Assembly: GCF_026262575.1 (NCBI RefSeq)
Contig: NZ_JAPKFL010000010.1
Span: 62,001-126,000 of the forward strand
Reading direction: 5' to 3'
Source of the DNA: Streptomyces marinisediminis
Lineage (GTDB): Bacteria > Actinomycetota > Actinomycetes > Streptomycetales > Streptomycetaceae
Length of the DNA stretch: 64,000 nt
Below are positions 1-64,000 of the stretch, one piece after another. The notes beneath the pieces are model-generated. The model ran no database searches. It was not told where the DNA came from and worked only from the letters and a program-made list of their open reading frames with translations. The stretch's first letter is position 1; each line of letters starts with the position of its first letter. The translations under genes and the position numbers were made by a program.

Positions 1-3000
1 CCTTCGGGCGGCCGGTGGAGCCGGAGGTGTACAGGACGTACGCCGGGTCGCCGGGTCCGGCCGGGCCGGGGGACGGGGCGGCGGGCGGCTGCCCGGCGCC
101 GTCGACCAGCAGCCGGGGGACGCCGCCGGGGCCGCCGGTGACGGCGGAGTGGGTCAGCAGCACGTGCAGTTCGGCGTCCCGGGCCATGTAGGCGAGCCGC
201 TCGGCCGGGTACTCCGGGTCGAGCGGGACGTAGGCGCCGCCGGCGGCCTGCACGGCGAGCAGGGCGACGGGCAGCCCGGCGTCGCGGGGCAGGAGCACCC
301 CGACGGTGCGGCCCCGGCCGACCCCGGCGTCGCGCAGCCGGGCGGCCAGCTCGGTGACGCGGTCGGCCAGCTCCCGGTAGGTCAGCTCGGTGCCCGCGTG
401 GCGCACCGCCACGGCGGCCGGGCGCGCCTCGGCCTGCCGCAGCACCAGCTCCCACACCAGGGTGTCGGCGGGGTAGTCGCGGGGCGCGGGCGCGGCGAGC
501 AGCGCGCGCTCCGGCGGGGTGAGCAGTTCCAGCGCGCCGACGGGGGTGCCGGGCGCCTGGACGGCGGAACCCAGCAGGGTGACGAAGTGGGCGCCGAACC
601 GCTCGACGGTGGCGGCGTCGAAGAGGTCCGGGTCGTACTTGAGCGTGTAGCGGCAGCCCTCGGCCTCCTCGACCACCTCCAGCGTCAACTCGAACTCGCC
701 CTCCTGGTGGACGCCGTCGACCGCGCCGGTCACCACGCCGTCCCCGTCCCCGTGGGCGGTGCCGCGCACCCAGTTCTGGAAGTAGAACGCCACGTTGAAC
801 GGCGCGGCGGCCGGACCCGGCGCCTCCCGGCGGAGGTCGTCGGCGAGGGTGAGCAGCGGGTAGGCGCTGTGTGCCAGGGCGTCGAGCACGGTGCGGTGCA
901 CGCGGCGGACCAGCTCGCGGAAGTCCTCGCCCGCGTCGACCCGTTCGGCCAGCACGACCATGTTCATGAAGTAGCCGAGCACGTCGTCGTACCCGGTCGG
1001 CGGCCGGCCGGCGGTCGGGGTGCCGACGGCCAGGTCCGCCTGGTCGCTGTAGCGGTGCAGCACCGCGAAGTAGGCGGCGAGCAGGACGGCGAAGAGCGAG
1101 GTCTGCTCGGCCCCGGCCAGGGCGCGGGCCCGGTCGGCGACCGCCGCCGGGACGCGGCCGTCCACGCTGGCCCCGCGGAAGCCCGGCACGGCCGGGCGCG
1201 GCCGGTCCAGCGGCAGCGGCACGGCCGTGCGCCGCCCGCGCAGCCGCTCGGTCCAGTAGGCGCGCAGCCGCTCGCCCTCGGGTCCCGCGAGCAGGTCGCG
1301 CTGCCAGGCGGTGAAGTCGGCGTAGGTGCGGGCGGGCCGGGTGGCGGGGAGCGGGCGGCCCTGGGCGAGCGCGCGGTAGCCCTCCTCCAGCTCGGCCAGC
1401 AGCCGGGCGATGGAGACGCCGTCGAAGACCAGGTGGTGGAAGGTCAGCAGGAGGGCCTGGCGGCCGTCGCCGAGGCGGTAGAGCGTGGCGCGCAGCAGCG
1501 GGCCGGTGCCCAGGTCGAAGGGGCGGCGCAGGTCGTCGCGCATGCGGTCGCGCAGCTCCGCGTCGGTCACGGAGGTGAGGAAGACCTGCGTGAACGGCAG
1601 TTCGGGCTCGGCCGCGATCCGCACGAGCGGCCCGTCCGCGCCCGGGACCACGGTGGCCCGCAGCTCCTCGTGCCGGTCCAGCAGGTCCTGGAGGACGACG
1701 CGCAGGGCCAGGACGTCGACGTTCCCGGTGAGCCAGAGGGCCAGCGGGAGGTTGTAGGCGTAGGTGCCGGGCGCGACCTGCTCGATCACCCACAGGGCGC
1801 GCTGGCCCGCGGAGAGCGGGTGGCCGCCGGCCTCCGCGGCGGCGCGCGGCCGCAGCACGGCCTCCGCCGCCGCCCGCAACGCCGGGGCGGCGGCGGGCGC
1901 GGCGGGCGCGGGCGCGGGCGCGGCGGGCGCGGGGGACGCCGGGTGGGTGGCTTCCGGGGCGCCGGAGGCCGGGGGCGCGGGCGCCGGGGCGGCCGTGGCG
2001 TCGGGCGCGGCGGTGGCGTCGGTGAGCCAGTGGGCGGACAGGTGGGTGGCCAGCTCGCGCAGCGTCGGGTGCTCGAAGAACTCGGTGAGCGGCACGGTGA
2101 CGCCGAACGCCTCGTCCACGGCGGAGACGATCTTCATGCCGCTGAGCGAGTCGAAGCCGTAGTCGGCCAGCGGACGGTCGGCGTCGATCCGCTCCGACAG
2201 CTTCAGCACCCGCTCCACGAGCGTGCGCAGCCGTGCCTCGACCCCGCCCCCGGCCGCCCGCGCCCCGCCGGGCTGGACGGCGGCGGGCGCGGCGGGCACG
2301 GCGGAAGCGGCGGGCGCGGTGGCGGCCTCGGGAGCCGGCCCGGTGGCCGCCGACACGGCGTGCCGCGGGCTCGGCGGGGCGGCGGCCGGGCCCGGGTGCG
2401 GCAGGACGCCGTCGCTCTCGGCGACGAGCACCGTCTGGCCCAGCTCGCCGCCCGCCCCGCGCAGCGCGCGCACCGGGGCGTAGCCCTCCTCGTGCAGCAG
2501 GCGCACCCACTCCTCGGGCGAGGCCAGCGGGGAGTGCGGGATGCGCAGGTCGGCGTCGTCGAACGCCCACCAGCCCTCCAGGACCCCGCCGCCGAGGGTG
2601 AGCAGCGGCCGCACGGCGGTCAGCTCGTTCAGGACGAGCCGCCCACCGGGCCGCAGCAGGGCCTTGGCCGTGCGCAGCGTCGCGCGCAGGTCGCGGGTGG
2701 CGTGCACGACGTTGGTCGCCAGGACGAGGTCGGCCGCGGCGGGCGGGAAGCCCTGTTCGGCGAGCGGGCGGTCCAGGTTGAGCGTCTGGAAGCGGGTGAA
2801 CGGGTAGCGGTCGGCGAAGCGCTCCCGGCCGTGCTCCAGGAAGCGCGGCGAGATGTCGGTGTAGGTGTAGCCGACGCGTCCGGGGTGGTCGGCCAGCACG
2901 GGCAGCACCCGCTCGCTGGTGGCACCCGTCCCGGCGCCCAGCTCCACGACCTCCACGCCCGCGTCCGCGCCGTCGGCCCGCCCGGGCGTCCGGGTGTCCA

Positions 3001-6000
3001 GGTAGCGGCGGACGGCCTCGCGGACCAGCAGGTTGCAGGAGTCGGTGAGCGCGTTCCCCTTGTAGAAGTTCTGCACGAGCTTCATCGAGGTGCCGGGGAA
3101 CATGATCTCGGTGGCTCCGACCTCGCCGCGCAGGATGCGCGGGTACGCCTGGAGGAAGAGCCGGTTGAGGGTGATGGTGGGCTCGATGTCGGGGTAGCGG
3201 GCCGCGAGCCGGTCGCACTCCGCCTCCCAGCGCTCGCGCGCCGCCTCGTCGTCGGCCTCGTCGTCGGCGGCGTCGTCGGCGTCGGCGGCGGCCACGGCCT
3301 CGACGGCGGCCGTGGTGGTGACGCCGTCGCCCTCGCGGGTGAGGTAGCCGGCGTCGGCCAGGAGGGCGAGCAGTGCCTGGTGCAGCCGGTCGAACCGGGG
3401 CAGGACGCCCAGTCGGCGGGCGAGCTCCGCGGCGTCGTGGCGCTCGCCCGCCCGGCGCAGCGCGCCCATCCGCTGGTAGGCGCCGAGCAGCGCGGGCAGG
3501 GCGACGGCCTCCAGTTCGGCGTAGCCGTCCAGCACGGCCGTGACGGCCGGGTCCGGCTCCGCGACGACGTCCAGGTCGGCGGCGGCCACGGGCGCGCCGG
3601 TGCGGGGGCCCGGCAGCAGGCGGGCGTCCAGGGCCGGGTCGTGGCCCATGGCCTCCAGCGCGCGCCGCCCGGCGCGGATCGGCATGAGCTGGGGCAGGCC
3701 GCTGCCCAGGGCGCGCCGCACGGCGGCCACCCCGGCGGCGGCTTGGAAGGCGGAGATGCCCAGGCCCGCGAAGATCTCGGCGAGTCCCGGCTGCGCCCCG
3801 GAGCCGACCTGGCCCCAGTAGCCCTGGTTGAGCACGGTGACCGGGCAGGCCAGCCGGGTGCGCAGGAAGTGGGCGTAGGCGTCCTCGGTCGCCGACGCGC
3901 AGACGTAGGCGCCGTTCCCGGCGAAGCCGCCGAAGGCACCGGCCGAGGAGAAGTAGGTCAGGAAGTCCAGCTCCTGGTCCGCGACGGCGGCGGCCAGCGC
4001 GGCCGCGCCCTCGGTCTTGACCCGGGTCACCGAGGTGAAGGCGGCGTCGTCGAGGTCGGCGAGCCGGCGGTTGTCGAAGACCATGGCCGCGTGCACGACG
4101 CCGTGCAGGGCGCCGAACCGGCGGTGCGCCTCGGCCACCGCGCCCGTCAGGTCCGCCGCGCGGCAGGCGTCGCCGCGGACGTGGGCGACGTCTCCGCCCA
4201 GCGCGCGGATCCCGGTGGCGGCGGCCTCCTGCTCGGGGGTGAGCGGGCCGCGGCTGAACCAGACGAGCCGGGCCCGGTGCCGCCGGGCCAGCTCCCGGCT
4301 CAGCTCCCGGGCGATGCCGCCCGTACCGCCGACCAGCAGGTAGACGCCCTCGTCGCGGAAGACCGGGCCGCCCTCGGGGAGTTCGACGCGGCCCAGCCGC
4401 CGCACGTAGCGGACGCCGCCGCGCAGCGCCACGGTGCGGCCCGCGCCGTCCAGCGGCTCGGCCAGGACGGCGTCGGCCAGCCGCCGCACGTCGGCGGCGT
4501 CGGTGACCTCGGCGGAGGCGAAGTCCACGCCCGCCACGCGCAGTCCGGGCCGCTCGGCCGGGGCGACCTGGAGGAGCCCGTGCATCCCGGCGGCGAACGG
4601 GTTGTGCGGCGTGCTCCCGGCGACGGGGTGCACGTCGCTGGTGACCACGGCCACCCGGTCGGCCGCGCCCGTCCGCAGCAGCGCGAACAGGGACAGCGCG
4701 CCGTGTCGCAGGTGCGTGGCGGCCTCCTCGGCGCCCACGCCCGCGCCCACCCGCGCGCCCACGCCGCCGAGGTGGAGGACCAGGTCGGCCCCGGCGATCC
4801 GGTCGGTGAGGTCGGCGGGCAGCGGCCCGTCGAGTGCGACGAGGTCGGTGCGGGCCTGCGGGCACCGCTCGGCGACGGCCTCGCCCAGCCAGCGCGAGGC
4901 GTCGGTCACCAGGGCGACGACGTGCCGCGCGGGCGGTGCCGGCGCGCGGGTCGGCGCCTGCTCCCGCACCCACAGGGGGCGGTAGAAGTCGGGCAGTTCC
5001 TCCGGGACGGGCGGCGGCGCGGCGCCGGTGGCGGGCGTCGGGGCGCCGGCGGACGCGGCCGGCGCGGCGGCGGGGGCGGCGTCGGCCGGGGGCTGCGGTA
5101 TCCAGTACCGCTCGCGGGCGAACGGGTAGCCGGGCAGCTCGACGCGGCGGGCCCCGGCCGGGGTGACCCGGCGCCAGTCCACCTCGGCGCCGGTCACCCA
5201 GCGCGCGCCGACGGCGGCGAGGTCGCGGCGGGCGACGGCGTCCGCCAGGGCACGGGTCTCCGCCTCGGACAGCCGGGCCCGGACGTGGGCCGCCCGGCCG
5301 GTGGCGACGCGGGCGCCGGCCGTTCCGGCGGCGAAGGCGTCCAGCAGGTCCGCCGCCTCCTCCAGCGAGCCGGTGACCAGCGCGAGCCGGACCGGGTGGG
5401 CGGTGCGGCCCGCCTGGAGGGTGTGCGCGACGTCGACGAACCGCAGGCCGCCGTCAGCGGACGGGGCGTCGGCGGACGGGGCGTCGGCGGCCTCCGGCGG
5501 GGCGGGCAGCGCCGGGGCGACGGCGCGGGCGACCGCGCCCACGGTGTGCGCGGCGGTCGCGGCCGCCGGCGGCTCGGCGCCCAGCGCGGTGGCGAGCAGG
5601 TCGTGGTAGCGGGCGCGCTCGCGCACGCCGAACCCGCAGTCGGCCAGGTCCGTGCCGAGGTCGAGGTCGCGCGGGGCGACCCCGAGCGTCTCGGCGGCCA
5701 GGCGCAGGCACAGGCGCTGCGCGTCGGCCAGGGCGTCCGGCCGGGGCGCGGTGGCCCGCGGCTTCGCCGCGCGCAGGAAGGCGGCCAGCGCGGCCGCCTG
5801 GGCGCGCAGCCGGTCCTCGCTCTTCGCGGACAGCACCAGCAGGTGGTCGCCCCCCGGGTCCGCCGGGCGGGGCGCGGGCGCGGCGGGCGGTTCCTCGACG
5901 ACGACGCAGGCGTTCGCGCCGCCGCCGCCGAAGGAGCTGACGACGGCGCGCAGCGGCAGCGCGCCCCCGTCGGCCCCGGCCCCGGCACCGGCATCGGCAC

Positions 6001-7426
6001 CGGCACCGGCACCGGCACCGGCCGCGGGCAGCGGGGTCCAGGGCTGGACGGTCTGCTGCACGGCGAACGGCGTCGCGGCGAAGTCGATGTCCGGGTTGCG
6101 GCGCGCGGAGTGCAGCGAGGGCACCAGCGTCCGGTGGCGGAGCTGGAGCAGCACCTTGGTCAGCCCGGCGATGCCGGCGGCCGACTCCAGGTGGCCGATG
6201 TTGGACTTCACCGAGCCGACGGCCACGGTCGGCCGGGCGGCCGTCCCCGCCCGTTCCGTGCGGGCGCCGAACACCTCGGTTAGCCCGGCGATCTCGATCG
6301 GGTCGCCCAGCGGCGTCCCGGTCCCGTGCGCCTCGACGTACCCGACGGTGTCCGCCGCGACCCCGGCCCGGTGCAGCGCGGCGCGGATCACCCGGGCCTG
6401 CGCCTGTGCGCTCGGCACGGTGTAACCGCCGGTCTTGCCACCGGAGTTGACGGCCGTGCCGCGGATCACGCCGAGCACCCGGTCGCCGTCGGCCAGCGCG
6501 GCCGGCAGCGGCTTGAGCAGGACGGCGCCCACGCCCTCGCCGTCGACGAAGCCGTCGGCCCCGGCGCCGAACGCCTTGAGCCGGTCGTCGCGGGAGATCA
6601 TCCCCCGGTCGGCCAGCATGCGCAGGTGCATGGGGTGGAGGATGAGGTTGACGCCCCCGGCCACGGCGGCGGCGCACTCGCCGTTGCGCAGGCTCTCGCA
6701 GGCCAGGTGCAGCGCGGTGAGCGAGGCCGAGCAGGCGGTGTCCACGGCCAGGCTCGGCCCGGTGAAGTCGAAGACGTAGGAGACCCGGTTGGCGATCGAC
6801 CAGTGGCTGGAGTGGGCGTCGGTGTGCACGCCGCGGGCGCTCGCCTCACCGCCCATCCACTCGTAGTTGCTGTTCATGACGCCGACGAACACGCCGACCG
6901 GGCCCTGTGCGGCGAGCGTGGCCGCCGGGTACCCGGCGTCCTCCAGGGTGGCCGCCGCCGTCTGGAGGAAGAGCCGCTCCTGCGGGTCCATCGCCTCCGC
7001 CTCGGCGGGGGAGATCTGGAAGAACAGCGGGTCGAACGCGGCCACGTCGTCGATGAACCCGGCCCACTTGCTGTAGCCGCCGCGCACCCCGGACGGGTCG
7101 TGGTGCGCGTCGGCGTCCCACCGGTCGGCGGGGACCTCGCGGACGCAGTGCCGTCCGGTGACGAGGTTGTCCCAGAACTCGCGCACCGTCCCGGCCAGCG
7201 GGTACCGCCCGGCGACGCCGACGATCGCCACGCCCGCGTCGGCGCCCGCGGCGGCGTCCTGGCCCGCGCCCGCGCTCCCGCCCGCGCCCGGCGCGCTCCC
7301 GGCCGCCGGCGCGGCCCCGGCCGCCGCCGCCTCCGGGTGCCGCCCGGCGCCCCCCGCGGGCGCCGGGTCCTGCGCCGCGGCCCGGGCGGCCAGCAGGCTC
7401 AGCAGCAGCTTGCGCTTGTCGTCCAC
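1..7426 (-). CDS. Trans-AT PKS/NRPS hybrid, KS-KR-MT-ACP-C-A (3' end outside window)
   Basis: About 2475 residues are visible; the frame runs off the left edge inside the adenylation domain (last motif seen is YTSGSTGRPK), so the substrate code is not visible. Order: KS (about 66-500, Cys232, EAHGTGT and NIGH intact), AT-docking linker with no AT, KR (nucleotide motif near 1031), C-methyltransferase (VELGAGTG near 1494), ACP (FDSLS, Ser1760), condensation domain (HHLVFDG near 2000), A domain. By colinearity this module makes a beta-hydroxy, alpha-methylated acyl unit and joins it to an amino acid. In oxazolomycin the matching position is a beta-hydroxy-alpha,alpha-dimethyl acyl group on glycine, so Gly is my guess. 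The KR reads YVCAS, so the Asn four residues after the catalytic Tyr is missing. Start GTG at 7426, preceded by a GAGAGAG stretch. The upstream gene ends 66 bp away. Confidence 0.93.
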   Translation of the reverse strand, partial: MDDKRKLLLSLLAARAAAQDPAPAGGAGRHPEAAAAGAAPAAGSAPGAGGSAGAGQDAAAGADAGVAIVGVAGRYPLAGTVREFWDNLVTGRHCVREVPADRWDADAHHDPSGVRGGYSKWAGFIDDVAAFDPLFFQISPAEAEAMDPQERLFLQTAAATLEDAGYPAATLAAQGPVGVFVGVMNSNYEWMGGEASARGVHTDAHSSHWSIANRVSYVFDFTGPSLAVDTACSASLTALHLACESLRNGECAAAVAGGVNLILHPMHLRMLADRGMISRDDRLKAFGAGADGFVDGEGVGAVLLKPLPAALADGDRVLGVIRGTAVNSGGKTGGYTVPSAQAQARVIRAALHRAGVAADTVGYVEAHGTGTPLGDPIEIAGLTEVFGARTERAGTAARPTVAVGSVKSNIGHLESAAGIAGLTKVLLQLRHRTLVPSLHSARRNPDIDFAATPFAVQQTVQPWTPLPAAGAGAGAGADAGAGAGADGGALPLRAVVSSFGGGGANACVVVEEPPAAPAPRPADPGGDHLLVLSAKSEDRLRAQAAALAAFLRAAKPRATAPRPDALADAQRLCLRLAAETLGVAPRDLDLGTDLADCGFGVRERARYHDLLATALGAEPPAAATAAHTVGAVARAVAPALPAPPEAADAPSADAPSADGGLRFVDVAHTLQAGRTAHPVRLALVTGSLEEAADLLDAFAAGTAGARVATGRAAHVRARLSEAETRALADAVARRDLAAVGARWVTGAEVDWRRVTPAGARRVELPGYPFARERYWIPQPPADAAPAAAPAASAGAPTPATGAAPPPVPEELPDFYRPLWVREQAPTRAPAPPARHVVALVTDASRWLGEAVAERCPQARTDLVALDGPLPADLTDRIAGADLVLHLGGVGARVGAGVGAEEAATHLRHGALSLFALLRTGAADRVAVVTSDVHPVAGSTPHNPFAAGMHGLLQVAPAERPGLRVAGVDFASAEVTDAADVRRLADAVLAEPLDGAGRTVALRGGVRYVRRLGRVELPEGGPVFRDEGVYLLVGGTGGIARELSRELARRHRARLVWFSRGPLTPEQEAAATGIRALGGDVAHVRGDACRAADLTGAVAEAHRRFGALHGVVHAAMVFDNRRLADLDDAAFTSVTRVKTEGAAALAAAVADQELDFLTYFSSAGAFGGFAGNGAYVCASATEDAYAHFLRTRLACPVTVLNQGYWGQVGSGAQPGLAEIFAGLGISAFQAAAGVAAVRRALGSGLPQLMPIRAGRRALEAMGHDPALDARLLPGPRTGAPVAAADLDVVAEPDPAVTAVLDGYAELEAVALPALLGAYQRMGALRRAGERHDAAELARRLGVLPRFDRLHQALLALLADAGYLTREGDGVTTTAAVEAVAAADADDAADDEADDEAARERWEAECDRLAARYPDIEPTITLNRLFLQAYPRILRGEVGATEIMFPGTSMKLVQNFYKGNALTDSCNLLVREAVRRYLDTRTPGRADGADAGVEVVELGAGTGATSERVLPVLADHPGRVGYTYTDISPRFLEHGRERFADRYPFTRFQTLNLDRPLAEQGFPPAAADLVLATNVVHATRDLRATLRTAKALLRPGGRLVLNELTAVRPLLTLGGGVLEGWWAFDDADLRIPHSPLASPEEWVRLLHEEGYAPVRALRGAGGELGQTVLVAESDGVLPHPGPAAAPPSPRHAVSAATGPAPEAATAPAASAVPAAPAAVQPGGARAAGGGVEARLRTLVERVLKLSERIDADRPLADYGFDSLSGMKIVSAVDEAFGVTVPLTEFFEHPTLRELATHLSAHWLTDATAAPDATAAPAPAPPASGAPEATHPASPAPAAPAPAPAAPAAAPALRAAAEAVLRPRAAAEAGGHPLSAGQRALWVIEQVAPGTYAYNLPLALWLTGNVDVLALRVVLQDLLDRHEELRATVVPGADGPLVRIAAEPELPFTQVFLTSVTDAELRDRMRDDLRRPFDLGTGPLLRATLYRLGDGRQALLLTFHHLVFDGVSIARLLAELEEGYRALAQGRPLPATRPARTYADFTAWQRDLLAGPEGERLRAYWTERLRGRRTAVPLPLDRPRPAVPGFRGASVDGRVPAAVADRARALAGAEQTSLFAVLLAAYFAVLHRYSDQADLAVGTPTAGRPPTGYDDVLGYFMNMVVLAERVDAGEDFRELVRRVHRTVLDALAHSAYPLLTLADDLRREAPGPAAAPFNVAFYFQNWVRGTAHGDGDGVVTGAVDGVHQEGEFELTLEVVEEAEGCRYTLKYDPDLFDAATVERFGAHFVTLLGSAVQAPGTPVGALELLTPPERALLAAPAPRDYPADTLVWELVLRQAEARPAAVAVRHAGTELTYRELADRVTELAARLRDAGVGRGRTVGVLLPRDAGLPVALLAVQAAGGAYVPLDPEYPAERLAYMARDAELHVLLTHSAVTGGPGGVPRLLVDGAGQPPAAPSPGPAGPGDPAYVLYTSGSTGRPK
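5972..6019. repeat. Hexanucleotide repeat, eight GGCMYC units
   Basis: Mostly GGCACC units encoding an Ala-Gly stretch inside the left-edge PKS, near the end of its KS domain. In frame. Confidence 0.88.
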
Positions 7427-7492
7427 AGTTGCTCTCTCTCAGGTCTTCGGCCGGCCCGCACGGGCCGGGTGGTACCGCCGCGGGGAGGCCGG

Positions 7493-10126
7493 TCAGGCCG
7501 GGCTGCCGCCCTGCCGCGCCGCGGCCCGCCGCGCCCGGCGGGAGGTGCGGGCGTCGGCCGGGTCCGCCGCCGGAGCGGCCGGGTCCAGGCCCATCAGTTC
7601 GGCGAGGTTGTCCACGAAGGCGCGGATGGTGGGGAACTCCACGAAGGCGGTGGCCGGCACCGGGTGGTCCAGCTCCTCGCTGAGCTTGGCGACGACCTCG
7701 ATGAGCACGAGCGAGTCCAGGCCCAGGTCGAACAGGTTGGTGTCCAGCGCCACCCGGTCGCGGCCGCCCAGCACCTGCCCGATCTCGCCGACGAGGTGGT
7801 CCGTCACCAGCTCCACGTTGCCGCAGTGGTCGGCCGGGTCGAAGCGGTCCAGGAGCCGCTCGCCGTCCCGCCCGGCCGGTGCCGGGTCCTGGACGCCGGG
7901 CTCGACCCAGTGGCGGCGCCGCTCGAAGCGGTGGGTGGGCAGCGGCACGCGGCGGACCTCCCGGCCCGCGTGCACGGCCGCGAAGTCCAGCGGGGCGCCC
8001 AGCACCCACTGGTCGGCGGCGAGCGCGAGCAGGTGGGCGAGGCCGCCGGGGGCGTCCTCGGCCGGGGCGAGGGGCACCGGGTGGCGGCCCTCCTCCGCGA
8101 GCGGCGCCGCCAGGGGCGGCAGCTCGCCGGTGGCGGTCCAGTGCTCGGCGTGCCCGCTCTCGTCCTCCGTCAGCCAGCGTCCGGTGCGCGGGGTGAGCAC
8201 CGGCACCCGGGGCGGGGCGAACCGCTCGGGCACGGTGCCTTCGGCCAGGGCGAGCGCGTCCGCGGGCGAGAGGGCTCCGGTCAGGGCGGCGACGACGGCC
8301 AGGGCGGTTCCGGTGGCCGCGTACCCGGCCGGGCGCACGCCCCACCCGGTCAGCGTGCCGGCCAGGGCGTAGGCGTGGAGGAAGTCCGCGCGCGGCCCCG
8401 GCAGGGCGAGCGCGTCCGCCCCGCGCTCCGCCTGCCCCGCGGCGGCGACGCAGGAGTCGACGGCGTCCCGGTAGGCGGGCGTGGTGCGGTACAGCTCGGC
8501 GGCGTCGGCCGGGTCGGCCGCGGTGGGGGTCAGCACCAGCACCGGGGCGCTGGGTTCGGCGGCGGCCACGCCCTGGCGGAGCCGCTCCTCGTCGCCCAGG
8601 GCCAGCGCCATGGCCGCGTCGCGGGTGCTGCGCGCCACCAGCGCCAGCCGGTGCGGGTGGCCGCGCCGGCCCAGCCCCAGGGTCTGCGCGACGGCGGCGA
8701 GGTCGAGGTCGCGGTGCTGCTTGAGGTGGCGGGCGAGCGCGGCGGTGGCCTGGCGCAGCGCGGCCGGGGAGCGCGCCGAGAGCACGAGCAGCTCGCGCTC
8801 GGCCGCCTCGGGGGCGGCCGGGCGGGCGGGGGGCTCCTGGACGATGACGTGGGCGTTGGTGCCGCCGATGCCGAAGCTGCTGACCCCGGCCCGGCGCGGT
8901 CCGGACCCGGCGGGCCACTTGGTCGTCTCGGTGTTGACGAAGAAGGGGCCGGCCGCGAAGTCGATGTCCGGGTTGGGCTCGTTGTAGTGGAGGCTGGGGA
9001 CGAGCGTGCCGTGCTCCAGCATCAGCGCCGTCTTGATCAGCCCGGCCATCCCGGCGGCGGTGTCGAGGTGGCCGACGTTGGTCTTCACCGAGCCGAGCGC
9101 GCAGAAGCCGGTGCCGTCCGTGCCCTGGCGGAAGGCCTCGGTGAGCGCCGCGACCTCGATGGGGTCGCCCAGCGGGGTGCCCGTGCCGTGCGCCTCGACG
9201 TACGTGACGCTCTCCGGCTCGACGTCCGCGACCTCCTGGGCGTCGGCGATCACCGCGGCCTGCCCGGCGATGCTCGGCGCGGTGTACCCGGTCTTGTGGG
9301 CGCCGTCGTTGTTGACCGCGGAGCCCTTGATGACGGCGTGGACCCAGTCCCCGTCGGCGAGCGCCTCCCCCAGTCGCTTCAGGACGAGGACGCCCGCGCC
9401 GCTGCCGATGACCGTGCCGCGCGCCTGGGCGTCGAAGGCCCGGCAGTGGCCGTCGGGGGAGAAGATCATCCCCTCCTGGTACTGGTACCCCTGCCCCTGC
9501 GGGCCCAGGTGCACGGCGCCGACCAGGGCGACGTCGCACTCGCCGCCCAGCAGGCCGAGGCAGGCGGTGTGCACGGCGACCAGCGAGGTGGAGCAGGCGG
9601 TGTTGATGTTGACGCTGGGGCCGCGGAGGTTGAGCTTGTAGGAGACCCGGGTGGCCAGGAAGTCCTTGTCGTTGGCGAGCATCAGCCGGTAGTGGTCGAC
9701 GGAGGACGCGGCCCGGTAGCGGTCGCCGAGGTTGTGCAGCAGGTAGGTGTTCATGCCCGCGCCCGCGTACACGCCGATGTGGCCGTCGGTGCGGTCGGGG
9801 TCGTAGCCGGCCCGCTCCAGCGCCTCCAGCGAGCACTCCAGGAAGACCCGGTGCTGCGGGTCGAGGATCTCGGCCTCGTCGTGGGTGAACCGGAACAGCT
9901 CGGAGTCGAACATGTCGACGTCCTGGAGCCGCTGCCCGGCCTTCACGTAGCGCGGGTCGGCCAGGCGCTCGGCGGGTACGCCCGCGGCCAGCAGCTCCTC
10001 GTCGGTGTACCGGGTCAGCGTCTCGCGGCCGTCGCGCAGCACCTCCCAGAAGCGCTCGACGGAGTCGGCCCCGGGGAAGCGGCAGGCCATGCCGATGATG
10101 GCGATGTCGGAGTCGGAGTGCGTCAT
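7493..10126 (-). CDS. KS-(vestigial AT)-ACP protein, first elongation module
   Basis: 877 aa. The ketosynthase (about 6-430) has Cys178, EAHGTGT and NVGH intact and is of the type that follows NRPS modules. After it comes a recognisable but eroded AT: the part that pairs with ELYETEPVFRAAVDEC and the GVRP helix is present, but the GHSxG site reads AATGTA, the middle of the domain is missing, and the post-AT linker resumes (VPVLTPRTGRWLT). The domain cannot load an extender itself, so a separate AT must act in trans. The ACP (GLDSL, Ser805) has the phosphopantetheine serine. No reductive domains are present, so it should give an unreduced beta-keto product. Behind the formyl-Gly loader that would be the substrate for oxazole closure. 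ATG start with GGGAG upstream; it follows the cyclodehydratase gene by 23 bp. Confidence 0.95.
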   Translation of the reverse strand: MTHSDSDIAIIGMACRFPGADSVERFWEVLRDGRETLTRYTDEELLAAGVPAERLADPRYVKAGQRLQDVDMFDSELFRFTHDEAEILDPQHRVFLECSLEALERAGYDPDRTDGHIGVYAGAGMNTYLLHNLGDRYRAASSVDHYRLMLANDKDFLATRVSYKLNLRGPSVNINTACSTSLVAVHTACLGLLGGECDVALVGAVHLGPQGQGYQYQEGMIFSPDGHCRAFDAQARGTVIGSGAGVLVLKRLGEALADGDWVHAVIKGSAVNNDGAHKTGYTAPSIAGQAAVIADAQEVADVEPESVTYVEAHGTGTPLGDPIEVAALTEAFRQGTDGTGFCALGSVKTNVGHLDTAAGMAGLIKTALMLEHGTLVPSLHYNEPNPDIDFAAGPFFVNTETTKWPAGSGPRRAGVSSFGIGGTNAHVIVQEPPARPAAPEAAERELLVLSARSPAALRQATAALARHLKQHRDLDLAAVAQTLGLGRRGHPHRLALVARSTRDAAMALALGDEERLRQGVAAAEPSAPVLVLTPTAADPADAAELYRTTPAYRDAVDSCVAAAGQAERGADALALPGPRADFLHAYALAGTLTGWGVRPAGYAATGTALAVVAALTGALSPADALALAEGTVPERFAPPRVPVLTPRTGRWLTEDESGHAEHWTATGELPPLAAPLAEEGRHPVPLAPAEDAPGGLAHLLALAADQWVLGAPLDFAAVHAGREVRRVPLPTHRFERRRHWVEPGVQDPAPAGRDGERLLDRFDPADHCGNVELVTDHLVGEIGQVLGGRDRVALDTNLFDLGLDSLVLIEVVAKLSEELDHPVPATAFVEFPTIRAFVDNLAELMGLDPAAPAADPADARTSRRARRAAARQGGSPA

Positions 10127-10149
10127 GGTGGTTCTCCCTACGGCGGGGC

Positions 10150-11339
10150 TCAGCTCAGGCGGATGCCGAGGTCGGCGGCGACGGAGCGCATGTCCAGAAA
10201 GCTCTGGGCGACGAAGCGGGCGGCGTCCTCGGAGGCGTCCATGCGCTGGAACAGGTCGACGAGGGTGGCCTCGTGCTCCGCCCGGTCCCCCTCGCCCGCG
10301 GCGATGGCCAGCACCACGTCCCCCAGGCGCTCCTCGACGTCGGCCAGGTCCAGCGAGCGGGGGAACTTGATGCTGAAGGTGTTGCGGTCGAAGTCCGCGT
10401 TGCGCTTGACCGACCGCACGTGGCTGGCCGCGTTGAGCTTGTAGAACATGCAGTCCCAGTTGCGGAACGAGTAGTAGTTCAGCAGCGGGAAGAGCGTGCA
10501 GTGGGTCTCCATCGGGGAGGACTGGTAGAGCCCCTTCTCGCGCAGTTCGGCCACGATGCGGTCGGGGTCGTAGTCGTGGCGCATGGCGATGAAGGGGAAG
10601 ACGATCTTCGGGAGGTTCTCGTCCTCGTCGAAGAGCAGCTCCTCCAGCTCCCCGCCGAACAGCGTGTCGGTGAGCCGCTCGCCGAAGGTCTTGTAGAACC
10701 CGCGCACGATCTCGCGGACGTTGGACTCCATGGTGAGGATCTGCTGCGGGTCGGCGCAGAGCGCGATGTAGGGGATCTTGCGGCGGTAGGCCATGAGGAT
10801 GGCGCGCAGCACGAAGAACGTCCGGCAGGAGACGCAGGGCAGCTTCTCGTCGAGGTACGCGCCGGGCTTCTTCGGCGCGGGCCGGTTGAACACCTCGCGC
10901 ATCATCAGCTTGATGTTGTCGTCGTCGGCGTCCAGCACGAACGTCGCGGGGATCTTCTCCCGGGCCAGGGCGATGTTCTGCGCCGCGTGGACGCTCTCGA
11001 ACGGCACGTCGAAGGTGAAGGCCAGCACCCGCTTGCCGTACTCGCCGACGAACTTGTCCAGCATGTAGGTGCTGTCCTTGCCGCCGCTGTACATGAACAG
11101 GCAGTCGTACTCCCCGGCGGCCGGCGGCGCCTGCTCGAACTCGGTGAACACCTCACTGGTGTAGCGGTAGTTGGTGAGCAGGTCCTCGGCGAAGTCCAGG
11201 TTGCAGAGGTTGCACACCTCCTGGTCGTCGAGGACCACCCCCGGGTGGGTGGCCTTGAGTGAGCAGATCCGGCAACGGGACACGGAACCCCCTGTGGTAC
11301 CTGACGGGAATCGATGGGCGGAAGGCGGGACGGGGACGC

Positions 11340-11343
<4 letters not shown>
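10150..11343 (-). CDS. PP-loop ATP pyrophosphatase, probable oxazole cyclodehydratase (CongE/OzmP type)
   Basis: About 397 aa. An N-terminal zinc-knuckle pattern (CxxC, Cys24/27 and 44/47 in this numbering) precedes the PP-loop SGGKDST (86-92); another CxxC (CVSC) lies mid-protein. The overall layout is that of N-type ATP pyrophosphatases such as N-acetyl sugar amidotransferases and tRNA thiolases. In conglobatin and oxazolomycin loci a discrete member of this superfamily is credited with cyclodehydrating the N-formylglycyl-keto chain to a 5-substituted oxazole. Here it sits directly between the formyl-Gly loader and the KS-ACP protein, which supports that role. The GTG start at 11343 overlaps the upstream stop (GTGA) and has AGGGGG upstream. 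GTG at 11283, also with a good RBS and right before the first CxxC, is an equally possible start. A sulfur-transfer role is less likely in this context. Confidence 0.88.
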
Positions 11344-15025
<3,682 letters not shown>

Positions 15026-15029
<4 letters not shown>

Positions 15030-18000
15030 TGTGCGCCTCCTTCGGGCTGCCCGTGCCGCGGCAGCAGTTCGGCCAGCAGTTCGTCCACGGCCGCGTCGGA
15101 CAGGCCCGCGACCAGCCGCTCCACCTCGCCGCCACCCGGCGCCGCCCCGGGCTCCGGCTGCGGCGCCGTTTCCGGCTCCGGCTGCGGCTGCGGCTGCGGC
15201 TGCGGCTGCGGGGCGACGGCCGGGGTGGACGTGGCGCGGAAGTGCTCGGCGAGCTTGCGGATGGTGATGCGCTCGAACAGCAGCGTCGCGGGCTGCGGCC
15301 CGTAGCGCGGCTCCAGGGCCCGGGTCAGCTCCAGCACCAGCAGGGAGTCCACGCCGTAGTTCTCGAACGTGAGATCGGGGTCGAGCTGCTCCGGGTCCAT
15401 CTCCAGGACGCGGGCGAACACGCCCGTGACGTGGGCCAGTACGTCGTCCGGGCCCTCGGGTCCGGCCCCGGGCGCGGCGGCCGGGGTGCTCGGCGCGGGC
15501 GGTGCGGCCGGGGCGCTCGGCGCGGCCGGTGCGCTCGGTGCCGCTGGTGCGGTGGCCGCCGTCCGGTCCCCCCGCTCCCCCGCGGGCACCACGCCGTCGC
15601 TGACGGCCGCGAACACGCTCTGGAACCCCGTCCCCGGGGCGTCGGCCGGGGTGCCGACGCTGATGTGGTGGAAGCCGGCGGCGGCCAGCACGTCGCGCCA
15701 CTGCCGCTCGCTCGCCAGCGGCGAGCGCGGCAGCCGCTGCTCGGGGTCGGCGAACAGCCACCAGCCCGTCGTCAGGCCGAAGACGAGGGCGAGTTGGTGA
15801 CGCGCCCGGGTGCCTTCGGTCAGCAGCAGCACCCCGCCGCCGCGCAGCAGCCGCTTGGCCCGCGCCACGGTGTCGCCGAGCCGCCGGGTCGCGTGGAAGA
15901 CGTTGGTGCCGAACACCACGTCGTGGGCGCCGACGGGCACGCCCTGCCCGGCGGGGTCCGCCTCGACGTCCAGCGGCGCGAACCGCACGAACGGGTGGTC
16001 GGCCGCGAACCGGGCCCGGCCGCGGCGCAGCAGGCTCGGGGAGAGGTCGGTGAAGGTGTACTCCACCCGGGCCGCGTGGGGAGCCAGCGCGGCGAGCACC
16101 GCGGCGCTGGTGCCGCCCGTGCCGGCGCCGATCTCCAGGACCCGCACCCGGGCGCCGGGGTCGGCCGCGAGCCGGGCCTCGACCTGCTCGACGACGAGCC
16201 GGGCCACCTCCGCGTTGCACCGGTCGGTGACCGGGTCACCCTGGTAGACCGCCGCCACCCGGTCGGGCGAGCCGTCGGGGAACAGGATCTCCATGGCGCC
16301 CCGCCGCCCGGTGAGCACCTCGGGCAGCGCGGTCAGGCAGTCGCGCAGCAGGGTCAGCGCCGGGGCGACGCTCGGGTGCCCGGTGGCCAGCGCGTCGACG
16401 GACCGCAGCAGGTCCGCCTCGGCGTCGACGGGCCGCTTCCCCGGGCCGACCAGGCCGTCCTCGATCCGCAGGTGGTCGGAGTCGGCCAGGATGTCGAGCT
16501 GCGCCTGGAAGAGCGCGGCGTGCTCGGGCACGACGCCCAGCAGACCGCCCAGGCGTGCGCGGTCCGGTCGCCCGGCGACCCGCGCGAACAGCCCGGCCCG
16601 CTCCAGGGCGGCCGCCAGCAGGCGCGGGGCCAGCTCCTCCGCCCGCGCGACCGCCCGCTGGTGGTCCCGCAGCGCGCCGTCCGCCTCCGCGGCGTGGCCC
16701 GAGCGCACCGCGGGCAGCGCGGCCGGACGGGCGCCGGGCAGCACGGTCAGCGTCCGGTCCGGGCGCACACCCAGGGTGTCCAGGACGCGCTGGTCGGCCT
16801 CCAGGGCGAGCACCTGCGGCAACTCGGCGCCGAGCACCCGTTCCACCAGGGCCGCGCCGCGCTCCGCGCTCAGCGGCCGGACGCCCGCCGCGCGCAGCCG
16901 GGTCAGCGCCCGCTCGCGCTCCGGGTCGCCGCCCGCGTGCCAGTAGCCGAGGTTGAGCACCCGGACCGGGAAGGGCAGCGTGCGCGCGGCGTGCAGGGCG
17001 TAGGCGTCCGCGGCGGTGCAGCCCGCGGCGTAGCCCGCCTGCCCGTGGTTGCCGCCGAAGGCGACGCCGGAGGAGAGGAACAGCGCGAAGTCCAGCGGTT
17101 CGTCGCGGACGGCGCGCAGCACGCTCCAGGCGGTGTCGGCCTTGACGTCCAGCGCCGCGCGCAGCCCGGCCTCGGTCAGCTCCCGCAGCGGCTCGTTGAC
17201 GAGCACCATCGCGGCGTTGACCACCCCGTGCAGGGCGCCGAACTCCCGCTTCGCGCGGTGCACGGCGGCGGCGAGGGCGGCCGGGTCGGTGGCGTCGGCG
17301 GACACGTAGTGCGCCCGCGCCCCGGCCGCCTCCAGCTCCGCGAGCGCCGCGCGCCGCCGCGCGTCCAGCGGGGCGCGTCCGACGACGACGAGCCGGGCCC
17401 GGTAGGTCCGCGCCAGGTGCCGGCAGAGGTCCCGGCCGACGGTGCCGAGCCCGCCGATCACCAGGTAGGTGCCGCCGTGCCGGAACCGGCTCGCGGTGGC
17501 GGGCAGTTCGACGCGCTCCAGCGTGCGCACGCGCCGCACGCCGGCGCGCAGCGAGACGGGCTCGGGGCGGGCCGCGAACGGCTCGGCCGCCACCAGCGGC
17601 GCGGCGTCGGCCGCCTCGCGGGCGCGCACGTCCACCAGCGCGGTGCGCAGGTGCGGGTACTCCTTGTCCGCGACCATCGCGAGTCCGGCCAGCGCGGCCG
17701 CCCAGGGGCGGGAGTCCTCGTCCGGCTCCAGCGGGTACACGTCGGTGGTGACGACCTTCAGGCCCAGCTCGCGGTGGAGCGCGCCGTGCCGGTCGAGGGC
17801 GCGCAGCAGGCGGAAGAGGGACACCGCGGTGCGGTCCAGGGCCGTGCGCACGGCCGCGGCGTCACCCGGTTCGGGGTCGTCGCCGGTGCCGAGGAAGTAG
17901 ACCAGGTCCGGGCTCCCGAGGTCGGCCAGCGCCCGGTCCAGCTCGGCGTCGGCCAGGCCGCCGTCCGGGCCGGTGCCGACCGGCAGCCGCCGCACCCGGG

Positions 18001-21000
18001 CGGCGCGGTGGGCCTGGGCGATGCCGTCGGCCAGCTCGCCGTCCGGGCGGGCGCCCACCAGCAGCACGCGTTCGGCGTGCGGGGCGGTGCCCCCGGCGTC
18101 CCCGGCGCCCTCGGCGCTCCGCGCGGTCCACGCCGGGCGGTGGCCGACGACGGGCGACGGCTTGGCCTCGCGGTAGGCGAGCCCGACGACGCGGACCCGC
18201 ACGGCCCCGGCGTCGTCCAGGAGCGCGACGTCGCAGCGGTCCCGGCCGGTCTCCCGGACGTGGGACCAGCCGCTCTCCGGGACCGGTCCGAACACCTCGA
18301 CGCGGTCGGCGGCGAAGGGCAGCATCGGCCGCGCCCCCTCCCCGCGCCGCCGCGCCAGCAGCGCGGCCACGGTGTGCAGCGCGGCGTCCAGGACGCCCGG
18401 GTGCAGCGGGTGCCCGCCGCTCCCGGCGGCGCGGTCGTCGGCGGGCGCGGTGAGGCGGGCGAGCGCCTGGTCCGGGCCGGTCCACACCTGGTGGACGCGG
18501 CGGAAGAACGGTCCGTAGGGCAGGCCCTGGCCCGTCAGCAGGCGGTAGAACGCCGCGTGGTCCTGGCCCGCGTCGAGGCCGGACCGCAGCGCGGCGACGT
18601 CCACCGGCGCGGGCGCGGGCGGCGCGGCGACCAGGCGGCCGTGCGAGCGGACCGTGCCGTCCGGGCCCGCGACCTCGTACCGCTCGCCGTCGCGGCGCAC
18701 CGAGACGGCGGTCGCCGGGCCCTCCCCGGCCAGCGGCGCGACCCAGCGCACGTCGGCGAAGGCCCGCCCGGTCAGGTCGCCGCACGCCTGGGCGACCAGG
18801 TCGAGGTGGCCGACGCCGGGGAGCAGCGGGCGGCCGTCGACGACGTGGTCGCGGAGCACCGGCGCGTCGGCCGGCAGCGTGCACCGCCACGGCTCACCGG
18901 AGCCCGGCGCGGGGGCCGCCGGGGCCGCCGGAGCGGCCACGGGGGTCGATCCGCCCGCCGGGGCCGGGGCAGCCGCCGGGGCCGGGGCAGCCGCCGGGGC
19001 CGAGCCGGTCGCCGGTGCGGGGGACGGCTCCAGCCAGTGGCGCACCCGCTCGAAGGGGTAGCCGGGCAGCGGTACGCGGCGGCGCGTGCCGGGGCGCAGG
19101 CGGTGCAGCAGGTCCCAGTCCACGGTGATGCCGGAGACCCACAGCCGCGCCAGGAGGCCGTCGTCCCCCGCGCGTATGCGCGCCGCCAGGAACTCCTCGC
19201 CGTCGACGCCCTGGGTGAACAGCTCCGCGAGCGGCGGGTGCTGGCCGACCCGGCCGCGCTGGAGCCACGGGCCGTCCTCGCCCCGGGCGACGGCGGCGAA
19301 CCGCTCGGCGGCCTGCGCCACGTCGGCGGCCGTGAACGCCAGGCGCTCGGCCAGCGGCTCGCGGCCCACGCGCAGGGTGTGGCCGACGTCCGCGAGCCGG
19401 AGCGGCTCGGGGCCGGAGGGCTCGGCCAGGGCCCGGGCGAGCCGGTCCGCGTACTCCCGCAGCCGCCGCTCGTCGCGGGCCGAGAGGACCAGGAGCTCGG
19501 GCGCGGCGGCCGGGGCGGCGGCGGGCCCGGGGGCCCGGTACTCCTCGACGATCACGTGGGCGTTGGTGCCGCCCGCGCCGAAGGAGCTGACGGCGGCCCG
19601 GCGCGGCAGCGGCCGGCCGTCCGCGTCCCGTGGCTCCGGCCAGTCCCGGGTGGTGCGCTGGAGGGTGAACGGGGAGCGGGTGAAGTCGATGACGGGGTTG
19701 GGCTCGTCGGCGTGCAGGGTGGGCAGCAGCGTGGCGTGCCGCAGTTGCAGCACGGCCTTGGTGAAGCCCGCGATCCCGGCGGCGCCCTCCAGGTGCCCGA
19801 TGGCCGACTTCACCGAGCCCAGGGAGCAGAACCCGGTGTCGCCGGTGTGTCCGGCGAAGGCCTGCGCGAGCGCGGTGTGTTCGATGGGGTCGCCCAGGGC
19901 CGTCCCGGTGCCGTGCGCCTCGACGCAGCCGATGCTGCGGGCGTCGACGCCCGCGGCGGCCAGCGCCTGCTCGATCAGCGCCTGCTGGGCGTGCGGGTTG
20001 GGGACGGTGTAACCGCTGGTGCGGCCCCCGTGGTTGACGGCGGTCGCCCGGATGACGGCGTGCACGGTGTCGCCGTCCCGCTCGGCCTCCGAGAGCCGCT
20101 TGAGCAGCACGGCACCGACGCCCTCGCCGGGCACGTAGCCGTCCCCGCCCGCCCCGAAGGCCCGGCAGCGGCCGTCGGTGGAGAGCATGGACTTCCGGCT
20201 GAGGTGCACGTACTTGTCCGGGTGGACCGCGACGTTGACGCCACCGGCCAGCGCGTAGGAGCACTCGCCGCGCCGGATGCTCTCGCACGCTTGGTGCAGG
20301 GCCACCAGGGAGGCCGAGCAGGCGGTGTCGACGACGACGCTCGGTCCGCGGAAGTCCCCGAAGTAGGAGACCTGGTTGGCGATGGCGGACCGGTTGGCCA
20401 GCACCACCTGGTGGTTGCCGCGCGCCGACTCGGTGGCGGCCAGCACGGCGTAGTCGTCCCACATCACGCCGACGAACACGCCCACGTCGTGGCCCTGGCC
20501 GCCGAAGCGCGGGGCGGGGATGCGCGAGGGCGGGTAGCCCGCGTGCTCCAGCGCCGACCAGGCGGTCTCCAGGAACAGCCGCTCCTGCGGGTCCATCGAG
20601 CGGGCCTGCTTGGGGGAGATCTGGAAGAACAGCGAGTCGAAGGCGTCGACGTCGTCGAGGAACCCGCCCCAGCGGCCGTAGCTGCGGCCCGGCGCGGCGG
20701 GGTCGGGGTCGAACAGGGCGTCGGCGTCCCACCGCTCGGCCGGGACCTCGCCGACCGCGTCCCGCCCGGCGGCCAGGTTGCGCCAGAACTCGTCCAGGTC
20801 GCCGGCCTGCGGGTAGCGCCCGCTGAGCCCGATGACGGCGATCGGCTCGTCGGCGGGGCGCTCCGGGGCCACGGCGGGCGCGGAGCGGGGCACGGGCGGC
20901 GCCGGGGCGCGCGGGGCGGGGGGCGGCTCCGGCTCGGTCCGCGCCGCGCCGGTCCCCGCCCCGCCGGGGGCGGTGACGGGCGCGGGGAAGAGCCGGGCCA

Positions 21001-24000
21001 CGTCCTCGGCGTGCTCGGCGAGCAGGTGGTCGGCCAGCTCCGCGACCGAGCGGTACTCGAAGAACACGGTGCCGCGCAGGTCGGGGAAGTCCCGGCCCAG
21101 CACGGTGTTGGCCTCCATCACCAGCACCGAGTCCATGCCGTAGCCGTCCAGCGGGGCCCGGCTGTCCAGCCGGGCGACGGGCAGCCTGAGCACCTCCGAG
21201 AGCGCGCCGCGCAGGTGTTCCACGAGCCGCTCCCGGCGCTCCGCCAGCGCCCGGGCGTCCGACGCCCCGGCCTCCGCCACGTCGACCGACGCGGAGCCGG
21301 CGGACGCGGACACGGCGGGCACGGCCGACGCGGCGCCCGGGGGCGGCGCGTCGGGTGCCGCGGCGTCGGTCAGCGCGGCGTCCAGCGTCGCCGCGTCGCC
21401 CCAGGCGGGCACCAGCCACGGCGTCGCGGCGTCGAAGGAGCGGGTGAACAGCTCCAGCCCGGCGTCCGTGCCGAGCGCCCGCATGCCGGTGCGCCGGGTG
21501 TACGCGGTCAGCTCGGCCTCCCGCACCAGTCCGTCCACGCCGCCCGCCGACCACAGCGGCCAGGCCAGCGCGAGGCTGCGCCCGTGCCGCTCGCCGCGCC
21601 GCACCCAGGAGTCGCGCAGGACGGTGTAGAGGTCCGCGAACCGGTTCGCGGTGGCGTAGCTGGCGGCGCCGAAGTCGCCGACCAGGGAGGAGACGGAGGA
21701 GAAGACGCAGAACAGGTCGAGCGTGTCGTCCCGGGTGAGCTGGTCGAGCAGCACCAGGCCGCGGGCCTTGGCGGCGAGCACCCGCGCGAACCGCTCGCGG
21801 TCGCCGTCGGTGGCCCGGCCGTCGTCGGCCACGCCGGCCAGGTGGAAGACGCCGTGCGGCGCGCCGAACCGCTCGCGGGCCCGGGCGAGCGCGGCGGCGA
21901 GCGCGGTGCCGTCGGTGACGTCGGCGCGCACCGCCAGCACCCGCGCCCCGTCCCGCTCCAGCGCGCGGTGCCAGGAGCGGGCCGCCTCGTCCGGCGCGGA
22001 GCGGCCGACCAGCACCAGCCGGGCCCGGCAGGTGCGGGCCAGGTGCTCGGCCAGCAGACGGCCGAGGGCTCCGCCGCCGCCGGTGACGACGTAGACGCCC
22101 TCCTCGCGCAGCGGCGGCCCGGCGGCGGCGGGGGCGGTGTCGGTGTCGGGTGCTGCCGGCACCGCGCACAGCGCCCGCACCTCCCGGCGGCCGTCCGCCG
22201 TGCGGCGCACCTCCCGGCCCGCCGCCCGGGCGGCGGCGCGCAGTTCGGCGGTGAGCGCCGCGGCGAGCGCGGCGGCGGGGGCCGCCGCGTCGACGCCGAG
22301 GGTCAGCAGCTCCAGGCGCGGGGCCGCGGCGGCGGTGGACCGGGCGAATCCGGCCAGCGCCGCCCACTCGGGCCGGTCCTCGCCGTCCCCGCCCGGGTGC
22401 GCCAGCAGGCACCGCACCCGGCCCGGCAGGGCGCCGGATGCCACGTCGCGGACCACGTCGAGCAGGGTGAAGCAGGCGTCGTCCAGGCTCGTGTCCAGGG
22501 CGGCGGTGCCGGTGCCGTCCGGGCGGCAGGCGGGCGGTGCGGTGAGCGGGTCCAGGTAGGCCACGTCCAGGCCGTCGGCGTCCGCGAGGTCCGCGAGCGC
22601 CGCGCCCCGGGCCCGGCCGTCCCCGGGCACGGCGACGACCCGCCGCCACACCCCGCTCTCGGCCAGGGCCGCGCGCAGCTCGGGCGTCCCGCCGAGCACG
22701 GCGAGCGTCGCGGCGACCGGGCCGGGCTCCGGCTCGGCGGCGGGGCGCCAGTACGGCGCGTAGAACCGCGCTCCCTCCGGCGTGCCCGCCCCGGTCGCGT
22801 CCTCCGGCGCGGCGGACCCGGTCGCGTCCTCCGGCGCGGCGGACCCGGTCGCGTGCTCCGGCGCGGCGGCGGGCGGGCGTCCGGCGAAGTCCCGGGCCAC
22901 GGCGAGGACCGCCCCGTGCTCGTCGTACACCGTCAGGTCGAAGCGGCGGACGCCGCCCGCCTCGCCCACCAGGCGGGCGTGCGCCCAGCAGGCGGCGGGG
23001 AGCGGGGCGTGCACGGTCAGCTCGCCCAGGCTGAAGGGCACCGCCAGTTCGCCGGGCGCCGGGGCGGTCTCGCGCCCGGCCCAGTGGCAGGCGCGCAGGG
23101 CCCCGTCGAGCAGGGCGGGCGGCAGGTCGGACGCCGGCTCCCCGGGCGGCGCCGTCAGCCGCACCAGGGCCTCCCCCGGGCCGCCGCGCACCTCGTCGAC
23201 GACCTGGAAGGACGGGCCGTAGGCGAAGTGGGCCGCGGCGTAGTCGGCGTAGACGGCGCTCCGGTCGCGGACGGGGGCGAGCCGGGCGCGCAGCGCGGCC
23301 AGGTCGGCGGCGGGCCCGGGGTCGGGCGCGGGCACGGCGGCGCCCCTGGCGTGCACGGTCCGGGCGCCGTCGGCCCCGGTGAACACCTCGAAGGCCAGTC
23401 GGCCGGCCCCGGGGCGGAAGGAGACGCGCAGGTCGAGCCGTCCCTCCGGGAGTTCGACGGGACGGCCCCACACCACGTCGCGCAGCGCGTGCCGGACGCC
23501 CGGCTCGGCGAGGTGGGCGGCGGCCCGGACGAACGCGAGCGTGGCCGCGCCGGCCAGCAGCGGCCTGCCCTCGATCACGTGGTCCCGCAGCAGGGCGTCG
23601 TCCGCGCGCAGTGTCGTGCGGAACCGCAGCCCGTCGACCGTGGACTCGTTGGCGTCCACCAGCGGGTGCGGGCCGGCGGGCTCCGGCGCGGCCCCGGAGG
23701 CCGGCCGTGCGGCGGGGGCGCCGCCGGGCAGCCGGTCGGGGTCGAGCGGAATCCAGTACCGCTCCGGGGCGAACGGGTACAGCGGCGCGCGGACCCGGCG
23801 CGGCGCGGGGCCCGGCCGGTCGGCGTGCCAGGCGGCCCAGTCCACGTCCGCGCCCGCCAGCCACCGTTCGGCCCGCTCGGCCAGCGGTCCGCCCCCGGGC
23901 GCCCGCGGCGGCTCGGGCGGGGGGCCGCCGTCGGCGTAGCGGCGCAGGGCGGCCAGCAGTTCGGCGCCGTCGTCGGTGAGCACCGCGAGCCGAACCTCCA

Positions 24001-27000
24001 GCGGCTCGCGCCCGACCTGCGTGGTGTAGCAGAGGTCGGCCAGCGGCACGTGCTCGGTGGTCAGGAACCGCGCCGCCCGGTCGGCGTAGGCGCGCAGCCG
24101 CTCCTCGTCGCGGGCGGACAGCAGGAACAGCACCGGTTCGGCGGCGCGCTGTTCGGCGGCGGGCGCGGCGGCGCGCGGATCGCGGCGCGCGGACTCCTCC
24201 AGGACCAGGTGGGCGTTGGCGCCGCCCGCGCCGAAGGAGCTGAGCGCGGCCCGGCGCGGCCGCTCGCCGTCGGCCCAGGCGCCGCGCTCCCGCTGCACGC
24301 GGAACGGCGAGCGGTCGAAGTCGATGTTGGGGTTGAGCCGGTCGGCGTGGAGCGACGGCACCAGGGTGCGGTGCTCGAACTGGAGCAGCACCTTGGTCAG
24401 TCCGGCCATGCCGGCCGCCGACTCCAGGTGGCCGACGTTGGACTTGACGGAGCCGATGGGCCAGTGGCCGGGGCCGGCCCCGGCGGCGCGGTAGGCGGCG
24501 GTGAGGCCGGTCAGCTCGATCGGGTCGCCCAGCGCGGTCCCGGTGCCGTGCGCCTCGACGTAGCCGATCTCCTCCGGCGCGACCCCGGCCCGCTCCAGGG
24601 CGGCGGTGACGACGCGCTGCTGCGCGCGCGGGTTGGGGACGGTGTAGCCGTTCGTCTTCGCCCCGTGGTTGACGGCGCTGCCGAGGATGACGCCGTGGAT
24701 GCGGTCGCCGTCGGCCAGCGCCCGGCGGTAGGGCTTGAGCAGGACGGCGCCGACCCCCTCGCCGGGCACGTAGCCGTCGCCGCCCTCACCGAACGCGCGG
24801 CAGCGGCCGTCGGAGGACAGGAACCGGCCCTGGCTGAGAAAGGCGTACTTGTAGGGGTGCAGGGAGACGTTGACGCCGCCCGCGATCGCCAGCTCGCTCT
24901 CCCCGCGCCGCAGGCTCTCGCAGGCGAGGTGGATCGCCGTCAGCGAGGAGGAGCACATGGTGTCCAGGGCCAGGCTGGGCCCGGACAGGTCGAGCGCGTA
25001 GGAGACCCGGTTGGCGATGGTGGCGAACGACGAACCGGTCAGCGCCCGGCCGCCGCGCAGCACGTCCAGCGCCCCGTGGAACTGGTACTCGCCGTACATG
25101 ACGCCGACGTAGACGCCCACCGGGCGGCCGGCCAGCTCCGCGCGGCGGTACCCGGCGTCCTCCACCGCGTGCCAGGCGTTCTGCAGGAACAGGCGCTCCT
25201 GCGGGTCCATCACCTCGGCCTGGCGCGGGGAGATGCCGAAGAACAGCGGGTCGAAGCGGTCCACGTCGCGCAGGAAGCCGCCCCAGCGGGTGTGCGCCCG
25301 GGCGGGCGTGGCCGGGTCGGGGTCGTACCAGCGGGTGGCGTCCCAGCGGTCGTCGGGGATCTCGGTGACGCAGTCGCGGCCCTGGAGCAGATTGGCCCAG
25401 AACTCGTCGAGGTCGTCGGCGAGCGGGTACCGCCCGGCGATGCCGACGACGGCGACGGCCTCCTCGCCCGCCGGGGTGTCCGCGAAGCCGGCGTCCGCCG
25501 CGAAGCCGGCGTCCGCCGCGAAGCCGGCGTCCGCCGCGGACCCGGCCTCGCGCGGCGCGGCGGCCGTCGCGGCGGCGGGGCGCGCGGGAGCGGACTCCGG
25601 CGCGGCGGCGCGGGCCGCGGTGCCGGACCGGCCGGCCGGGACGGGCGCGGGGCGCAGCGCGGCGGCGTGGTGCTCGGCGAAGTACGCGGCCAGCTCCGCG
25701 AGCGTGGCGTACTCGAAGAACAGCGTCTTGGACAGTCCCTCGAAGCGGCGTTCGAGCTCCCGGTTGAGCCGGGTGATCATCAGCGAGTCGATGCCGTAGC
25801 GCTCGAAGGGGGCGTCGGGCAGGAGCTCCCCGGCCGCCAGCCCCGTCTCGGCCGCGATCAGCTCGCCCAGCATGCCTAGGGCGTCGGCGTGCGGGTCGGC
25901 CCCGGCGTCCGGGTCCGCGTCGGCACCGGCTCCGGAGCCGCCGCCCTCGGCCGCGCCGCCGGGCGCGGGGGCCGTCGGCGCCGGAGCCGCCTGGGCGGTG
26001 ACCGGAGCGGTGAGGGTGTCGGTGATGCGCGCGGTGTCGCCGTAGGCGGCCACGAGGGCGCCCGAGGCGCCCAGCGCCCGCCCGAGCAGGTCGAGGCCGG
26101 TCTCGGTGGGCAGGACGCCGAAGCCGGTGCGGGCGGCGAGGTCCTCGGCGGCCTCGGCGGTCTGGCGCATGCCGCCCTCGGCCCACATCGGCCAGGCGAC
26201 GGAGACCAGCCCGGCCCGGTGCCCGGACGGCGCCCGGTGCCGCTCGGCGTAGGCGTCGAGGAAGGCGTTGGCGTAGGCGTAGTCGCTCTGCCCGGCGCTG
26301 CCGACGTGCGCGGCGATGGAGGAGAAGGCGACGAAGAAGTCCAGCGGGTCGTCGGCGGTGGCCGCGTCCAGCGCGCGCAGGCCCGCCACCTTGGGGGCCA
26401 GCACGGCGTCGAGGTCCGCGTCGGACTTGGTGAGCGCGAAGCCGTCGCGCAGCACCCCCGCGGCGTGGACGACGCCGTGCAGCGGGCCGGACTCCTCCCG
26501 CACCGCGTCCAGGCACGCGGTGAGCGCTGTGGCGTCGGACACGTCGACGGCGCGGTAGACCAGCCGCTCGTCCAGCGCGGGGCCGCCCGGCTCCGCGCCG
26601 CGCCCGAGCAGCACCACGCGCGCGTCCGCCCGGCCGAGCAGCCACTCGGCCACGCGGCGGCCCAGGCCCCCCGCTCCCCCGGTGACGAGGTAGTGGCCGC
26701 CGTCGCGGACGGCCACCGGCGCGGCGGACGGCAGCGGGGCGACGCCGGGCAGCTCCCGCCCGGCCGCGGTGTGCCGCACCTCCGGTTCGGCGCCCGGGGC
26801 GGCCAGTTCGGCGGCGAGCGCGGCGGCCTCGGCCACGCCGTCGGCCAGTCCGACGGCCTGCACGGCCAGCAGCGGGTTCTCCGCGCGCACGGCGCGGGCG
26901 AAGCCGGCCAGCGCGGCGCGCTCGGGGTGGGCTCCGGCCGGGTCGTGCCGGTGCAGGAGCAGCACCCGCACCGGGTGGGTCACCCGCGCGCGCAGCAGCC

Positions 27001-30000
27001 GCCGCACCAGGGCGAGCGCCTGGGCGGGCCCGGGCTCGTCCACCACGAACAGGGCCGTGTCCGCGGGCGGCTCGGCCTCCGGGGGCACGGCGGTGACCTC
27101 CTCGGCCCCCAGCGCGGTGAGCGTGTCGGCCAGCCGGGTCCGGCGCTCCGCGTCGGCCGCGACGACGGCGGCGCGCGGCACGGTGACCGACCGCGCGGCG
27201 CCCGCGCCGTCGGCCCCGGCGCCGTCGGGGTGCGCCGGGGCGGCGGACCAGCGGCGGGCCAGCAGGGCGGGGCCGGTGGAGCCGCCCAGCACCCGCACGG
27301 TGAGGTCGCCCAGCCGGGCCAGCACGGCTCCGTCGGCGTCCAGCACGGTCAGCTCGGCGCGGGCCGAGCGGGCGCCGAGCCGTCCGGTGCGCACGTGCAC
27401 CCAGCAGGCCCCGGTGACCGGGGCGTGCACGGTCAGCTCGCCGAGCGCCAGCGGCAGGAAGCCGTCGGCGGCCGGGCCGTAGGAGCGGTCCAGCAACACC
27501 ACCAGGGCGTGCAGGGCGCCGTCCAGCAGGGCGGGGTGGAGCACCGCGCCGTCCAGCGCGGCGCCGTCCGGCACCGCCAGCAGGGCCAGCGCCTCGTCCT
27601 CGCCGAGCGCCACCTCGGTCAGCGCCCGCATGCGCGGCCCGTAGTCCAGGCCCCGCGCGCGCAGCGCGGCGTAGCAGGCGTCGTGCGGCACGGTGTCGGC
27701 GCAGCGGTCGGCCACCGCGCCGACGTCGCGGGGCTCCGGCCGCTCGGCGGCTCCGGTGCGCAGCCGCCCGGCGGCGTGGACGCGCTCGCCCTCGGTGACC
27801 TCGAAGCCGACCCCGTCGCCCGCGCGCCGCACGGAGACCAGCGCGGTGCGCGGCCCCCCGGCGTAGGAGAGCAGGGCGTCGAAGGAGACGTCGCGCAGGT
27901 GGACGGGGCCGCCGCAGGCCAGCTCCCCGGCCGCCCTGGCCAGTTCGAGGAAGCCGACGGCCGGCATCACCGGCTCACCGGCGACCCGGTGGTCGGCGAG
28001 GTAGAACTCGGTGCCGGTGCGGGCACTGCGGTAGGCGACCGCGTCCAGGGTGGACACGTTCTCGTCCAGCATCGGGTGCGGCCCGTGCCCGTCGCCGGGA
28101 GCCGGGGCGGCCGGGGCGGCCCCCGCGGCCGGGGCGGCCGCCGTGTCCCGGGCCTCCGCGCCGGTCATCCAGCAGCGGCGGCCCTCGAAGGGGTAGGTGG
28201 GCAGCGGCACCCGGCCGCGCTCCTCGCCGGCGAACCAGGCGACCCAGTCCACGTCGGCCCCGGCGGCCCAGGCACGGCCGACGGCCTCCCACAGCCCGTC
28301 GGCGGCGCCCAGGACCAGGCCGTGCGGCTCCTCCGCGGCGCCGCGCAGCGCGATGCCGTCCCCGCGCGCGGCGTCCCCCCGCACGGCGTCCCCGCGCGCG
28401 GCGTCCCCGCCGTCCGCCGGGCGTCCGGGGCCGGTCGCGGGCTCGTCCGCCCCGAGCCGGGCGGCACCGTCGGCCAGGGGCAGCGCCCCCGTGACGCAGG
28501 CGGCGGCCAGGGCGGCGGCCCCGTCGCCGTGGACGGCCGAGGGACGCAGGCCCCAGCCCAGCCAGCACCGGCCCAGCGCGTACTGGAGCGCGAACGCCTG
28601 GCCGCGCTCCCCGTGCGCGTCCGCGCCCGCGGCCAGCGCCGCCGCGTGGTGGGTGGCGAAGGCCGGTTCGGCGGCGCACCACCGGGCGGCCAGCTCCGCG
28701 GCGTCGGCCACCCGCTCGGTGAAGGCGAACACCGGCGGCCGGGACGTCGGCGCTCCGGGAGCGGGGGCGGCGCGCAGCGCGTCGGCGAGCGCCGCGGGGT
28801 CGCCGCCGTAGACGGCGAGCCGGTACTCGTGGGCGCGGCGGCCGACGGCGAGGGTGTAGGCGACGTCGGCGAGGTCGGCCGGGGCGGCGCCGCCGAGGTG
28901 GTCGGCGAGCTCGTCGGCGGCGGTGCGCAGCGCGCTGGGCGTGCGGGCGGAGACGACCAGGACCTGCGCCGGACGCGAGTCGCCGGTGGCCGGGGCGGGC
29001 GGCGCCTCCTCCAGCACGGCGTGCGCGTTGGTGCCGCCGATGCCGAAGGAGCTGACCCCGGCGCGCAGCGGGCCCGGGGCCCGCCACGGCGCGGTGTCCG
29101 TGCTCACCCTGAAGGGGCTGCGCGCGAAGTCGATGGCCGGGTTGGCCGTGTGGTGGTTGAGCGTGGGCACCAGGGTGCCGTGCCGCATCATCAGCGCGGT
29201 CTTGATGACGCCGGCCACGCCCGCGGCGGCGTCCAGGTGCCCGATGTTGGACTTGACCGAGCCGATGGCGCAGAAGCCGGTGTCGGCGGTGGCGGCCCGG
29301 AAGGCCTTCGTCAGCGCCGAGACCTCGACCGGGTCGCCCAGCCGGGTGGCGGTGCCGTGCGCCTCCAGGTAGGTGATCGTGCGGGGGTCGATCCCGGCCA
29401 CCGCGTGCGCCTCGCGGATGACGGCGCTCTGCCCGGCCGCGCCGGGGGCGGCGAAGCTGACCTTGCCGGAGCCGTCGTTGTTGGTCGCCGTGCCCTTGAT
29501 CACCGCGTGCACGGTGTCCCGGTCGGCGAGCGCGTCCCGCAGCGGCTTGAGGACGAGCACGCCCACGCCGTTGCCGAGCACGGTGCCGCTGGCCTCGGCG
29601 TCGAAGGTGCGCACGTGCCCGTCCCGGGACAGGATCGCCCCGTCCTCGTACAGATAGCCCTTGGTCTGCGGCAGTTTGACGGTGACGCCACCGGCCAGGG
29701 CCATGTCGCACTCGCCGTTGACCAGCCCCTGGCAGGCCAGGTGCAGCGCCACCAGGGAGGTGGAGCACGCGGTCTGCACGGTGTAGCTGGGGCCCTTGAG
29801 GTCGAGCTTGTAGGACAGCCGGGTGGCCAGGAAGTCCTTGTCGTTGCCGACCATCACCGCGAAGTGGCGGGAGGTGGTCGTCTGGTCGACGTTCGGCAGG
29901 ACCTGCTGCTGGAGGTAGGTGTTGATGGCCGCGCCCGCGTAGACGCTGATCAGCCCGTCGAACCGGGCCGGGTCGTAGCCCGCGTGCTCCAGGGCGGCGT

Positions 30001-30385
30001 GCCCCGCGGTGAGCAGCACGCGGTGCTGCGGGTCGGTGAACTCCGCCTCGGCCGGGGTGAACTCGAAGTACCCGGTGTCGAAGAGGTCCACGTCGGGGAT
30101 GACGCCGTGCGCGGGCACGTAGCCGGGGTCGTCCAGCAGCGCCGCGGGGACCCCGGCCGCCGCCAGCTCCGCGCGGCTGAAGCGCCGGATGCCCTCGCGG
30201 CCCTCGCTGAGCAGGCTCCAGAAGGCGTCCAGGTCGTCGGCGCCGGGGAAGCGGCCGGCCATGCCGACGATCGCGATGTCCGTGTCGGCGACCTCCAGGT
30301 CGGCGATCGCCGTCTCGGCGCTCTCCGGCCCGGTGGTTCCCGGCCCGGTGATCTCCTGGCCGCTGTGGCCGTCGGGGCTGCTCAC
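15026..30385 (-). CDS. Trans-AT PKS, KS-DH-KR-ACP x2, KS-DH-KR-MT-ACP (5119 aa)
   Basis: Three modules without functional AT. Module 1: KS (Cys207), vestigial AT (about 490-750), DH (HRVAGEPVMP near 799, LDGALH near 955), KR, ACP (Ser1534). Module 2: KS (Cys1811), DH with altered motifs (HVIEGRPLLAG near 2267; LDGALR near 2425), KR, ACP (Ser3086). Module 3: KS (Cys3356), DH (HVVDGRPLLPG, LDAALH), KR (YAAGC, tetrad Asn absent), C-methyltransferase (LEIGAGTGG near 4749), ACP (Ser5014). The tail LSDAAVDELLAELL resembles a short docking motif. It predicts two conjugated double bonds and an alpha-methylated unit. KS1 is of the post-NRPS type, so it probably takes an aminoacyl chain, consistent with the Gly segment of oxazolomycin. 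GTG start at 30385 with a strong GAGGAGAG site; 108 bp separate it from the NRPS gene. Confidence 0.96.
15181..15210. repeat. Hexanucleotide repeat (GCTGCG)5 in PKS linker
   Basis: Five perfect units, encoding a Pro-Gln stretch between the last ACP and the docking tail of the 5119-aa PKS. In frame, in an interdomain linker. Confidence 0.9.
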
Positions 30386-30409
30386 TGGCCCAAACTCTCC
30401 TCTTCCGTT

Positions 30410-30434
30410 CGCCGCGCCCCTGCGGGGTGCGGCG
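30410..30434 (-). terminator. Hairpin between NRPS and 5119-aa PKS genes
   Basis: Arms CGCCGCGCCCC and GGGGTGCGGCG around a 3-nt loop; 11 pairs with one mismatch in the leftward transcript. It lies in the only gap over 100 bp inside the PKS/NRPS run, 25 bp before the GTG start of the PKS. It may act as a partial terminator, an mRNA processing site or an attenuator; there is no U-tract. Confidence 0.4.
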
Positions 30435-30493
30435 GCGTGCTTGCGCGTCGGTGCGGACGCCTGGCCGCCGGGCGCTCGTCGCCCGGGGCCGGC

Positions 30494-33400
30494 TCAGTCC
30501 GCGGGCTCCGGGCCCGCGGGGCGCCCGGGCGGGGCGGGGCGGGCCGCCCGGGACCGCAGGGCCGCCACGTCGGCCGCCGGGTCGGCCGCGATCTCCGCCA
30601 GCAGGGCCGGGAAGCCCCGCGCCAGCCGCTGCGCCGTCCGCCGGGTGAACAGGTCGGTGCTGTACTCCAGGTAGCCCCGCAGCCCGCCGGCCGTCTCCCG
30701 GGCGACGAGGTTGAGGTCGTACCGCGCGGTGCCGTGGTCGACGGTGAGCTGCCGCACCGCCGGGGCGGCTTCCCCGGCGGTCCCGGCGGTCCCGGCGGTC
30801 CCGGTGCCGCCGGTCTCCCCGGCGGCCGCCGGTGGCGGCTCCTCGGGCGGGAGCAGGTTGAACATCGTCTGGAACACCGGCGTGTGGGCGGGGTCGGGGG
30901 TGGGGCCGACGGCGCGCGCGACGTCGGTGAACGGCACGTCCTTGTGCTCGTGCGCCTCCGTGGTCACGCGCCGGGCCCGCTCCAGGACCTCGCCGAACGG
31001 CCGGTCCCCGGCCACGTCCAGCCGCAGCGCGACCAGGGTGACGAAGTAGCCCACGACCGGCTCCAGCTCCGCCCGCGGCCGGTGCGAGACGGCCGAGCCG
31101 ATCACCAGGTCGTCGTCCTCGGACTGCCCGCCCACCAGCACGGCGAACGCGGCCAGGAGCGTCGTGTAGAGCGTGGCGCCCCGCTCCTGGCCCACCGCCC
31201 GCAGCCGGGTCAGCAGCTCCTCGGGCACGGCGTACTCCGCCGAGGAGCCCTGGTAGGACTTCACCGGGCCGCGCGGGAAGTCGGTGCGCAGCGCCGGGCG
31301 GGCGGGCAGGCCCGCCAGGGCGCGGCGCCAGTAGCCGAGCTGGCGGCGCAGCTCGGCGGTGCCGACCGCGCGCCGCTGCCAGCGGGCGAAGTCGGCGTAG
31401 CCCAGCGGCGGCGGCTCCACGCTGGGTGCCTCGCCCCGCCGCAGCGCCTCGTACCCGGCCATCAGCTCGCCCAGCACCAGGTGCACCGACCAGCCGTCGA
31501 AGACGCCCCAGGGGCGGGTGAGGACGGCCACGTGCGCGTCGTCGGACAGGGCGAGCAGGTGGGCGCGGAGCTGATGCGGTCCCTCCGGCGCGAAGGGCAG
31601 CGTGCGCTCGGCGCGCAGCCACTGCGTCACCTCGGCGCCCACGGCGTCGTCGGTATCCACGGCGCCGTCGGCGGGCCCGGTGTCCTCGGCGTGCCCGGCG
31701 TCCCCGGTCAGTTCGGTGACGGCCACCTCGAACCCCTCGGCGGAGCCCACGCGCTGGACCCACTCGCCACCCGCGCGCCGGACGTAGCCGGTGCGCAGGA
31801 CGGCGTGCCGCTCGACCAGCGTCCGGACGGCACCGGCGAAGGCGTCGCGGTCGAGCGGGCCGTCGACCCGGAAGGCGAGCTGGACGTTCTCGTGCCCGCT
31901 GCCCAGGTGCGCGGGCCGGTGCAGGAACCACAGCGCGTCGCGCTGCTGGAGGCTCAGCGGCGCCTCCTGGCCCTCCCGGACCAGGTCGCCCGCCGGCAGC
32001 GGCACCTCCGGCGCGGCCTCGGGCTCCCGCTCCAGGGCGGCGGCCAGCTCCTCCAGCGTGGCGCCCGCGAAGATCGCCGCGAGGGGGAGCTCGGCGCCCG
32101 TCTCCTTGCGCACCCGCAGGGTGAGACGGGTGGCGAGCAGGGAGTGCCCGCCCAGGTCGAGGAAGGTGTCCTGGAGGCCGACGCGGCCGACGCCGAGCAC
32201 CTCGCCGACCAGGCGGCACAGCGTGCGCTGCGCCTCGGTGCGGGGCGCGACGTAGGTCTCCTTGGCCACGTCGTCCTCGCCCGGCTCCGGCAGGGCCCGC
32301 TTGTCGACCTTGCCGTTGGGCGTCACGGGGAGCTGTTCGAGCACCACGAAGGCGCTGGGCACCATGTACTCCGGCAGCCGCGCCGCCAGGTGCTCCTTGA
32401 GCGTCCGGGCGGTGGCCGGGCCGAGCCGGCCGAGCTGCGGGACGTTGGCCGACCGTGGCGCCCGGTAGGCGCCGCGGGCCCGCACCGGCGGCAGCTCGCC
32501 CAGGCCGAACACCGCGTCCAGCGCGCCGGGCGTCTCCTGCGACCAGGTCAGCGCCACCTGGTAGCCGAGCGACTCGGCGTGCCGCAGCGCGGACTCCAGC
32601 TCCCGCGCCGCCGCTTCGGACGCCCCGGTCTCCCCGGCACGGGCGTCGCCGGGGGCCGGGACCTCGCGGCCGGGGGCCCAGCGGGCCAGGTCGGCGTGCA
32701 GGCGCAGGGCGTCGGCGACGCGGGGGTGGGCCAGACCGCTCACCCCGAACCGCGCCGGCGGGTCGCCGTCCAGCAGCTCCCGCAGCCCGGCCGCGGTGGT
32801 GGCCGCCAGCCACGGGTGCGGCTCGGCCGGGGCCGCGGGACCCTTGGTGAGCAGCACGTCGTAGCGGTAGTCCGACGCTCCGCCGGCGCCTTCCATGCCG
32901 TCGCCGCGCCGCACCGGCAGCTCCACGGAGCCGAGTTCGGTCAAGCGCTCGGGCAGCCGCGCGAAGTGGGTGGGGCTCACCAGCAGGTGCGGTTCGGCGC
33001 GGACGGCCTCGCGGGTGCGGGCGGCCAGCTCGGCGGCGGTGAGCGGCCCCGCGGCGGCGCGGTGCTCGGCTGCGCACGCGCGGGCCGGGAGCAGGTCGAG
33101 GTTGCCCACGTCGGTGACGAGGACGCGGCCGCCGTCCGCCAGCAGCGGCAGCAGCCCGGCCAGCACCGCGTCCAGGTGGCGCTCGTGGGGGAAGCAGCGC
33201 ACGACGGAGTCGAGCACGACGGTGTCGAAGGTGGTTCCGGCCAGCTCCTGCACGGCGGCCAGCGCGTCGGCCCGGTGGAGGGTGACGTGCGTCCAGCCGC
33301 GGGCGGCCACGCGGCGCCGGGTGGCGTCGAGCGCGGCGGCGGAGAGGTCGACCGCGTGCACGGACGCGCACTCCTCGGCGTACCGGAACAGCAGCGAGCC

Positions 33401-36400
33401 GGGGCCGCAGCCGATCACCAGCAGCCGCTTGGGCCGCAGCGTCCCCAGCGGGTCCGCGCCGGCACCGGCCTCGGCGCCGGCCCCCGCCCCGGGCTCCGTC
33501 CCGGCGTCGGCGTCGGCGTCGGCGTCGGCTTCCCCTTCGGCGGTGGCGGTGGCGCGCTGACCGTCGAAGTGGCGCTCCCACCGCTCCAGGTGGGCCGCGC
33601 TCTCCTCCTCGGCCGCGTCCACCAGCCACTCCCGCGTCGGACTGACGTAGGCGACGAGCGCCCGCTCGGCCCCCGACGCGCGCGGTACGACGACGGCCCG
33701 GTGCACCGCCGGGTGGGTGTGCAGCGCGTTCTCCACGTCTCCGGGCTCGACGCGGAAGCCGCGCACCTTGAGCTGGTCGTCCACGCGGCCCAGGTGCTCG
33801 ATCAGCCCGTCGGGACGCCAGCGGGCCAGGTCCCCGGTGCGGTACATGCGCGTGCCGGGTGTGAACGGGTTGGCGACGAAGCGCTCGGCGGTCAGCGCGG
33901 GGCGGCCCAGGAAGCCGCGGGCGAGCTGGTCGCCGGCGATGTACAGCTCGCCGGGGACGCCCTGCGGCAGCGGGCGCAGGTCCCCGTCGAGCACGTAGGC
34001 CTGCGTGTTGCACACCGGTGCGCCGATGGGCACCCGGCGCGCCCCGGGCTCGGGGTGGTAGCGGCAGCCCAGCGCCGCGCCGACCTCGGTGGGCCCGCAG
34101 ATGTTGAACAGCGCCACGTCCGGCAGCACCCGCCACACCCGCTCGGCCAGCTCCACGGGCAGCGGCTCGCCGGTGGCCTCCAGGCGGCGCAGCCCGGTGC
34201 ACTGGGCGGCGGCGGGCTCGGAGAGGAACTCGGCGAGCATGGACGGCACGAAGTCGACGTCGGTGACGCCCTGGTCGCGGATGACCGAGGCCAGGTACTC
34301 GGGGTCCTTCTGGCCGCCCGGCCGGGCGATGACCACGCTGCCGCCCACCTGGAGCGGCCAGAACAGCTCCTTGACGGAGACGTCGAAGCTGACCGACGTC
34401 TTCAGCAGCACCCGCTCGCCCTCGGCCATCGCGAACGCCTGCTGGTCCCAGGCCAGCCAGTTCATGCTCGCCCGGTGGGTGATGACGACGCCCTTGGGGC
34501 GGCCCGTCGTCCCGGAGGTGTAGAGCACGTAGGCCGGGTGGTCGGGCAGCACGGCCACGTCCGGGGCCGTGTCCGGGTACTCCGCGGTGTCCGGCAGCTC
34601 GCTCAGGACCAGCAGCGGCCTGCCGTCGGCCAGCATGCGCTCCACCCGCTCGTCGGGCAGGTCGGTGTCGACGGGCAGGTAGGCGGCGCCGGACTTCAGC
34701 ACGCCGTAGATCGCGGTGAGCAGGTCGAACGAGCGCGGCATGCGGACGGCCACCAGCACCTCGGGGCCGGCGCCGCGCTCGATGAGCCAGTGGGCGAGCC
34801 GGTTGGCGCGGGCGTCGAACTCCGCGTAGCTGAGCGTCGCGTCCTCGTGGACGAGCGCGGTGCGGTCCGGGGTGCGCGCGACCTGGGCGGCGAAGGCGGC
34901 CGGCAGCGTCGGCGCGGGCACCGGCGCGGCGGTGTCGTTCCACTCCACGAGCAGGCGGTGCCGCTCGTCCTCGGGCAGCACCGCCACGTCCAGGGCGGCG
35001 GTGGTCCGGCCGTCGTCGGCCGCCAGGGCCGCGACGACCCCGGCCAGCGCCGTCTGCACGTAGTCGGTGACGGCCTCGCCGCTGATCGCGTCGTCGACCT
35101 GCACGTCCAGCGACATCTGGGTGCCGAAGTCGTCCAGCGACACCGACACCGGGTAGTTGATGCCGTCGGCCGCCGCCAGGAAGCGCACGCCGTGGTCGTC
35201 GGTGCGGACGCCGGCGGCCGGGCCGTGCTCGGGCTCGAAGTGCCGGAAGTTGGCCACCGCGCTGAACAGCGGGGCGTCGCCGTCCAGGCCGCTGCACCGC
35301 TGCACCAGGCCGAGCGGGCTCAGCTCGCGCGGCAGCAGCTCGCGCAGCCCGGCGTCCACGTCGGCGACCAGCTCGCGCACACTGCGCCCGGCCAGCCGCA
35401 CCCGCATGGGCAGGGTGTTGATGAAGTTGCCGAGCATGCGCTCCACGCCGGGCACGCCCTGGAGGCGGCCGGACATCACGGTGCCGAACACCACGTCGTC
35501 GCGTCCGCTCGTCGCGGCGACGACGCGGGCCCACGCCGCGTGGAAGAGGCAGGCCGGGCTCAGCCGCAGCCGCTGGGCCTGCTCCCGCAGCCCGGCGGTC
35601 AGCGGCTCGGGCAGGGTGCGGCGGAGCTGCCGGACCCGGCGGGCGTCACCGCGCACGTCGTCCAGGCCGAACGGGGTGGTGGGCTCGGTGACGTCGCCGA
35701 GCACGGCCCGGAAGTGCGCCTCGGTGTCCGCGAGGTCCTGCTGGTGCAGGGTGTGGGCGACGAAGTCGCGGTAGGGCGCCGGGTCGGCCAGCAGCTCCGC
35801 CCGGCCCGCCAGCCGCAGCGCCAGTTCGCGCAGCGTGAGCCGCAGCGAGGTGGCGTCCTCGATGAGGTGGTGGGCGTTGAGCACCAGGTAGCGGCGCGCG
35901 GAGCGCGGGTCCTCGGCGACCACCAGCCGCAGCAGCGGGGCCTGGTCGAGCGCCAGGCGGCCGGGCCGGTCCAGCAGCGCGCGGGCCTGCTCCTCGGCGT
36001 CCCGGTCCGGGTCCAGGCGGACGTGCTCGACCGGCAGGCGGGCGGTGCGGTGCACCACCTGCACGGGGGCCGGGAGCCGGTCGGTCAGGACGGCGGTGCG
36101 CATGGCGTCGTGCCGGTCGACGATGCTCTGGAGCGCCCGGACGAAGGCGGTGCTCGCCGCCTCGTCGTCGGCGACGTAGAGGGTGGACACGAGGTAGGGG
36201 TCGTGGTCCGGGTCGAGCAGGTGGTGGAAGAGGATGCCCTCCTGCGTCGGCATCAGCGGGTAGACGTCCTGGACGTTGGCCGCGCCGCCGGGCACGGCGT
36301 CCGCCACGGTGTCGGCCTGCTCCTGGGTGAGCTCGACCAGCGGCAGCATGGCGGGGGTCAGGCGGGTGCAGCCGGGCGGGACGAGGTTGGGCGGCACCGT

Positions 36401-39400
36401 GAACTCCGGTCCGTCCTCCGCCTGGTCCAGCCGGGCCGCCAGCTCGGCCAGGACGGGGGCGCCGAACACGTCGCGGACCGTGGCGCGCAGCCCGCTCTCC
36501 CGCAGCCGTGCCACCAGCACGGTGATGAGCAGCGAGTGGCCGCCCAGCGCGAAGAAGTCGTCCTCGGCGCCGACGCGGTCGGCGGGGAAGCCCAGCAGCT
36601 CGGCCCAGAGTCCGGCCAGCAGCCGCTCGGTGCCGGTGCGCGGTGCGGTGTAGGCGCGCTGGGCGAAGGCGTCGACGCCCGGGGCGGGCAGGGCCTTGCG
36701 GTCCAGCTTCCCGTGCGCGGTGACGGGCAGGGCGTCCAGCAGCACGTAGGCGCCGGGCACCATGTGCTCCGGCAGGGCACGCTCCAGGTGTCGTTGCAGG
36801 GCGGCGCGGGGGTCGTCGCCCAGGGCGCCCGGGGCGGCCCGGCCCGCGTCGGCCGCGTCACCCGCGTCGGCCGGGACGGCCGCCCCGTCCGCGTCGGCCG
36901 GGACGACGTAGGCCACCAGCCGGGGCTGCCCCGGCCGGTCCTCCCGCAGCACGACGGCGCAGGCGCGCACCCCCGGGTGTGCGGCCAGCCGGTGCTCGAT
37001 CTCGCCCAGCTCGATCCGGAAGCCGCGCAGCTTCACCTGGTCGTCGGCGCGGCCCAGGAACTCCAGGGTGCCGTCGGCCCGCCAGCGCGCCAGGTCGCCG
37101 GTGCGGTACAGGCGCTCCCCCGGGCCGCCGAACGGGTCGGGGACGAACCGCTCGCGGGTCAGCTCCGGCTGGTGCAGGTAGCCGCGCGCGAGGCCGACCC
37201 CGGCGATGTGGAGCTGGCCGACGCAGCCCACGCCCTGCGGCCGGAGCGCGTCGTTGAGCACGTAGAGGCGGATGTTCTGGATGGGCCGCCCGATGGGGAC
37301 GACGCGCGGCACCTCGTCGGCCGGGCAGGTCCAGTGGCTGACGTCGACGGCCGCCTCGGTGGGCCCGTAGAGGTTGTGCAGCGGCGCCGGGTGCCGGGCC
37401 GCGTGACGCGCGCACAGCTCCGGCGGCAGCGCCTCCCCGCTGGCGAACACCCGGCGCACGGAGGTGCACTCCGGCCAGCCCGGGTCCTCCACGACCGCCC
37501 GGAGCATGGACGGCACGAAGTGCAGCGTGGTCACCGCGAACCGCCGGACGGCCGCGACCAGGTAGGCCGGGTCCTGGTGGCCCCCCGGCGCCGCGACGGC
37601 CAGCCGGGCCCCGTACAGCAGCGGCCAGAAGAACTCCCACACCGAGACGTCGAAGCTGAACGGCGTCTTCTGGAGGACCACGTCGTCCTCGGTCAGCCCG
37701 TAGGCGTTCTGCATCCACTCCACGCGGTTGACCGCAGCGCGGTGCTCGATCATGACGCCCTTGGGGCGGCCGGTGGAGCCGGAGGTGTGGATGACGTAGG
37801 CCAGGTGCGCCGGGCCGAGGCCGAGCCCGGCGGCCGGCAGGTCGTCCTCGGGCAGCGGGTGGAGGCTCCGCCCCTCGCGGTCGCGCACCGCGCCCCCGGG
37901 GTCCAGGAGCAGCACGTGCGGCACGGCGGCGAGCGGGGCGGCGTCCAGGTGCGGCTGGGTGAGCACGACCTCGGTGCCGGAGCCGCCGAGCAGGCCGCCG
38001 ATCCGCTCGGCCGGGTAGGCCGGGTCGACCGGCACGTAGGCGCCCCCGGCCTTGAGGGTGCCCAGGATGCCGGCCACCATCTCGGCGGAGCGCTCCGCGC
38101 ACAGGCCCACCAGGCCGTCCGGGCCGATCCCCGCGCCGCGCAGCGCGTGCGCGACGCGGTTGGCCCAGGCGTTGAGCTCGGCGTAGGTCCAGGAGCGGTC
38201 CTCCGTCACCAGGGCGGTGCGCTCCGGGTGGCGCCGCACGGCGTCCTCGAAGATCTCGTGCAGGCAGCGGTCGTCGGCGAACGGGCGCTCGGTGTCGTTC
38301 CACTCCCGCAGGACCCGGTGGCGCTCCTCGTCCGGCAGCATCTCCAGCCGGGAGAGCGGGGCGTCGGGGGTCTGTGCGATGGCGTCCAGCAGCCGGGTGT
38401 AGTGGCCGACGAAGCGGGTGATCGTCTCCCGGTCGTACAGGTCGGTGTTGTACTCGACGGTGCCCACGAGCCCGTCCGGGGTCTCGGTGAGGTCGAGCGT
38501 CAGGTCGAACTTGGTGGCGTCCACGTCGGACTCGACGGGGGTGACCTCCAGCCCGCCGACGCGCGCCGTGCGCTCGCGCTGCGCCTCCTGGAGCACGAAC
38601 AGCGTCTGGAACACCGGGGCGTGGCTGAGGCTGCGCTCCAGGCCCAGGGCGTCCACCACGGCCTCGAAGGGCACGTCCTGGTGCTCGTAGGCGGCCAGCG
38701 CGCCCGCCCGGACCCGGTCCAGCAGCTCGGGGAAGTCCGGGTCCCCGGAGAGGTCGGTGCGCATCACCAGGGTGTTGGCGAAGAAGCCGACCAGCCCCTC
38801 CAGCTCGGCCCGGTTGCGCCCCGCCACGACGGTGCCCACGGCGATGTCGGTGGCGTGGGTGTAGCGGTGCAGCACGAGCTGGTACGCGGCCAGCAGCGTC
38901 ATGTACGCGGTGGCGTCGTACCGCTTGCCGACCGCGCGCAGCCGCTCCAGCAGCGCGGCCGGGCAGCGGAACCGCTCCCGCGCCCCCCGGTAGGTCTTGA
39001 CGGCCGGGCGCGGCCGGTCGGTCGGCAGCGTCAGCCGGGGGTCGACGCCGGCGAGCCGCTCCGTCCAGAAGTCCAGGTGCCGGTCCCGCCCCGGCGCGTC
39101 CAGCCGCCGCCGCTGCCAGTGGGCGTAGTCGGCGTACCCGATGGGCAGCGGCGCGAGCGGCGCGGGCTCCCCGGCGCTGAACGCCGCGTAGCACTCCCCC
39201 AGCTCGCGCACGAACACGCCGACGGACCAGCCGTCGGAGACGGCGTGGTGCATCGTCACCAGCAGGGCGTGGTCCCGCTCGGAGTGGCGCAGCAGCCGCA
39301 CCCGCAGCAGCGGGTCCCGGGTCAGGTCGAACGGCGTGGCCGCCTCCCGCGCGCAGCGCTCGGGCAGCTCCGCCGGGTCGTCGAGGTCCTCCTCCTCGAC

Positions 39401-39790
39401 GGTGAGGTCCCCGGCGTCCCCGACGAGCTGGTAGGGGACGCCGTCGCGCTCCACGAAGCGGGTGCGCAGGGCCTCGTGGCGGCGCACCACCGCGGTCAGG
39501 GCCCGCAGCAGCGCGGGACGGTCCAGCGGACCGCGCATCCGCATCGCCACGGGGATGTTGTAGGCCGCGCTGGACCCGTCGAGCTGCGCCAGGAACCACA
39601 GCCGCTGCTGGGCGAAGGAGAGCGCGACGGGCTCGCCGTCCGGCAGGTCGCGGGGCGGCACGGTGTCGAGCGCGGACAGGTCCACGCCCTGCTGCCGCAG
39701 CAGCGTGAGCAGCGCGCGCCGCCGCCTGGCGGGCAGCGCGCGGACCCTGCGGACCAGTTCGGCTCCGCCGTCCCGACGCGTGGTGGTCAT
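30494..39790 (-). CDS. NRPS, C-A(Ser)-PCP-C-A-MT-PCP-C (3098 aa)
   Basis: C1 (HHAVSDGW, His181/182); A1 with code D-V-W-H-F-S-L-V-D-K, the serine code; PCP1 (GGHSL, Ser1086); C2 (HHLIEDA, His1307/1308); A2 with code D-V-K-D-E-T-I-A-A-K, which I do not recognise, and an unusual A5 motif (NICGPTE); a methyltransferase (VIGCGPGS near 2120) inserted between core motifs A8 and A9 of A2, the usual site for N-methylation; PCP2 (GGHSL, Ser2550); and a terminal C3 whose HHxxxDG reads PWGVFDG (Pro2760, Trp2761). There is no TE or reductase. The chain from the 3055-aa PKS should gain Ser and then a second, probably N-methylated residue; how it is released is unclear. ATG start overlaps the upstream stop (ATGA), so translation is likely coupled. 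Confidence 0.95.
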   Translation of the reverse strand: MTTTRRDGGAELVRRVRALPARRRRALLTLLRQQGVDLSALDTVPPRDLPDGEPVALSFAQQRLWFLAQLDGSSAAYNIPVAMRMRGPLDRPALLRALTAVVRRHEALRTRFVERDGVPYQLVGDAGDLTVEEEDLDDPAELPERCAREAATPFDLTRDPLLRVRLLRHSERDHALLVTMHHAVSDGWSVGVFVRELGECYAAFSAGEPAPLAPLPIGYADYAHWQRRRLDAPGRDRHLDFWTERLAGVDPRLTLPTDRPRPAVKTYRGARERFRCPAALLERLRAVGKRYDATAYMTLLAAYQLVLHRYTHATDIAVGTVVAGRNRAELEGLVGFFANTLVMRTDLSGDPDFPELLDRVRAGALAAYEHQDVPFEAVVDALGLERSLSHAPVFQTLFVLQEAQRERTARVGGLEVTPVESDVDATKFDLTLDLTETPDGLVGTVEYNTDLYDRETITRFVGHYTRLLDAIAQTPDAPLSRLEMLPDEERHRVLREWNDTERPFADDRCLHEIFEDAVRRHPERTALVTEDRSWTYAELNAWANRVAHALRGAGIGPDGLVGLCAERSAEMVAGILGTLKAGGAYVPVDPAYPAERIGGLLGGSGTEVVLTQPHLDAAPLAAVPHVLLLDPGGAVRDREGRSLHPLPEDDLPAAGLGLGPAHLAYVIHTSGSTGRPKGVMIEHRAAVNRVEWMQNAYGLTEDDVVLQKTPFSFDVSVWEFFWPLLYGARLAVAAPGGHQDPAYLVAAVRRFAVTTLHFVPSMLRAVVEDPGWPECTSVRRVFASGEALPPELCARHAARHPAPLHNLYGPTEAAVDVSHWTCPADEVPRVVPIGRPIQNIRLYVLNDALRPQGVGCVGQLHIAGVGLARGYLHQPELTRERFVPDPFGGPGERLYRTGDLARWRADGTLEFLGRADDQVKLRGFRIELGEIEHRLAAHPGVRACAVVLREDRPGQPRLVAYVVPADADGAAVPADAGDAADAGRAAPGALGDDPRAALQRHLERALPEHMVPGAYVLLDALPVTAHGKLDRKALPAPGVDAFAQRAYTAPRTGTERLLAGLWAELLGFPADRVGAEDDFFALGGHSLLITVLVARLRESGLRATVRDVFGAPVLAELAARLDQAEDGPEFTVPPNLVPPGCTRLTPAMLPLVELTQEQADTVADAVPGGAANVQDVYPLMPTQEGILFHHLLDPDHDPYLVSTLYVADDEAASTAFVRALQSIVDRHDAMRTAVLTDRLPAPVQVVHRTARLPVEHVRLDPDRDAEEQARALLDRPGRLALDQAPLLRLVVAEDPRSARRYLVLNAHHLIEDATSLRLTLRELALRLAGRAELLADPAPYRDFVAHTLHQQDLADTEAHFRAVLGDVTEPTTPFGLDDVRGDARRVRQLRRTLPEPLTAGLREQAQRLRLSPACLFHAAWARVVAATSGRDDVVFGTVMSGRLQGVPGVERMLGNFINTLPMRVRLAGRSVRELVADVDAGLRELLPRELSPLGLVQRCSGLDGDAPLFSAVANFRHFEPEHGPAAGVRTDDHGVRFLAAADGINYPVSVSLDDFGTQMSLDVQVDDAISGEAVTDYVQTALAGVVAALAADDGRTTAALDVAVLPEDERHRLLVEWNDTAAPVPAPTLPAAFAAQVARTPDRTALVHEDATLSYAEFDARANRLAHWLIERGAGPEVLVAVRMPRSFDLLTAIYGVLKSGAAYLPVDTDLPDERVERMLADGRPLLVLSELPDTAEYPDTAPDVAVLPDHPAYVLYTSGTTGRPKGVVITHRASMNWLAWDQQAFAMAEGERVLLKTSVSFDVSVKELFWPLQVGGSVVIARPGGQKDPEYLASVIRDQGVTDVDFVPSMLAEFLSEPAAAQCTGLRRLEATGEPLPVELAERVWRVLPDVALFNICGPTEVGAALGCRYHPEPGARRVPIGAPVCNTQAYVLDGDLRPLPQGVPGELYIAGDQLARGFLGRPALTAERFVANPFTPGTRMYRTGDLARWRPDGLIEHLGRVDDQLKVRGFRVEPGDVENALHTHPAVHRAVVVPRASGAERALVAYVSPTREWLVDAAEEESAAHLERWERHFDGQRATATAEGEADADADADAGTEPGAGAGAEAGAGADPLGTLRPKRLLVIGCGPGSLLFRYAEECASVHAVDLSAAALDATRRRVAARGWTHVTLHRADALAAVQELAGTTFDTVVLDSVVRCFPHERHLDAVLAGLLPLLADGGRVLVTDVGNLDLLPARACAAEHRAAAGPLTAAELAARTREAVRAEPHLLVSPTHFARLPERLTELGSVELPVRRGDGMEGAGGASDYRYDVLLTKGPAAPAEPHPWLAATTAAGLRELLDGDPPARFGVSGLAHPRVADALRLHADLARWAPGREVPAPGDARAGETGASEAAARELESALRHAESLGYQVALTWSQETPGALDAVFGLGELPPVRARGAYRAPRSANVPQLGRLGPATARTLKEHLAARLPEYMVPSAFVVLEQLPVTPNGKVDKRALPEPGEDDVAKETYVAPRTEAQRTLCRLVGEVLGVGRVGLQDTFLDLGGHSLLATRLTLRVRKETGAELPLAAIFAGATLEELAAALEREPEAAPEVPLPAGDLVREGQEAPLSLQQRDALWFLHRPAHLGSGHENVQLAFRVDGPLDRDAFAGAVRTLVERHAVLRTGYVRRAGGEWVQRVGSAEGFEVAVTELTGDAGHAEDTGPADGAVDTDDAVGAEVTQWLRAERTLPFAPEGPHQLRAHLLALSDDAHVAVLTRPWGVFDGWSVHLVLGELMAGYEALRRGEAPSVEPPPLGYADFARWQRRAVGTAELRRQLGYWRRALAGLPARPALRTDFPRGPVKSYQGSSAEYAVPEELLTRLRAVGQERGATLYTTLLAAFAVLVGGQSEDDDLVIGSAVSHRPRAELEPVVGYFVTLVALRLDVAGDRPFGEVLERARRVTTEAHEHKDVPFTDVARAVGPTPDPAHTPVFQTMFNLLPPEEPPPAAAGETGGTGTAGTAGTAGEAAPAVRQLTVDHGTARYDLNLVARETAGGLRGYLEYSTDLFTRRTAQRLARGFPALLAEIAADPAADVAALRSRAARPAPPGRPAGPEPAD

Positions 39791-42700
39791 CCTCGCCCTC
39801 TCGTCCGGTCCCGCGTGTCCGGCGCGTCCAGCGCGCCGAGCGCGTCGAGTTCCTCGTCGCTCATGCCCTCGATCAGCTCAAGGCCCCGGAGGATGCGCTC
39901 CACGTCGAGCGCACCGCCGTCACCGCCGCCGCCGTCTTCGGTGCCGCCCTCTTCGGTGCCGCCGTCTTCGGTGCCGCCGTCTTCGGTGCCGCCGTCGGCC
40001 GGGGCGCCGCCGTCGGGGGTGCCGTCGGCGGGGGTGCCGTCGGCGGGGGTGCCGTCGGCGACGCCGCCGTCCGGGGCGCCGTCGAGGGCCGCGCCGCGCC
40101 GGGTCAGCTCCGCGGCCATCGCGGTGAGCCGGGGCGCGCTGAAGACGGCCTGCACGGGCAGCTCCACCCCGGTCTCCCGCGTCAGGTGGTTGATCAGCCG
40201 GGTGGCCATCAGCGAGGTGCCGCCGAGGGCGAAGAAGTCGCTCCGGCCCGTCAGGTCACCGGCGTCGACGTGGAGGACGGCGGCCCAGGCCCGGGCCATC
40301 GTCCGCTCGGCCGCACCGAGCGACGCGCCGGGACGCGCGCCCGCCCCGGGGGCCGGGTCGGCCTCCGCGGCCCGGTCGGCCTCCGGCTCCGGCCCGGCGT
40401 CCGGCTCCCGCGCGGCCGGGGGCACGGGTGCGGCCGGGGCCCCGGAGGCGTCGCGGCCGACCCAGTAGCGGCCCGCCTCGAACGCGGTCGCCGGCAGCGC
40501 GACCAGCGCGCGCCGCGCGGGGTGCAGGCCGCGCCAGGGCACCCGGGCGCCGCGCACCCACAGGTGTGCCAGGTGCTCCAGGTCCCGGTCCTCGACGAGC
40601 CCGGCGAGGAACGCCTCGCCCCTGGCCCCGGTCAGCACCGCGCCCAGCGGCCCCGCGTCGTCCTCGGCGTTCCCGAGGTGGACCCGGCCCGCGCGTGCGG
40701 CACGTTCCTCCGCGCCGCCGGCCGGCTCCAGGTCGTCGGCCAGCAGGTCCGCCAGCGCGCCGCGCAGCTCCGTTGGCGAGTCGGCGACGACGGCGAGGCG
40801 TTCGGGCAGCGCCTCGCGGCCCACCTGCGAGGTGTAGGCCACGTCGGCGAGGCTCACCGCCGCCCCGGCGTCGCCGTCGAGGAAGTCGTGGAGCCGCCGC
40901 ACCGCCGTGCGCAGCCGCCGCCGGTCCCGGGCGGAGACGAGCACCACCTGCGGGCCCGCGTCGGGCTCGCCCGCCGGGTCGGCCGGCTGCCGGGGCGGCG
41001 CCTCGACGACCAGGCTGACGTGGCTGCCGCCCGCGGCCACCGAGTTGATCAGGGCCCGGCGGACCGGCGGCGCGGACCCGGCGCCGCGCGGCTCCCACGG
41101 TGTCAGCCGGTCGCACAGCCGCAGCGGGCCGCCGTCGACCGCCAGGTGCGGGTTGGGCGCGCCGACCGCCACCAGCGGGGCCAGCTCGCCGTGGCGCAAC
41201 TGGAGCACGACCTTGGTGAGCTGCGCGATCCCCGCGGCCGCCTCGGGGTGCCCGAGGTTGGACTTCACCGTGCCCACGGCCACCGGGTCGGCCACGCCGC
41301 CGAACACCTCGCGCAGCGCGGCGACCTCGATCTCGTCGGAGAACGCGGCCCCGTTGGCGGCGGCCTCCACGTACCCGACCGACTCCGGCGCCACACCCGC
41401 GCGCTCCAGCGCCCGCCGCATGACCTCCGCCCGGGCCCGGCGGCTGGGCGTCATGAACCCGTTCGACCGGCCGCCGTGCAGGGAGGCGCTCCCCCGGACG
41501 ACGGCGAGCACCGGGTCGCCGTCGCGCAGCGCCGCCTCCAGCGGCTTCAGCAGCACGGCCCCGACGGCCTCGGCGGGCAGGTAGCCGTCCCCGTCGCGGA
41601 AGCTGCGGGCGCCCGGCCCCGTCCCCAGCAGCCCCATCTCGGCCAGGGCCCGGTACTTGTCCGGGTGGACGGTCAGGTTGACGCCGCCGGCCACGGCCAG
41701 CTCCGCCTCGCCGCGCCGGAGGTCGGCGCAGGCCAGGTGGATCGCCATGGCCGAGGAGGTGCACATGCTGTCCACGGCCAGGCTGGGACCCTCCAGGCCG
41801 AAGAAGTGCGAGACGCGGTTGGCGATCAGGTTGTAGGAGGCCGAGGCGGTCAGCGCCGCGAGCGCCGGGTCCGCGGCGTCCGCCTGGTACATCTGGTACG
41901 CCGCGCCGACGTACACCCCCACCCGGCGTCCGTAGCGCCGCTCGATGACCTCCTGGGTCACACCGCCGCGCTCCAGCAGGTGCCACACGGTCTCCAGGAA
42001 CAGCCGCTGCTGCGGGTCCATCGCGGCGGCCTCGCGCGGGGAGACGCCGAAGTGCAGCGGGTCGAACCGGTCGACGCCGTCGAGGAAGGCGCCCCAGGGG
42101 CCGTCGGACGGCGCGCCCTCGGACGCCGGGAGCGCCTCGCGCGGCCACCGGTCGGCCGGGACCTCGGTGACGCTGTCCCGGCCCGCCCGGAGGTTGGCCC
42201 AGAACGCGTCCACGTCCGCCGCCTGCGGGTACCGTCCGCTGACGCCGACGATCGCGACGTCACCGGCGCGTTCGGGCCGCCCGGTGCCCGGTGCGGACGG
42301 GGCCGGGACGGGGGTGGGCCCGGCCGGGGGTTCGGTCCGCGCGGCGGCCGGGGCCGGGGCGGCCGGGGCCGGGGCGGCCGGGGCCGGGGCGGCCGGGGCC
42401 GGGGAGGCCGGGGCCGCGGCGGCCGGGGCCGGGGAGGCCGGGGCCGCCGGGGCGGGGGCCGCCGGGGCCGGGTCGCCGAGCAGCGTGCGCAGGGCGTCGG
42501 TGTGGTGGGTGGCGAAGTAGCGCGCCAGCTCGCGGACCGTCGGCCGCTCGAAGACCAGCGTGCGCGACAGCGCCCCGAAGGCCGGCTCCAGCTCGGCGGT
42601 GACGTTCACCGCGAGCACGGAGTCCATCCCGTACCGCTCCAGCGGCGTGTCGGCGTCGACGCGTCCGGCGTCCAGCTTGAGCGCCGACGCCAGCAGCCGC

Positions 42701-45700
42701 CGCAGGTGGCCGACCGCCCGTTCCTCCAGCGCCGGTTCCGCCCCGGCGCCGGGCACGGCGGCCCCCGGCCCGGCGTCGGCACGCGGCCCGGCCTCCGCGG
42801 CGGCGGGCTCGGCGGCGGGTTCGGCGGGCTCGGCGTGCGGGGCCCGTCCGGTCAGCCGGTCCAGCAGGCCCGCGCGCTCGCCGACCGCGACCAGCAGGCG
42901 GCCTTCGTCCAGGCCGTTGGCCTCGGGCGCCAGCGCGCACCGCAGGGCCCGCAGCCCCCGCGCGGTGTCCAGCGGGGCCAGCCCGGCGTCGCGCAGGTGC
43001 TCGCGCACCCGCGCGGTGCCGCCCATGCCGCCCTCGTCCCACAGCGGCCAGTTCACCGACACCGTGGTGCCGCCGCGCAGCCCGGCGGCCACCAGGTCCG
43101 CGCGGTGGACGGTGTAGGCGTCCAGGAACGCGTTGGCGGCGGCGTAGTCGGCCTGGCCCGGGTTGCCGAAGGCACCGGCCAGGGAGGACAGGCACAGGAA
43201 GAGGTCCAACGGCTGGTCCCGCGTCAGCTCGTCCAGGTGGACGAGCCCGGTCACCTTGGGCGCGAGGACGGCCGCGAACGCCTCGGGGGTCTTGCGCACG
43301 GCGTAGGCGTCGTCGACGACCCCGGCCCCGTGCACCACGCCCGTCAGCGGGCCGTGGTGGTCGGCCACGTGGTCCAGGAGCCGGGCGAGGGCGGCACGGT
43401 CGGTCACGTCCACGCGCTGGTACTCCACCGTCAGCCCGGCGCCCCGCAGGGCGGCCAGCGCGCCGCGCCGCGCCTCGTCCAGCGGCGAGCGTCCGGTGAG
43501 CACCACGGTGGCGTGCGCGACCGACGCGGCGATGTCCCGCGCCAGGACGAGCCCGAGCCCGCCGGCGCCCCCCGTGATCAGGTAGACGCCGTCCTCCCGC
43601 CACGCCGCCGGGGCGTGGTGGGCGGGGGCGACCTCGCGCAGCTCCCGCACGTACCGGCGACCGCCGCGGTAGCGGACCTCCGGCGCGCCCTCGACGGCCG
43701 CCTCCGCCCGCAGGCGGGCGGCCACCGCCGCGGGCTCCGCGCCGTCCAGGCACTCCAGGTACTGGGTGCGCAGCCGGGGTTCCTCCAGGGTGACGGTGCG
43801 CAGCAGGCCGGTCAGCGCGCCGTAGCAGGCCGCGCGCTCGGCGCCGGTGTCCGCGCCGGGCGCGCCCGCCCACACCACCTGGAGCAGCGCGGGCCGCCGC
43901 ACCCCGGCCGCCAGGACGCCGCGGACCACCGTGAACAGGCGCCGGGCCGCCTCGGTGTAGCGCTGGTCCGGCGAGCCGTCGGCGGACGGCAGGACGTGGC
44001 ACGCGGCGCCGTCGGGCAGGGCCGCGCGCAGCGCGTCGCACCCGGCGTCGCCCAGCGGGCCGACCACCACCACGTGGTGCTCGGCGTACTCCGGCGCGGC
44101 GGGCCCGCCGTCCCGGGCGGTCCACCCGGGGCGCAGCAGCACCAGGGCGTCGCCCTCCGCGCGCGGGGTCGAAGGCGCGCCCGGGGACGGAGCCGGGGCG
44201 GGGGACGGAGCCGGCGCGGGCGCGGGCTGCGCGGGCGCCGGGGCGGGCTGTGCGGACGCGCCGGTGTCCAGCCAGCACCGCTCGCGGGCGAAGGGGTAGC
44301 CGGGCAGGCTCACCCGCCGCGCCCCGGCGGACGGGGACGGCGGCTCCCACTCCACCGCGGCCCCCTCGGCCCACAGCCGCAGCAGGGCGTCGCCCGTGCC
44401 GTGCGCCGCCCAGTCGGCCCGCGCCGCCCGGACCGCCGCCGCGTCCGGCCGCCGCCCCGGGCGCACGGTCCCGCGCAGCCACGCGCCCGGCCGCCCGGGG
44501 TCGGACGCGAACGCGGTCAGCCGGGCGCGCGCGTCCGCCAGGGAGGTCGCGGCGAACGCCAGCCGCTCGTCCAGCTCCTCCCGGCCCGTCCGCAGCGTCC
44601 AGGAGACGTCGTGCAGCCGCCCCTCGTCCAGTTCGGCCAGCCGGTCCGCCGTCCGGCGCGCCAGTTCGACGAGCTGGCCCTCGCTCTGCGCCGACAGCAC
44701 CAGCGGCGCGGGGCGCCCGTCCGGCCCGGCCTGCGGCGCGGGCTCGGGCACGTACTCCTCGATGACGACGTGCGCGTTCGAGCCGCCGCCCCCGAAGCTG
44801 GAGACACCGGCCAGCCGGGGGTACGTCCGCCGCCGCCCGTCGGCCTCCAGCGTCGGCCGCCGCCACGGCTCGGTGCGCCGCTGCACCCGCCACGGGGTGG
44901 CGGCGAAGTCGATGTGCGGGTTGAGCGGCTCCGCGTGCAGGCTCGGCACCAGCTCGCCGTGGCGGAGCTGGAGCAGCACCTTCGTGACGCCGGCGATGCC
45001 CGCCGCGCTCTCGGCGTGCCCGATGTTGGACTTCACCGAGCCGATCGCGCAGCTCGGCGGCGCACCACCGAGCCGGTCGAACGCCTTGCCCAGTCCGTCG
45101 ATCTCGATCGGGTCGCCCAGCGAGGTGCCGGTGCCGTGCGCCTCCAGGTAGCTGAGCGCGCGCGGCTCGACCCCGGCCGCCGCCAGCGCGTCCGCGATGA
45201 CCTCGCCCTGCGCCACCGGCGTGGGCACCGAGTACCCGGTGGTCCGGCCGCCGTGGTTGACGGCCGTCCCCTTGATCACCCCGTGGATCTGGTCGCCGTC
45301 CGCGACCGCCCGGTGCAGGGGCTTCAGCAGCACCGCCCCGACGCCCTCGCCGGGCACGTACCCGTCCCCGCCCGCGCCGAAGCTGCGGCACCGGCCGTCG
45401 CTGGAGAGGAACCGGCGCTGCCCCAGGACGAGGTACTTGTTCGGGTGCGGCGTGAGGTTGACGCCGCCCGCGAGCGCCGCGTCGCACTGGCCGCCGCGGA
45501 TGGCCTCGCAGGCGAGGTGGATGGCCGTCAGCGAGGAGGAGCACATGGTGTCCACGGCCAGGCTCGGCCCGTGGAAGTCGTAGAAGTAGGAGACCCGGTT
45601 GGCGACCGTGGAGGCGCTGCCCCACAGCGCCACCGGCTCCCCGCGCTCCTGCGCCTGCGCGCCGTAGAGCTGGTACTCCTGGTACATCACGCCGACGAAC

Positions 45701-48700
45701 ACGCCCACCTTCGCCGACCGGCCCAGCCGCGCACCGGTGTACCCGGCGTCCTCCAGGGTGTGGTGGGCGCACTGGAGGAACAGCCGCTCCTGCGGGTCGA
45801 GGTGTTCGGCCTCAAGCTGGGATATCTGGAAGAACAGCGGGTCGAAGCGGTCGATCTCGTCCAGGAAACCGCCCCACCGGGTGGTGCCCGCGCCGTCCGC
45901 TCCGGCGTGCCGGGCCGGGTCCCAGCGCTCCGCCGGGACCTCGCGCACGCAGTCCCGGCCCGCCCGCAGGTTGCGCCAGAACGCGTCGAGGTCCGGGGCC
46001 TGCGGGTAGCGGCCGCCGACCCCGACGATCGCGATGTCCCCGACCTCGGCGGGCCGGTCGGCGCCGTGGGTCGCGCGGGGCTCGTGGGTGTCGTGGGCGG
46101 GCGCGGACGGCTCGGGTGCCGCGGGCCCCGGCAGGGCGCGCGTCGTCAGACCGGTCAGCTCGACGCACACGCCGCCCGAGGCGTCGAAGACGGTGACGTC
46201 CAGGCGCGCCGCCGCGGCGTCCGTCCCGCTGTCGGGCTGGTACCTGACCCACGCGTACGCCCGCTCCGGGACCGGGGCGCACACCAGCACCCGGTCGACC
46301 GCGAACGGCAGCGCCAGTCGGCCGTCCGCCCCCTCGGTGCCGTCCGTGGGCAGCCACAGGCCGACGGTCGCCTGCAACGCCCCGTCGAGGATGCTCGGGT
46401 GCAGCTCGCAGCCGTCGAGGTGCCGCGCCTCGGCGGGTACCCGCAACTCGGCCAGCACCTGCCGGCGGCCCGCCGCGTCCGTGCCCACGGCCAGCTCCGC
46501 CAGGGCCCGGTGCGCCGGGCCGTAGTCCAGTCCCAGGCGGGCGTAGAGGGCGTAGAGACGGTCCGGGCGGTGCGCGGCGTCCCCGCAGGCCGCCCGCACG
46601 TCCGCCAGGCCCGGCGCCCCCGGGGCGGCGGCCGGGCGCACGCTCGCGCGGCCCTGCCCGCACACCGCCCGCTCGCCCTCCGCACCCGGCTCCCACAGGG
46701 TGTACTCCAGGTCGCCGTCGGACAGCGGGCGCACGTCCACGCGCAGCTCCAGCCCGGCGGGACCGCAGACCGCCGGGCGCAGCCACACCACGTTCACCAG
46801 GGACACCCGCTCCGGCCGCGCGCCGCCCAGCGTGCGGACGACCGCCGCGCGCGCCATCTCCAACTGCGCCACTCCCGGCAGGACGCGGCTGCCGCGCACC
46901 TGGTGGTCGCGCAGGAACGGCTCGTCGCCCACGAAACGCGCCGCGTACGTCGTCGTCCCGTCCTCGGCCACCACGCGGTGCAGCATCGGGTGCGGGGCGG
47001 CGCCACCGTGGGGCCGGGCGAGGTGCTCGGCCAGCGCCCGCACGGTCTGGTGGCCGCCGAGTGCTCCGGAGTCGAGCGTCAGGCCGTAGCGGTCACCGAG
47101 CCGTTCGGCCAGCTTGGCCGTGGCGGCCCAGTCGAGGCCGAACTCCGCGAGCCCCACCTCGGGCCGCACCTCACCGACCGGCACCCCGAGCAGCCCGGCG
47201 ACCTCCTCGGTGAGCACCGCACACACCTCCTCCACCCCCTCCGGCAGCCGCGACACGGGAGCGGAGACGGGAGCGGACGCGGGAGCGGGCCGGGGAGCCG
47301 GGGCGGGCGCGGGCGCCGGGCTCAGGGCGGGCGCCGGAGCCGGGGCCGCCGCGGGAGCGTCAACCTCCACCGGAGCCGGTGCCGACGCCGGGGCCGACGC
47401 GGAAGCGGACGCGGGGGCCGGTGCCGGGGTAGCGGTCGCGGGGGCCGGGGCGGACGCCGCGCGCGAAGCGGGGACCTCGGTCGCCAGCCACCCCGCCAAC
47501 TCCGCGATCGTCCGATGCTCGAACATCACCGTCGGCGACAACGACACCGACAACCGATCCTCCAACTCTCCCACCAACGCCAACAAATCCGCCGAACCCA
47601 ACCCCAACTCGTAAAACCCCAACCCCTCATCCACCTGCCCGACCGCCAACCCCAACCGCGCACCCACCAACTCCCGCAACACCACCACCAGGTCACCGCC
47701 ACCCGGCGCACCCGACACCACAGGCGCGACAGGCGCGGCGGGCGCGGCGGGCGCGGGTTCCAGGGCCGGGGCGGACGCCGCACCCGACGCCGGGACCTCG
47801 GTCGCCAGCCACCCCGCCAACTCCGCGATCGTCCGATGCTCGAACATCACCGTCGGCGACAACGACACCGACAACCGATCCTCCAACTCCCCCACCAACG
47901 CCAACAAATCCGCCGAACCCAACCCCAACTCGTAAAACCCCAACCCCTCATCCACCTGCCCGACCGCCAACCCCAACCGCGCACCCACCAACTCCCGCAA
48001 CACCACCACCAGGTCACCGCCACCCGGCGCACCCGACACCACAGGCGCGGCGGACGCGACGGGCGCGGCGGGCGCACCCGGCGCCGCCGGGGTGGCCCGC
48101 GGAGCGTCCTCGCGCACGTCGAGCGAGGCCACCTCCCGCACCCGCTTGCCGACGAACTGCCCCACCTCGGCGACCTTGGCCCCGGACGCGTCGTAGAACT
48201 CCACCGCCAGACGCACCAGTTCGTCGTCCCGGCGCACCGAGGCGGCCGGCACCCGCACGAAGCAGCGCTCGCCCAGCCCGCCCGCCGCCCGGAACGACTC
48301 GAACATCAGCGGCAGGTAGAGCCCCGGCCCCTCGTTGCCGTCGTGCAGCATGCCGATGCCCACCCCGCCGCCGAGCAGCCCGGCCTCGAAGAGCGCCGGG
48401 TGGAAGAGGAAGGCGTCCGTGCTGCCCCGGTACTCCGGGGCGAGCGCCAGCTCCGCGACCCAGTCGTCCGGCCGGTGGTGGACCGCACCCTCGATCTTCA
48501 TCAGGCCCGAGTGGCGCAGGTCGTTCTCCCGGCACCAGGTGTAGATGTCGGTGAGCCGGGTGACCCGCTCGGCCCCGGCGAGCGGCAGCGCCAGCCGCTC
48601 GGCGTAGGGCCGCACGGGGCTGGGGTGCGCGGCCACCACCGCGTGGACGACCTCGGTGGCGTCCCCGGGGCGCCGGCTGCGCACCTCGACGCGCCACCCC

Positions 48701-48954
48701 CCGCGCGGGGCGGGCCGGCCCTCGACCGTGGTGAGCACGGACTCCCCGGGCGCGGCGACGAGCGGGGCCAGGATGGTGAGGTTGCGCAGCTCGACGTCCG
48801 CCATCGCGTGGCCGTGCCGGGCCAGCACCTGGAGCACCAGGTCCACGTAACCGACGCCCGGCAGAAGGCTGCGCCCGTACACCACGTGACCGTGCAGCAG
48901 CGAATTCTCGGCGGTGACCGTGAAGGTCTCGGTGAACGTGGACGGTGCGGTCAT
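39787..48954 (-). CDS. Trans-AT PKS, DH*-ACP-ACP-ACP0-DH-KS-KR-ACP-KS0-carrier (3055 aa)
   Basis: Order: DH-like domain (1-275; HVVYGRSLLPG with His23, but the Asp of the second motif is Glu190); two almost identical ACPs (Ser347, Ser454); a third ACP fold whose phosphopantetheine Ser is Trp609; DH (HQVRGSRVLPG, His684; LDGALQ, Asp857); KS (Cys1138, His1273, His1313); KR (SS1922-1923, Tyr1936, Asn1940); ACP (Ser2111); KS0 (Cys2397 and His2568 present, but HGTGT replaced by AANGA at 2531-2535); PCP-like carrier (GGTSL, Ser2913); a Gly/Asp/Thr-rich repeat; and the tail MSDEELDAL, a likely docking motif. It begins without a KS, so its first domains complete a module split from another protein. 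KS0 and carrier would hand the chain to the Ser-loading NRPS encoded next (ATGA overlap). First gene of the leftward run; ATG at 48954. Confidence 0.95.
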   Translation of the reverse strand: MTAPSTFTETFTVTAENSLLHGHVVYGRSLLPGVGYVDLVLQVLARHGHAMADVELRNLTILAPLVAAPGESVLTTVEGRPAPRGGWRVEVRSRRPGDATEVVHAVVAAHPSPVRPYAERLALPLAGAERVTRLTDIYTWCRENDLRHSGLMKIEGAVHHRPDDWVAELALAPEYRGSTDAFLFHPALFEAGLLGGGVGIGMLHDGNEGPGLYLPLMFESFRAAGGLGERCFVRVPAASVRRDDELVRLAVEFYDASGAKVAEVGQFVGKRVREVASLDVREDAPRATPAAPGAPAAPVASAAPVVSGAPGGGDLVVVLRELVGARLGLAVGQVDEGLGFYELGLGSADLLALVGELEDRLSVSLSPTVMFEHRTIAELAGWLATEVPASGAASAPALEPAPAAPAAPVAPVVSGAPGGGDLVVVLRELVGARLGLAVGQVDEGLGFYELGLGSADLLALVGELEDRLSVSLSPTVMFEHRTIAELAGWLATEVPASRAASAPAPATATPAPAPASASASAPASAPAPVEVDAPAAAPAPAPALSPAPAPAPAPRPAPASAPVSAPVSRLPEGVEEVCAVLTEEVAGLLGVPVGEVRPEVGLAEFGLDWAATAKLAERLGDRYGLTLDSGALGGHQTVRALAEHLARPHGGAAPHPMLHRVVAEDGTTTYAARFVGDEPFLRDHQVRGSRVLPGVAQLEMARAAVVRTLGGARPERVSLVNVVWLRPAVCGPAGLELRVDVRPLSDGDLEYTLWEPGAEGERAVCGQGRASVRPAAAPGAPGLADVRAACGDAAHRPDRLYALYARLGLDYGPAHRALAELAVGTDAAGRRQVLAELRVPAEARHLDGCELHPSILDGALQATVGLWLPTDGTEGADGRLALPFAVDRVLVCAPVPERAYAWVRYQPDSGTDAAAARLDVTVFDASGGVCVELTGLTTRALPGPAAPEPSAPAHDTHEPRATHGADRPAEVGDIAIVGVGGRYPQAPDLDAFWRNLRAGRDCVREVPAERWDPARHAGADGAGTTRWGGFLDEIDRFDPLFFQISQLEAEHLDPQERLFLQCAHHTLEDAGYTGARLGRSAKVGVFVGVMYQEYQLYGAQAQERGEPVALWGSASTVANRVSYFYDFHGPSLAVDTMCSSSLTAIHLACEAIRGGQCDAALAGGVNLTPHPNKYLVLGQRRFLSSDGRCRSFGAGGDGYVPGEGVGAVLLKPLHRAVADGDQIHGVIKGTAVNHGGRTTGYSVPTPVAQGEVIADALAAAGVEPRALSYLEAHGTGTSLGDPIEIDGLGKAFDRLGGAPPSCAIGSVKSNIGHAESAAGIAGVTKVLLQLRHGELVPSLHAEPLNPHIDFAATPWRVQRRTEPWRRPTLEADGRRRTYPRLAGVSSFGGGGSNAHVVIEEYVPEPAPQAGPDGRPAPLVLSAQSEGQLVELARRTADRLAELDEGRLHDVSWTLRTGREELDERLAFAATSLADARARLTAFASDPGRPGAWLRGTVRPGRRPDAAAVRAARADWAAHGTGDALLRLWAEGAAVEWEPPSPSAGARRVSLPGYPFARERCWLDTGASAQPAPAPAQPAPAPAPSPAPAPSPGAPSTPRAEGDALVLLRPGWTARDGGPAAPEYAEHHVVVVGPLGDAGCDALRAALPDGAACHVLPSADGSPDQRYTEAARRLFTVVRGVLAAGVRRPALLQVVWAGAPGADTGAERAACYGALTGLLRTVTLEEPRLRTQYLECLDGAEPAAVAARLRAEAAVEGAPEVRYRGGRRYVRELREVAPAHHAPAAWREDGVYLITGGAGGLGLVLARDIAASVAHATVVLTGRSPLDEARRGALAALRGAGLTVEYQRVDVTDRAALARLLDHVADHHGPLTGVVHGAGVVDDAYAVRKTPEAFAAVLAPKVTGLVHLDELTRDQPLDLFLCLSSLAGAFGNPGQADYAAANAFLDAYTVHRADLVAAGLRGGTTVSVNWPLWDEGGMGGTARVREHLRDAGLAPLDTARGLRALRCALAPEANGLDEGRLLVAVGERAGLLDRLTGRAPHAEPAEPAAEPAAAEAGPRADAGPGAAVPGAGAEPALEERAVGHLRRLLASALKLDAGRVDADTPLERYGMDSVLAVNVTAELEPAFGALSRTLVFERPTVRELARYFATHHTDALRTLLGDPAPAAPAPAAPASPAPAAAAPASPAPAAPAPAAPAPAAPAPAAARTEPPAGPTPVPAPSAPGTGRPERAGDVAIVGVSGRYPQAADVDAFWANLRAGRDSVTEVPADRWPREALPASEGAPSDGPWGAFLDGVDRFDPLHFGVSPREAAAMDPQQRLFLETVWHLLERGGVTQEVIERRYGRRVGVYVGAAYQMYQADAADPALAALTASASYNLIANRVSHFFGLEGPSLAVDSMCTSSAMAIHLACADLRRGEAELAVAGGVNLTVHPDKYRALAEMGLLGTGPGARSFRDGDGYLPAEAVGAVLLKPLEAALRDGDPVLAVVRGSASLHGGRSNGFMTPSRRARAEVMRRALERAGVAPESVGYVEAAANGAAFSDEIEVAALREVFGGVADPVAVGTVKSNLGHPEAAAGIAQLTKVVLQLRHGELAPLVAVGAPNPHLAVDGGPLRLCDRLTPWEPRGAGSAPPVRRALINSVAAGGSHVSLVVEAPPRQPADPAGEPDAGPQVVLVSARDRRRLRTAVRRLHDFLDGDAGAAVSLADVAYTSQVGREALPERLAVVADSPTELRGALADLLADDLEPAGGAEERAARAGRVHLGNAEDDAGPLGAVLTGARGEAFLAGLVEDRDLEHLAHLWVRGARVPWRGLHPARRALVALPATAFEAGRYWVGRDASGAPAAPVPPAAREPDAGPEPEADRAAEADPAPGAGARPGASLGAAERTMARAWAAVLHVDAGDLTGRSDFFALGGTSLMATRLINHLTRETGVELPVQAVFSAPRLTAMAAELTRRGAALDGAPDGGVADGTPADGTPADGTPDGGAPADGGTEDGGTEDGGTEEGGTEDGGGGDGGALDVERILRGLELIEGMSDEELDALGALDAPDTRDRTRGRG
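39928..40065. repeat. 15-bp minisatellite in PKS C-terminal linker
   Basis: Four 15-bp units (GCCGCCGTCTTCGGT, one with a G-to-C change) at 39928-39987 are followed by units of GCCGTCGGCGGGGGT at 40021-40065. In protein they encode Gly-Gly-Thr-Glu-Asp and Gly-Thr-Pro-Ala-Asp repeats between the last carrier domain and the docking tail. The unit keeps frame, so copy number can vary without breaking the gene. Confidence 0.9.
47471..48049 (-). repeat. Tandem duplicated ACP, 321-bp period, two 258-bp copies
   Basis: Copies 47471-47728 and 47792-48049 differ at one base (47569 versus 47890, synonymous). Each encodes an ACP with GLGSADLL at the phosphopantetheine site. The coding strand uses many TTG leucine codons and GAT/TTT/GGT codons that are rare in flanking PKS DNA, so the segment stands out in composition as well as in identity. 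Confidence 0.97.
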
Positions 48955-49523
48955 CGATATCCATCCCAGAGCAGCGTCGAAAGGGCCGACGGGGCCGCAG
49001 GGGACTCCCGTCGAATGATTCTTCCGGCCTCACGGAAAATACCGGAAGACGCGTTTCGATAAGCACGTCGGACAGCACCGCAAAAGGAGCTCACCGCTCG
49101 CCGACAAGCAGGCCCGAATACACACTTCCGGAACAGTTCGGCGGTGTGCTCATGGAGGGAGCTTTCACCGAACCCCTGCTGGCAGCGGTGCGAAGCCCGG
49201 CCACAGCGCGTCGTGCAGCACCGAAAACGGTTTCGTCAAAACCCGCGGAAATTCACTACGTTCTCCCTCGAAGTATCTCCCGACTATGCGTCGGCCTGTC
49301 GCCCCGTATCTTCGAGTCCTGCGCGGTAGGAAACCTGATGCCCTATCGAACGCTTACTGGACTGCTTGAAGCCTACCGGCCGTGCTCCGCGAGACGCAAG
49401 GAAAAACCGGTTGACCACTCCGGAAACGTTATTCCGAGCGGCGCCGCGCGCCCGTCACCCGCCCCTCGCGCCGGGGCCGGCCCGCACCGGCTCCGGCCCG
49501 TGCCGAAACCGCCACGCGCCGGA
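48955..49523. promoter_or_regulatory. AT-richer control region ahead of the PKS/NRPS run
   Basis: No convincing gene. The part up to about 49440 is clearly lower in GC than its surroundings, typical of a Streptomyces promoter region, and is the obvious source of the leftward transcript starting at 48954. It holds an 8-bp inverted repeat TCTTCCGG/CCGGAAGA (49020-49027 and 49042-49049, 14-bp spacer) and further TTCCGG-type motifs, including TTCCGGAA near 49124. I could not pick a reliable -35/-10 pair. Confidence 0.55.
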
Positions 49524-49546
49524 CCCGGCCGGCGCACCCGGCCGGG
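49524..49546 (-). terminator. Hairpin downstream of the 2OG dioxygenase gene
   Basis: Perfect 9-bp stem CCCGGCCGG/CCGGCCGGG with a 5-nt loop, about 117 bp past the stop of the dioxygenase gene. No U-tract, as is common in Streptomyces. It would separate the MbtH-dioxygenase transcript from the PKS promoter region. The 116 bp between it and the dioxygenase stop hold nothing I recognise. Confidence 0.5.
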
Positions 49547-49662
49547 CCGCCGCGCACGACCGCGTCCGCACCGTGGCTTCCGTACTCACCACGACGCGCC
49601 GTGCTCGCCGTGCGGTTCCGCACCGGCGACGACGTGCCCCGCTCGCCGCGCGGCCCCCGCGC

Positions 49663-50544
49663 TCACCACGCGGTGAGGGAGAACCGCTCGCCCAGGGCCC
49701 GGGCACCGATGGCGAAGTCCCGTATCCGCTCCGCCTTCTCGACCATCTTGTCGTCCCCGGCGCGCCGGGCGATCTCGACCAGCCACGTGTAGGTCTCCGC
49801 CGGGTGGACGTCGTAGGTGTAGTGCACCTTGGAGAGCAGGAAGAGGATGTCGCGGAAGTTCTCCCGGCCGATCACGCCCGCCAGGCCCAGGAGGGCGTCG
49901 CGGCGCTCGGTGGTGAAGGGCCGCCGCTCGGGCAGGTCGGGCGTGGCGCCGGGGGCGTAGACGGTGGGGTCGGCGAAGACCTCCTTCTCGTACGTCTCGT
50001 CGAACGCGCCGTCGAAGGCCAGGTCCACGCACAGGGACTGGCGGCTGACGTCGGAGAAGTTGGCGGCCGAGTGCACCGTCGCCGCGTCCAGGAACCAGAT
50101 CTCGCCGGGCCGCATGTGGATGACGGTGTCCTCGTTGGAGTGGAAGGCCAGCGGGCTGTCCTCCAGCACCATGAACGTGCGCACGTAGCTGTCGAGGTCC
50201 CGGTCGAGCTCCACGAAGTCGCGGTGCGGGATGACGACGGCGTTCTTCAGGTTCCTGCTGCGGGCCATCTGCACCCGCTCGACGTTGAACACGGTGGTGA
50301 CGAGTTCGCGCAGGTACGGCACCCGCTCCGCGTGCCGCGTCGGCCGCGCGGCCGCGCCGTCGAGGTCGCGGTAGAGCCGGTCGTCGCCGCCCCCGGTCGC
50401 GTTCCACAGCGGGATGTTCTTCCAGAATCCGTTGCTGAACTCGTCGTACTCCTCCTCCACGGTGGGCACCGCGGCGAGGTACTCCAGGTCCGGCGCCAGG
50501 CGGGCCCGGTCGAGTTCGATCTTCCCGAGAATGCGGGAGCGCAT
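49663..50544 (-). CDS. 2-oxoglutarate/Fe(II) amino-acid hydroxylase, proline cis-4-hydroxylase family
   Basis: 293 aa. The N-terminus RILGKIELD, the segment IPHRDFVELD, the segment RPGEIWFLDAATVHSA and the C-terminal KVHYTYDVH block match the layout of bacterial L-proline cis-4-hydroxylase, a relative of aspartyl/asparaginyl beta-hydroxylases. The metal triad is visible as His107, Asp109 and His158, with Arg168 as likely 2-oxoglutarate ligand. It should hydroxylate a free or carrier-bound amino acid. It lies directly after the MbtH gene and before the PKS/NRPS run, so the residue used by the unassigned second A domain of the 3098-aa NRPS is a plausible substrate; that is inference. ATG start with GGAGG six bases upstream fixes the N-terminus. 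Confidence 0.9.
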   Translation of the reverse strand: MRSRILGKIELDRARLAPDLEYLAAVPTVEEEYDEFSNGFWKNIPLWNATGGGDDRLYRDLDGAAARPTRHAERVPYLRELVTTVFNVERVQMARSRNLKNAVVIPHRDFVELDRDLDSYVRTFMVLEDSPLAFHSNEDTVIHMRPGEIWFLDAATVHSAANFSDVSRQSLCVDLAFDGAFDETYEKEVFADPTVYAPGATPDLPERRPFTTERRDALLGLAGVIGRENFRDILFLLSKVHYTYDVHPAETYTWLVEIARRAGDDKMVEKAERIRDFAIGARALGERFSLTAW

Positions 50545-50602
50545 GTGTCCTCCATGATCGCGGACGTGTCGAGCTGTTCGCCGCGCGCGGCCGGCTTGAT
50601 CC

Positions 50603-50854
50603 TCAGGAGCCGGGGGCCGTCGCTGCTCGGAGACTGCGGGGGCGCAGGTCCGTCCAGTTCTCCTCGACGAACGCCAGGCAGGCGTCACGGCTCGCCTCCG
50701 CCAGCGCGACCCGCCAGCCGGCCGGCACGTCCAGCGTGCTCGGCCACAGCGAGTGCTGGCCTTCCTCGTTCACCAGGACGAGATAGGCGGCCTCGGCGTC
50801 ATCGAAAGGATGAGAACGCCGGCGCTCTGTTTCCTGTCGCGACGACTGCAACAT
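50603..50854 (-). CDS. MbtH-like protein
   Basis: 83 aa, normal length for the family. It has the signature HPFDD, QHSLWP, VPAGW and ENWTDLRPRSL, including the conserved tryptophans. MbtH-like proteins bind NRPS adenylation domains and help their folding and activity. It probably serves the Ser, Gly or unassigned A domains of the neighbouring NRPS proteins, though the siderophore NRPS at the right edge could also use it. Start ATG at 50854; GTG at 50860 is an in-frame alternative. First gene of a likely two-gene unit with the dioxygenase (58-bp gap). The 246 bp upstream, to 51100, should hold its promoter; no clear motif was seen. Confidence 0.93.
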   Translation of the reverse strand: MLQSSRQETERRRSHPFDDAEAAYLVLVNEEGQHSLWPSTLDVPAGWRVALAEASRDACLAFVEENWTDLRPRSLRAATAPGS

Positions 50855-51100
50855 GTCCACGACCCCCGTTACTCGATCGCCATGGTCGGCGCGACCCGGA
50901 GGAGCGCTCGCACCCATGATCGAATGGCCGAAAGCGTACGCCAGGTCTTCGGGGGCGGTCAACACACGTCCGGCACATCACCGTTACGCCACACACGCGT
51001 CGGCCCGGCGCCTCCCGCCCGACACCCGCACGGCACCAGGCACGCAGGTGGGCCGCCGTGTCGCGGTCCCGCCGCGCCGCCTCGACCGGGGCCGCCCGCC

Positions 51101-52267
51101 CTACCCGCGGCTCCCGGCGGTGGCGGCGGCCGGGGCCGCGGCCCCGGGGCGGGAATCAGCCACCGGGCACCCGGCGATCAGCCCGCAGATCGCCTCCACG
51201 CCGTCCAGCGCGGGGTCCAGCAGTTCCCGGGGGTGACGGGCGAAGCCGCCGGACGCCGTGCGGGCCTCGAAGGCGCGCACGGCCGCCAGCAGCCGGGCCG
51301 GGTTGCTCAGCGCGCCGGCCAACGGGCCGTCCGGCGCGGCGGTCAGCGCGTCGCACACCGCGCGCCATCGGTCGGGGCCGGCCACGTGCGCGCGGAGGTA
51401 GGAGCGGGCGTCCACGGCCCGCAGGGGCAGGACGCCGACCCGGTCCGCGCCGTCCCGCCACGCCGGCACGGCGCCGACGGCGCGGGCCGCTTCGGGGTCG
51501 CCCGCGTCGTGCAGGAGGACGGCGCCGGGCGCCCCGACCGCCCGCAGGTACGCGTCGAACGCCGCGAGCCCCGCGGCCGCGCTCCCCCCGGGCGTCGCCC
51601 CCTCCTCGGCCACCCGCCCCGCGGGCGCCGGGCCGTCGGCCACCCGCCCCTCGGCCGCCGGACCCTCGGGCGCCGCACCAGCAGGCGCCGAACCCTCGGC
51701 CGCCGAACCCTCCAGTCTCCGCCCCGCGGGCGTCGGCCCCTCCGCCTCCGGGCCGACCGCGCCGGTCCACCCCGCCACGGCTCCGGCCGCCAGCACCGGC
51801 ACCAGGCGGCCCTCCCGGACCAGCTCCTCGGCCGCCGCACGCGGCACCCGGTACGCCGCCCGGACCGACCGGGCCAACCGCGCCGCGACGTCCGCGTCCC
51901 CGGCCGCGTCCGCCTCCGCGTCGGCGGGGGTCGCGGCCAGCCGGACGGGCACCGGGTCGCCCGGGCCGCGCTGCTCCAGCAGGCGCAGCACCAGGTCCAC
52001 CGCCAGCAGGGTCCGGCCGCTGCCCGGCGCGCCGGTCACCAGCAGCCGCGCCGGACGCCGCCCGGCGTACCGCTCCAGTACGGCGCACGAGCGCATCGGC
52101 GGCACGGCGGGCTCCGCGGCGCCCGCCACCGTCCACGCGTACCGCAGGTCCATCGGCTCCCGGCCGCCGAGCAGCCGGTCGCGCGCGAGCCGCTCCCGCC
52201 GCAGCACGGCACCGGCCAGCCGCCCGGCCGCGTCGCCGCGCCGCTCCCGCCTCCACAGCCTCACCAT
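51101..52267 (-). CDS. P-loop NTPase of unknown function (possible NACHT/STAND fragment)
   Basis: 388 aa. Walker A GAPGSGRT (about 78-85) is followed by LAVDLVLRLL and PVRL, the start of a NACHT/STAND-like NTPase as is frequent in Streptomyces. A clear Walker B, sensor motifs and any C-terminal repeat or effector domain are missing, and the protein is short for the family. The middle (about 170-220) is a low-complexity Ala/Gly/Pro/Glu stretch of repeated short units. It may be a truncated relative, or a degenerate gene kept open by GC-rich sequence. It shares the minus strand with the MbtH gene but nothing ties it to the PKS pathway. ATG at 52267. Confidence 0.6.
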   Translation of the reverse strand: MVRLWRRERRGDAAGRLAGAVLRRERLARDRLLGGREPMDLRYAWTVAGAAEPAVPPMRSCAVLERYAGRRPARLLVTGAPGSGRTLLAVDLVLRLLEQRGPGDPVPVRLAATPADAEADAAGDADVAARLARSVRAAYRVPRAAAEELVREGRLVPVLAAGAVAGWTGAVGPEAEGPTPAGRRLEGSAAEGSAPAGAAPEGPAAEGRVADGPAPAGRVAEEGATPGGSAAAGLAAFDAYLRAVGAPGAVLLHDAGDPEAARAVGAVPAWRDGADRVGVLPLRAVDARSYLRAHVAGPDRWRAVCDALTAAPDGPLAGALSNPARLLAAVRAFEARTASGGFARHPRELLDPALDGVEAICGLIAGCPVADSRPGAAAPAAATAGSRG

Positions 52268-52408
52268 GCCGCCGCACCCTACGCATCCCCCGGCCGCGCA
52301 CCGCCCCGCCGCACCGCGCCGCCCCCGGACCGGCCCCGTGGGCGGGACACCCCGCCCACGCGTTGACGCGCCCGGCCCGGCGGGACCCGGGCGCGTCCGA
52401 ATCCCGGC

Positions 52409-53290
52409 TCAGCGGCGGCTGCTCAGCAGGTCGGTGATGCGCAGGAAGCCGTCCGTCGGGCTGCCGTGCGCGATGGCCCGGCGCGCGAGACCCTCGGCCG
52501 CGCGCATCACCCCCGCGTCGATCCCGTGTGCCTCGGAGGCGTGCACGATGTGCGTCATCGAGGAGACGGCCGAACTGATCGGGTTGTCCAGGCCCGAGAA
52601 GGCACCGCTGTCGACGTCCGCCGCGCCCTCCGCGAACACCGGCGGGAGGATCTCGGCGATGCCCTGGGCGAACGGGGCGAGTTCACCGGCGGTGATGCCC
52701 TCGGCCCGGGCCACGGCCAGCGCGTGGGCGTAGCCCGCCATCGCCGTCCAGAAGATGTCGAGCAGGGCGATGTCGTAGGCGGCGGCCCGGCCGGTGTCGG
52801 TGCCCAGGTGGGTGTGGGTGCCGCCCAGCGCGTCCAGCACGGGCCGGTGCGCCGCGTACAGCTCCTCCGGGCCGCTGTGCAGGAACACCGCGTCCGGGGT
52901 GCCGATGGTGACGGCCGGGGTCATGATCGCGCCGTCGAGGTAACCGATGCCGTGCTCGGCCGCCCACTCGGCGCTGTCCCGCGCGCGCCCCGGGAGGTCG
53001 GCCGTCAGGTTGACGACGGTGCGCCCCTTCAGCGCCGCCGTCACCGCGTCGCGCCGGAGCACGGCGTCCGCGGCGTCGTAGTTCACCACGCACACCACCG
53101 TCACCGGGCTGGCGGCGACCGCCTCCTCCGCCGAGCCGGCGCTCACCGCGCCGCGCTCGACCAGCTCCCCGTCCCGGCCGGGCGTGCGGTTCCACACGGT
53201 GGTGCGCAGCCCCGCCTCCAGGAAGGCACCGGCCAGGGCACGCCCCATCGGTCCCAGGCCCAGCACCGTGACGGCAGACTGTTCGGACAT
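52409..53290 (-). CDS. NAD(P)-dependent oxidoreductase, imine reductase / 6PGDH-like
   Basis: 293 aa. Rossmann motif GLGPMG at the N-terminus followed by TVWNRTPGR, the usual NADPH-type beta2 end. The family blocks VVNLTADLPG, YLDGAIMTP, YDIALLD and an all-helical C-terminal half match imine reductases and beta-hydroxyacid dehydrogenases. It would reduce an imine, or act as a promiscuous reductase; the substrate is unknown. It is divergent from the HxlR regulator, a common arrangement in which the regulator controls the neighbouring reductase. ATG at 53290. A role in the PKS pathway is possible but unsupported. Confidence 0.88.
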   Translation of the reverse strand: MSEQSAVTVLGLGPMGRALAGAFLEAGLRTTVWNRTPGRDGELVERGAVSAGSAEEAVAASPVTVVCVVNYDAADAVLRRDAVTAALKGRTVVNLTADLPGRARDSAEWAAEHGIGYLDGAIMTPAVTIGTPDAVFLHSGPEELYAAHRPVLDALGGTHTHLGTDTGRAAAYDIALLDIFWTAMAGYAHALAVARAEGITAGELAPFAQGIAEILPPVFAEGAADVDSGAFSGLDNPISSAVSSMTHIVHASEAHGIDAGVMRAAEGLARRAIAHGSPTDGFLRITDLLSSRR

Positions 53291-53301
53291 ACTTCTACTC
53301 C

Positions 53302-53333
53302 TGACGACTCGTGACGCACTGACGACTAGTGAC
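53302..53333. promoter_or_regulatory. Direct-repeat operator candidate for the HxlR regulator
   Basis: TGACGACTCGTGAC (53302-53315) and TGACGACTAGTGAC (53320-53333) differ at one base, with an 18-bp period, in the 56-bp divergent spacer. The second contains the palindrome ACTAGT. The spacing and place fit a site bound by an HxlR dimer pair controlling both genes. Confidence 0.6.
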
Positions 53334-53346
53334 AAGGGGACCGGTC

Positions 53347-53697
53347 ATGACGCGCAGCCGCGCCCTGGACCCGGACGTCTGCGGTGTCACCGCCGCGATC
53401 GACGTGATCGACGGCAAGTGGAAGACGACACTGCTGTGGCTCCTGGAGTCCGGTCCGCAGCGTCCCGGGGCCCTGCGTCGGCAGATTCCCGGCCTCACCG
53501 AGAAGGTGCTGACTCAGGCGCTCCGGGAGATGGAGGCCGACGGCCTGGTGCACCGCGAGGTGCACGACGTCCTCCCACTCAAGACCGTCTACTCCCTCAC
53601 CTCGTTCGGCCAGGACCTGGCCGACGCGCTGGCCCCCCTCTCGGACTGGGGCCACCGCCGCCTGGAACGCCTTGCCGATCCCCCGGCGGCCTCCTGA
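53347..53697 (+). CDS. HxlR-family winged-helix transcriptional regulator
   Basis: 116 aa, normal for the family. Cys near the N-terminus (DPDVCGV), then VIDGKWKTTLLWLL, RRQIPGLTEKVLTQALREMEADGL and the wing ending in YSLTSFGQDL match HxlR proteins, which sense redox or small ligands and usually repress a nearby oxidoreductase gene. It is divergent from the imine-reductase-like gene. ATG at 53347 has AAGGGGA seven bases upstream; a GTG at 53329 lies inside the repeat and is unlikely. Confidence 0.95.
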   Translation: MTRSRALDPDVCGVTAAIDVIDGKWKTTLLWLLESGPQRPGALRRQIPGLTEKVLTQALREMEADGLVHREVHDVLPLKTVYSLTSFGQDLADALAPLSDWGHRRLERLADPPAAS

Positions 53698-53780
53698 CCG
53701 CCTCCTCCACCCTGACCCACCCCCGCGCGCCCGCCAAGTACCCACAAAAAAGTGGCCACCTCGGCGTTCTGTGCCCCACC

Positions 53781-53807
53781 CCGGGGCGGCCCGCCACGCC
53801 GCCCCGG
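53781..53807 (+). terminator. Hairpin downstream of the HxlR gene
   Basis: Perfect 10-bp stem CCGGGGCGGC/GCCGCCCCGG with a 7-nt loop, 83 bp past the HxlR stop. No U-tract. Probable Rho-independent-like terminator of Streptomyces type. Confidence 0.5.
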
Positions 53808-54248
53808 TGACGGCCCACCGCGCCGACGCACCGGGCGGCCGCCGCGTCGGGGCCGGGCCGACGCCTTGAGCGGGAGGGGCCTTCCCCGGGCCCCGGTCCG
53901 GGCGGCCCCGGCGCGGCGGGCGGCCTCCTCGGCCAACCATCCCGGCCGCGACCACACGACCCGCCCCGACGCCCGGCGGAGACCTCCGCGACGGTGCCCG
54001 GGGGTCTGACGGCGGCCCGCGCGGAAGCGCCGCCGCGCGCCCGCCACGCGGCCCCTAAGCCACCTGGCGCGCCGCCGACCCGGAGCCGCCGCCCCGGAGC
54101 CGTCGGCCACCGCGCCGGCCGCCACGCGCCTCGCTCCCGGCCGATCCCCGAGCCCTCCCGTCACGTGACGCGGCGTCACCCGGCGCGGAGTCGGCCCGTG
54201 CGAGGCCACGGGAAACCACCCGCCCTTGCCACGCAACCTCCCACCTGG
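53808..54248. other. Gene-free GC-rich spacer
   Basis: About 440 bp of very GC-rich sequence between the HxlR terminator and the first iron box. Open frames exist on both strands but none has a credible start, RBS or recognisable protein. Confidence 0.5.
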
Positions 54249-54267
54249 TTAGGTTAGGCTTACCTTG
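54249..54267 (+). promoter_or_regulatory. Iron box (DmdR/IdeR type) 1
   Basis: TTAGGTTAGGCTTACCTTG closely fits the actinobacterial 19-bp iron-repressor box (TTAGGTTAGGCTAACCTAA-like). It lies 790 bp upstream of the DHB-AMP ligase gene, with a long leader between, and should repress the siderophore genes when iron is plentiful. Confidence 0.85.
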
Positions 54268-54757
54268 CCAAGCGGGAGGAGGGAGCGCATCCCGGCCCGG
54301 TCCACGGGGTCACCGGACTCGGTGACGCCGGTCGCCGGCGCGGCCGGAGGACCGGTGCCGACGTGTCGCACGCCGCGGTGGGCACGGACCGCCGGTGACG
54401 CACGCGTCCACCGCCGCGGGCGCGCCACGTCCGGGCAGGGCCGCGTACGCCGGTGGCAGCGACGTGGCCGCCCCGTCACCCCCGCCCCGGTCCGCGGGTC
54501 ACGGCGGCAGCGGCGGCTCGGCCGGCGGTGGTCCCACCCGGTGCGACCGCCACCGGATGCGGCGTCGGCCGTGGCCGGGGAGGACGACCGCGCCCGGGGC
54601 CCTCGCGGGCACCCCGAGCGGTTCCCCGCGGGGCGTCCCACCGGGAGCCCCGCCCACCACGCCGCCCCGGGCACCCTCCGCGCCCGCCACCCCACCGCCC
54701 CGCAGAACCCGTTCGACGACGGCGGCGCGACCCCCGCGCCGGAAAGGAAACGCTGAC

Positions 54758-55039
54758 GTGTCCCCCTCCGCTCCGGTGCGCCCCGGCCCCGGGTGCCAGG
54801 CGACCGACCTGCCGGCCCCCGCCCCGCCCCGCCCGTTCCGCTCCTCCTCGCTCCGGGGCGCGCGGCGCCCCGACGGCACGGGGGCGGTGCCGCTCCGTGG
54901 CCCCGGCCAGCGCGGACGGACGGTGCGCCCGCGCACCGTCGCGGGGAGCGCCGCGGGCCGCGCTCCGGCGGCCGAACGAGCCGTTGGCGCGGCGGCGTTC
55001 GGCCCGCCGCGCGGCCTCGACGGGCAGGGGGCGGCGTGA
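54758..55039 (+). CDS. Possible small coupled ORF ahead of the DHB-AMP ligase gene
   Basis: 93 aa, GTG start preceded by GGAAAGGAAA. Its TGA overlaps the GTG of the next gene (GTGA), which would couple the two. The product is Arg/Pro/Ala-rich with no recognisable domain, so it may be a leader peptide or no gene at all. Between the iron box and this start (54268-54757) I see no other credible gene. One open frame there ends in a stretch containing NPFDD, reminiscent of an MbtH N-terminus, but nothing else of MbtH is present. Confidence 0.3.
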   Translation: MSPSAPVRPGPGCQATDLPAPAPPRPFRSSSLRGARRPDGTGAVPLRGPGQRGRTVRPRTVAGSAAGRAPAAERAVGAAAFGPPRGLDGQGAA

Positions 55040-56643
55040 GCGCGGACCACGTGCCGTGGCCGCCGGAGGTCGCCGCGCGCTACCGGGCGGCGGGCCACTG
55101 GCGCGGCCGGACCTTCGGGACGACGCTGACGGCGCTGGCGAGCGCGTACGCCGACCGCACCGCCGTGGTGGGCGGGGACCGCCGGTGGAGCTTCGCCGAA
55201 CTCGACGAGCGCGCCCACCGGATCGCCGCCGGGCTGCTCGACGCCGGGCTCGCGCCCGGCGACCGGGCGGTGCTGCAACTGCCCAACGTCCCGGAGTTCC
55301 TGCCGGTGGTGTTCGGGATGTGGCGCGCGGGCGTGCTGCCGGTGTTCGCGCTGCCCGCGCACCGGCACAGCGAGCTGCGGCACTTCGCCGCGCACAGCGA
55401 AGCAGCCGCCATCGTCACCGTCGGCACCCACGAGCGGCACGACCACGCCGCGACCGCCCGCGCCGTCGCCTCCGAGGTGGGCTCCGTGCGGCGGGTGCTG
55501 ACGCTCGACTCGGCGGAGTTCGCCGACCTGGCCGCGACGGCGCCGCGCGAGCTGCCCGACCCCGATCCGGAGGGCGTGGCGTTCCTCCAGCTCTCCGGGG
55601 GGAGCACCGGGCTGCCGAAGCTGATCCCGCGCACCCACGACGACTACCTCTACAGCGTCCGCGAGAGCGCCCGGATCTGCGCGCTGCGCCCGGAGAGCGT
55701 GTACCTGGCCACGCTCCCCGTGGCGCACAACTACCCGTTGAGCTCGCCGGGGGTGCTCGGCGCCCTGCACGCGGGGGCGACGACGGTCATGGCGCCGCGG
55801 CCGGACGCGGACACCGCGTTCCGGCTGATCGAGGAGGAGCGGGTCACCATCACCGGGGTGGTGCCGCCGCTGGCCGCCGCGTGGGTGCAGGCGGCGGCCC
55901 GCACCGACCGCGACCTGTCCTCCCTGGAGGTCCTGCTGGTCGGCGGGGCCAAGTGCGGCCGCGAGCTGGCCGAGCGGATCGGTCCCGCGCTGGGCTGCCG
56001 GCTCCAGCAGGTGTTCGGGATGGCGGAGGGCCTGGTCTGCTACACCCGGCTGGACGACCCCGAGGAGGTGGTGCTCGGCACGCAGGGCCGCCCCCTCTCC
56101 CCCGACGACGAGGTCCGCGTCGTGGACGTGGAGACCGGCGCCGACGTGGCACCGGGGCAGCCGGGCGCCCTGCTGACCCGCGGCCCGTACACGATCCGCG
56201 GCTACTACCGGGCCCCGGAGCACAACGCCGCCGCGTTCACCCCGGACGGCTTCTACCGGACCGGCGACCTGGTGCGCCGCACGCCCTCGGGCCGGCTCGA
56301 AGTGGTCGGGCGGGCCAAGGAGCAGATCAACCGGGGCGGGGAGAAGGTCGCGGCCGAGGAGGTCGAGAACCACCTGATGGCCCACCCGGGCGTGCTCGAC
56401 GCCGCCGTCGTGGCGGTGCCCGACCCCTACCTGGGCGAGCGGACCTGCGCCTACGTCGTGCCCACCGCGCAGGCGTCCCCCTCCGGTGCGGAGCTGCGCG
56501 CCTTCGTGCGGGAGCGCGGGGTGGCCGCGTTCAAGGTGCCGGACCTGGTCCGGGTCGTCGAGCGGTTCCCGACGACCGGCGTCGGCAAGACCAGCAAGCG
56601 CGAGCTGAGGGCGGCCCTGGCCGCGCTCGCGCGGAAGGAGTGA
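55036..56643 (+). CDS. dhbE: 2,3-dihydroxybenzoate-AMP ligase (EntE/DhbE-like)
   Basis: 535 aa, family length. It activates 2,3-dihydroxybenzoate as its acyl-AMP and loads it onto an aryl carrier protein. Visible: phosphate loop [10 protein letters not shown], the aryl-acid pocket HNYPLSSPG (the Ser found in DHB rather than salicylate enzymes), [22 protein letters not shown] and the C-terminal Lys in [11 protein letters not shown]. The aryl carrier gene follows 94 bp later, so substrate and partner fit together. GTG start at 55036 is chosen because the protein aligns from SADHVPWPP onward and the start overlaps the preceding small ORF. Probably iron-regulated through the upstream box. Confidence 0.95.
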
Positions 56644-56737
56644 CGCGCGTGCCCCCGCCCCCGACCCGGTCCGCGAGCCGGCCGTACCCGTTGACCGCGG
56701 CCGCCGAGCCGCCCACGACCCCCGCAGGAGCCCCCCG

Positions 56738-56977
56738 ATGAGCCAGTCCCTGTCGCCCGAACGAGTCCGTGCCGACGTCGCGGAGCTGCTGGGCGTCGAG
56801 CCCGCCGAGATCACGCCCGAGGAGGACCTGGTCGACCGCGGCCTGGACTCGGTGCGGATGATGACGCTGGTCGAGCGCTGGCGGGCCGCCGGAGCGGCGA
56901 CGCTGGAGTTCCCCGACCTGGCCGAGCGGCCGGTGCTGGCGCACTGGACGGCACTCGTGGCCGGGGAGGACGCATGA
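56738..56977 (+). CDS. Stand-alone aryl carrier protein
   Basis: 79 aa. ArCP of the EntB/DhbB C-terminal type, with the phosphopantetheine site DRGLDSVRMM (Ser38). It would carry the DHB-thioester from the DhbE-like ligase to the siderophore NRPS. Unlike EntB it is not fused to isochorismatase. ATG start with GCAGGAG upstream; it overlaps the next gene (ATGA). Confidence 0.93.
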   Translation: MSQSLSPERVRADVAELLGVEPAEITPEEDLVDRGLDSVRMMTLVERWRAAGAATLEFPDLAERPVLAHWTALVAGEDA

Positions 56978-57822
56978 CCCGGGTCGACCACCGGCACCGG
57001 CACCTGGAGCGGATCGCGGAGGTCCGGGCCGGGCGCACGCCCGAGAAGGTGGGCTACCCGATCGGCATCCGGGAGACCGAGGTGGTGCGCACCCGCGAGG
57101 TCGGCGCGGGCCTGCTGCGGGTGACCCTGGGCGGGGCGGGCGCCGCCGGGTTCGAGGCGCACGCGCCGGACGAGCACGTGAAGCTGGTCTTCCCGGAACC
57201 GGACGGCTCGTTGCGCCTGCCCGAGCCGCACGGGGCGATGCTGCGCTGGCCGCGGCCGTCGCCCACCACGCGGGAGTACACGGTGCGGCGCCACGACCCG
57301 GTGGCGGGCGAGATCGACATCGACGTCGCCCGGCACGACGGCGGCCTGGCGTGGGACTGGGCGCGCGCGGTCCGGCCGGGCGCCGTCGTGCACGTCGCCG
57401 GGCCGCCCGGCGGGCTGATCGTCCCGCACGCCTACGACCGGTACCTCCTCGCGGGCGACATCACGGCGCTGCCCGCGATCGCGCGGTGGCTGGAGGAGCT
57501 GCCCGGGAGCGCGCGGGGCTGGGCCTTCGTCGAGGTCGCCGACGCCACGGAGGAGATCGCGCTGGCCGCGCCCGGGGGCTTCGAGGTGTGCTGGCTGCAC
57601 CGCGGCGAGCGCCCGGCGGGCACCGGTGACGCGCTGGCGCGGGCGGTGACCGCGGTGCGCGTGCCCGCGGGCGAGCGGGTGTTCGTGTGGGCCGCGGGCG
57701 AGGCGGGGCAGGTCAAGCCGCTGCGCCGGTGGGTCCGCGACGTGCTGCGGCTGGAGAAGGCCGACCACGACATCACCGGTTACTGGAAGCGCGGCGTCGC
57801 CGACTTCGACGACGGCCACTGA
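56974..57822 (+). CDS. Siderophore-interacting protein, FAD/NAD(P)H ferric-siderophore reductase
   Basis: 282 aa, SIP family (ViuB/YqjH-like). An N-terminal FAD-binding barrel (REYTVRRHD, the RxYTxR flavin motif) is followed by the NAD(P)H-binding part (LLAGDITALPAI, VFVWAAGEAGQVKPLRRWV). In the cytoplasm it reduces the imported ferric siderophore and releases iron. Start ATG overlaps the aryl carrier stop. It ends 137 bp before the next gene; a weak inverted repeat (CGGGCC/GGCCCG at 57831-57858) lies in the gap. Confidence 0.94.
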   Translation: MTRVDHRHRHLERIAEVRAGRTPEKVGYPIGIRETEVVRTREVGAGLLRVTLGGAGAAGFEAHAPDEHVKLVFPEPDGSLRLPEPHGAMLRWPRPSPTTREYTVRRHDPVAGEIDIDVARHDGGLAWDWARAVRPGAVVHVAGPPGGLIVPHAYDRYLLAGDITALPAIARWLEELPGSARGWAFVEVADATEEIALAAPGGFEVCWLHRGERPAGTGDALARAVTAVRVPAGERVFVWAAGEAGQVKPLRRWVRDVLRLEKADHDITGYWKRGVADFDDGH

Positions 57823-57898
57823 CGGCCGGACGGGCCCGGGGAGCGGCGGGGCGGCCCGGTGCCGTTCCCCCGGCGCCACGCGCCACCCGATCATCTAA

Positions 57899-57917
57899 TA
57901 AGGTAAGCCTTGCCTAA
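57899..57917 (+). promoter_or_regulatory. Iron box (DmdR/IdeR type) 2
   Basis: TAAGGTAAGCCTTGCCTAA, a near-perfect 19-bp iron-repressor box, 42 bp upstream of the binding lipoprotein start. It should give the uptake genes and the NRPS behind them their own iron-repressed promoter. Confidence 0.9.
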
Positions 57918-57959
57918 CCAAGCAAGGTCGAGTCCGTTGACTCGAAAGGGAGTTCTCGC

Positions 57960-58958
57960 ATGTCGATACGTAGATCCTCGGGCCTGGTCGGAACCCTGGC
58001 CCTGGCCCTGGCGCTGACCGGGTGCGGCGCGTCGTCCGAAGCGGGCGCCGACGCCGCCGGGTCGGACGAGACCCGGGTGTTCGCCGCGGACAACGGCGAC
58101 GTCACCATCCCGGCCGACCCGCAGCGCGTGGTGGCCACCGGCTACGCCGTGCCCGCGCTGATCGAGGCCGACGCGCCGCTGGTCGGGATCTCGTCGTGGC
58201 AGCGCGGCGAGCCGATGATGAGCAAGGAGGACCTGGCCACCTACAAGGAACTCCCCAAGGTGGCGGGCGAGCAGGCGGCCGAGACGAACTACGAGGCCGT
58301 CGCCGAGGCCGAGCCCGACCTGATCGTCATCGGCGTGCCCGCCCCGGTGCTCGGCGACATCGACGTCGAACGGCTGGAGTCCATCGCCCCGGTCGTGGCG
58401 ATCGGGCCGACGGTGCCCTCCGCGTGGCGCGAGCTGTCCCGCAAGCAGGCCGACGCCGCGGGCGCGCTCAAGCGGTTCGACGCCCAGCAGGCCGCGTACG
58501 AGGAGAAGGCCGCCGGGCTGGCCGAGAAGTACGCGGAGGTGCTGCCCGGACTGAAGCTCGGCCACGTCGGCGCGTACGGCGAGGTCGCCAAGGGCACCTT
58601 CCAGCGGGAGTTCAGCGGCTCGTGGGGCACCAACGTCGCCGAGGACCTCGGCGCGACGTACTACGGCGAGGTCAAGGAGCCAGGCCCCGGCTCGCGCGCG
58701 GTCAGCGAGTACCCGTCCATCGAGGAGCTGCCGGCCTCGCTCGGTGAGGCCGACGCCATCACCTACTCGGTCGCGGCCGACGGCAGCGTCCCGGAGCCGG
58801 TGCGGTACGTCATGGACTCCCCGCTGTGGCGGAACCTGCCCGCCGTGCAGGCCGGGAAGGTCTTCCCCGTCCGCTACACCGAGGCCGCGACCTACGGGCA
58901 GGCCGTGCAGACCCTGGACGCGATCGACGAGTCGTTCGCGCCGCTGCTCGGCCGGTGA
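57960..58958 (+). CDS. Ferric-siderophore ABC transporter substrate-binding lipoprotein
   Basis: 332 aa, FecB/FepB type. A signal peptide with lipobox LTGC (Cys22) anchors it to the outer face of the membrane. TIPADPQRVVATGY, EPDLIVIG and the helical backbone between two lobes are typical of the periplasmic-binding fold for siderophores. It delivers the ferric siderophore to the two FecCD permeases encoded next. ATG start with AAAGGGAG upstream; its stop overlaps the permease start (GTGA). Confidence 0.96.
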   Translation: MSIRRSSGLVGTLALALALTGCGASSEAGADAAGSDETRVFAADNGDVTIPADPQRVVATGYAVPALIEADAPLVGISSWQRGEPMMSKEDLATYKELPKVAGEQAAETNYEAVAEAEPDLIVIGVPAPVLGDIDVERLESIAPVVAIGPTVPSAWRELSRKQADAAGALKRFDAQQAAYEEKAAGLAEKYAEVLPGLKLGHVGAYGEVAKGTFQREFSGSWGTNVAEDLGATYYGEVKEPGPGSRAVSEYPSIEELPASLGEADAITYSVAADGSVPEPVRYVMDSPLWRNLPAVQAGKVFPVRYTEAATYGQAVQTLDAIDESFAPLLGR

Positions 58959-59980
58959 CGGCCGCCGGCCCCGCACCCGGGGCGACGACGGGCGGCGGGC
59001 GGACCGTCCCGCGGTCCGCCCTGCTCGTCGGCGCGGTGGCGCTGCTCGCGGTGGTCGCCGTGCTCAGCGTCGGCGTCGGCGCCCGCGCCGTCCCGCCCGC
59101 CGAGGTGGTGCGGGCGCTGCTGGACCACCAGGGCACCGACGACCACGTCATCGTGCGGGACGTCCGGGCGCCCCGGGCGCTGCTGGCCGTCGCGGTGGGC
59201 GCCGCGCTGGCGGTGGCGGGCGCGCTGATCCAGACGCTGGCCCGCAACCCGCTGGCCGAGCCCGGCATCCTCGGGGTCACCGCGGGGGCCGGGTTCGCCA
59301 TCACCCTCGGCTCGGCGCTCGGCCTGGCCGCCGGGCAGGCGGGCGAGCTGCTCTTCTCGGTCCTCGGTTCGGTGGCCGCGGCCCTGCTCGTCGCGGCGGT
59401 CGGCCGCCGCTCGCCGCTGCGCCTGGTCCTCACCGGCGTGGCCCTGACCGCCGTGCTCAGCGGCGTCGGGCTGGGCCTGCGGCTGGTCCTGCCGGACGTC
59501 TTCGACGCCTACCGGTTCTGGTCGGTCGGGTCGCTGGCGGCCCGGGAACAGGCGCCGCTGGCCCTGCCGCTGACGGCGATCGGGCTCGCCCTGCTCGGCG
59601 CCCTGCTGCTGAGCAGGGCGCTCAACGCCCTGACGCTGGGCGAGAGCGTGGCGCACACGCTGGGCGCGGGCGTGCACCGGGTGCGGGCCGCCGCCCTGGT
59701 GCTGATCACCGTGCTCAGCGGGGCGGCGACGGCGGTGGCCGGGCCGATCCTGTTCGTCGGCCTGATCGTGCCGCACCTGGCGCGCCGGCCCGCCGGCGGC
59801 TCGGTGCCGTGGCTGCTGCTCTACACGATGGTGCTGGGCCCGATCCTGCTGCTGGTCGCCGACGTGGGATCGCGGGTGCTGCTGCCCACCGGCGAGGTGC
59901 CGGTGGCCATCGTGACCGCGTTCCTCGGCGGCCCCATGCTGATCTGGGCCGTCCGCCGGTACGGGGCGGGGGCGCTGTGA
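58955..59980 (+). CDS. FecCD-family iron-siderophore permease 1
   Basis: 341 aa, strongly hydrophobic with about nine to ten membrane helices. Family blocks RAPRALLAVAVGAALAVAG, QTLARNPLAEPGILGVTAGA and AGPILFVGLIVPHLAR are clear. Forms the membrane channel with the second permease. GTG start overlaps the lipoprotein stop; its own stop overlaps the next start (GTGA). Confidence 0.96.
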   Translation: MTAAGPAPGATTGGGRTVPRSALLVGAVALLAVVAVLSVGVGARAVPPAEVVRALLDHQGTDDHVIVRDVRAPRALLAVAVGAALAVAGALIQTLARNPLAEPGILGVTAGAGFAITLGSALGLAAGQAGELLFSVLGSVAAALLVAAVGRRSPLRLVLTGVALTAVLSGVGLGLRLVLPDVFDAYRFWSVGSLAAREQAPLALPLTAIGLALLGALLLSRALNALTLGESVAHTLGAGVHRVRAAALVLITVLSGAATAVAGPILFVGLIVPHLARRPAGGSVPWLLLYTMVLGPILLLVADVGSRVLLPTGEVPVAIVTAFLGGPMLIWAVRRYGAGAL

Positions 59981-60972
59981 ACGTCCTTCGGCTGCGGGCC
60001 GAACGCCGGACGGTCCTGCTCGCCACGGCGCTGGTCGGCCTGGCTTCGGGCCTGGGCCTGCTGGGGCTGTGCTTCGGCGCGTCCTGGTCCAGCCCCGGCG
60101 AGGTGGTCGCCGTGCTGACCGGGGCGGAGCGCTCCGTGGTGATCTCCGACTGGCGGCTGCCCCGGGTGCTGGCCGGGGTCGTCTTCGGCGCCGCCCTGGG
60201 CGTGGCCGGGGCGATCTTCCAGAACCTCACCCGGAACCCGATGGGCAGCCCGGACGTGATCGGCCTCGACGCGGGCGCCTACACCGGCGCCCTGTTCGCC
60301 ATCACCGTGCTGTCCGGCACCTCCGCGCAACTGGCGACCGGCTCCGTCCTGGGCGGGCTGCTCGTCTCCGCCGCGATCTACCTGCTCTCGCTCGACCGCG
60401 GCTTCTCCGGGCTGCGGCTCGTGGTGATCGGCATCGCGGTCAACGCGATGGTGACGGCGGTCAACTCGTGGATCGTGCTGCGCGCCGAGCTGGAGGTGGC
60501 CATCGCCGCCGTCGGCTGGAGCGCGGGCTCGCTCAACGGCGTGGGCTGGGCGGACGTGCGGCTTCCGTTCTCGGTGATCGCCGTGCTGCTGGTCCTGACG
60601 GCCGCCCGGGCGCACGCCATGCACCAGACCTCCTTCGGCGACGCGATCGCCGTGACCACCGGGGTCGGGCTGGGCCGGCTGCGGCTGCTGATGGTGCTCA
60701 TCGGCGTCGGCTGCACGGCCACGGTGACCGCGGTGGCCGGGCCCATCGCCTTCATCGCCCTGGCCGCCCCGCAGATCGGGCGCCGGCTCGCCGGAGCGGC
60801 CGGCGTGCCGCTGCTCCCCGCCGCGCTCACCGGGGCCGTGCTGCTCCAAGGCGCCGACCTGCTCGCCCAGATGCTGCTGGCGCCCGCCGCGCTGCCGGTC
60901 GGCGTGGTGAGCACCGCGATCGGCGGCTGCTACCTGATCTGGCTGCTCACCAAGGAGGTGGGGCGCGCGTGA
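59977..60972 (+). CDS. FecCD-family iron-siderophore permease 2
   Basis: 331 aa, multi-pass membrane protein. RLPRVLAGVVFGAALGVAG, QNLTRNPMGSPDVIGLDAGA and AGPIAFIALAAPQIGRRL are the standard FecCD motifs. Pairs with permease 1. GTG start at 59977 by the 4-bp overlap; coupled on both sides. Confidence 0.96.
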   Translation: MNVLRLRAERRTVLLATALVGLASGLGLLGLCFGASWSSPGEVVAVLTGAERSVVISDWRLPRVLAGVVFGAALGVAGAIFQNLTRNPMGSPDVIGLDAGAYTGALFAITVLSGTSAQLATGSVLGGLLVSAAIYLLSLDRGFSGLRLVVIGIAVNAMVTAVNSWIVLRAELEVAIAAVGWSAGSLNGVGWADVRLPFSVIAVLLVLTAARAHAMHQTSFGDAIAVTTGVGLGRLRLLMVLIGVGCTATVTAVAGPIAFIALAAPQIGRRLAGAAGVPLLPAALTGAVLLQGADLLAQMLLAPAALPVGVVSTAIGGCYLIWLLTKEVGRA

Positions 60973-61754
60973 CCGCACGCCTGGCCGCGCGGGACATCAC
61001 CCTGCGCTACGGCGACCGGGTGGTCTCCACCCGGCTCAGCCTCGACGTCCCCGACCGCGCGTTCACCGCCATCGTGGGGCCCAACGCCTGCGGGAAGTCC
61101 ACCCTGCTGCGCGCGTTCGTCCGGCTGCTGCGCCCCGGGGCGGGGCGGGTGGAACTGGACGGCCGCGAGGTCGCCGGCTACCCGACCAAGGCGCTGGCCC
61201 GGGAGCTCGGCTTTCTGCCGCAGGACCCGCTGGCCCCCGACGACATCCGGGTCCGGCAGTTGGTGCGCCGGGGACGGTTCCCGCACCAGTCCCTGGTGGC
61301 GATGTGGTCGCCCCGCGACGAGGCGGCCGTCGCCGCGGCGCTGGCCGCCGCCGGCGTCGCCGACCTGGCCGACCGGCCGGTCCAGGAGCTGTCCGGCGGC
61401 CAGCGGCAGCGGGTGTGGATGGCCATGGTGCTCGCCCAGCAGACGCCCTACCTGCTGCTCGACGAACCCACGTCCTTCCTGGACATCACCCACCAGTACC
61501 AGCTACTCGGCCTGCTGGCCCGGCTGCGCGACGCGGGCCACACGGTGATCGCCGTCCTGCACGACATCAACCAGGCGTGCCGGTTCGCCGACCACCTGGT
61601 CGCCATGAAGGGCGGCCGGGTGGTGGCCGAGGGCGTGCCCGCGGACGTCGTCGACGCGGCCCTGGTCACGGAGGTCTTCGACCTCCCGAGCGTCATCGTC
61701 CCGGACCCGGTGACCGGCACGCCGATGGTCGTCCCCACACTGCAAGGAGAATGA
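60969..61754 (+). CDS. Iron-siderophore ABC transporter ATPase (FepC/FecE-like)
   Basis: 261 aa. Walker A GPNACGKST, Q-loop LGFLPQDP, signature LSGGQRQR, Walker B LLLDEPTSFLD and the switch His in VLHDINQA are all intact. Powers ferric-siderophore import through the two permeases. GTG start overlaps the permease 2 stop. The stop lies one base before the TTG start of the NRPS gene. Confidence 0.97.
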   Translation: MTARLAARDITLRYGDRVVSTRLSLDVPDRAFTAIVGPNACGKSTLLRAFVRLLRPGAGRVELDGREVAGYPTKALARELGFLPQDPLAPDDIRVRQLVRRGRFPHQSLVAMWSPRDEAAVAAALAAAGVADLADRPVQELSGGQRQRVWMAMVLAQQTPYLLLDEPTSFLDITHQYQLLGLLARLRDAGHTVIAVLHDINQACRFADHLVAMKGGRVVAEGVPADVVDAALVTEVFDLPSVIVPDPVTGTPMVVPTLQGE

Positions 61755-61755
61755 G

Positions 61756-64000
61756 TTGAGCAGCGCGAGTGGTGCCACGGACGGACTGCTTCCCCTCACC
61801 AGCGCCCAGTCGGGCATCTGGAACGCGCAGCGCCTCGAACCGGACTCGCCGTACTACCTGGTCGGCGACGTGGTGGAGATATCCGGCGGCGACCCGGTCG
61901 ACGCCGAGGCGCTGGCCGAGGCCGTCCGGGCGACCACCGAGGAGGCCGAGACCCTGCGGCTGCGGGTGTACGACACCGCGTCGGGCCCGCGCCAGGCGGT
62001 CGGCGGCGAGCCCGTCGCGCCGCCGCGGGTGGTCGACGTCAGCGGCGCGGCCGACCCCAGGGCGGCGGCCGACGCGCTCGTCGACGCGGAGCGGGCGCGG
62101 GCGGCCGAGGCGTGCCGGGGGATGACCGACCGGCCCCTGTACGCGCGGACCGTCATCCGGCTGTCCGACCGCGAGGTCTGGTACACCCAGCTCGGCCACC
62201 ACCTGGTCTTCGACGGCTACACGGCCGCGCTGCTCGCCCGCCGGACCGCCGCCCGCTACACCGCGCTGGTCCGCGGCACCGAGCCGCCGAGGCCGACGTT
62301 CGGCACGCTCGCCGACCTCGTCGCCGCCGACCGGGCCTACCGGGACAGCGACCGGTTCGCCGAGGACCGCGCGTACTGGGTCGACCGGTTCACCCCGCTG
62401 CCCGACCTGGGCGACGCGGAGACGACCACGGGCCCGCCGGAGCGCACCGTGACGGCCCGTGCCGTCGTCACGCCCGAGGAGACGGCCCGGCTGCGCGCCT
62501 TCGCCGACGCGCACGGCGTCACCTGGGGCGAGGCGCTGATCGCCTGCTACGCCGCGTTCCTGCACCGCGTGCTGGGGCACACCGACGTGGTCTTCGCGCT
62601 GCCGCTGATGTGCCGGGTGGGCGCGACCGCACTGCGCACCCCCGCCATGGCGGTCAACGTGCTGCCGCTGCGGGTGACCGTACGCGGCGAGGACGGGCTC
62701 GGGGAGCTGAGCGCGCGGGTCGCGGCCGCCATGCGGGAGATGCGCGACCACCAGCGCTACCGGGGCGAGGACCTGCCGCGGGACCTCGGCGTGCCCGGGG
62801 CGGGCGCGCTGCTGCACGGCCGCGGGATCAACCTCAAGGCGTTCGACCTGGCGATCGACTTCGCCGGGGCCACCGGGGTGCTGCGCAACGTCGCGGGCGG
62901 CCCGCCGGAGGACATGGGGCTGAGCGTCCTGCCGACCCGCGACGGCGGGCTGCTGCTCGGCTTCGAGGTGGACGCCCGCACCGACGACCAGGCCGCGGTC
63001 GACGGCAAGCTGACGGGGCTGCGGGCCCTGCTGGCCGGGCTGACGGACGGCCTGGCCGTGGGGCGCGTCCCGCTGACCGGCGACGCGGACCGGCTGCCGG
63101 CCGGCTGGGCGCCGCCCGCCCTGCCCGGCACCCCGGTGGACGTGCCCACCGCGTTCGACGCCATGGTCGCCGCCCACCCCGGGCGCACCGCCCTGGTGTG
63201 CGGCGCCGACCGGCTGTCCACGGACGAGCTGGCGGCCCGGGTGCACCGGCTCGCCCGGGCGCTGCGGGCCCGCGGCGTCGGCCCGGACGACGTGGTGGCG
63301 CTGGCGCTGCCGCGCTCGGCCGAGCTGGTCACCGCCCTGCTGGCGGTGCTGGACGCGGGCGCCGCGTTCCTGCCCCTGGACACCGCGCACCCCGCCGAGC
63401 GGCTGCGCGAGCTGCTCGACGACGCCCGCCCCGCGCTGGTGCTGACCTCCGGCGCCGTCGACGGCCTGGCCTGGGACACCCTGGTCGACGAGGCGGCCGG
63501 GCGGTCCGGCGCGCCGCTGCGGGCCGACGAGCTGGCCGCGCCGCGCCACCCCGAGCACCTCGCCTACGTCATCCACACCTCCGGGTCGACCGGGCGCCCC
63601 AAGGGCGTGCTCGGCCGGGCCGGCGGCCTCGCCGCGCTGCTGCACCACCAGCGGTCGACGGTCGTCGCCGAGGCCGAGCGGGCCGCGGGCCGGCGGCTGC
63701 GCGCCGCCCACACCTACTCGTTCGCCTTCGACTCCGCACTCGACCACCTGGTGTGGCTGCTGTGCGGGCACGAACTGCACGTCTACGACGCCGAGACGGT
63801 CCGCGACGCCGACGCCCTGCTCGCCGCGTACGCCCGGGACGGCATCGACGTCGTCGACACCACCCCGTCGATGGCCGGACCGCTGGTGGACGGCGGCCTG
63901 CTGGACCTGCGGCCGACGCTGCTGGTGCTCGGCGGCGAGGCCACACCGCCCGCGCTGTGGCGGCGCGTCGCCGCGTCGGGGGTCACCGCCCGCAACATGT
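61756..64000 (+). CDS. Siderophore NRPS, C-A... (3' end outside window)
   Basis: About 748 residues visible. TTG start at 61756, with AAGGAG seven bases upstream, is the only start that keeps the N-terminal condensation motif LPLTSAQSGIWNAQ. C domain (about 10-430, HHLVFDG) of the EntF/DhbF type, then an A domain (VIHTSGSTGRPKG) that is cut before its A5 motif. The pocket starts FDSALD, so the amino acid cannot be assigned from what is visible. It would join the DHB held on the aryl carrier to one or more amino acids. The one-base gap after the ATPase gene means uptake and assembly are likely co-transcribed. Confidence 0.93.
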   Translation, partial: MSSASGATDGLLPLTSAQSGIWNAQRLEPDSPYYLVGDVVEISGGDPVDAEALAEAVRATTEEAETLRLRVYDTASGPRQAVGGEPVAPPRVVDVSGAADPRAAADALVDAERARAAEACRGMTDRPLYARTVIRLSDREVWYTQLGHHLVFDGYTAALLARRTAARYTALVRGTEPPRPTFGTLADLVAADRAYRDSDRFAEDRAYWVDRFTPLPDLGDAETTTGPPERTVTARAVVTPEETARLRAFADAHGVTWGEALIACYAAFLHRVLGHTDVVFALPLMCRVGATALRTPAMAVNVLPLRVTVRGEDGLGELSARVAAAMREMRDHQRYRGEDLPRDLGVPGAGALLHGRGINLKAFDLAIDFAGATGVLRNVAGGPPEDMGLSVLPTRDGGLLLGFEVDARTDDQAAVDGKLTGLRALLAGLTDGLAVGRVPLTGDADRLPAGWAPPALPGTPVDVPTAFDAMVAAHPGRTALVCGADRLSTDELAARVHRLARALRARGVGPDDVVALALPRSAELVTALLAVLDAGAAFLPLDTAHPAERLRELLDDARPALVLTSGAVDGLAWDTLVDEAAGRSGAPLRADELAAPRHPEHLAYVIHTSGSTGRPKGVLGRAGGLAALLHHQRSTVVAEAERAAGRRLRAAHTYSFAFDSALDHLVWLLCGHELHVYDAETVRDADALLAAYARDGIDVVDTTPSMAGPLVDGGLLDLRPTLLVLGGEATPPALWRRVAASGVTARNM

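Follow-up and report, generated by a model that had tools for sequence, protein, structure and literature searches.

The window analysed here, the whole stretch of 64,000 nucleotides, corresponds to bases 62001-126000 of contig C2 in a genome (G000) of 5.65 Mb and 141 contigs. A hydroxylase gene, P3H, and a gene for an MbtH-like protein share a strand with a PKS/NRPS run and lie upstream of it (Table 1). The MbtH gene is separated from P3H by 58 bp, and 708 bp lie between the P3H stop and the PKS start at 48954. The sequence-only reading had described a hydroxylase adjoining MbtH immediately upstream of the PKS/NRPS genes, and so it is: both are intact ORFs on one strand. The cluster was annotated with a simple gene caller, Pfam searches on g034 and g035, and adenylation-domain pocket codes. 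The code of g032 and the Gly-type module of g029 were taken to specify glycine, and the A1 code of g034 serine.

Table 1. Genes and domains of the cluster, in window coordinates.
Feature	Position	Strand	Basis
P3H, L-proline cis-3-hydroxylase orthologue, 293 aa	49663..50544	-	Pfam, similarity, alignment
MbtH-like protein, 83 aa	50603..50854	-	ORF, PF03621
g035, PtxH-like trans-AT PKS, 3055 aa	39787..48954	-	
g034, PtxG-like NRPS C-A1(Ser)-T-C-A2-MT-T-C, 3098 aa	30494..39790	-	
A2 adenylation core of g034, pocket code DVKDETIAAK, last K beyond MT insert	33656..34873	-	
Methyltransferase insert of A2, g034 residues about 2060-2440	32471..33613	-	
g033, PtxF-like trans-AT PKS	15026..30385	-	
g032, PtxE/OzmO-like formyltransferase-A(Gly)-T loading module, code DILQLGMIWK	11340..15029	-	
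g031, PtxD/OzmP/CongE-like oxazole cyclase with SGGKDS	10150..11283	-	
g030, PtxC/OzmQ-like PKS, 877 aa	7493..10126	-	
g029, PtxB/OzmH-like hybrid PKS-NRPS, NRPS-module code DILQLGLIWK; continues past window edge	2..7426	-	
g028, PtxA/OzmM-like acyltransferase	past g029, outside window		

Other biosynthetic genes surround this cluster. A siderophore cluster occupies window positions 55036-64000 and runs on to G000:C2:139527; it comprises an aryl-AMP ligase, a carrier protein, a siderophore-interacting protein, periplasmic-binding and transport-like genes, an NRPS, an MbtH gene, an ornithine/lysine monooxygenase and a formyltransferase. Between it and the P3H unit lies a gene for an imine-reductase/reductive-aminase-like protein (window 52409-53290, minus strand; PF21761, 155 bits). 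Left of the window, G000:C2:31226-47065 contains another NRPS cluster, which has an MbtH gene of its own and two further dioxygenase-like genes; Pfam assigns one of these to PhyH, and the other resembles VioC/TauD by eye.

Pfam places the hydroxylase ORF in Pro_3_hydrox_C (104 bits) and Asp_Arg_Hydrox (53 bits). It scores 525 bits against the cis-3 enzyme 1e5r, with 293 of 293 residues aligned, versus 157 bits against the cis-4 enzyme 4p7w. The Streptomyces sp. TH1 L-proline cis-3-hydroxylase, whose structure has been solved, shares 79% identity with it over the full length. An identity as a cis-4-hydroxylase was thus rejected; the earlier label "proline-cis-4-hydroxylase-like" had the wrong regiochemistry. 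H107, D109, H158 and R168 (TH1 numbering) are invariant in the 12 aligned P3H sequences, so the window enzyme shares its catalytic residues with TH1. The HxD...H residues (H107, D109, H158) are presumably the iron ligands, and R168 presumably the arginine that binds 2-oxoglutarate. By eye, the surroundings of the iron site are almost the same as in TH1. A Val replaces Phe in the conserved YFR stretch, in the window P3H only (1 of 12). The NCBIfam model TIGR04531 (nonproteinogenic amino acid hydroxylase) gives 112.9 bits, under its curated cut-off of 300. Judged by its sequence, the enzyme very probably makes cis-3-hydroxyproline.

The MbtH ORF scores 88 bits against PF03621 (gathering score 27) and contains the conserved Trp/Pro signature (NEEGQHSLWP...PAGW...NWTDLRP) that we take as the mark of MbtH-like proteins. 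S. toyocaensis has a relative of it beside P3H (57%), and genome G323 has one in the ptxH-ptxG interval (58%); by tblastn, an MbtH gene beside P3H was not found in three of the five P3H-containing clusters described below. The window's own genome has five MbtH matches. In G029, a genome that lacks P3H, the gene directly following PtxG encodes a 556-aa fusion of MbtH and cytochrome P450 domains (L073:16462-18132, Pfam-confirmed), and ORFs starting with MbtH stand at the same place in G645 and G352.

Published systems are compared here and below through the available parts of the cited papers. The cluster belongs with ptxA-H of S. avermitilis (PMC5764310), the phthoxazolin type, by gene order, size and role only, sequence collinearity having been shown against S. 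cellostaticus. The A-H order is present throughout: tandem AT, hybrid with a Gly module, 877-aa PKS, OzmP-like cyclase, F-A(Gly)-T, PKS, Ser-first NRPS and PKS. Domain roles agree too, with Gly, Gly and Ser adenylation and a methyltransferase in the last module. The clusters differ at the end of the line. In S. avermitilis the last A domain is predicted to use Tyr and PtxG has a P450 domain (PMC5764310); the window has the A2 code DVKDETIAAK and a methyltransferase, with no P450 domain among the Pfam matches of g034. Moreover, a SibV-like 155-aa dioxygenase (orf26) is listed by ptxH in S. avermitilis, in place of P3H. The ozm and laj clusters share with the window a trans-AT PKS with OzmM/H/N/L-type enzymes and, for ozm, which was compared by description, the formyl-Gly oxazole start (PMC4504003, PMC10831120). 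The assignment to an oxazolomycin pathway in the sequence-only reading needs to be changed from oxazolomycin proper to the ptx type. Its statement that no such hydroxylase is known in oxazolomycin pathways agrees with the gene tables of ptx (PMC5764310) and laj (PMC10831120), in the parts available, where none is listed. Phthoxazolin A has been assigned to the first modules of ptx, and the product of modules 7-13 is unknown (PMC5764310); the hydroxylase question concerns just this part of the assembly line. In all 15 PtxG-type NRPSs compared here, the last C domain reads PWG(V/I)(F/Y)DG in place of HHxxxDG. No thioesterase appears among the Pfam matches of g034, and the two features together may point to an unusual product release.

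A scan of relatives, with one genome per species, found P3H relatives at eight loci in named genomes. At four of them (L012, L013, L014, L016), in Streptomyces sp. 1-11, S. cellostaticus, sp. DHE7-1 and S. toyocaensis, P3H lies upstream of the g035 (ptxH) orthologue on the same strand, and a lone PPTase gene stands in between (two Pfam-confirmed, two by similarity). The other four loci have other NRPS genes (the second copy of sp. 1-11; NRRL F-6131) or none (two Amycolatopsis). Since the arrangement is the same at four of eight loci, the adjacency of P3H and the PKS is more than chance. The A-H block plus P3H is fully collinear between the window and S. cellostaticus. The window lacks this PPTase; a decayed copy in its 708-bp gap was considered and dropped, as no significant match was obtained. 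The GC content of P3H and MbtH is 69%, versus 78% in the PKS gene; this was not taken as a sign of recent acquisition, because in S. toyocaensis and S. cellostaticus, too, the GC content of P3H is below that of the neighbouring PKS gene. The P3H tree leaves the window copy without a resolved place and does not discriminate for or against a single origin with the other ptx-linked copies. As the hydroxylase occupies the same place in five clusters, we are confident that it belongs to the ptx-type cluster. The same arrangement in at least four other sequenced Streptomyces makes the locus a recurring subtype rather than the single new family member first proposed. In the wider sample, 5 of 392 Streptomyces genomes had a P3H match at E 1e-60 (41-100% identity), while an OzmP/PtxD relative was present in 12 of the 392 and in 16 of a family-wide sample of 394.

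We compared 15 PtxG-type NRPSs, five from clusters with an intact P3H and ten from clusters without; P3H absence was judged at E 1e-60 in the genus sample, 1e-10 for 16 genomes and 1e-5 for G709, G323, G110, G123 and G352, several of the assemblies being drafts. Outside this count are G586 (contig ends before ptxG), S. avermitilis ptxG and G123 (otherwise 38% to g034); G175, G191 and G656, whose NRPS is 41-48% identical to g034 over about 930 residues and belongs to another cluster type; G022, G018, G069, G295 and G388, fetched as stretches without a PtxG orthologue; and G608, G502, G436, G448, G510, G598 and G620, with PtxD at 70-75% and no P3H match. The A1 code is DVWHFSLVD (Ser) in all 15. 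The A2 code is DVKDET(I/L)(A/G)AK in five of five P3H-containing clusters and in none of the ten others, which have DVPHEA.. (six), DIPYEV.., DMY-LA.., DVWHLG.. and, in G323, DVKDEAVGAK (one each); DVWHLG.. we take to be Ser-like. Position 301, chosen post hoc, is Thr in five of five and in none of ten, where it is Ala (eight), Val (one) or Gly (one). These co-occurrences, and the trees below, involve few independent events and groups chosen after inspection. G123 was examined as a counterexample, having an A2-like core (68%) and no P3H, but its code is DVPDEALVE, not DVKDET. In the ptxG-ptxF block of G554 (L107-L108), whose A2 code DIPYEVGAVK is of yet another type, there are ORFs of 155, 295 and 522 aa, sizes like those of the ptx orf26-orf30 accessory genes; the 155-aa ORF has no Pfam match.

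The A2 cores of the five P3H-containing clusters and G323 form a single clade (100/100). On the rest of PtxG, with the methyltransferase excluded, holding the same six together is rejected (p-AU 0.00018): the other four P3H-containing rows and G323 group together (100/99) and the window falls outside. The conflict is due to one row, the window sequence, which has a long branch in several domain trees. G110 presents a similar conflict for the DVPHEA type. In the window lineage, the part that carries the pocket may thus, along with the hydroxylase, have either moved or stayed distinct from what surrounds it.

The usual proline code is DVQxIAHVxK, and the window A2 code is not Pro-like. A Pro-type domain elsewhere in the genome was considered as partner for the hydroxylase and discarded: no DVQxIAHV-type A domain was seen among the 12 domains on C2 (one of them a stand-alone aryl-AMP ligase) and seven matches elsewhere, loci L028, L030, L031 and L032 giving no domain by motif, so that some may have escaped notice. 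The idea that the hydroxylase and the then unassigned A2 domain point to a hydroxylated building block gains from the co-occurrence of A2 type and P3H, which makes it the best reading.

The domain next to A2 also varies among the clusters. The methyltransferase (METHYLTRANSFERASE) insert is absent in four of the five P3H-containing clusters and kept in the window, where SAM motif I reads LLVIGCGPG; the eight relatives having the insert have LEIGCG. In the clusters without P3H, a methyltransferase with LEIGCG is present in 8 of 10 and absent in two (G554, G323). The window region still gives a Pfam methyltransferase match of 56 bits, and the domain may be active. Within an amide, N-methylation of a proline-type residue is impossible, and the loss of the insert or its altered motif fits such a residue.

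We therefore favour a reading that builds on sequence, the conserved neighbourhood, the co-occurrence of A2 type and hydroxylase, and decayed remnants in G067. P3H, as a predicted Fe(II)/2-oxoglutarate enzyme, would turn free L-proline into cis-3-hydroxy-L-proline and probably supplies it to A2 in the last module of the ptx-type assembly line. The A2 domain of the PtxG-like NRPS, with the neighbouring MbtH-like protein as its putative partner, would activate cis-3-hydroxyproline and add it after serine. The product would be an oxazole polyene of the phthoxazolin/oxazolomycin type ending in Ser-(3-hydroxyPro). Since proline is a secondary amine, the methyltransferase by A2 would have no job and be deleted or decay.

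The remnants are in G067, of the DVPHEA type. At G067:C1:1106469-1107415 (L072), upstream of ptxH, a P3H remnant is spread over two frames, accompanied by an MbtH-like remnant (35% over 54 aa), in the gene order of the window. The G067 lineage probably possessed the MbtH-P3H pair in the past, and the pair decayed there, in a cluster with a different A2 type. A 21-residue MbtH match lies about 0.9 kb upstream of ptxH in G605.

The strongest competitor, to which we give a clearly smaller chance, keeps P3H in the ptx-like cluster and lets A2 load a different residue, such as proline, pipecolate, a 3-hydroxypipecolate or an unrelated amino acid, with the hydroxylase working on that substrate directly or, at a later stage, on the product while carrier-bound or after release. 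An A2 code unlike Pro codes speaks for it, and so do the in vitro acceptance of pipecolic acid and N-methylproline by the TH1 cisP3H (PMC6958525) and the near-identical A2 of G323 in a genome without P3H. On the other hand, the proline hydroxylases of bacteria have been described as enzymes of secondary metabolism whose substrate is the free amino acid only (PMC3252868), and the iron-site likeness to TH1 also weighs against it.

G323 bears on both readings. Its A2 is 77% identical to that of the window and 83% to that of S. cellostaticus; position 301 has Ala instead of Thr and position 322 has Val instead of Leu/Ile, and a search of its assembly of 1130 contigs at E 1e-5 yielded no P3H. Thus a DVKDE-type A2 does not require P3H. 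With G323 in the set, a clade made up of just the five P3H-associated A2 cores is rejected (p-AU 0.0016); this weakens the separate clade obtained with 12 clusters, which holds only with G323 inside. The trees suggest that G323 is nested in the P3H-associated A2 clade and has lost the hydroxylase. We hypothesize, from this one nested event, that the 3-hydroxyl group is contacted by Thr301 and that unmodified proline is the substrate in G323. It is tempting, though tentative, to propose a swappable last position in the ptx family, in which the P3H-containing lineage ends in cis-3-hydroxyproline with residue 301 of A2 as a Thr/Ala switch, and in which hydroxylase, MbtH and A2 pocket co-evolved and the methyltransferase was dropped at the secondary amine. 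If so, nature would offer a series of assembly lines differing by one hydroxyl and one or two pocket residues. The matched set (five clusters with P3H, G323 with P3H lost, G067 with P3H decayed) would allow a direct test of the joint change of an adenylation pocket and a precursor enzyme, which bears on the redesign of NRPS specificity.

That the MbtH-hydroxylase pair serves the siderophore cluster or another NRPS of the genome is improbable. The siderophore cluster, with its aryl-AMP ligase, begins 4.2 kb away, and a TH1-like P3H lies by an aryl-AMP-ligase/NRPS cluster in sp. 1-11, as the second copy there, and in G318; but the siderophore cluster already has an MbtH (G000:C2:136655), no Pro code is among the two A codes read there (DSDDVGMVDK, DVWNVGAINK), and in the four other genomes P3H adjoins ptxH with no siderophore-gene match on the other side within up to 10 kb. 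Least probable of all is that the enzyme supplies free cis-3-hydroxyproline to general metabolism or for protection against osmotic stress and adjoins the cluster by chance. The Amycolatopsis relatives and a plasmid-borne one in Corynebacterium (57%) speak for this reading; it is opposed by the shared position in five ptx-type clusters, the link with A2 type, the G067 remnants and the rarity of P3H in the Streptomyces sample.

Preferring cis-3-hydroxyproline at A2, we find partial precedents. The proline-3-hydroxylase-like gene plyP, in a PKS/NRPS cluster, is needed for polyoxypeptin as judged by knockout (PMC3943440). PlyP differs from the window P3H in its proposed substrate, 3-methylproline, and in its assembly line, and its listed identity is 32% to a Bacillus protein with the annotation L-proline 3-hydroxylase type II (PMC3943440). 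Telomycin contains cis-3-hydroxy-L-proline, for which the authors of a 2016 paper were aware of no other natural source (PMC5144071); it is a peptide antibiotic, not an oxazole polyene. An oxazole polyene with cis-3-hydroxyproline, if true, would add to the natural sources of this amino acid and offer a target of predictable mass. No paper naming the product of the window cluster was found among the literature matches listed. Tenebriazine and other terminal-oxazole compounds have been found through the OzmP-type motif (PMC12299652), and the product may already be known.

The loci outside ptx-type clusters show other settings of the hydroxylase. Streptomyces sp. 1-11 has two P3H copies, one in its ptx-type cluster and one, 94% identical to TH1, in another cluster. 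The copies closest to TH1 among those aligned (92-94%), at G318:C1 (L088, L124) and L015 (sp. 1-11), are in this non-ptx cluster type, accompanied by an aryl-AMP ligase, a carrier protein, MbtH and NRPS genes and, in L015, a halogenase-like gene. This type is probably the home of the crystallised TH1 enzyme. TH1 has been reported with two cis-P3H isoenzymes (PMC3252868), and by analogy we infer that the pair could be explained as in sp. 1-11, with one per cluster. At three P3H loci outside ptx-type clusters, the NRPS codes are Pro-like in G094 (DVQFYSHVIK), partly so in NRRL F-6131 (DAQFEGHVE) and not in G318, where the one A domain found reads DVTNVSTELK. The two Amycolatopsis relatives (60-61%) have no NRPS-like gene in 10 kb flanks. 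P3H relatives also occur on plasmids, in Corynebacterium halotolerans (NC_020303.1, 9367-10233, 57%) and in a marine Bacillaceae (CP045534.1, 2630-3499, 44%), where they perhaps serve free hydroxyproline.
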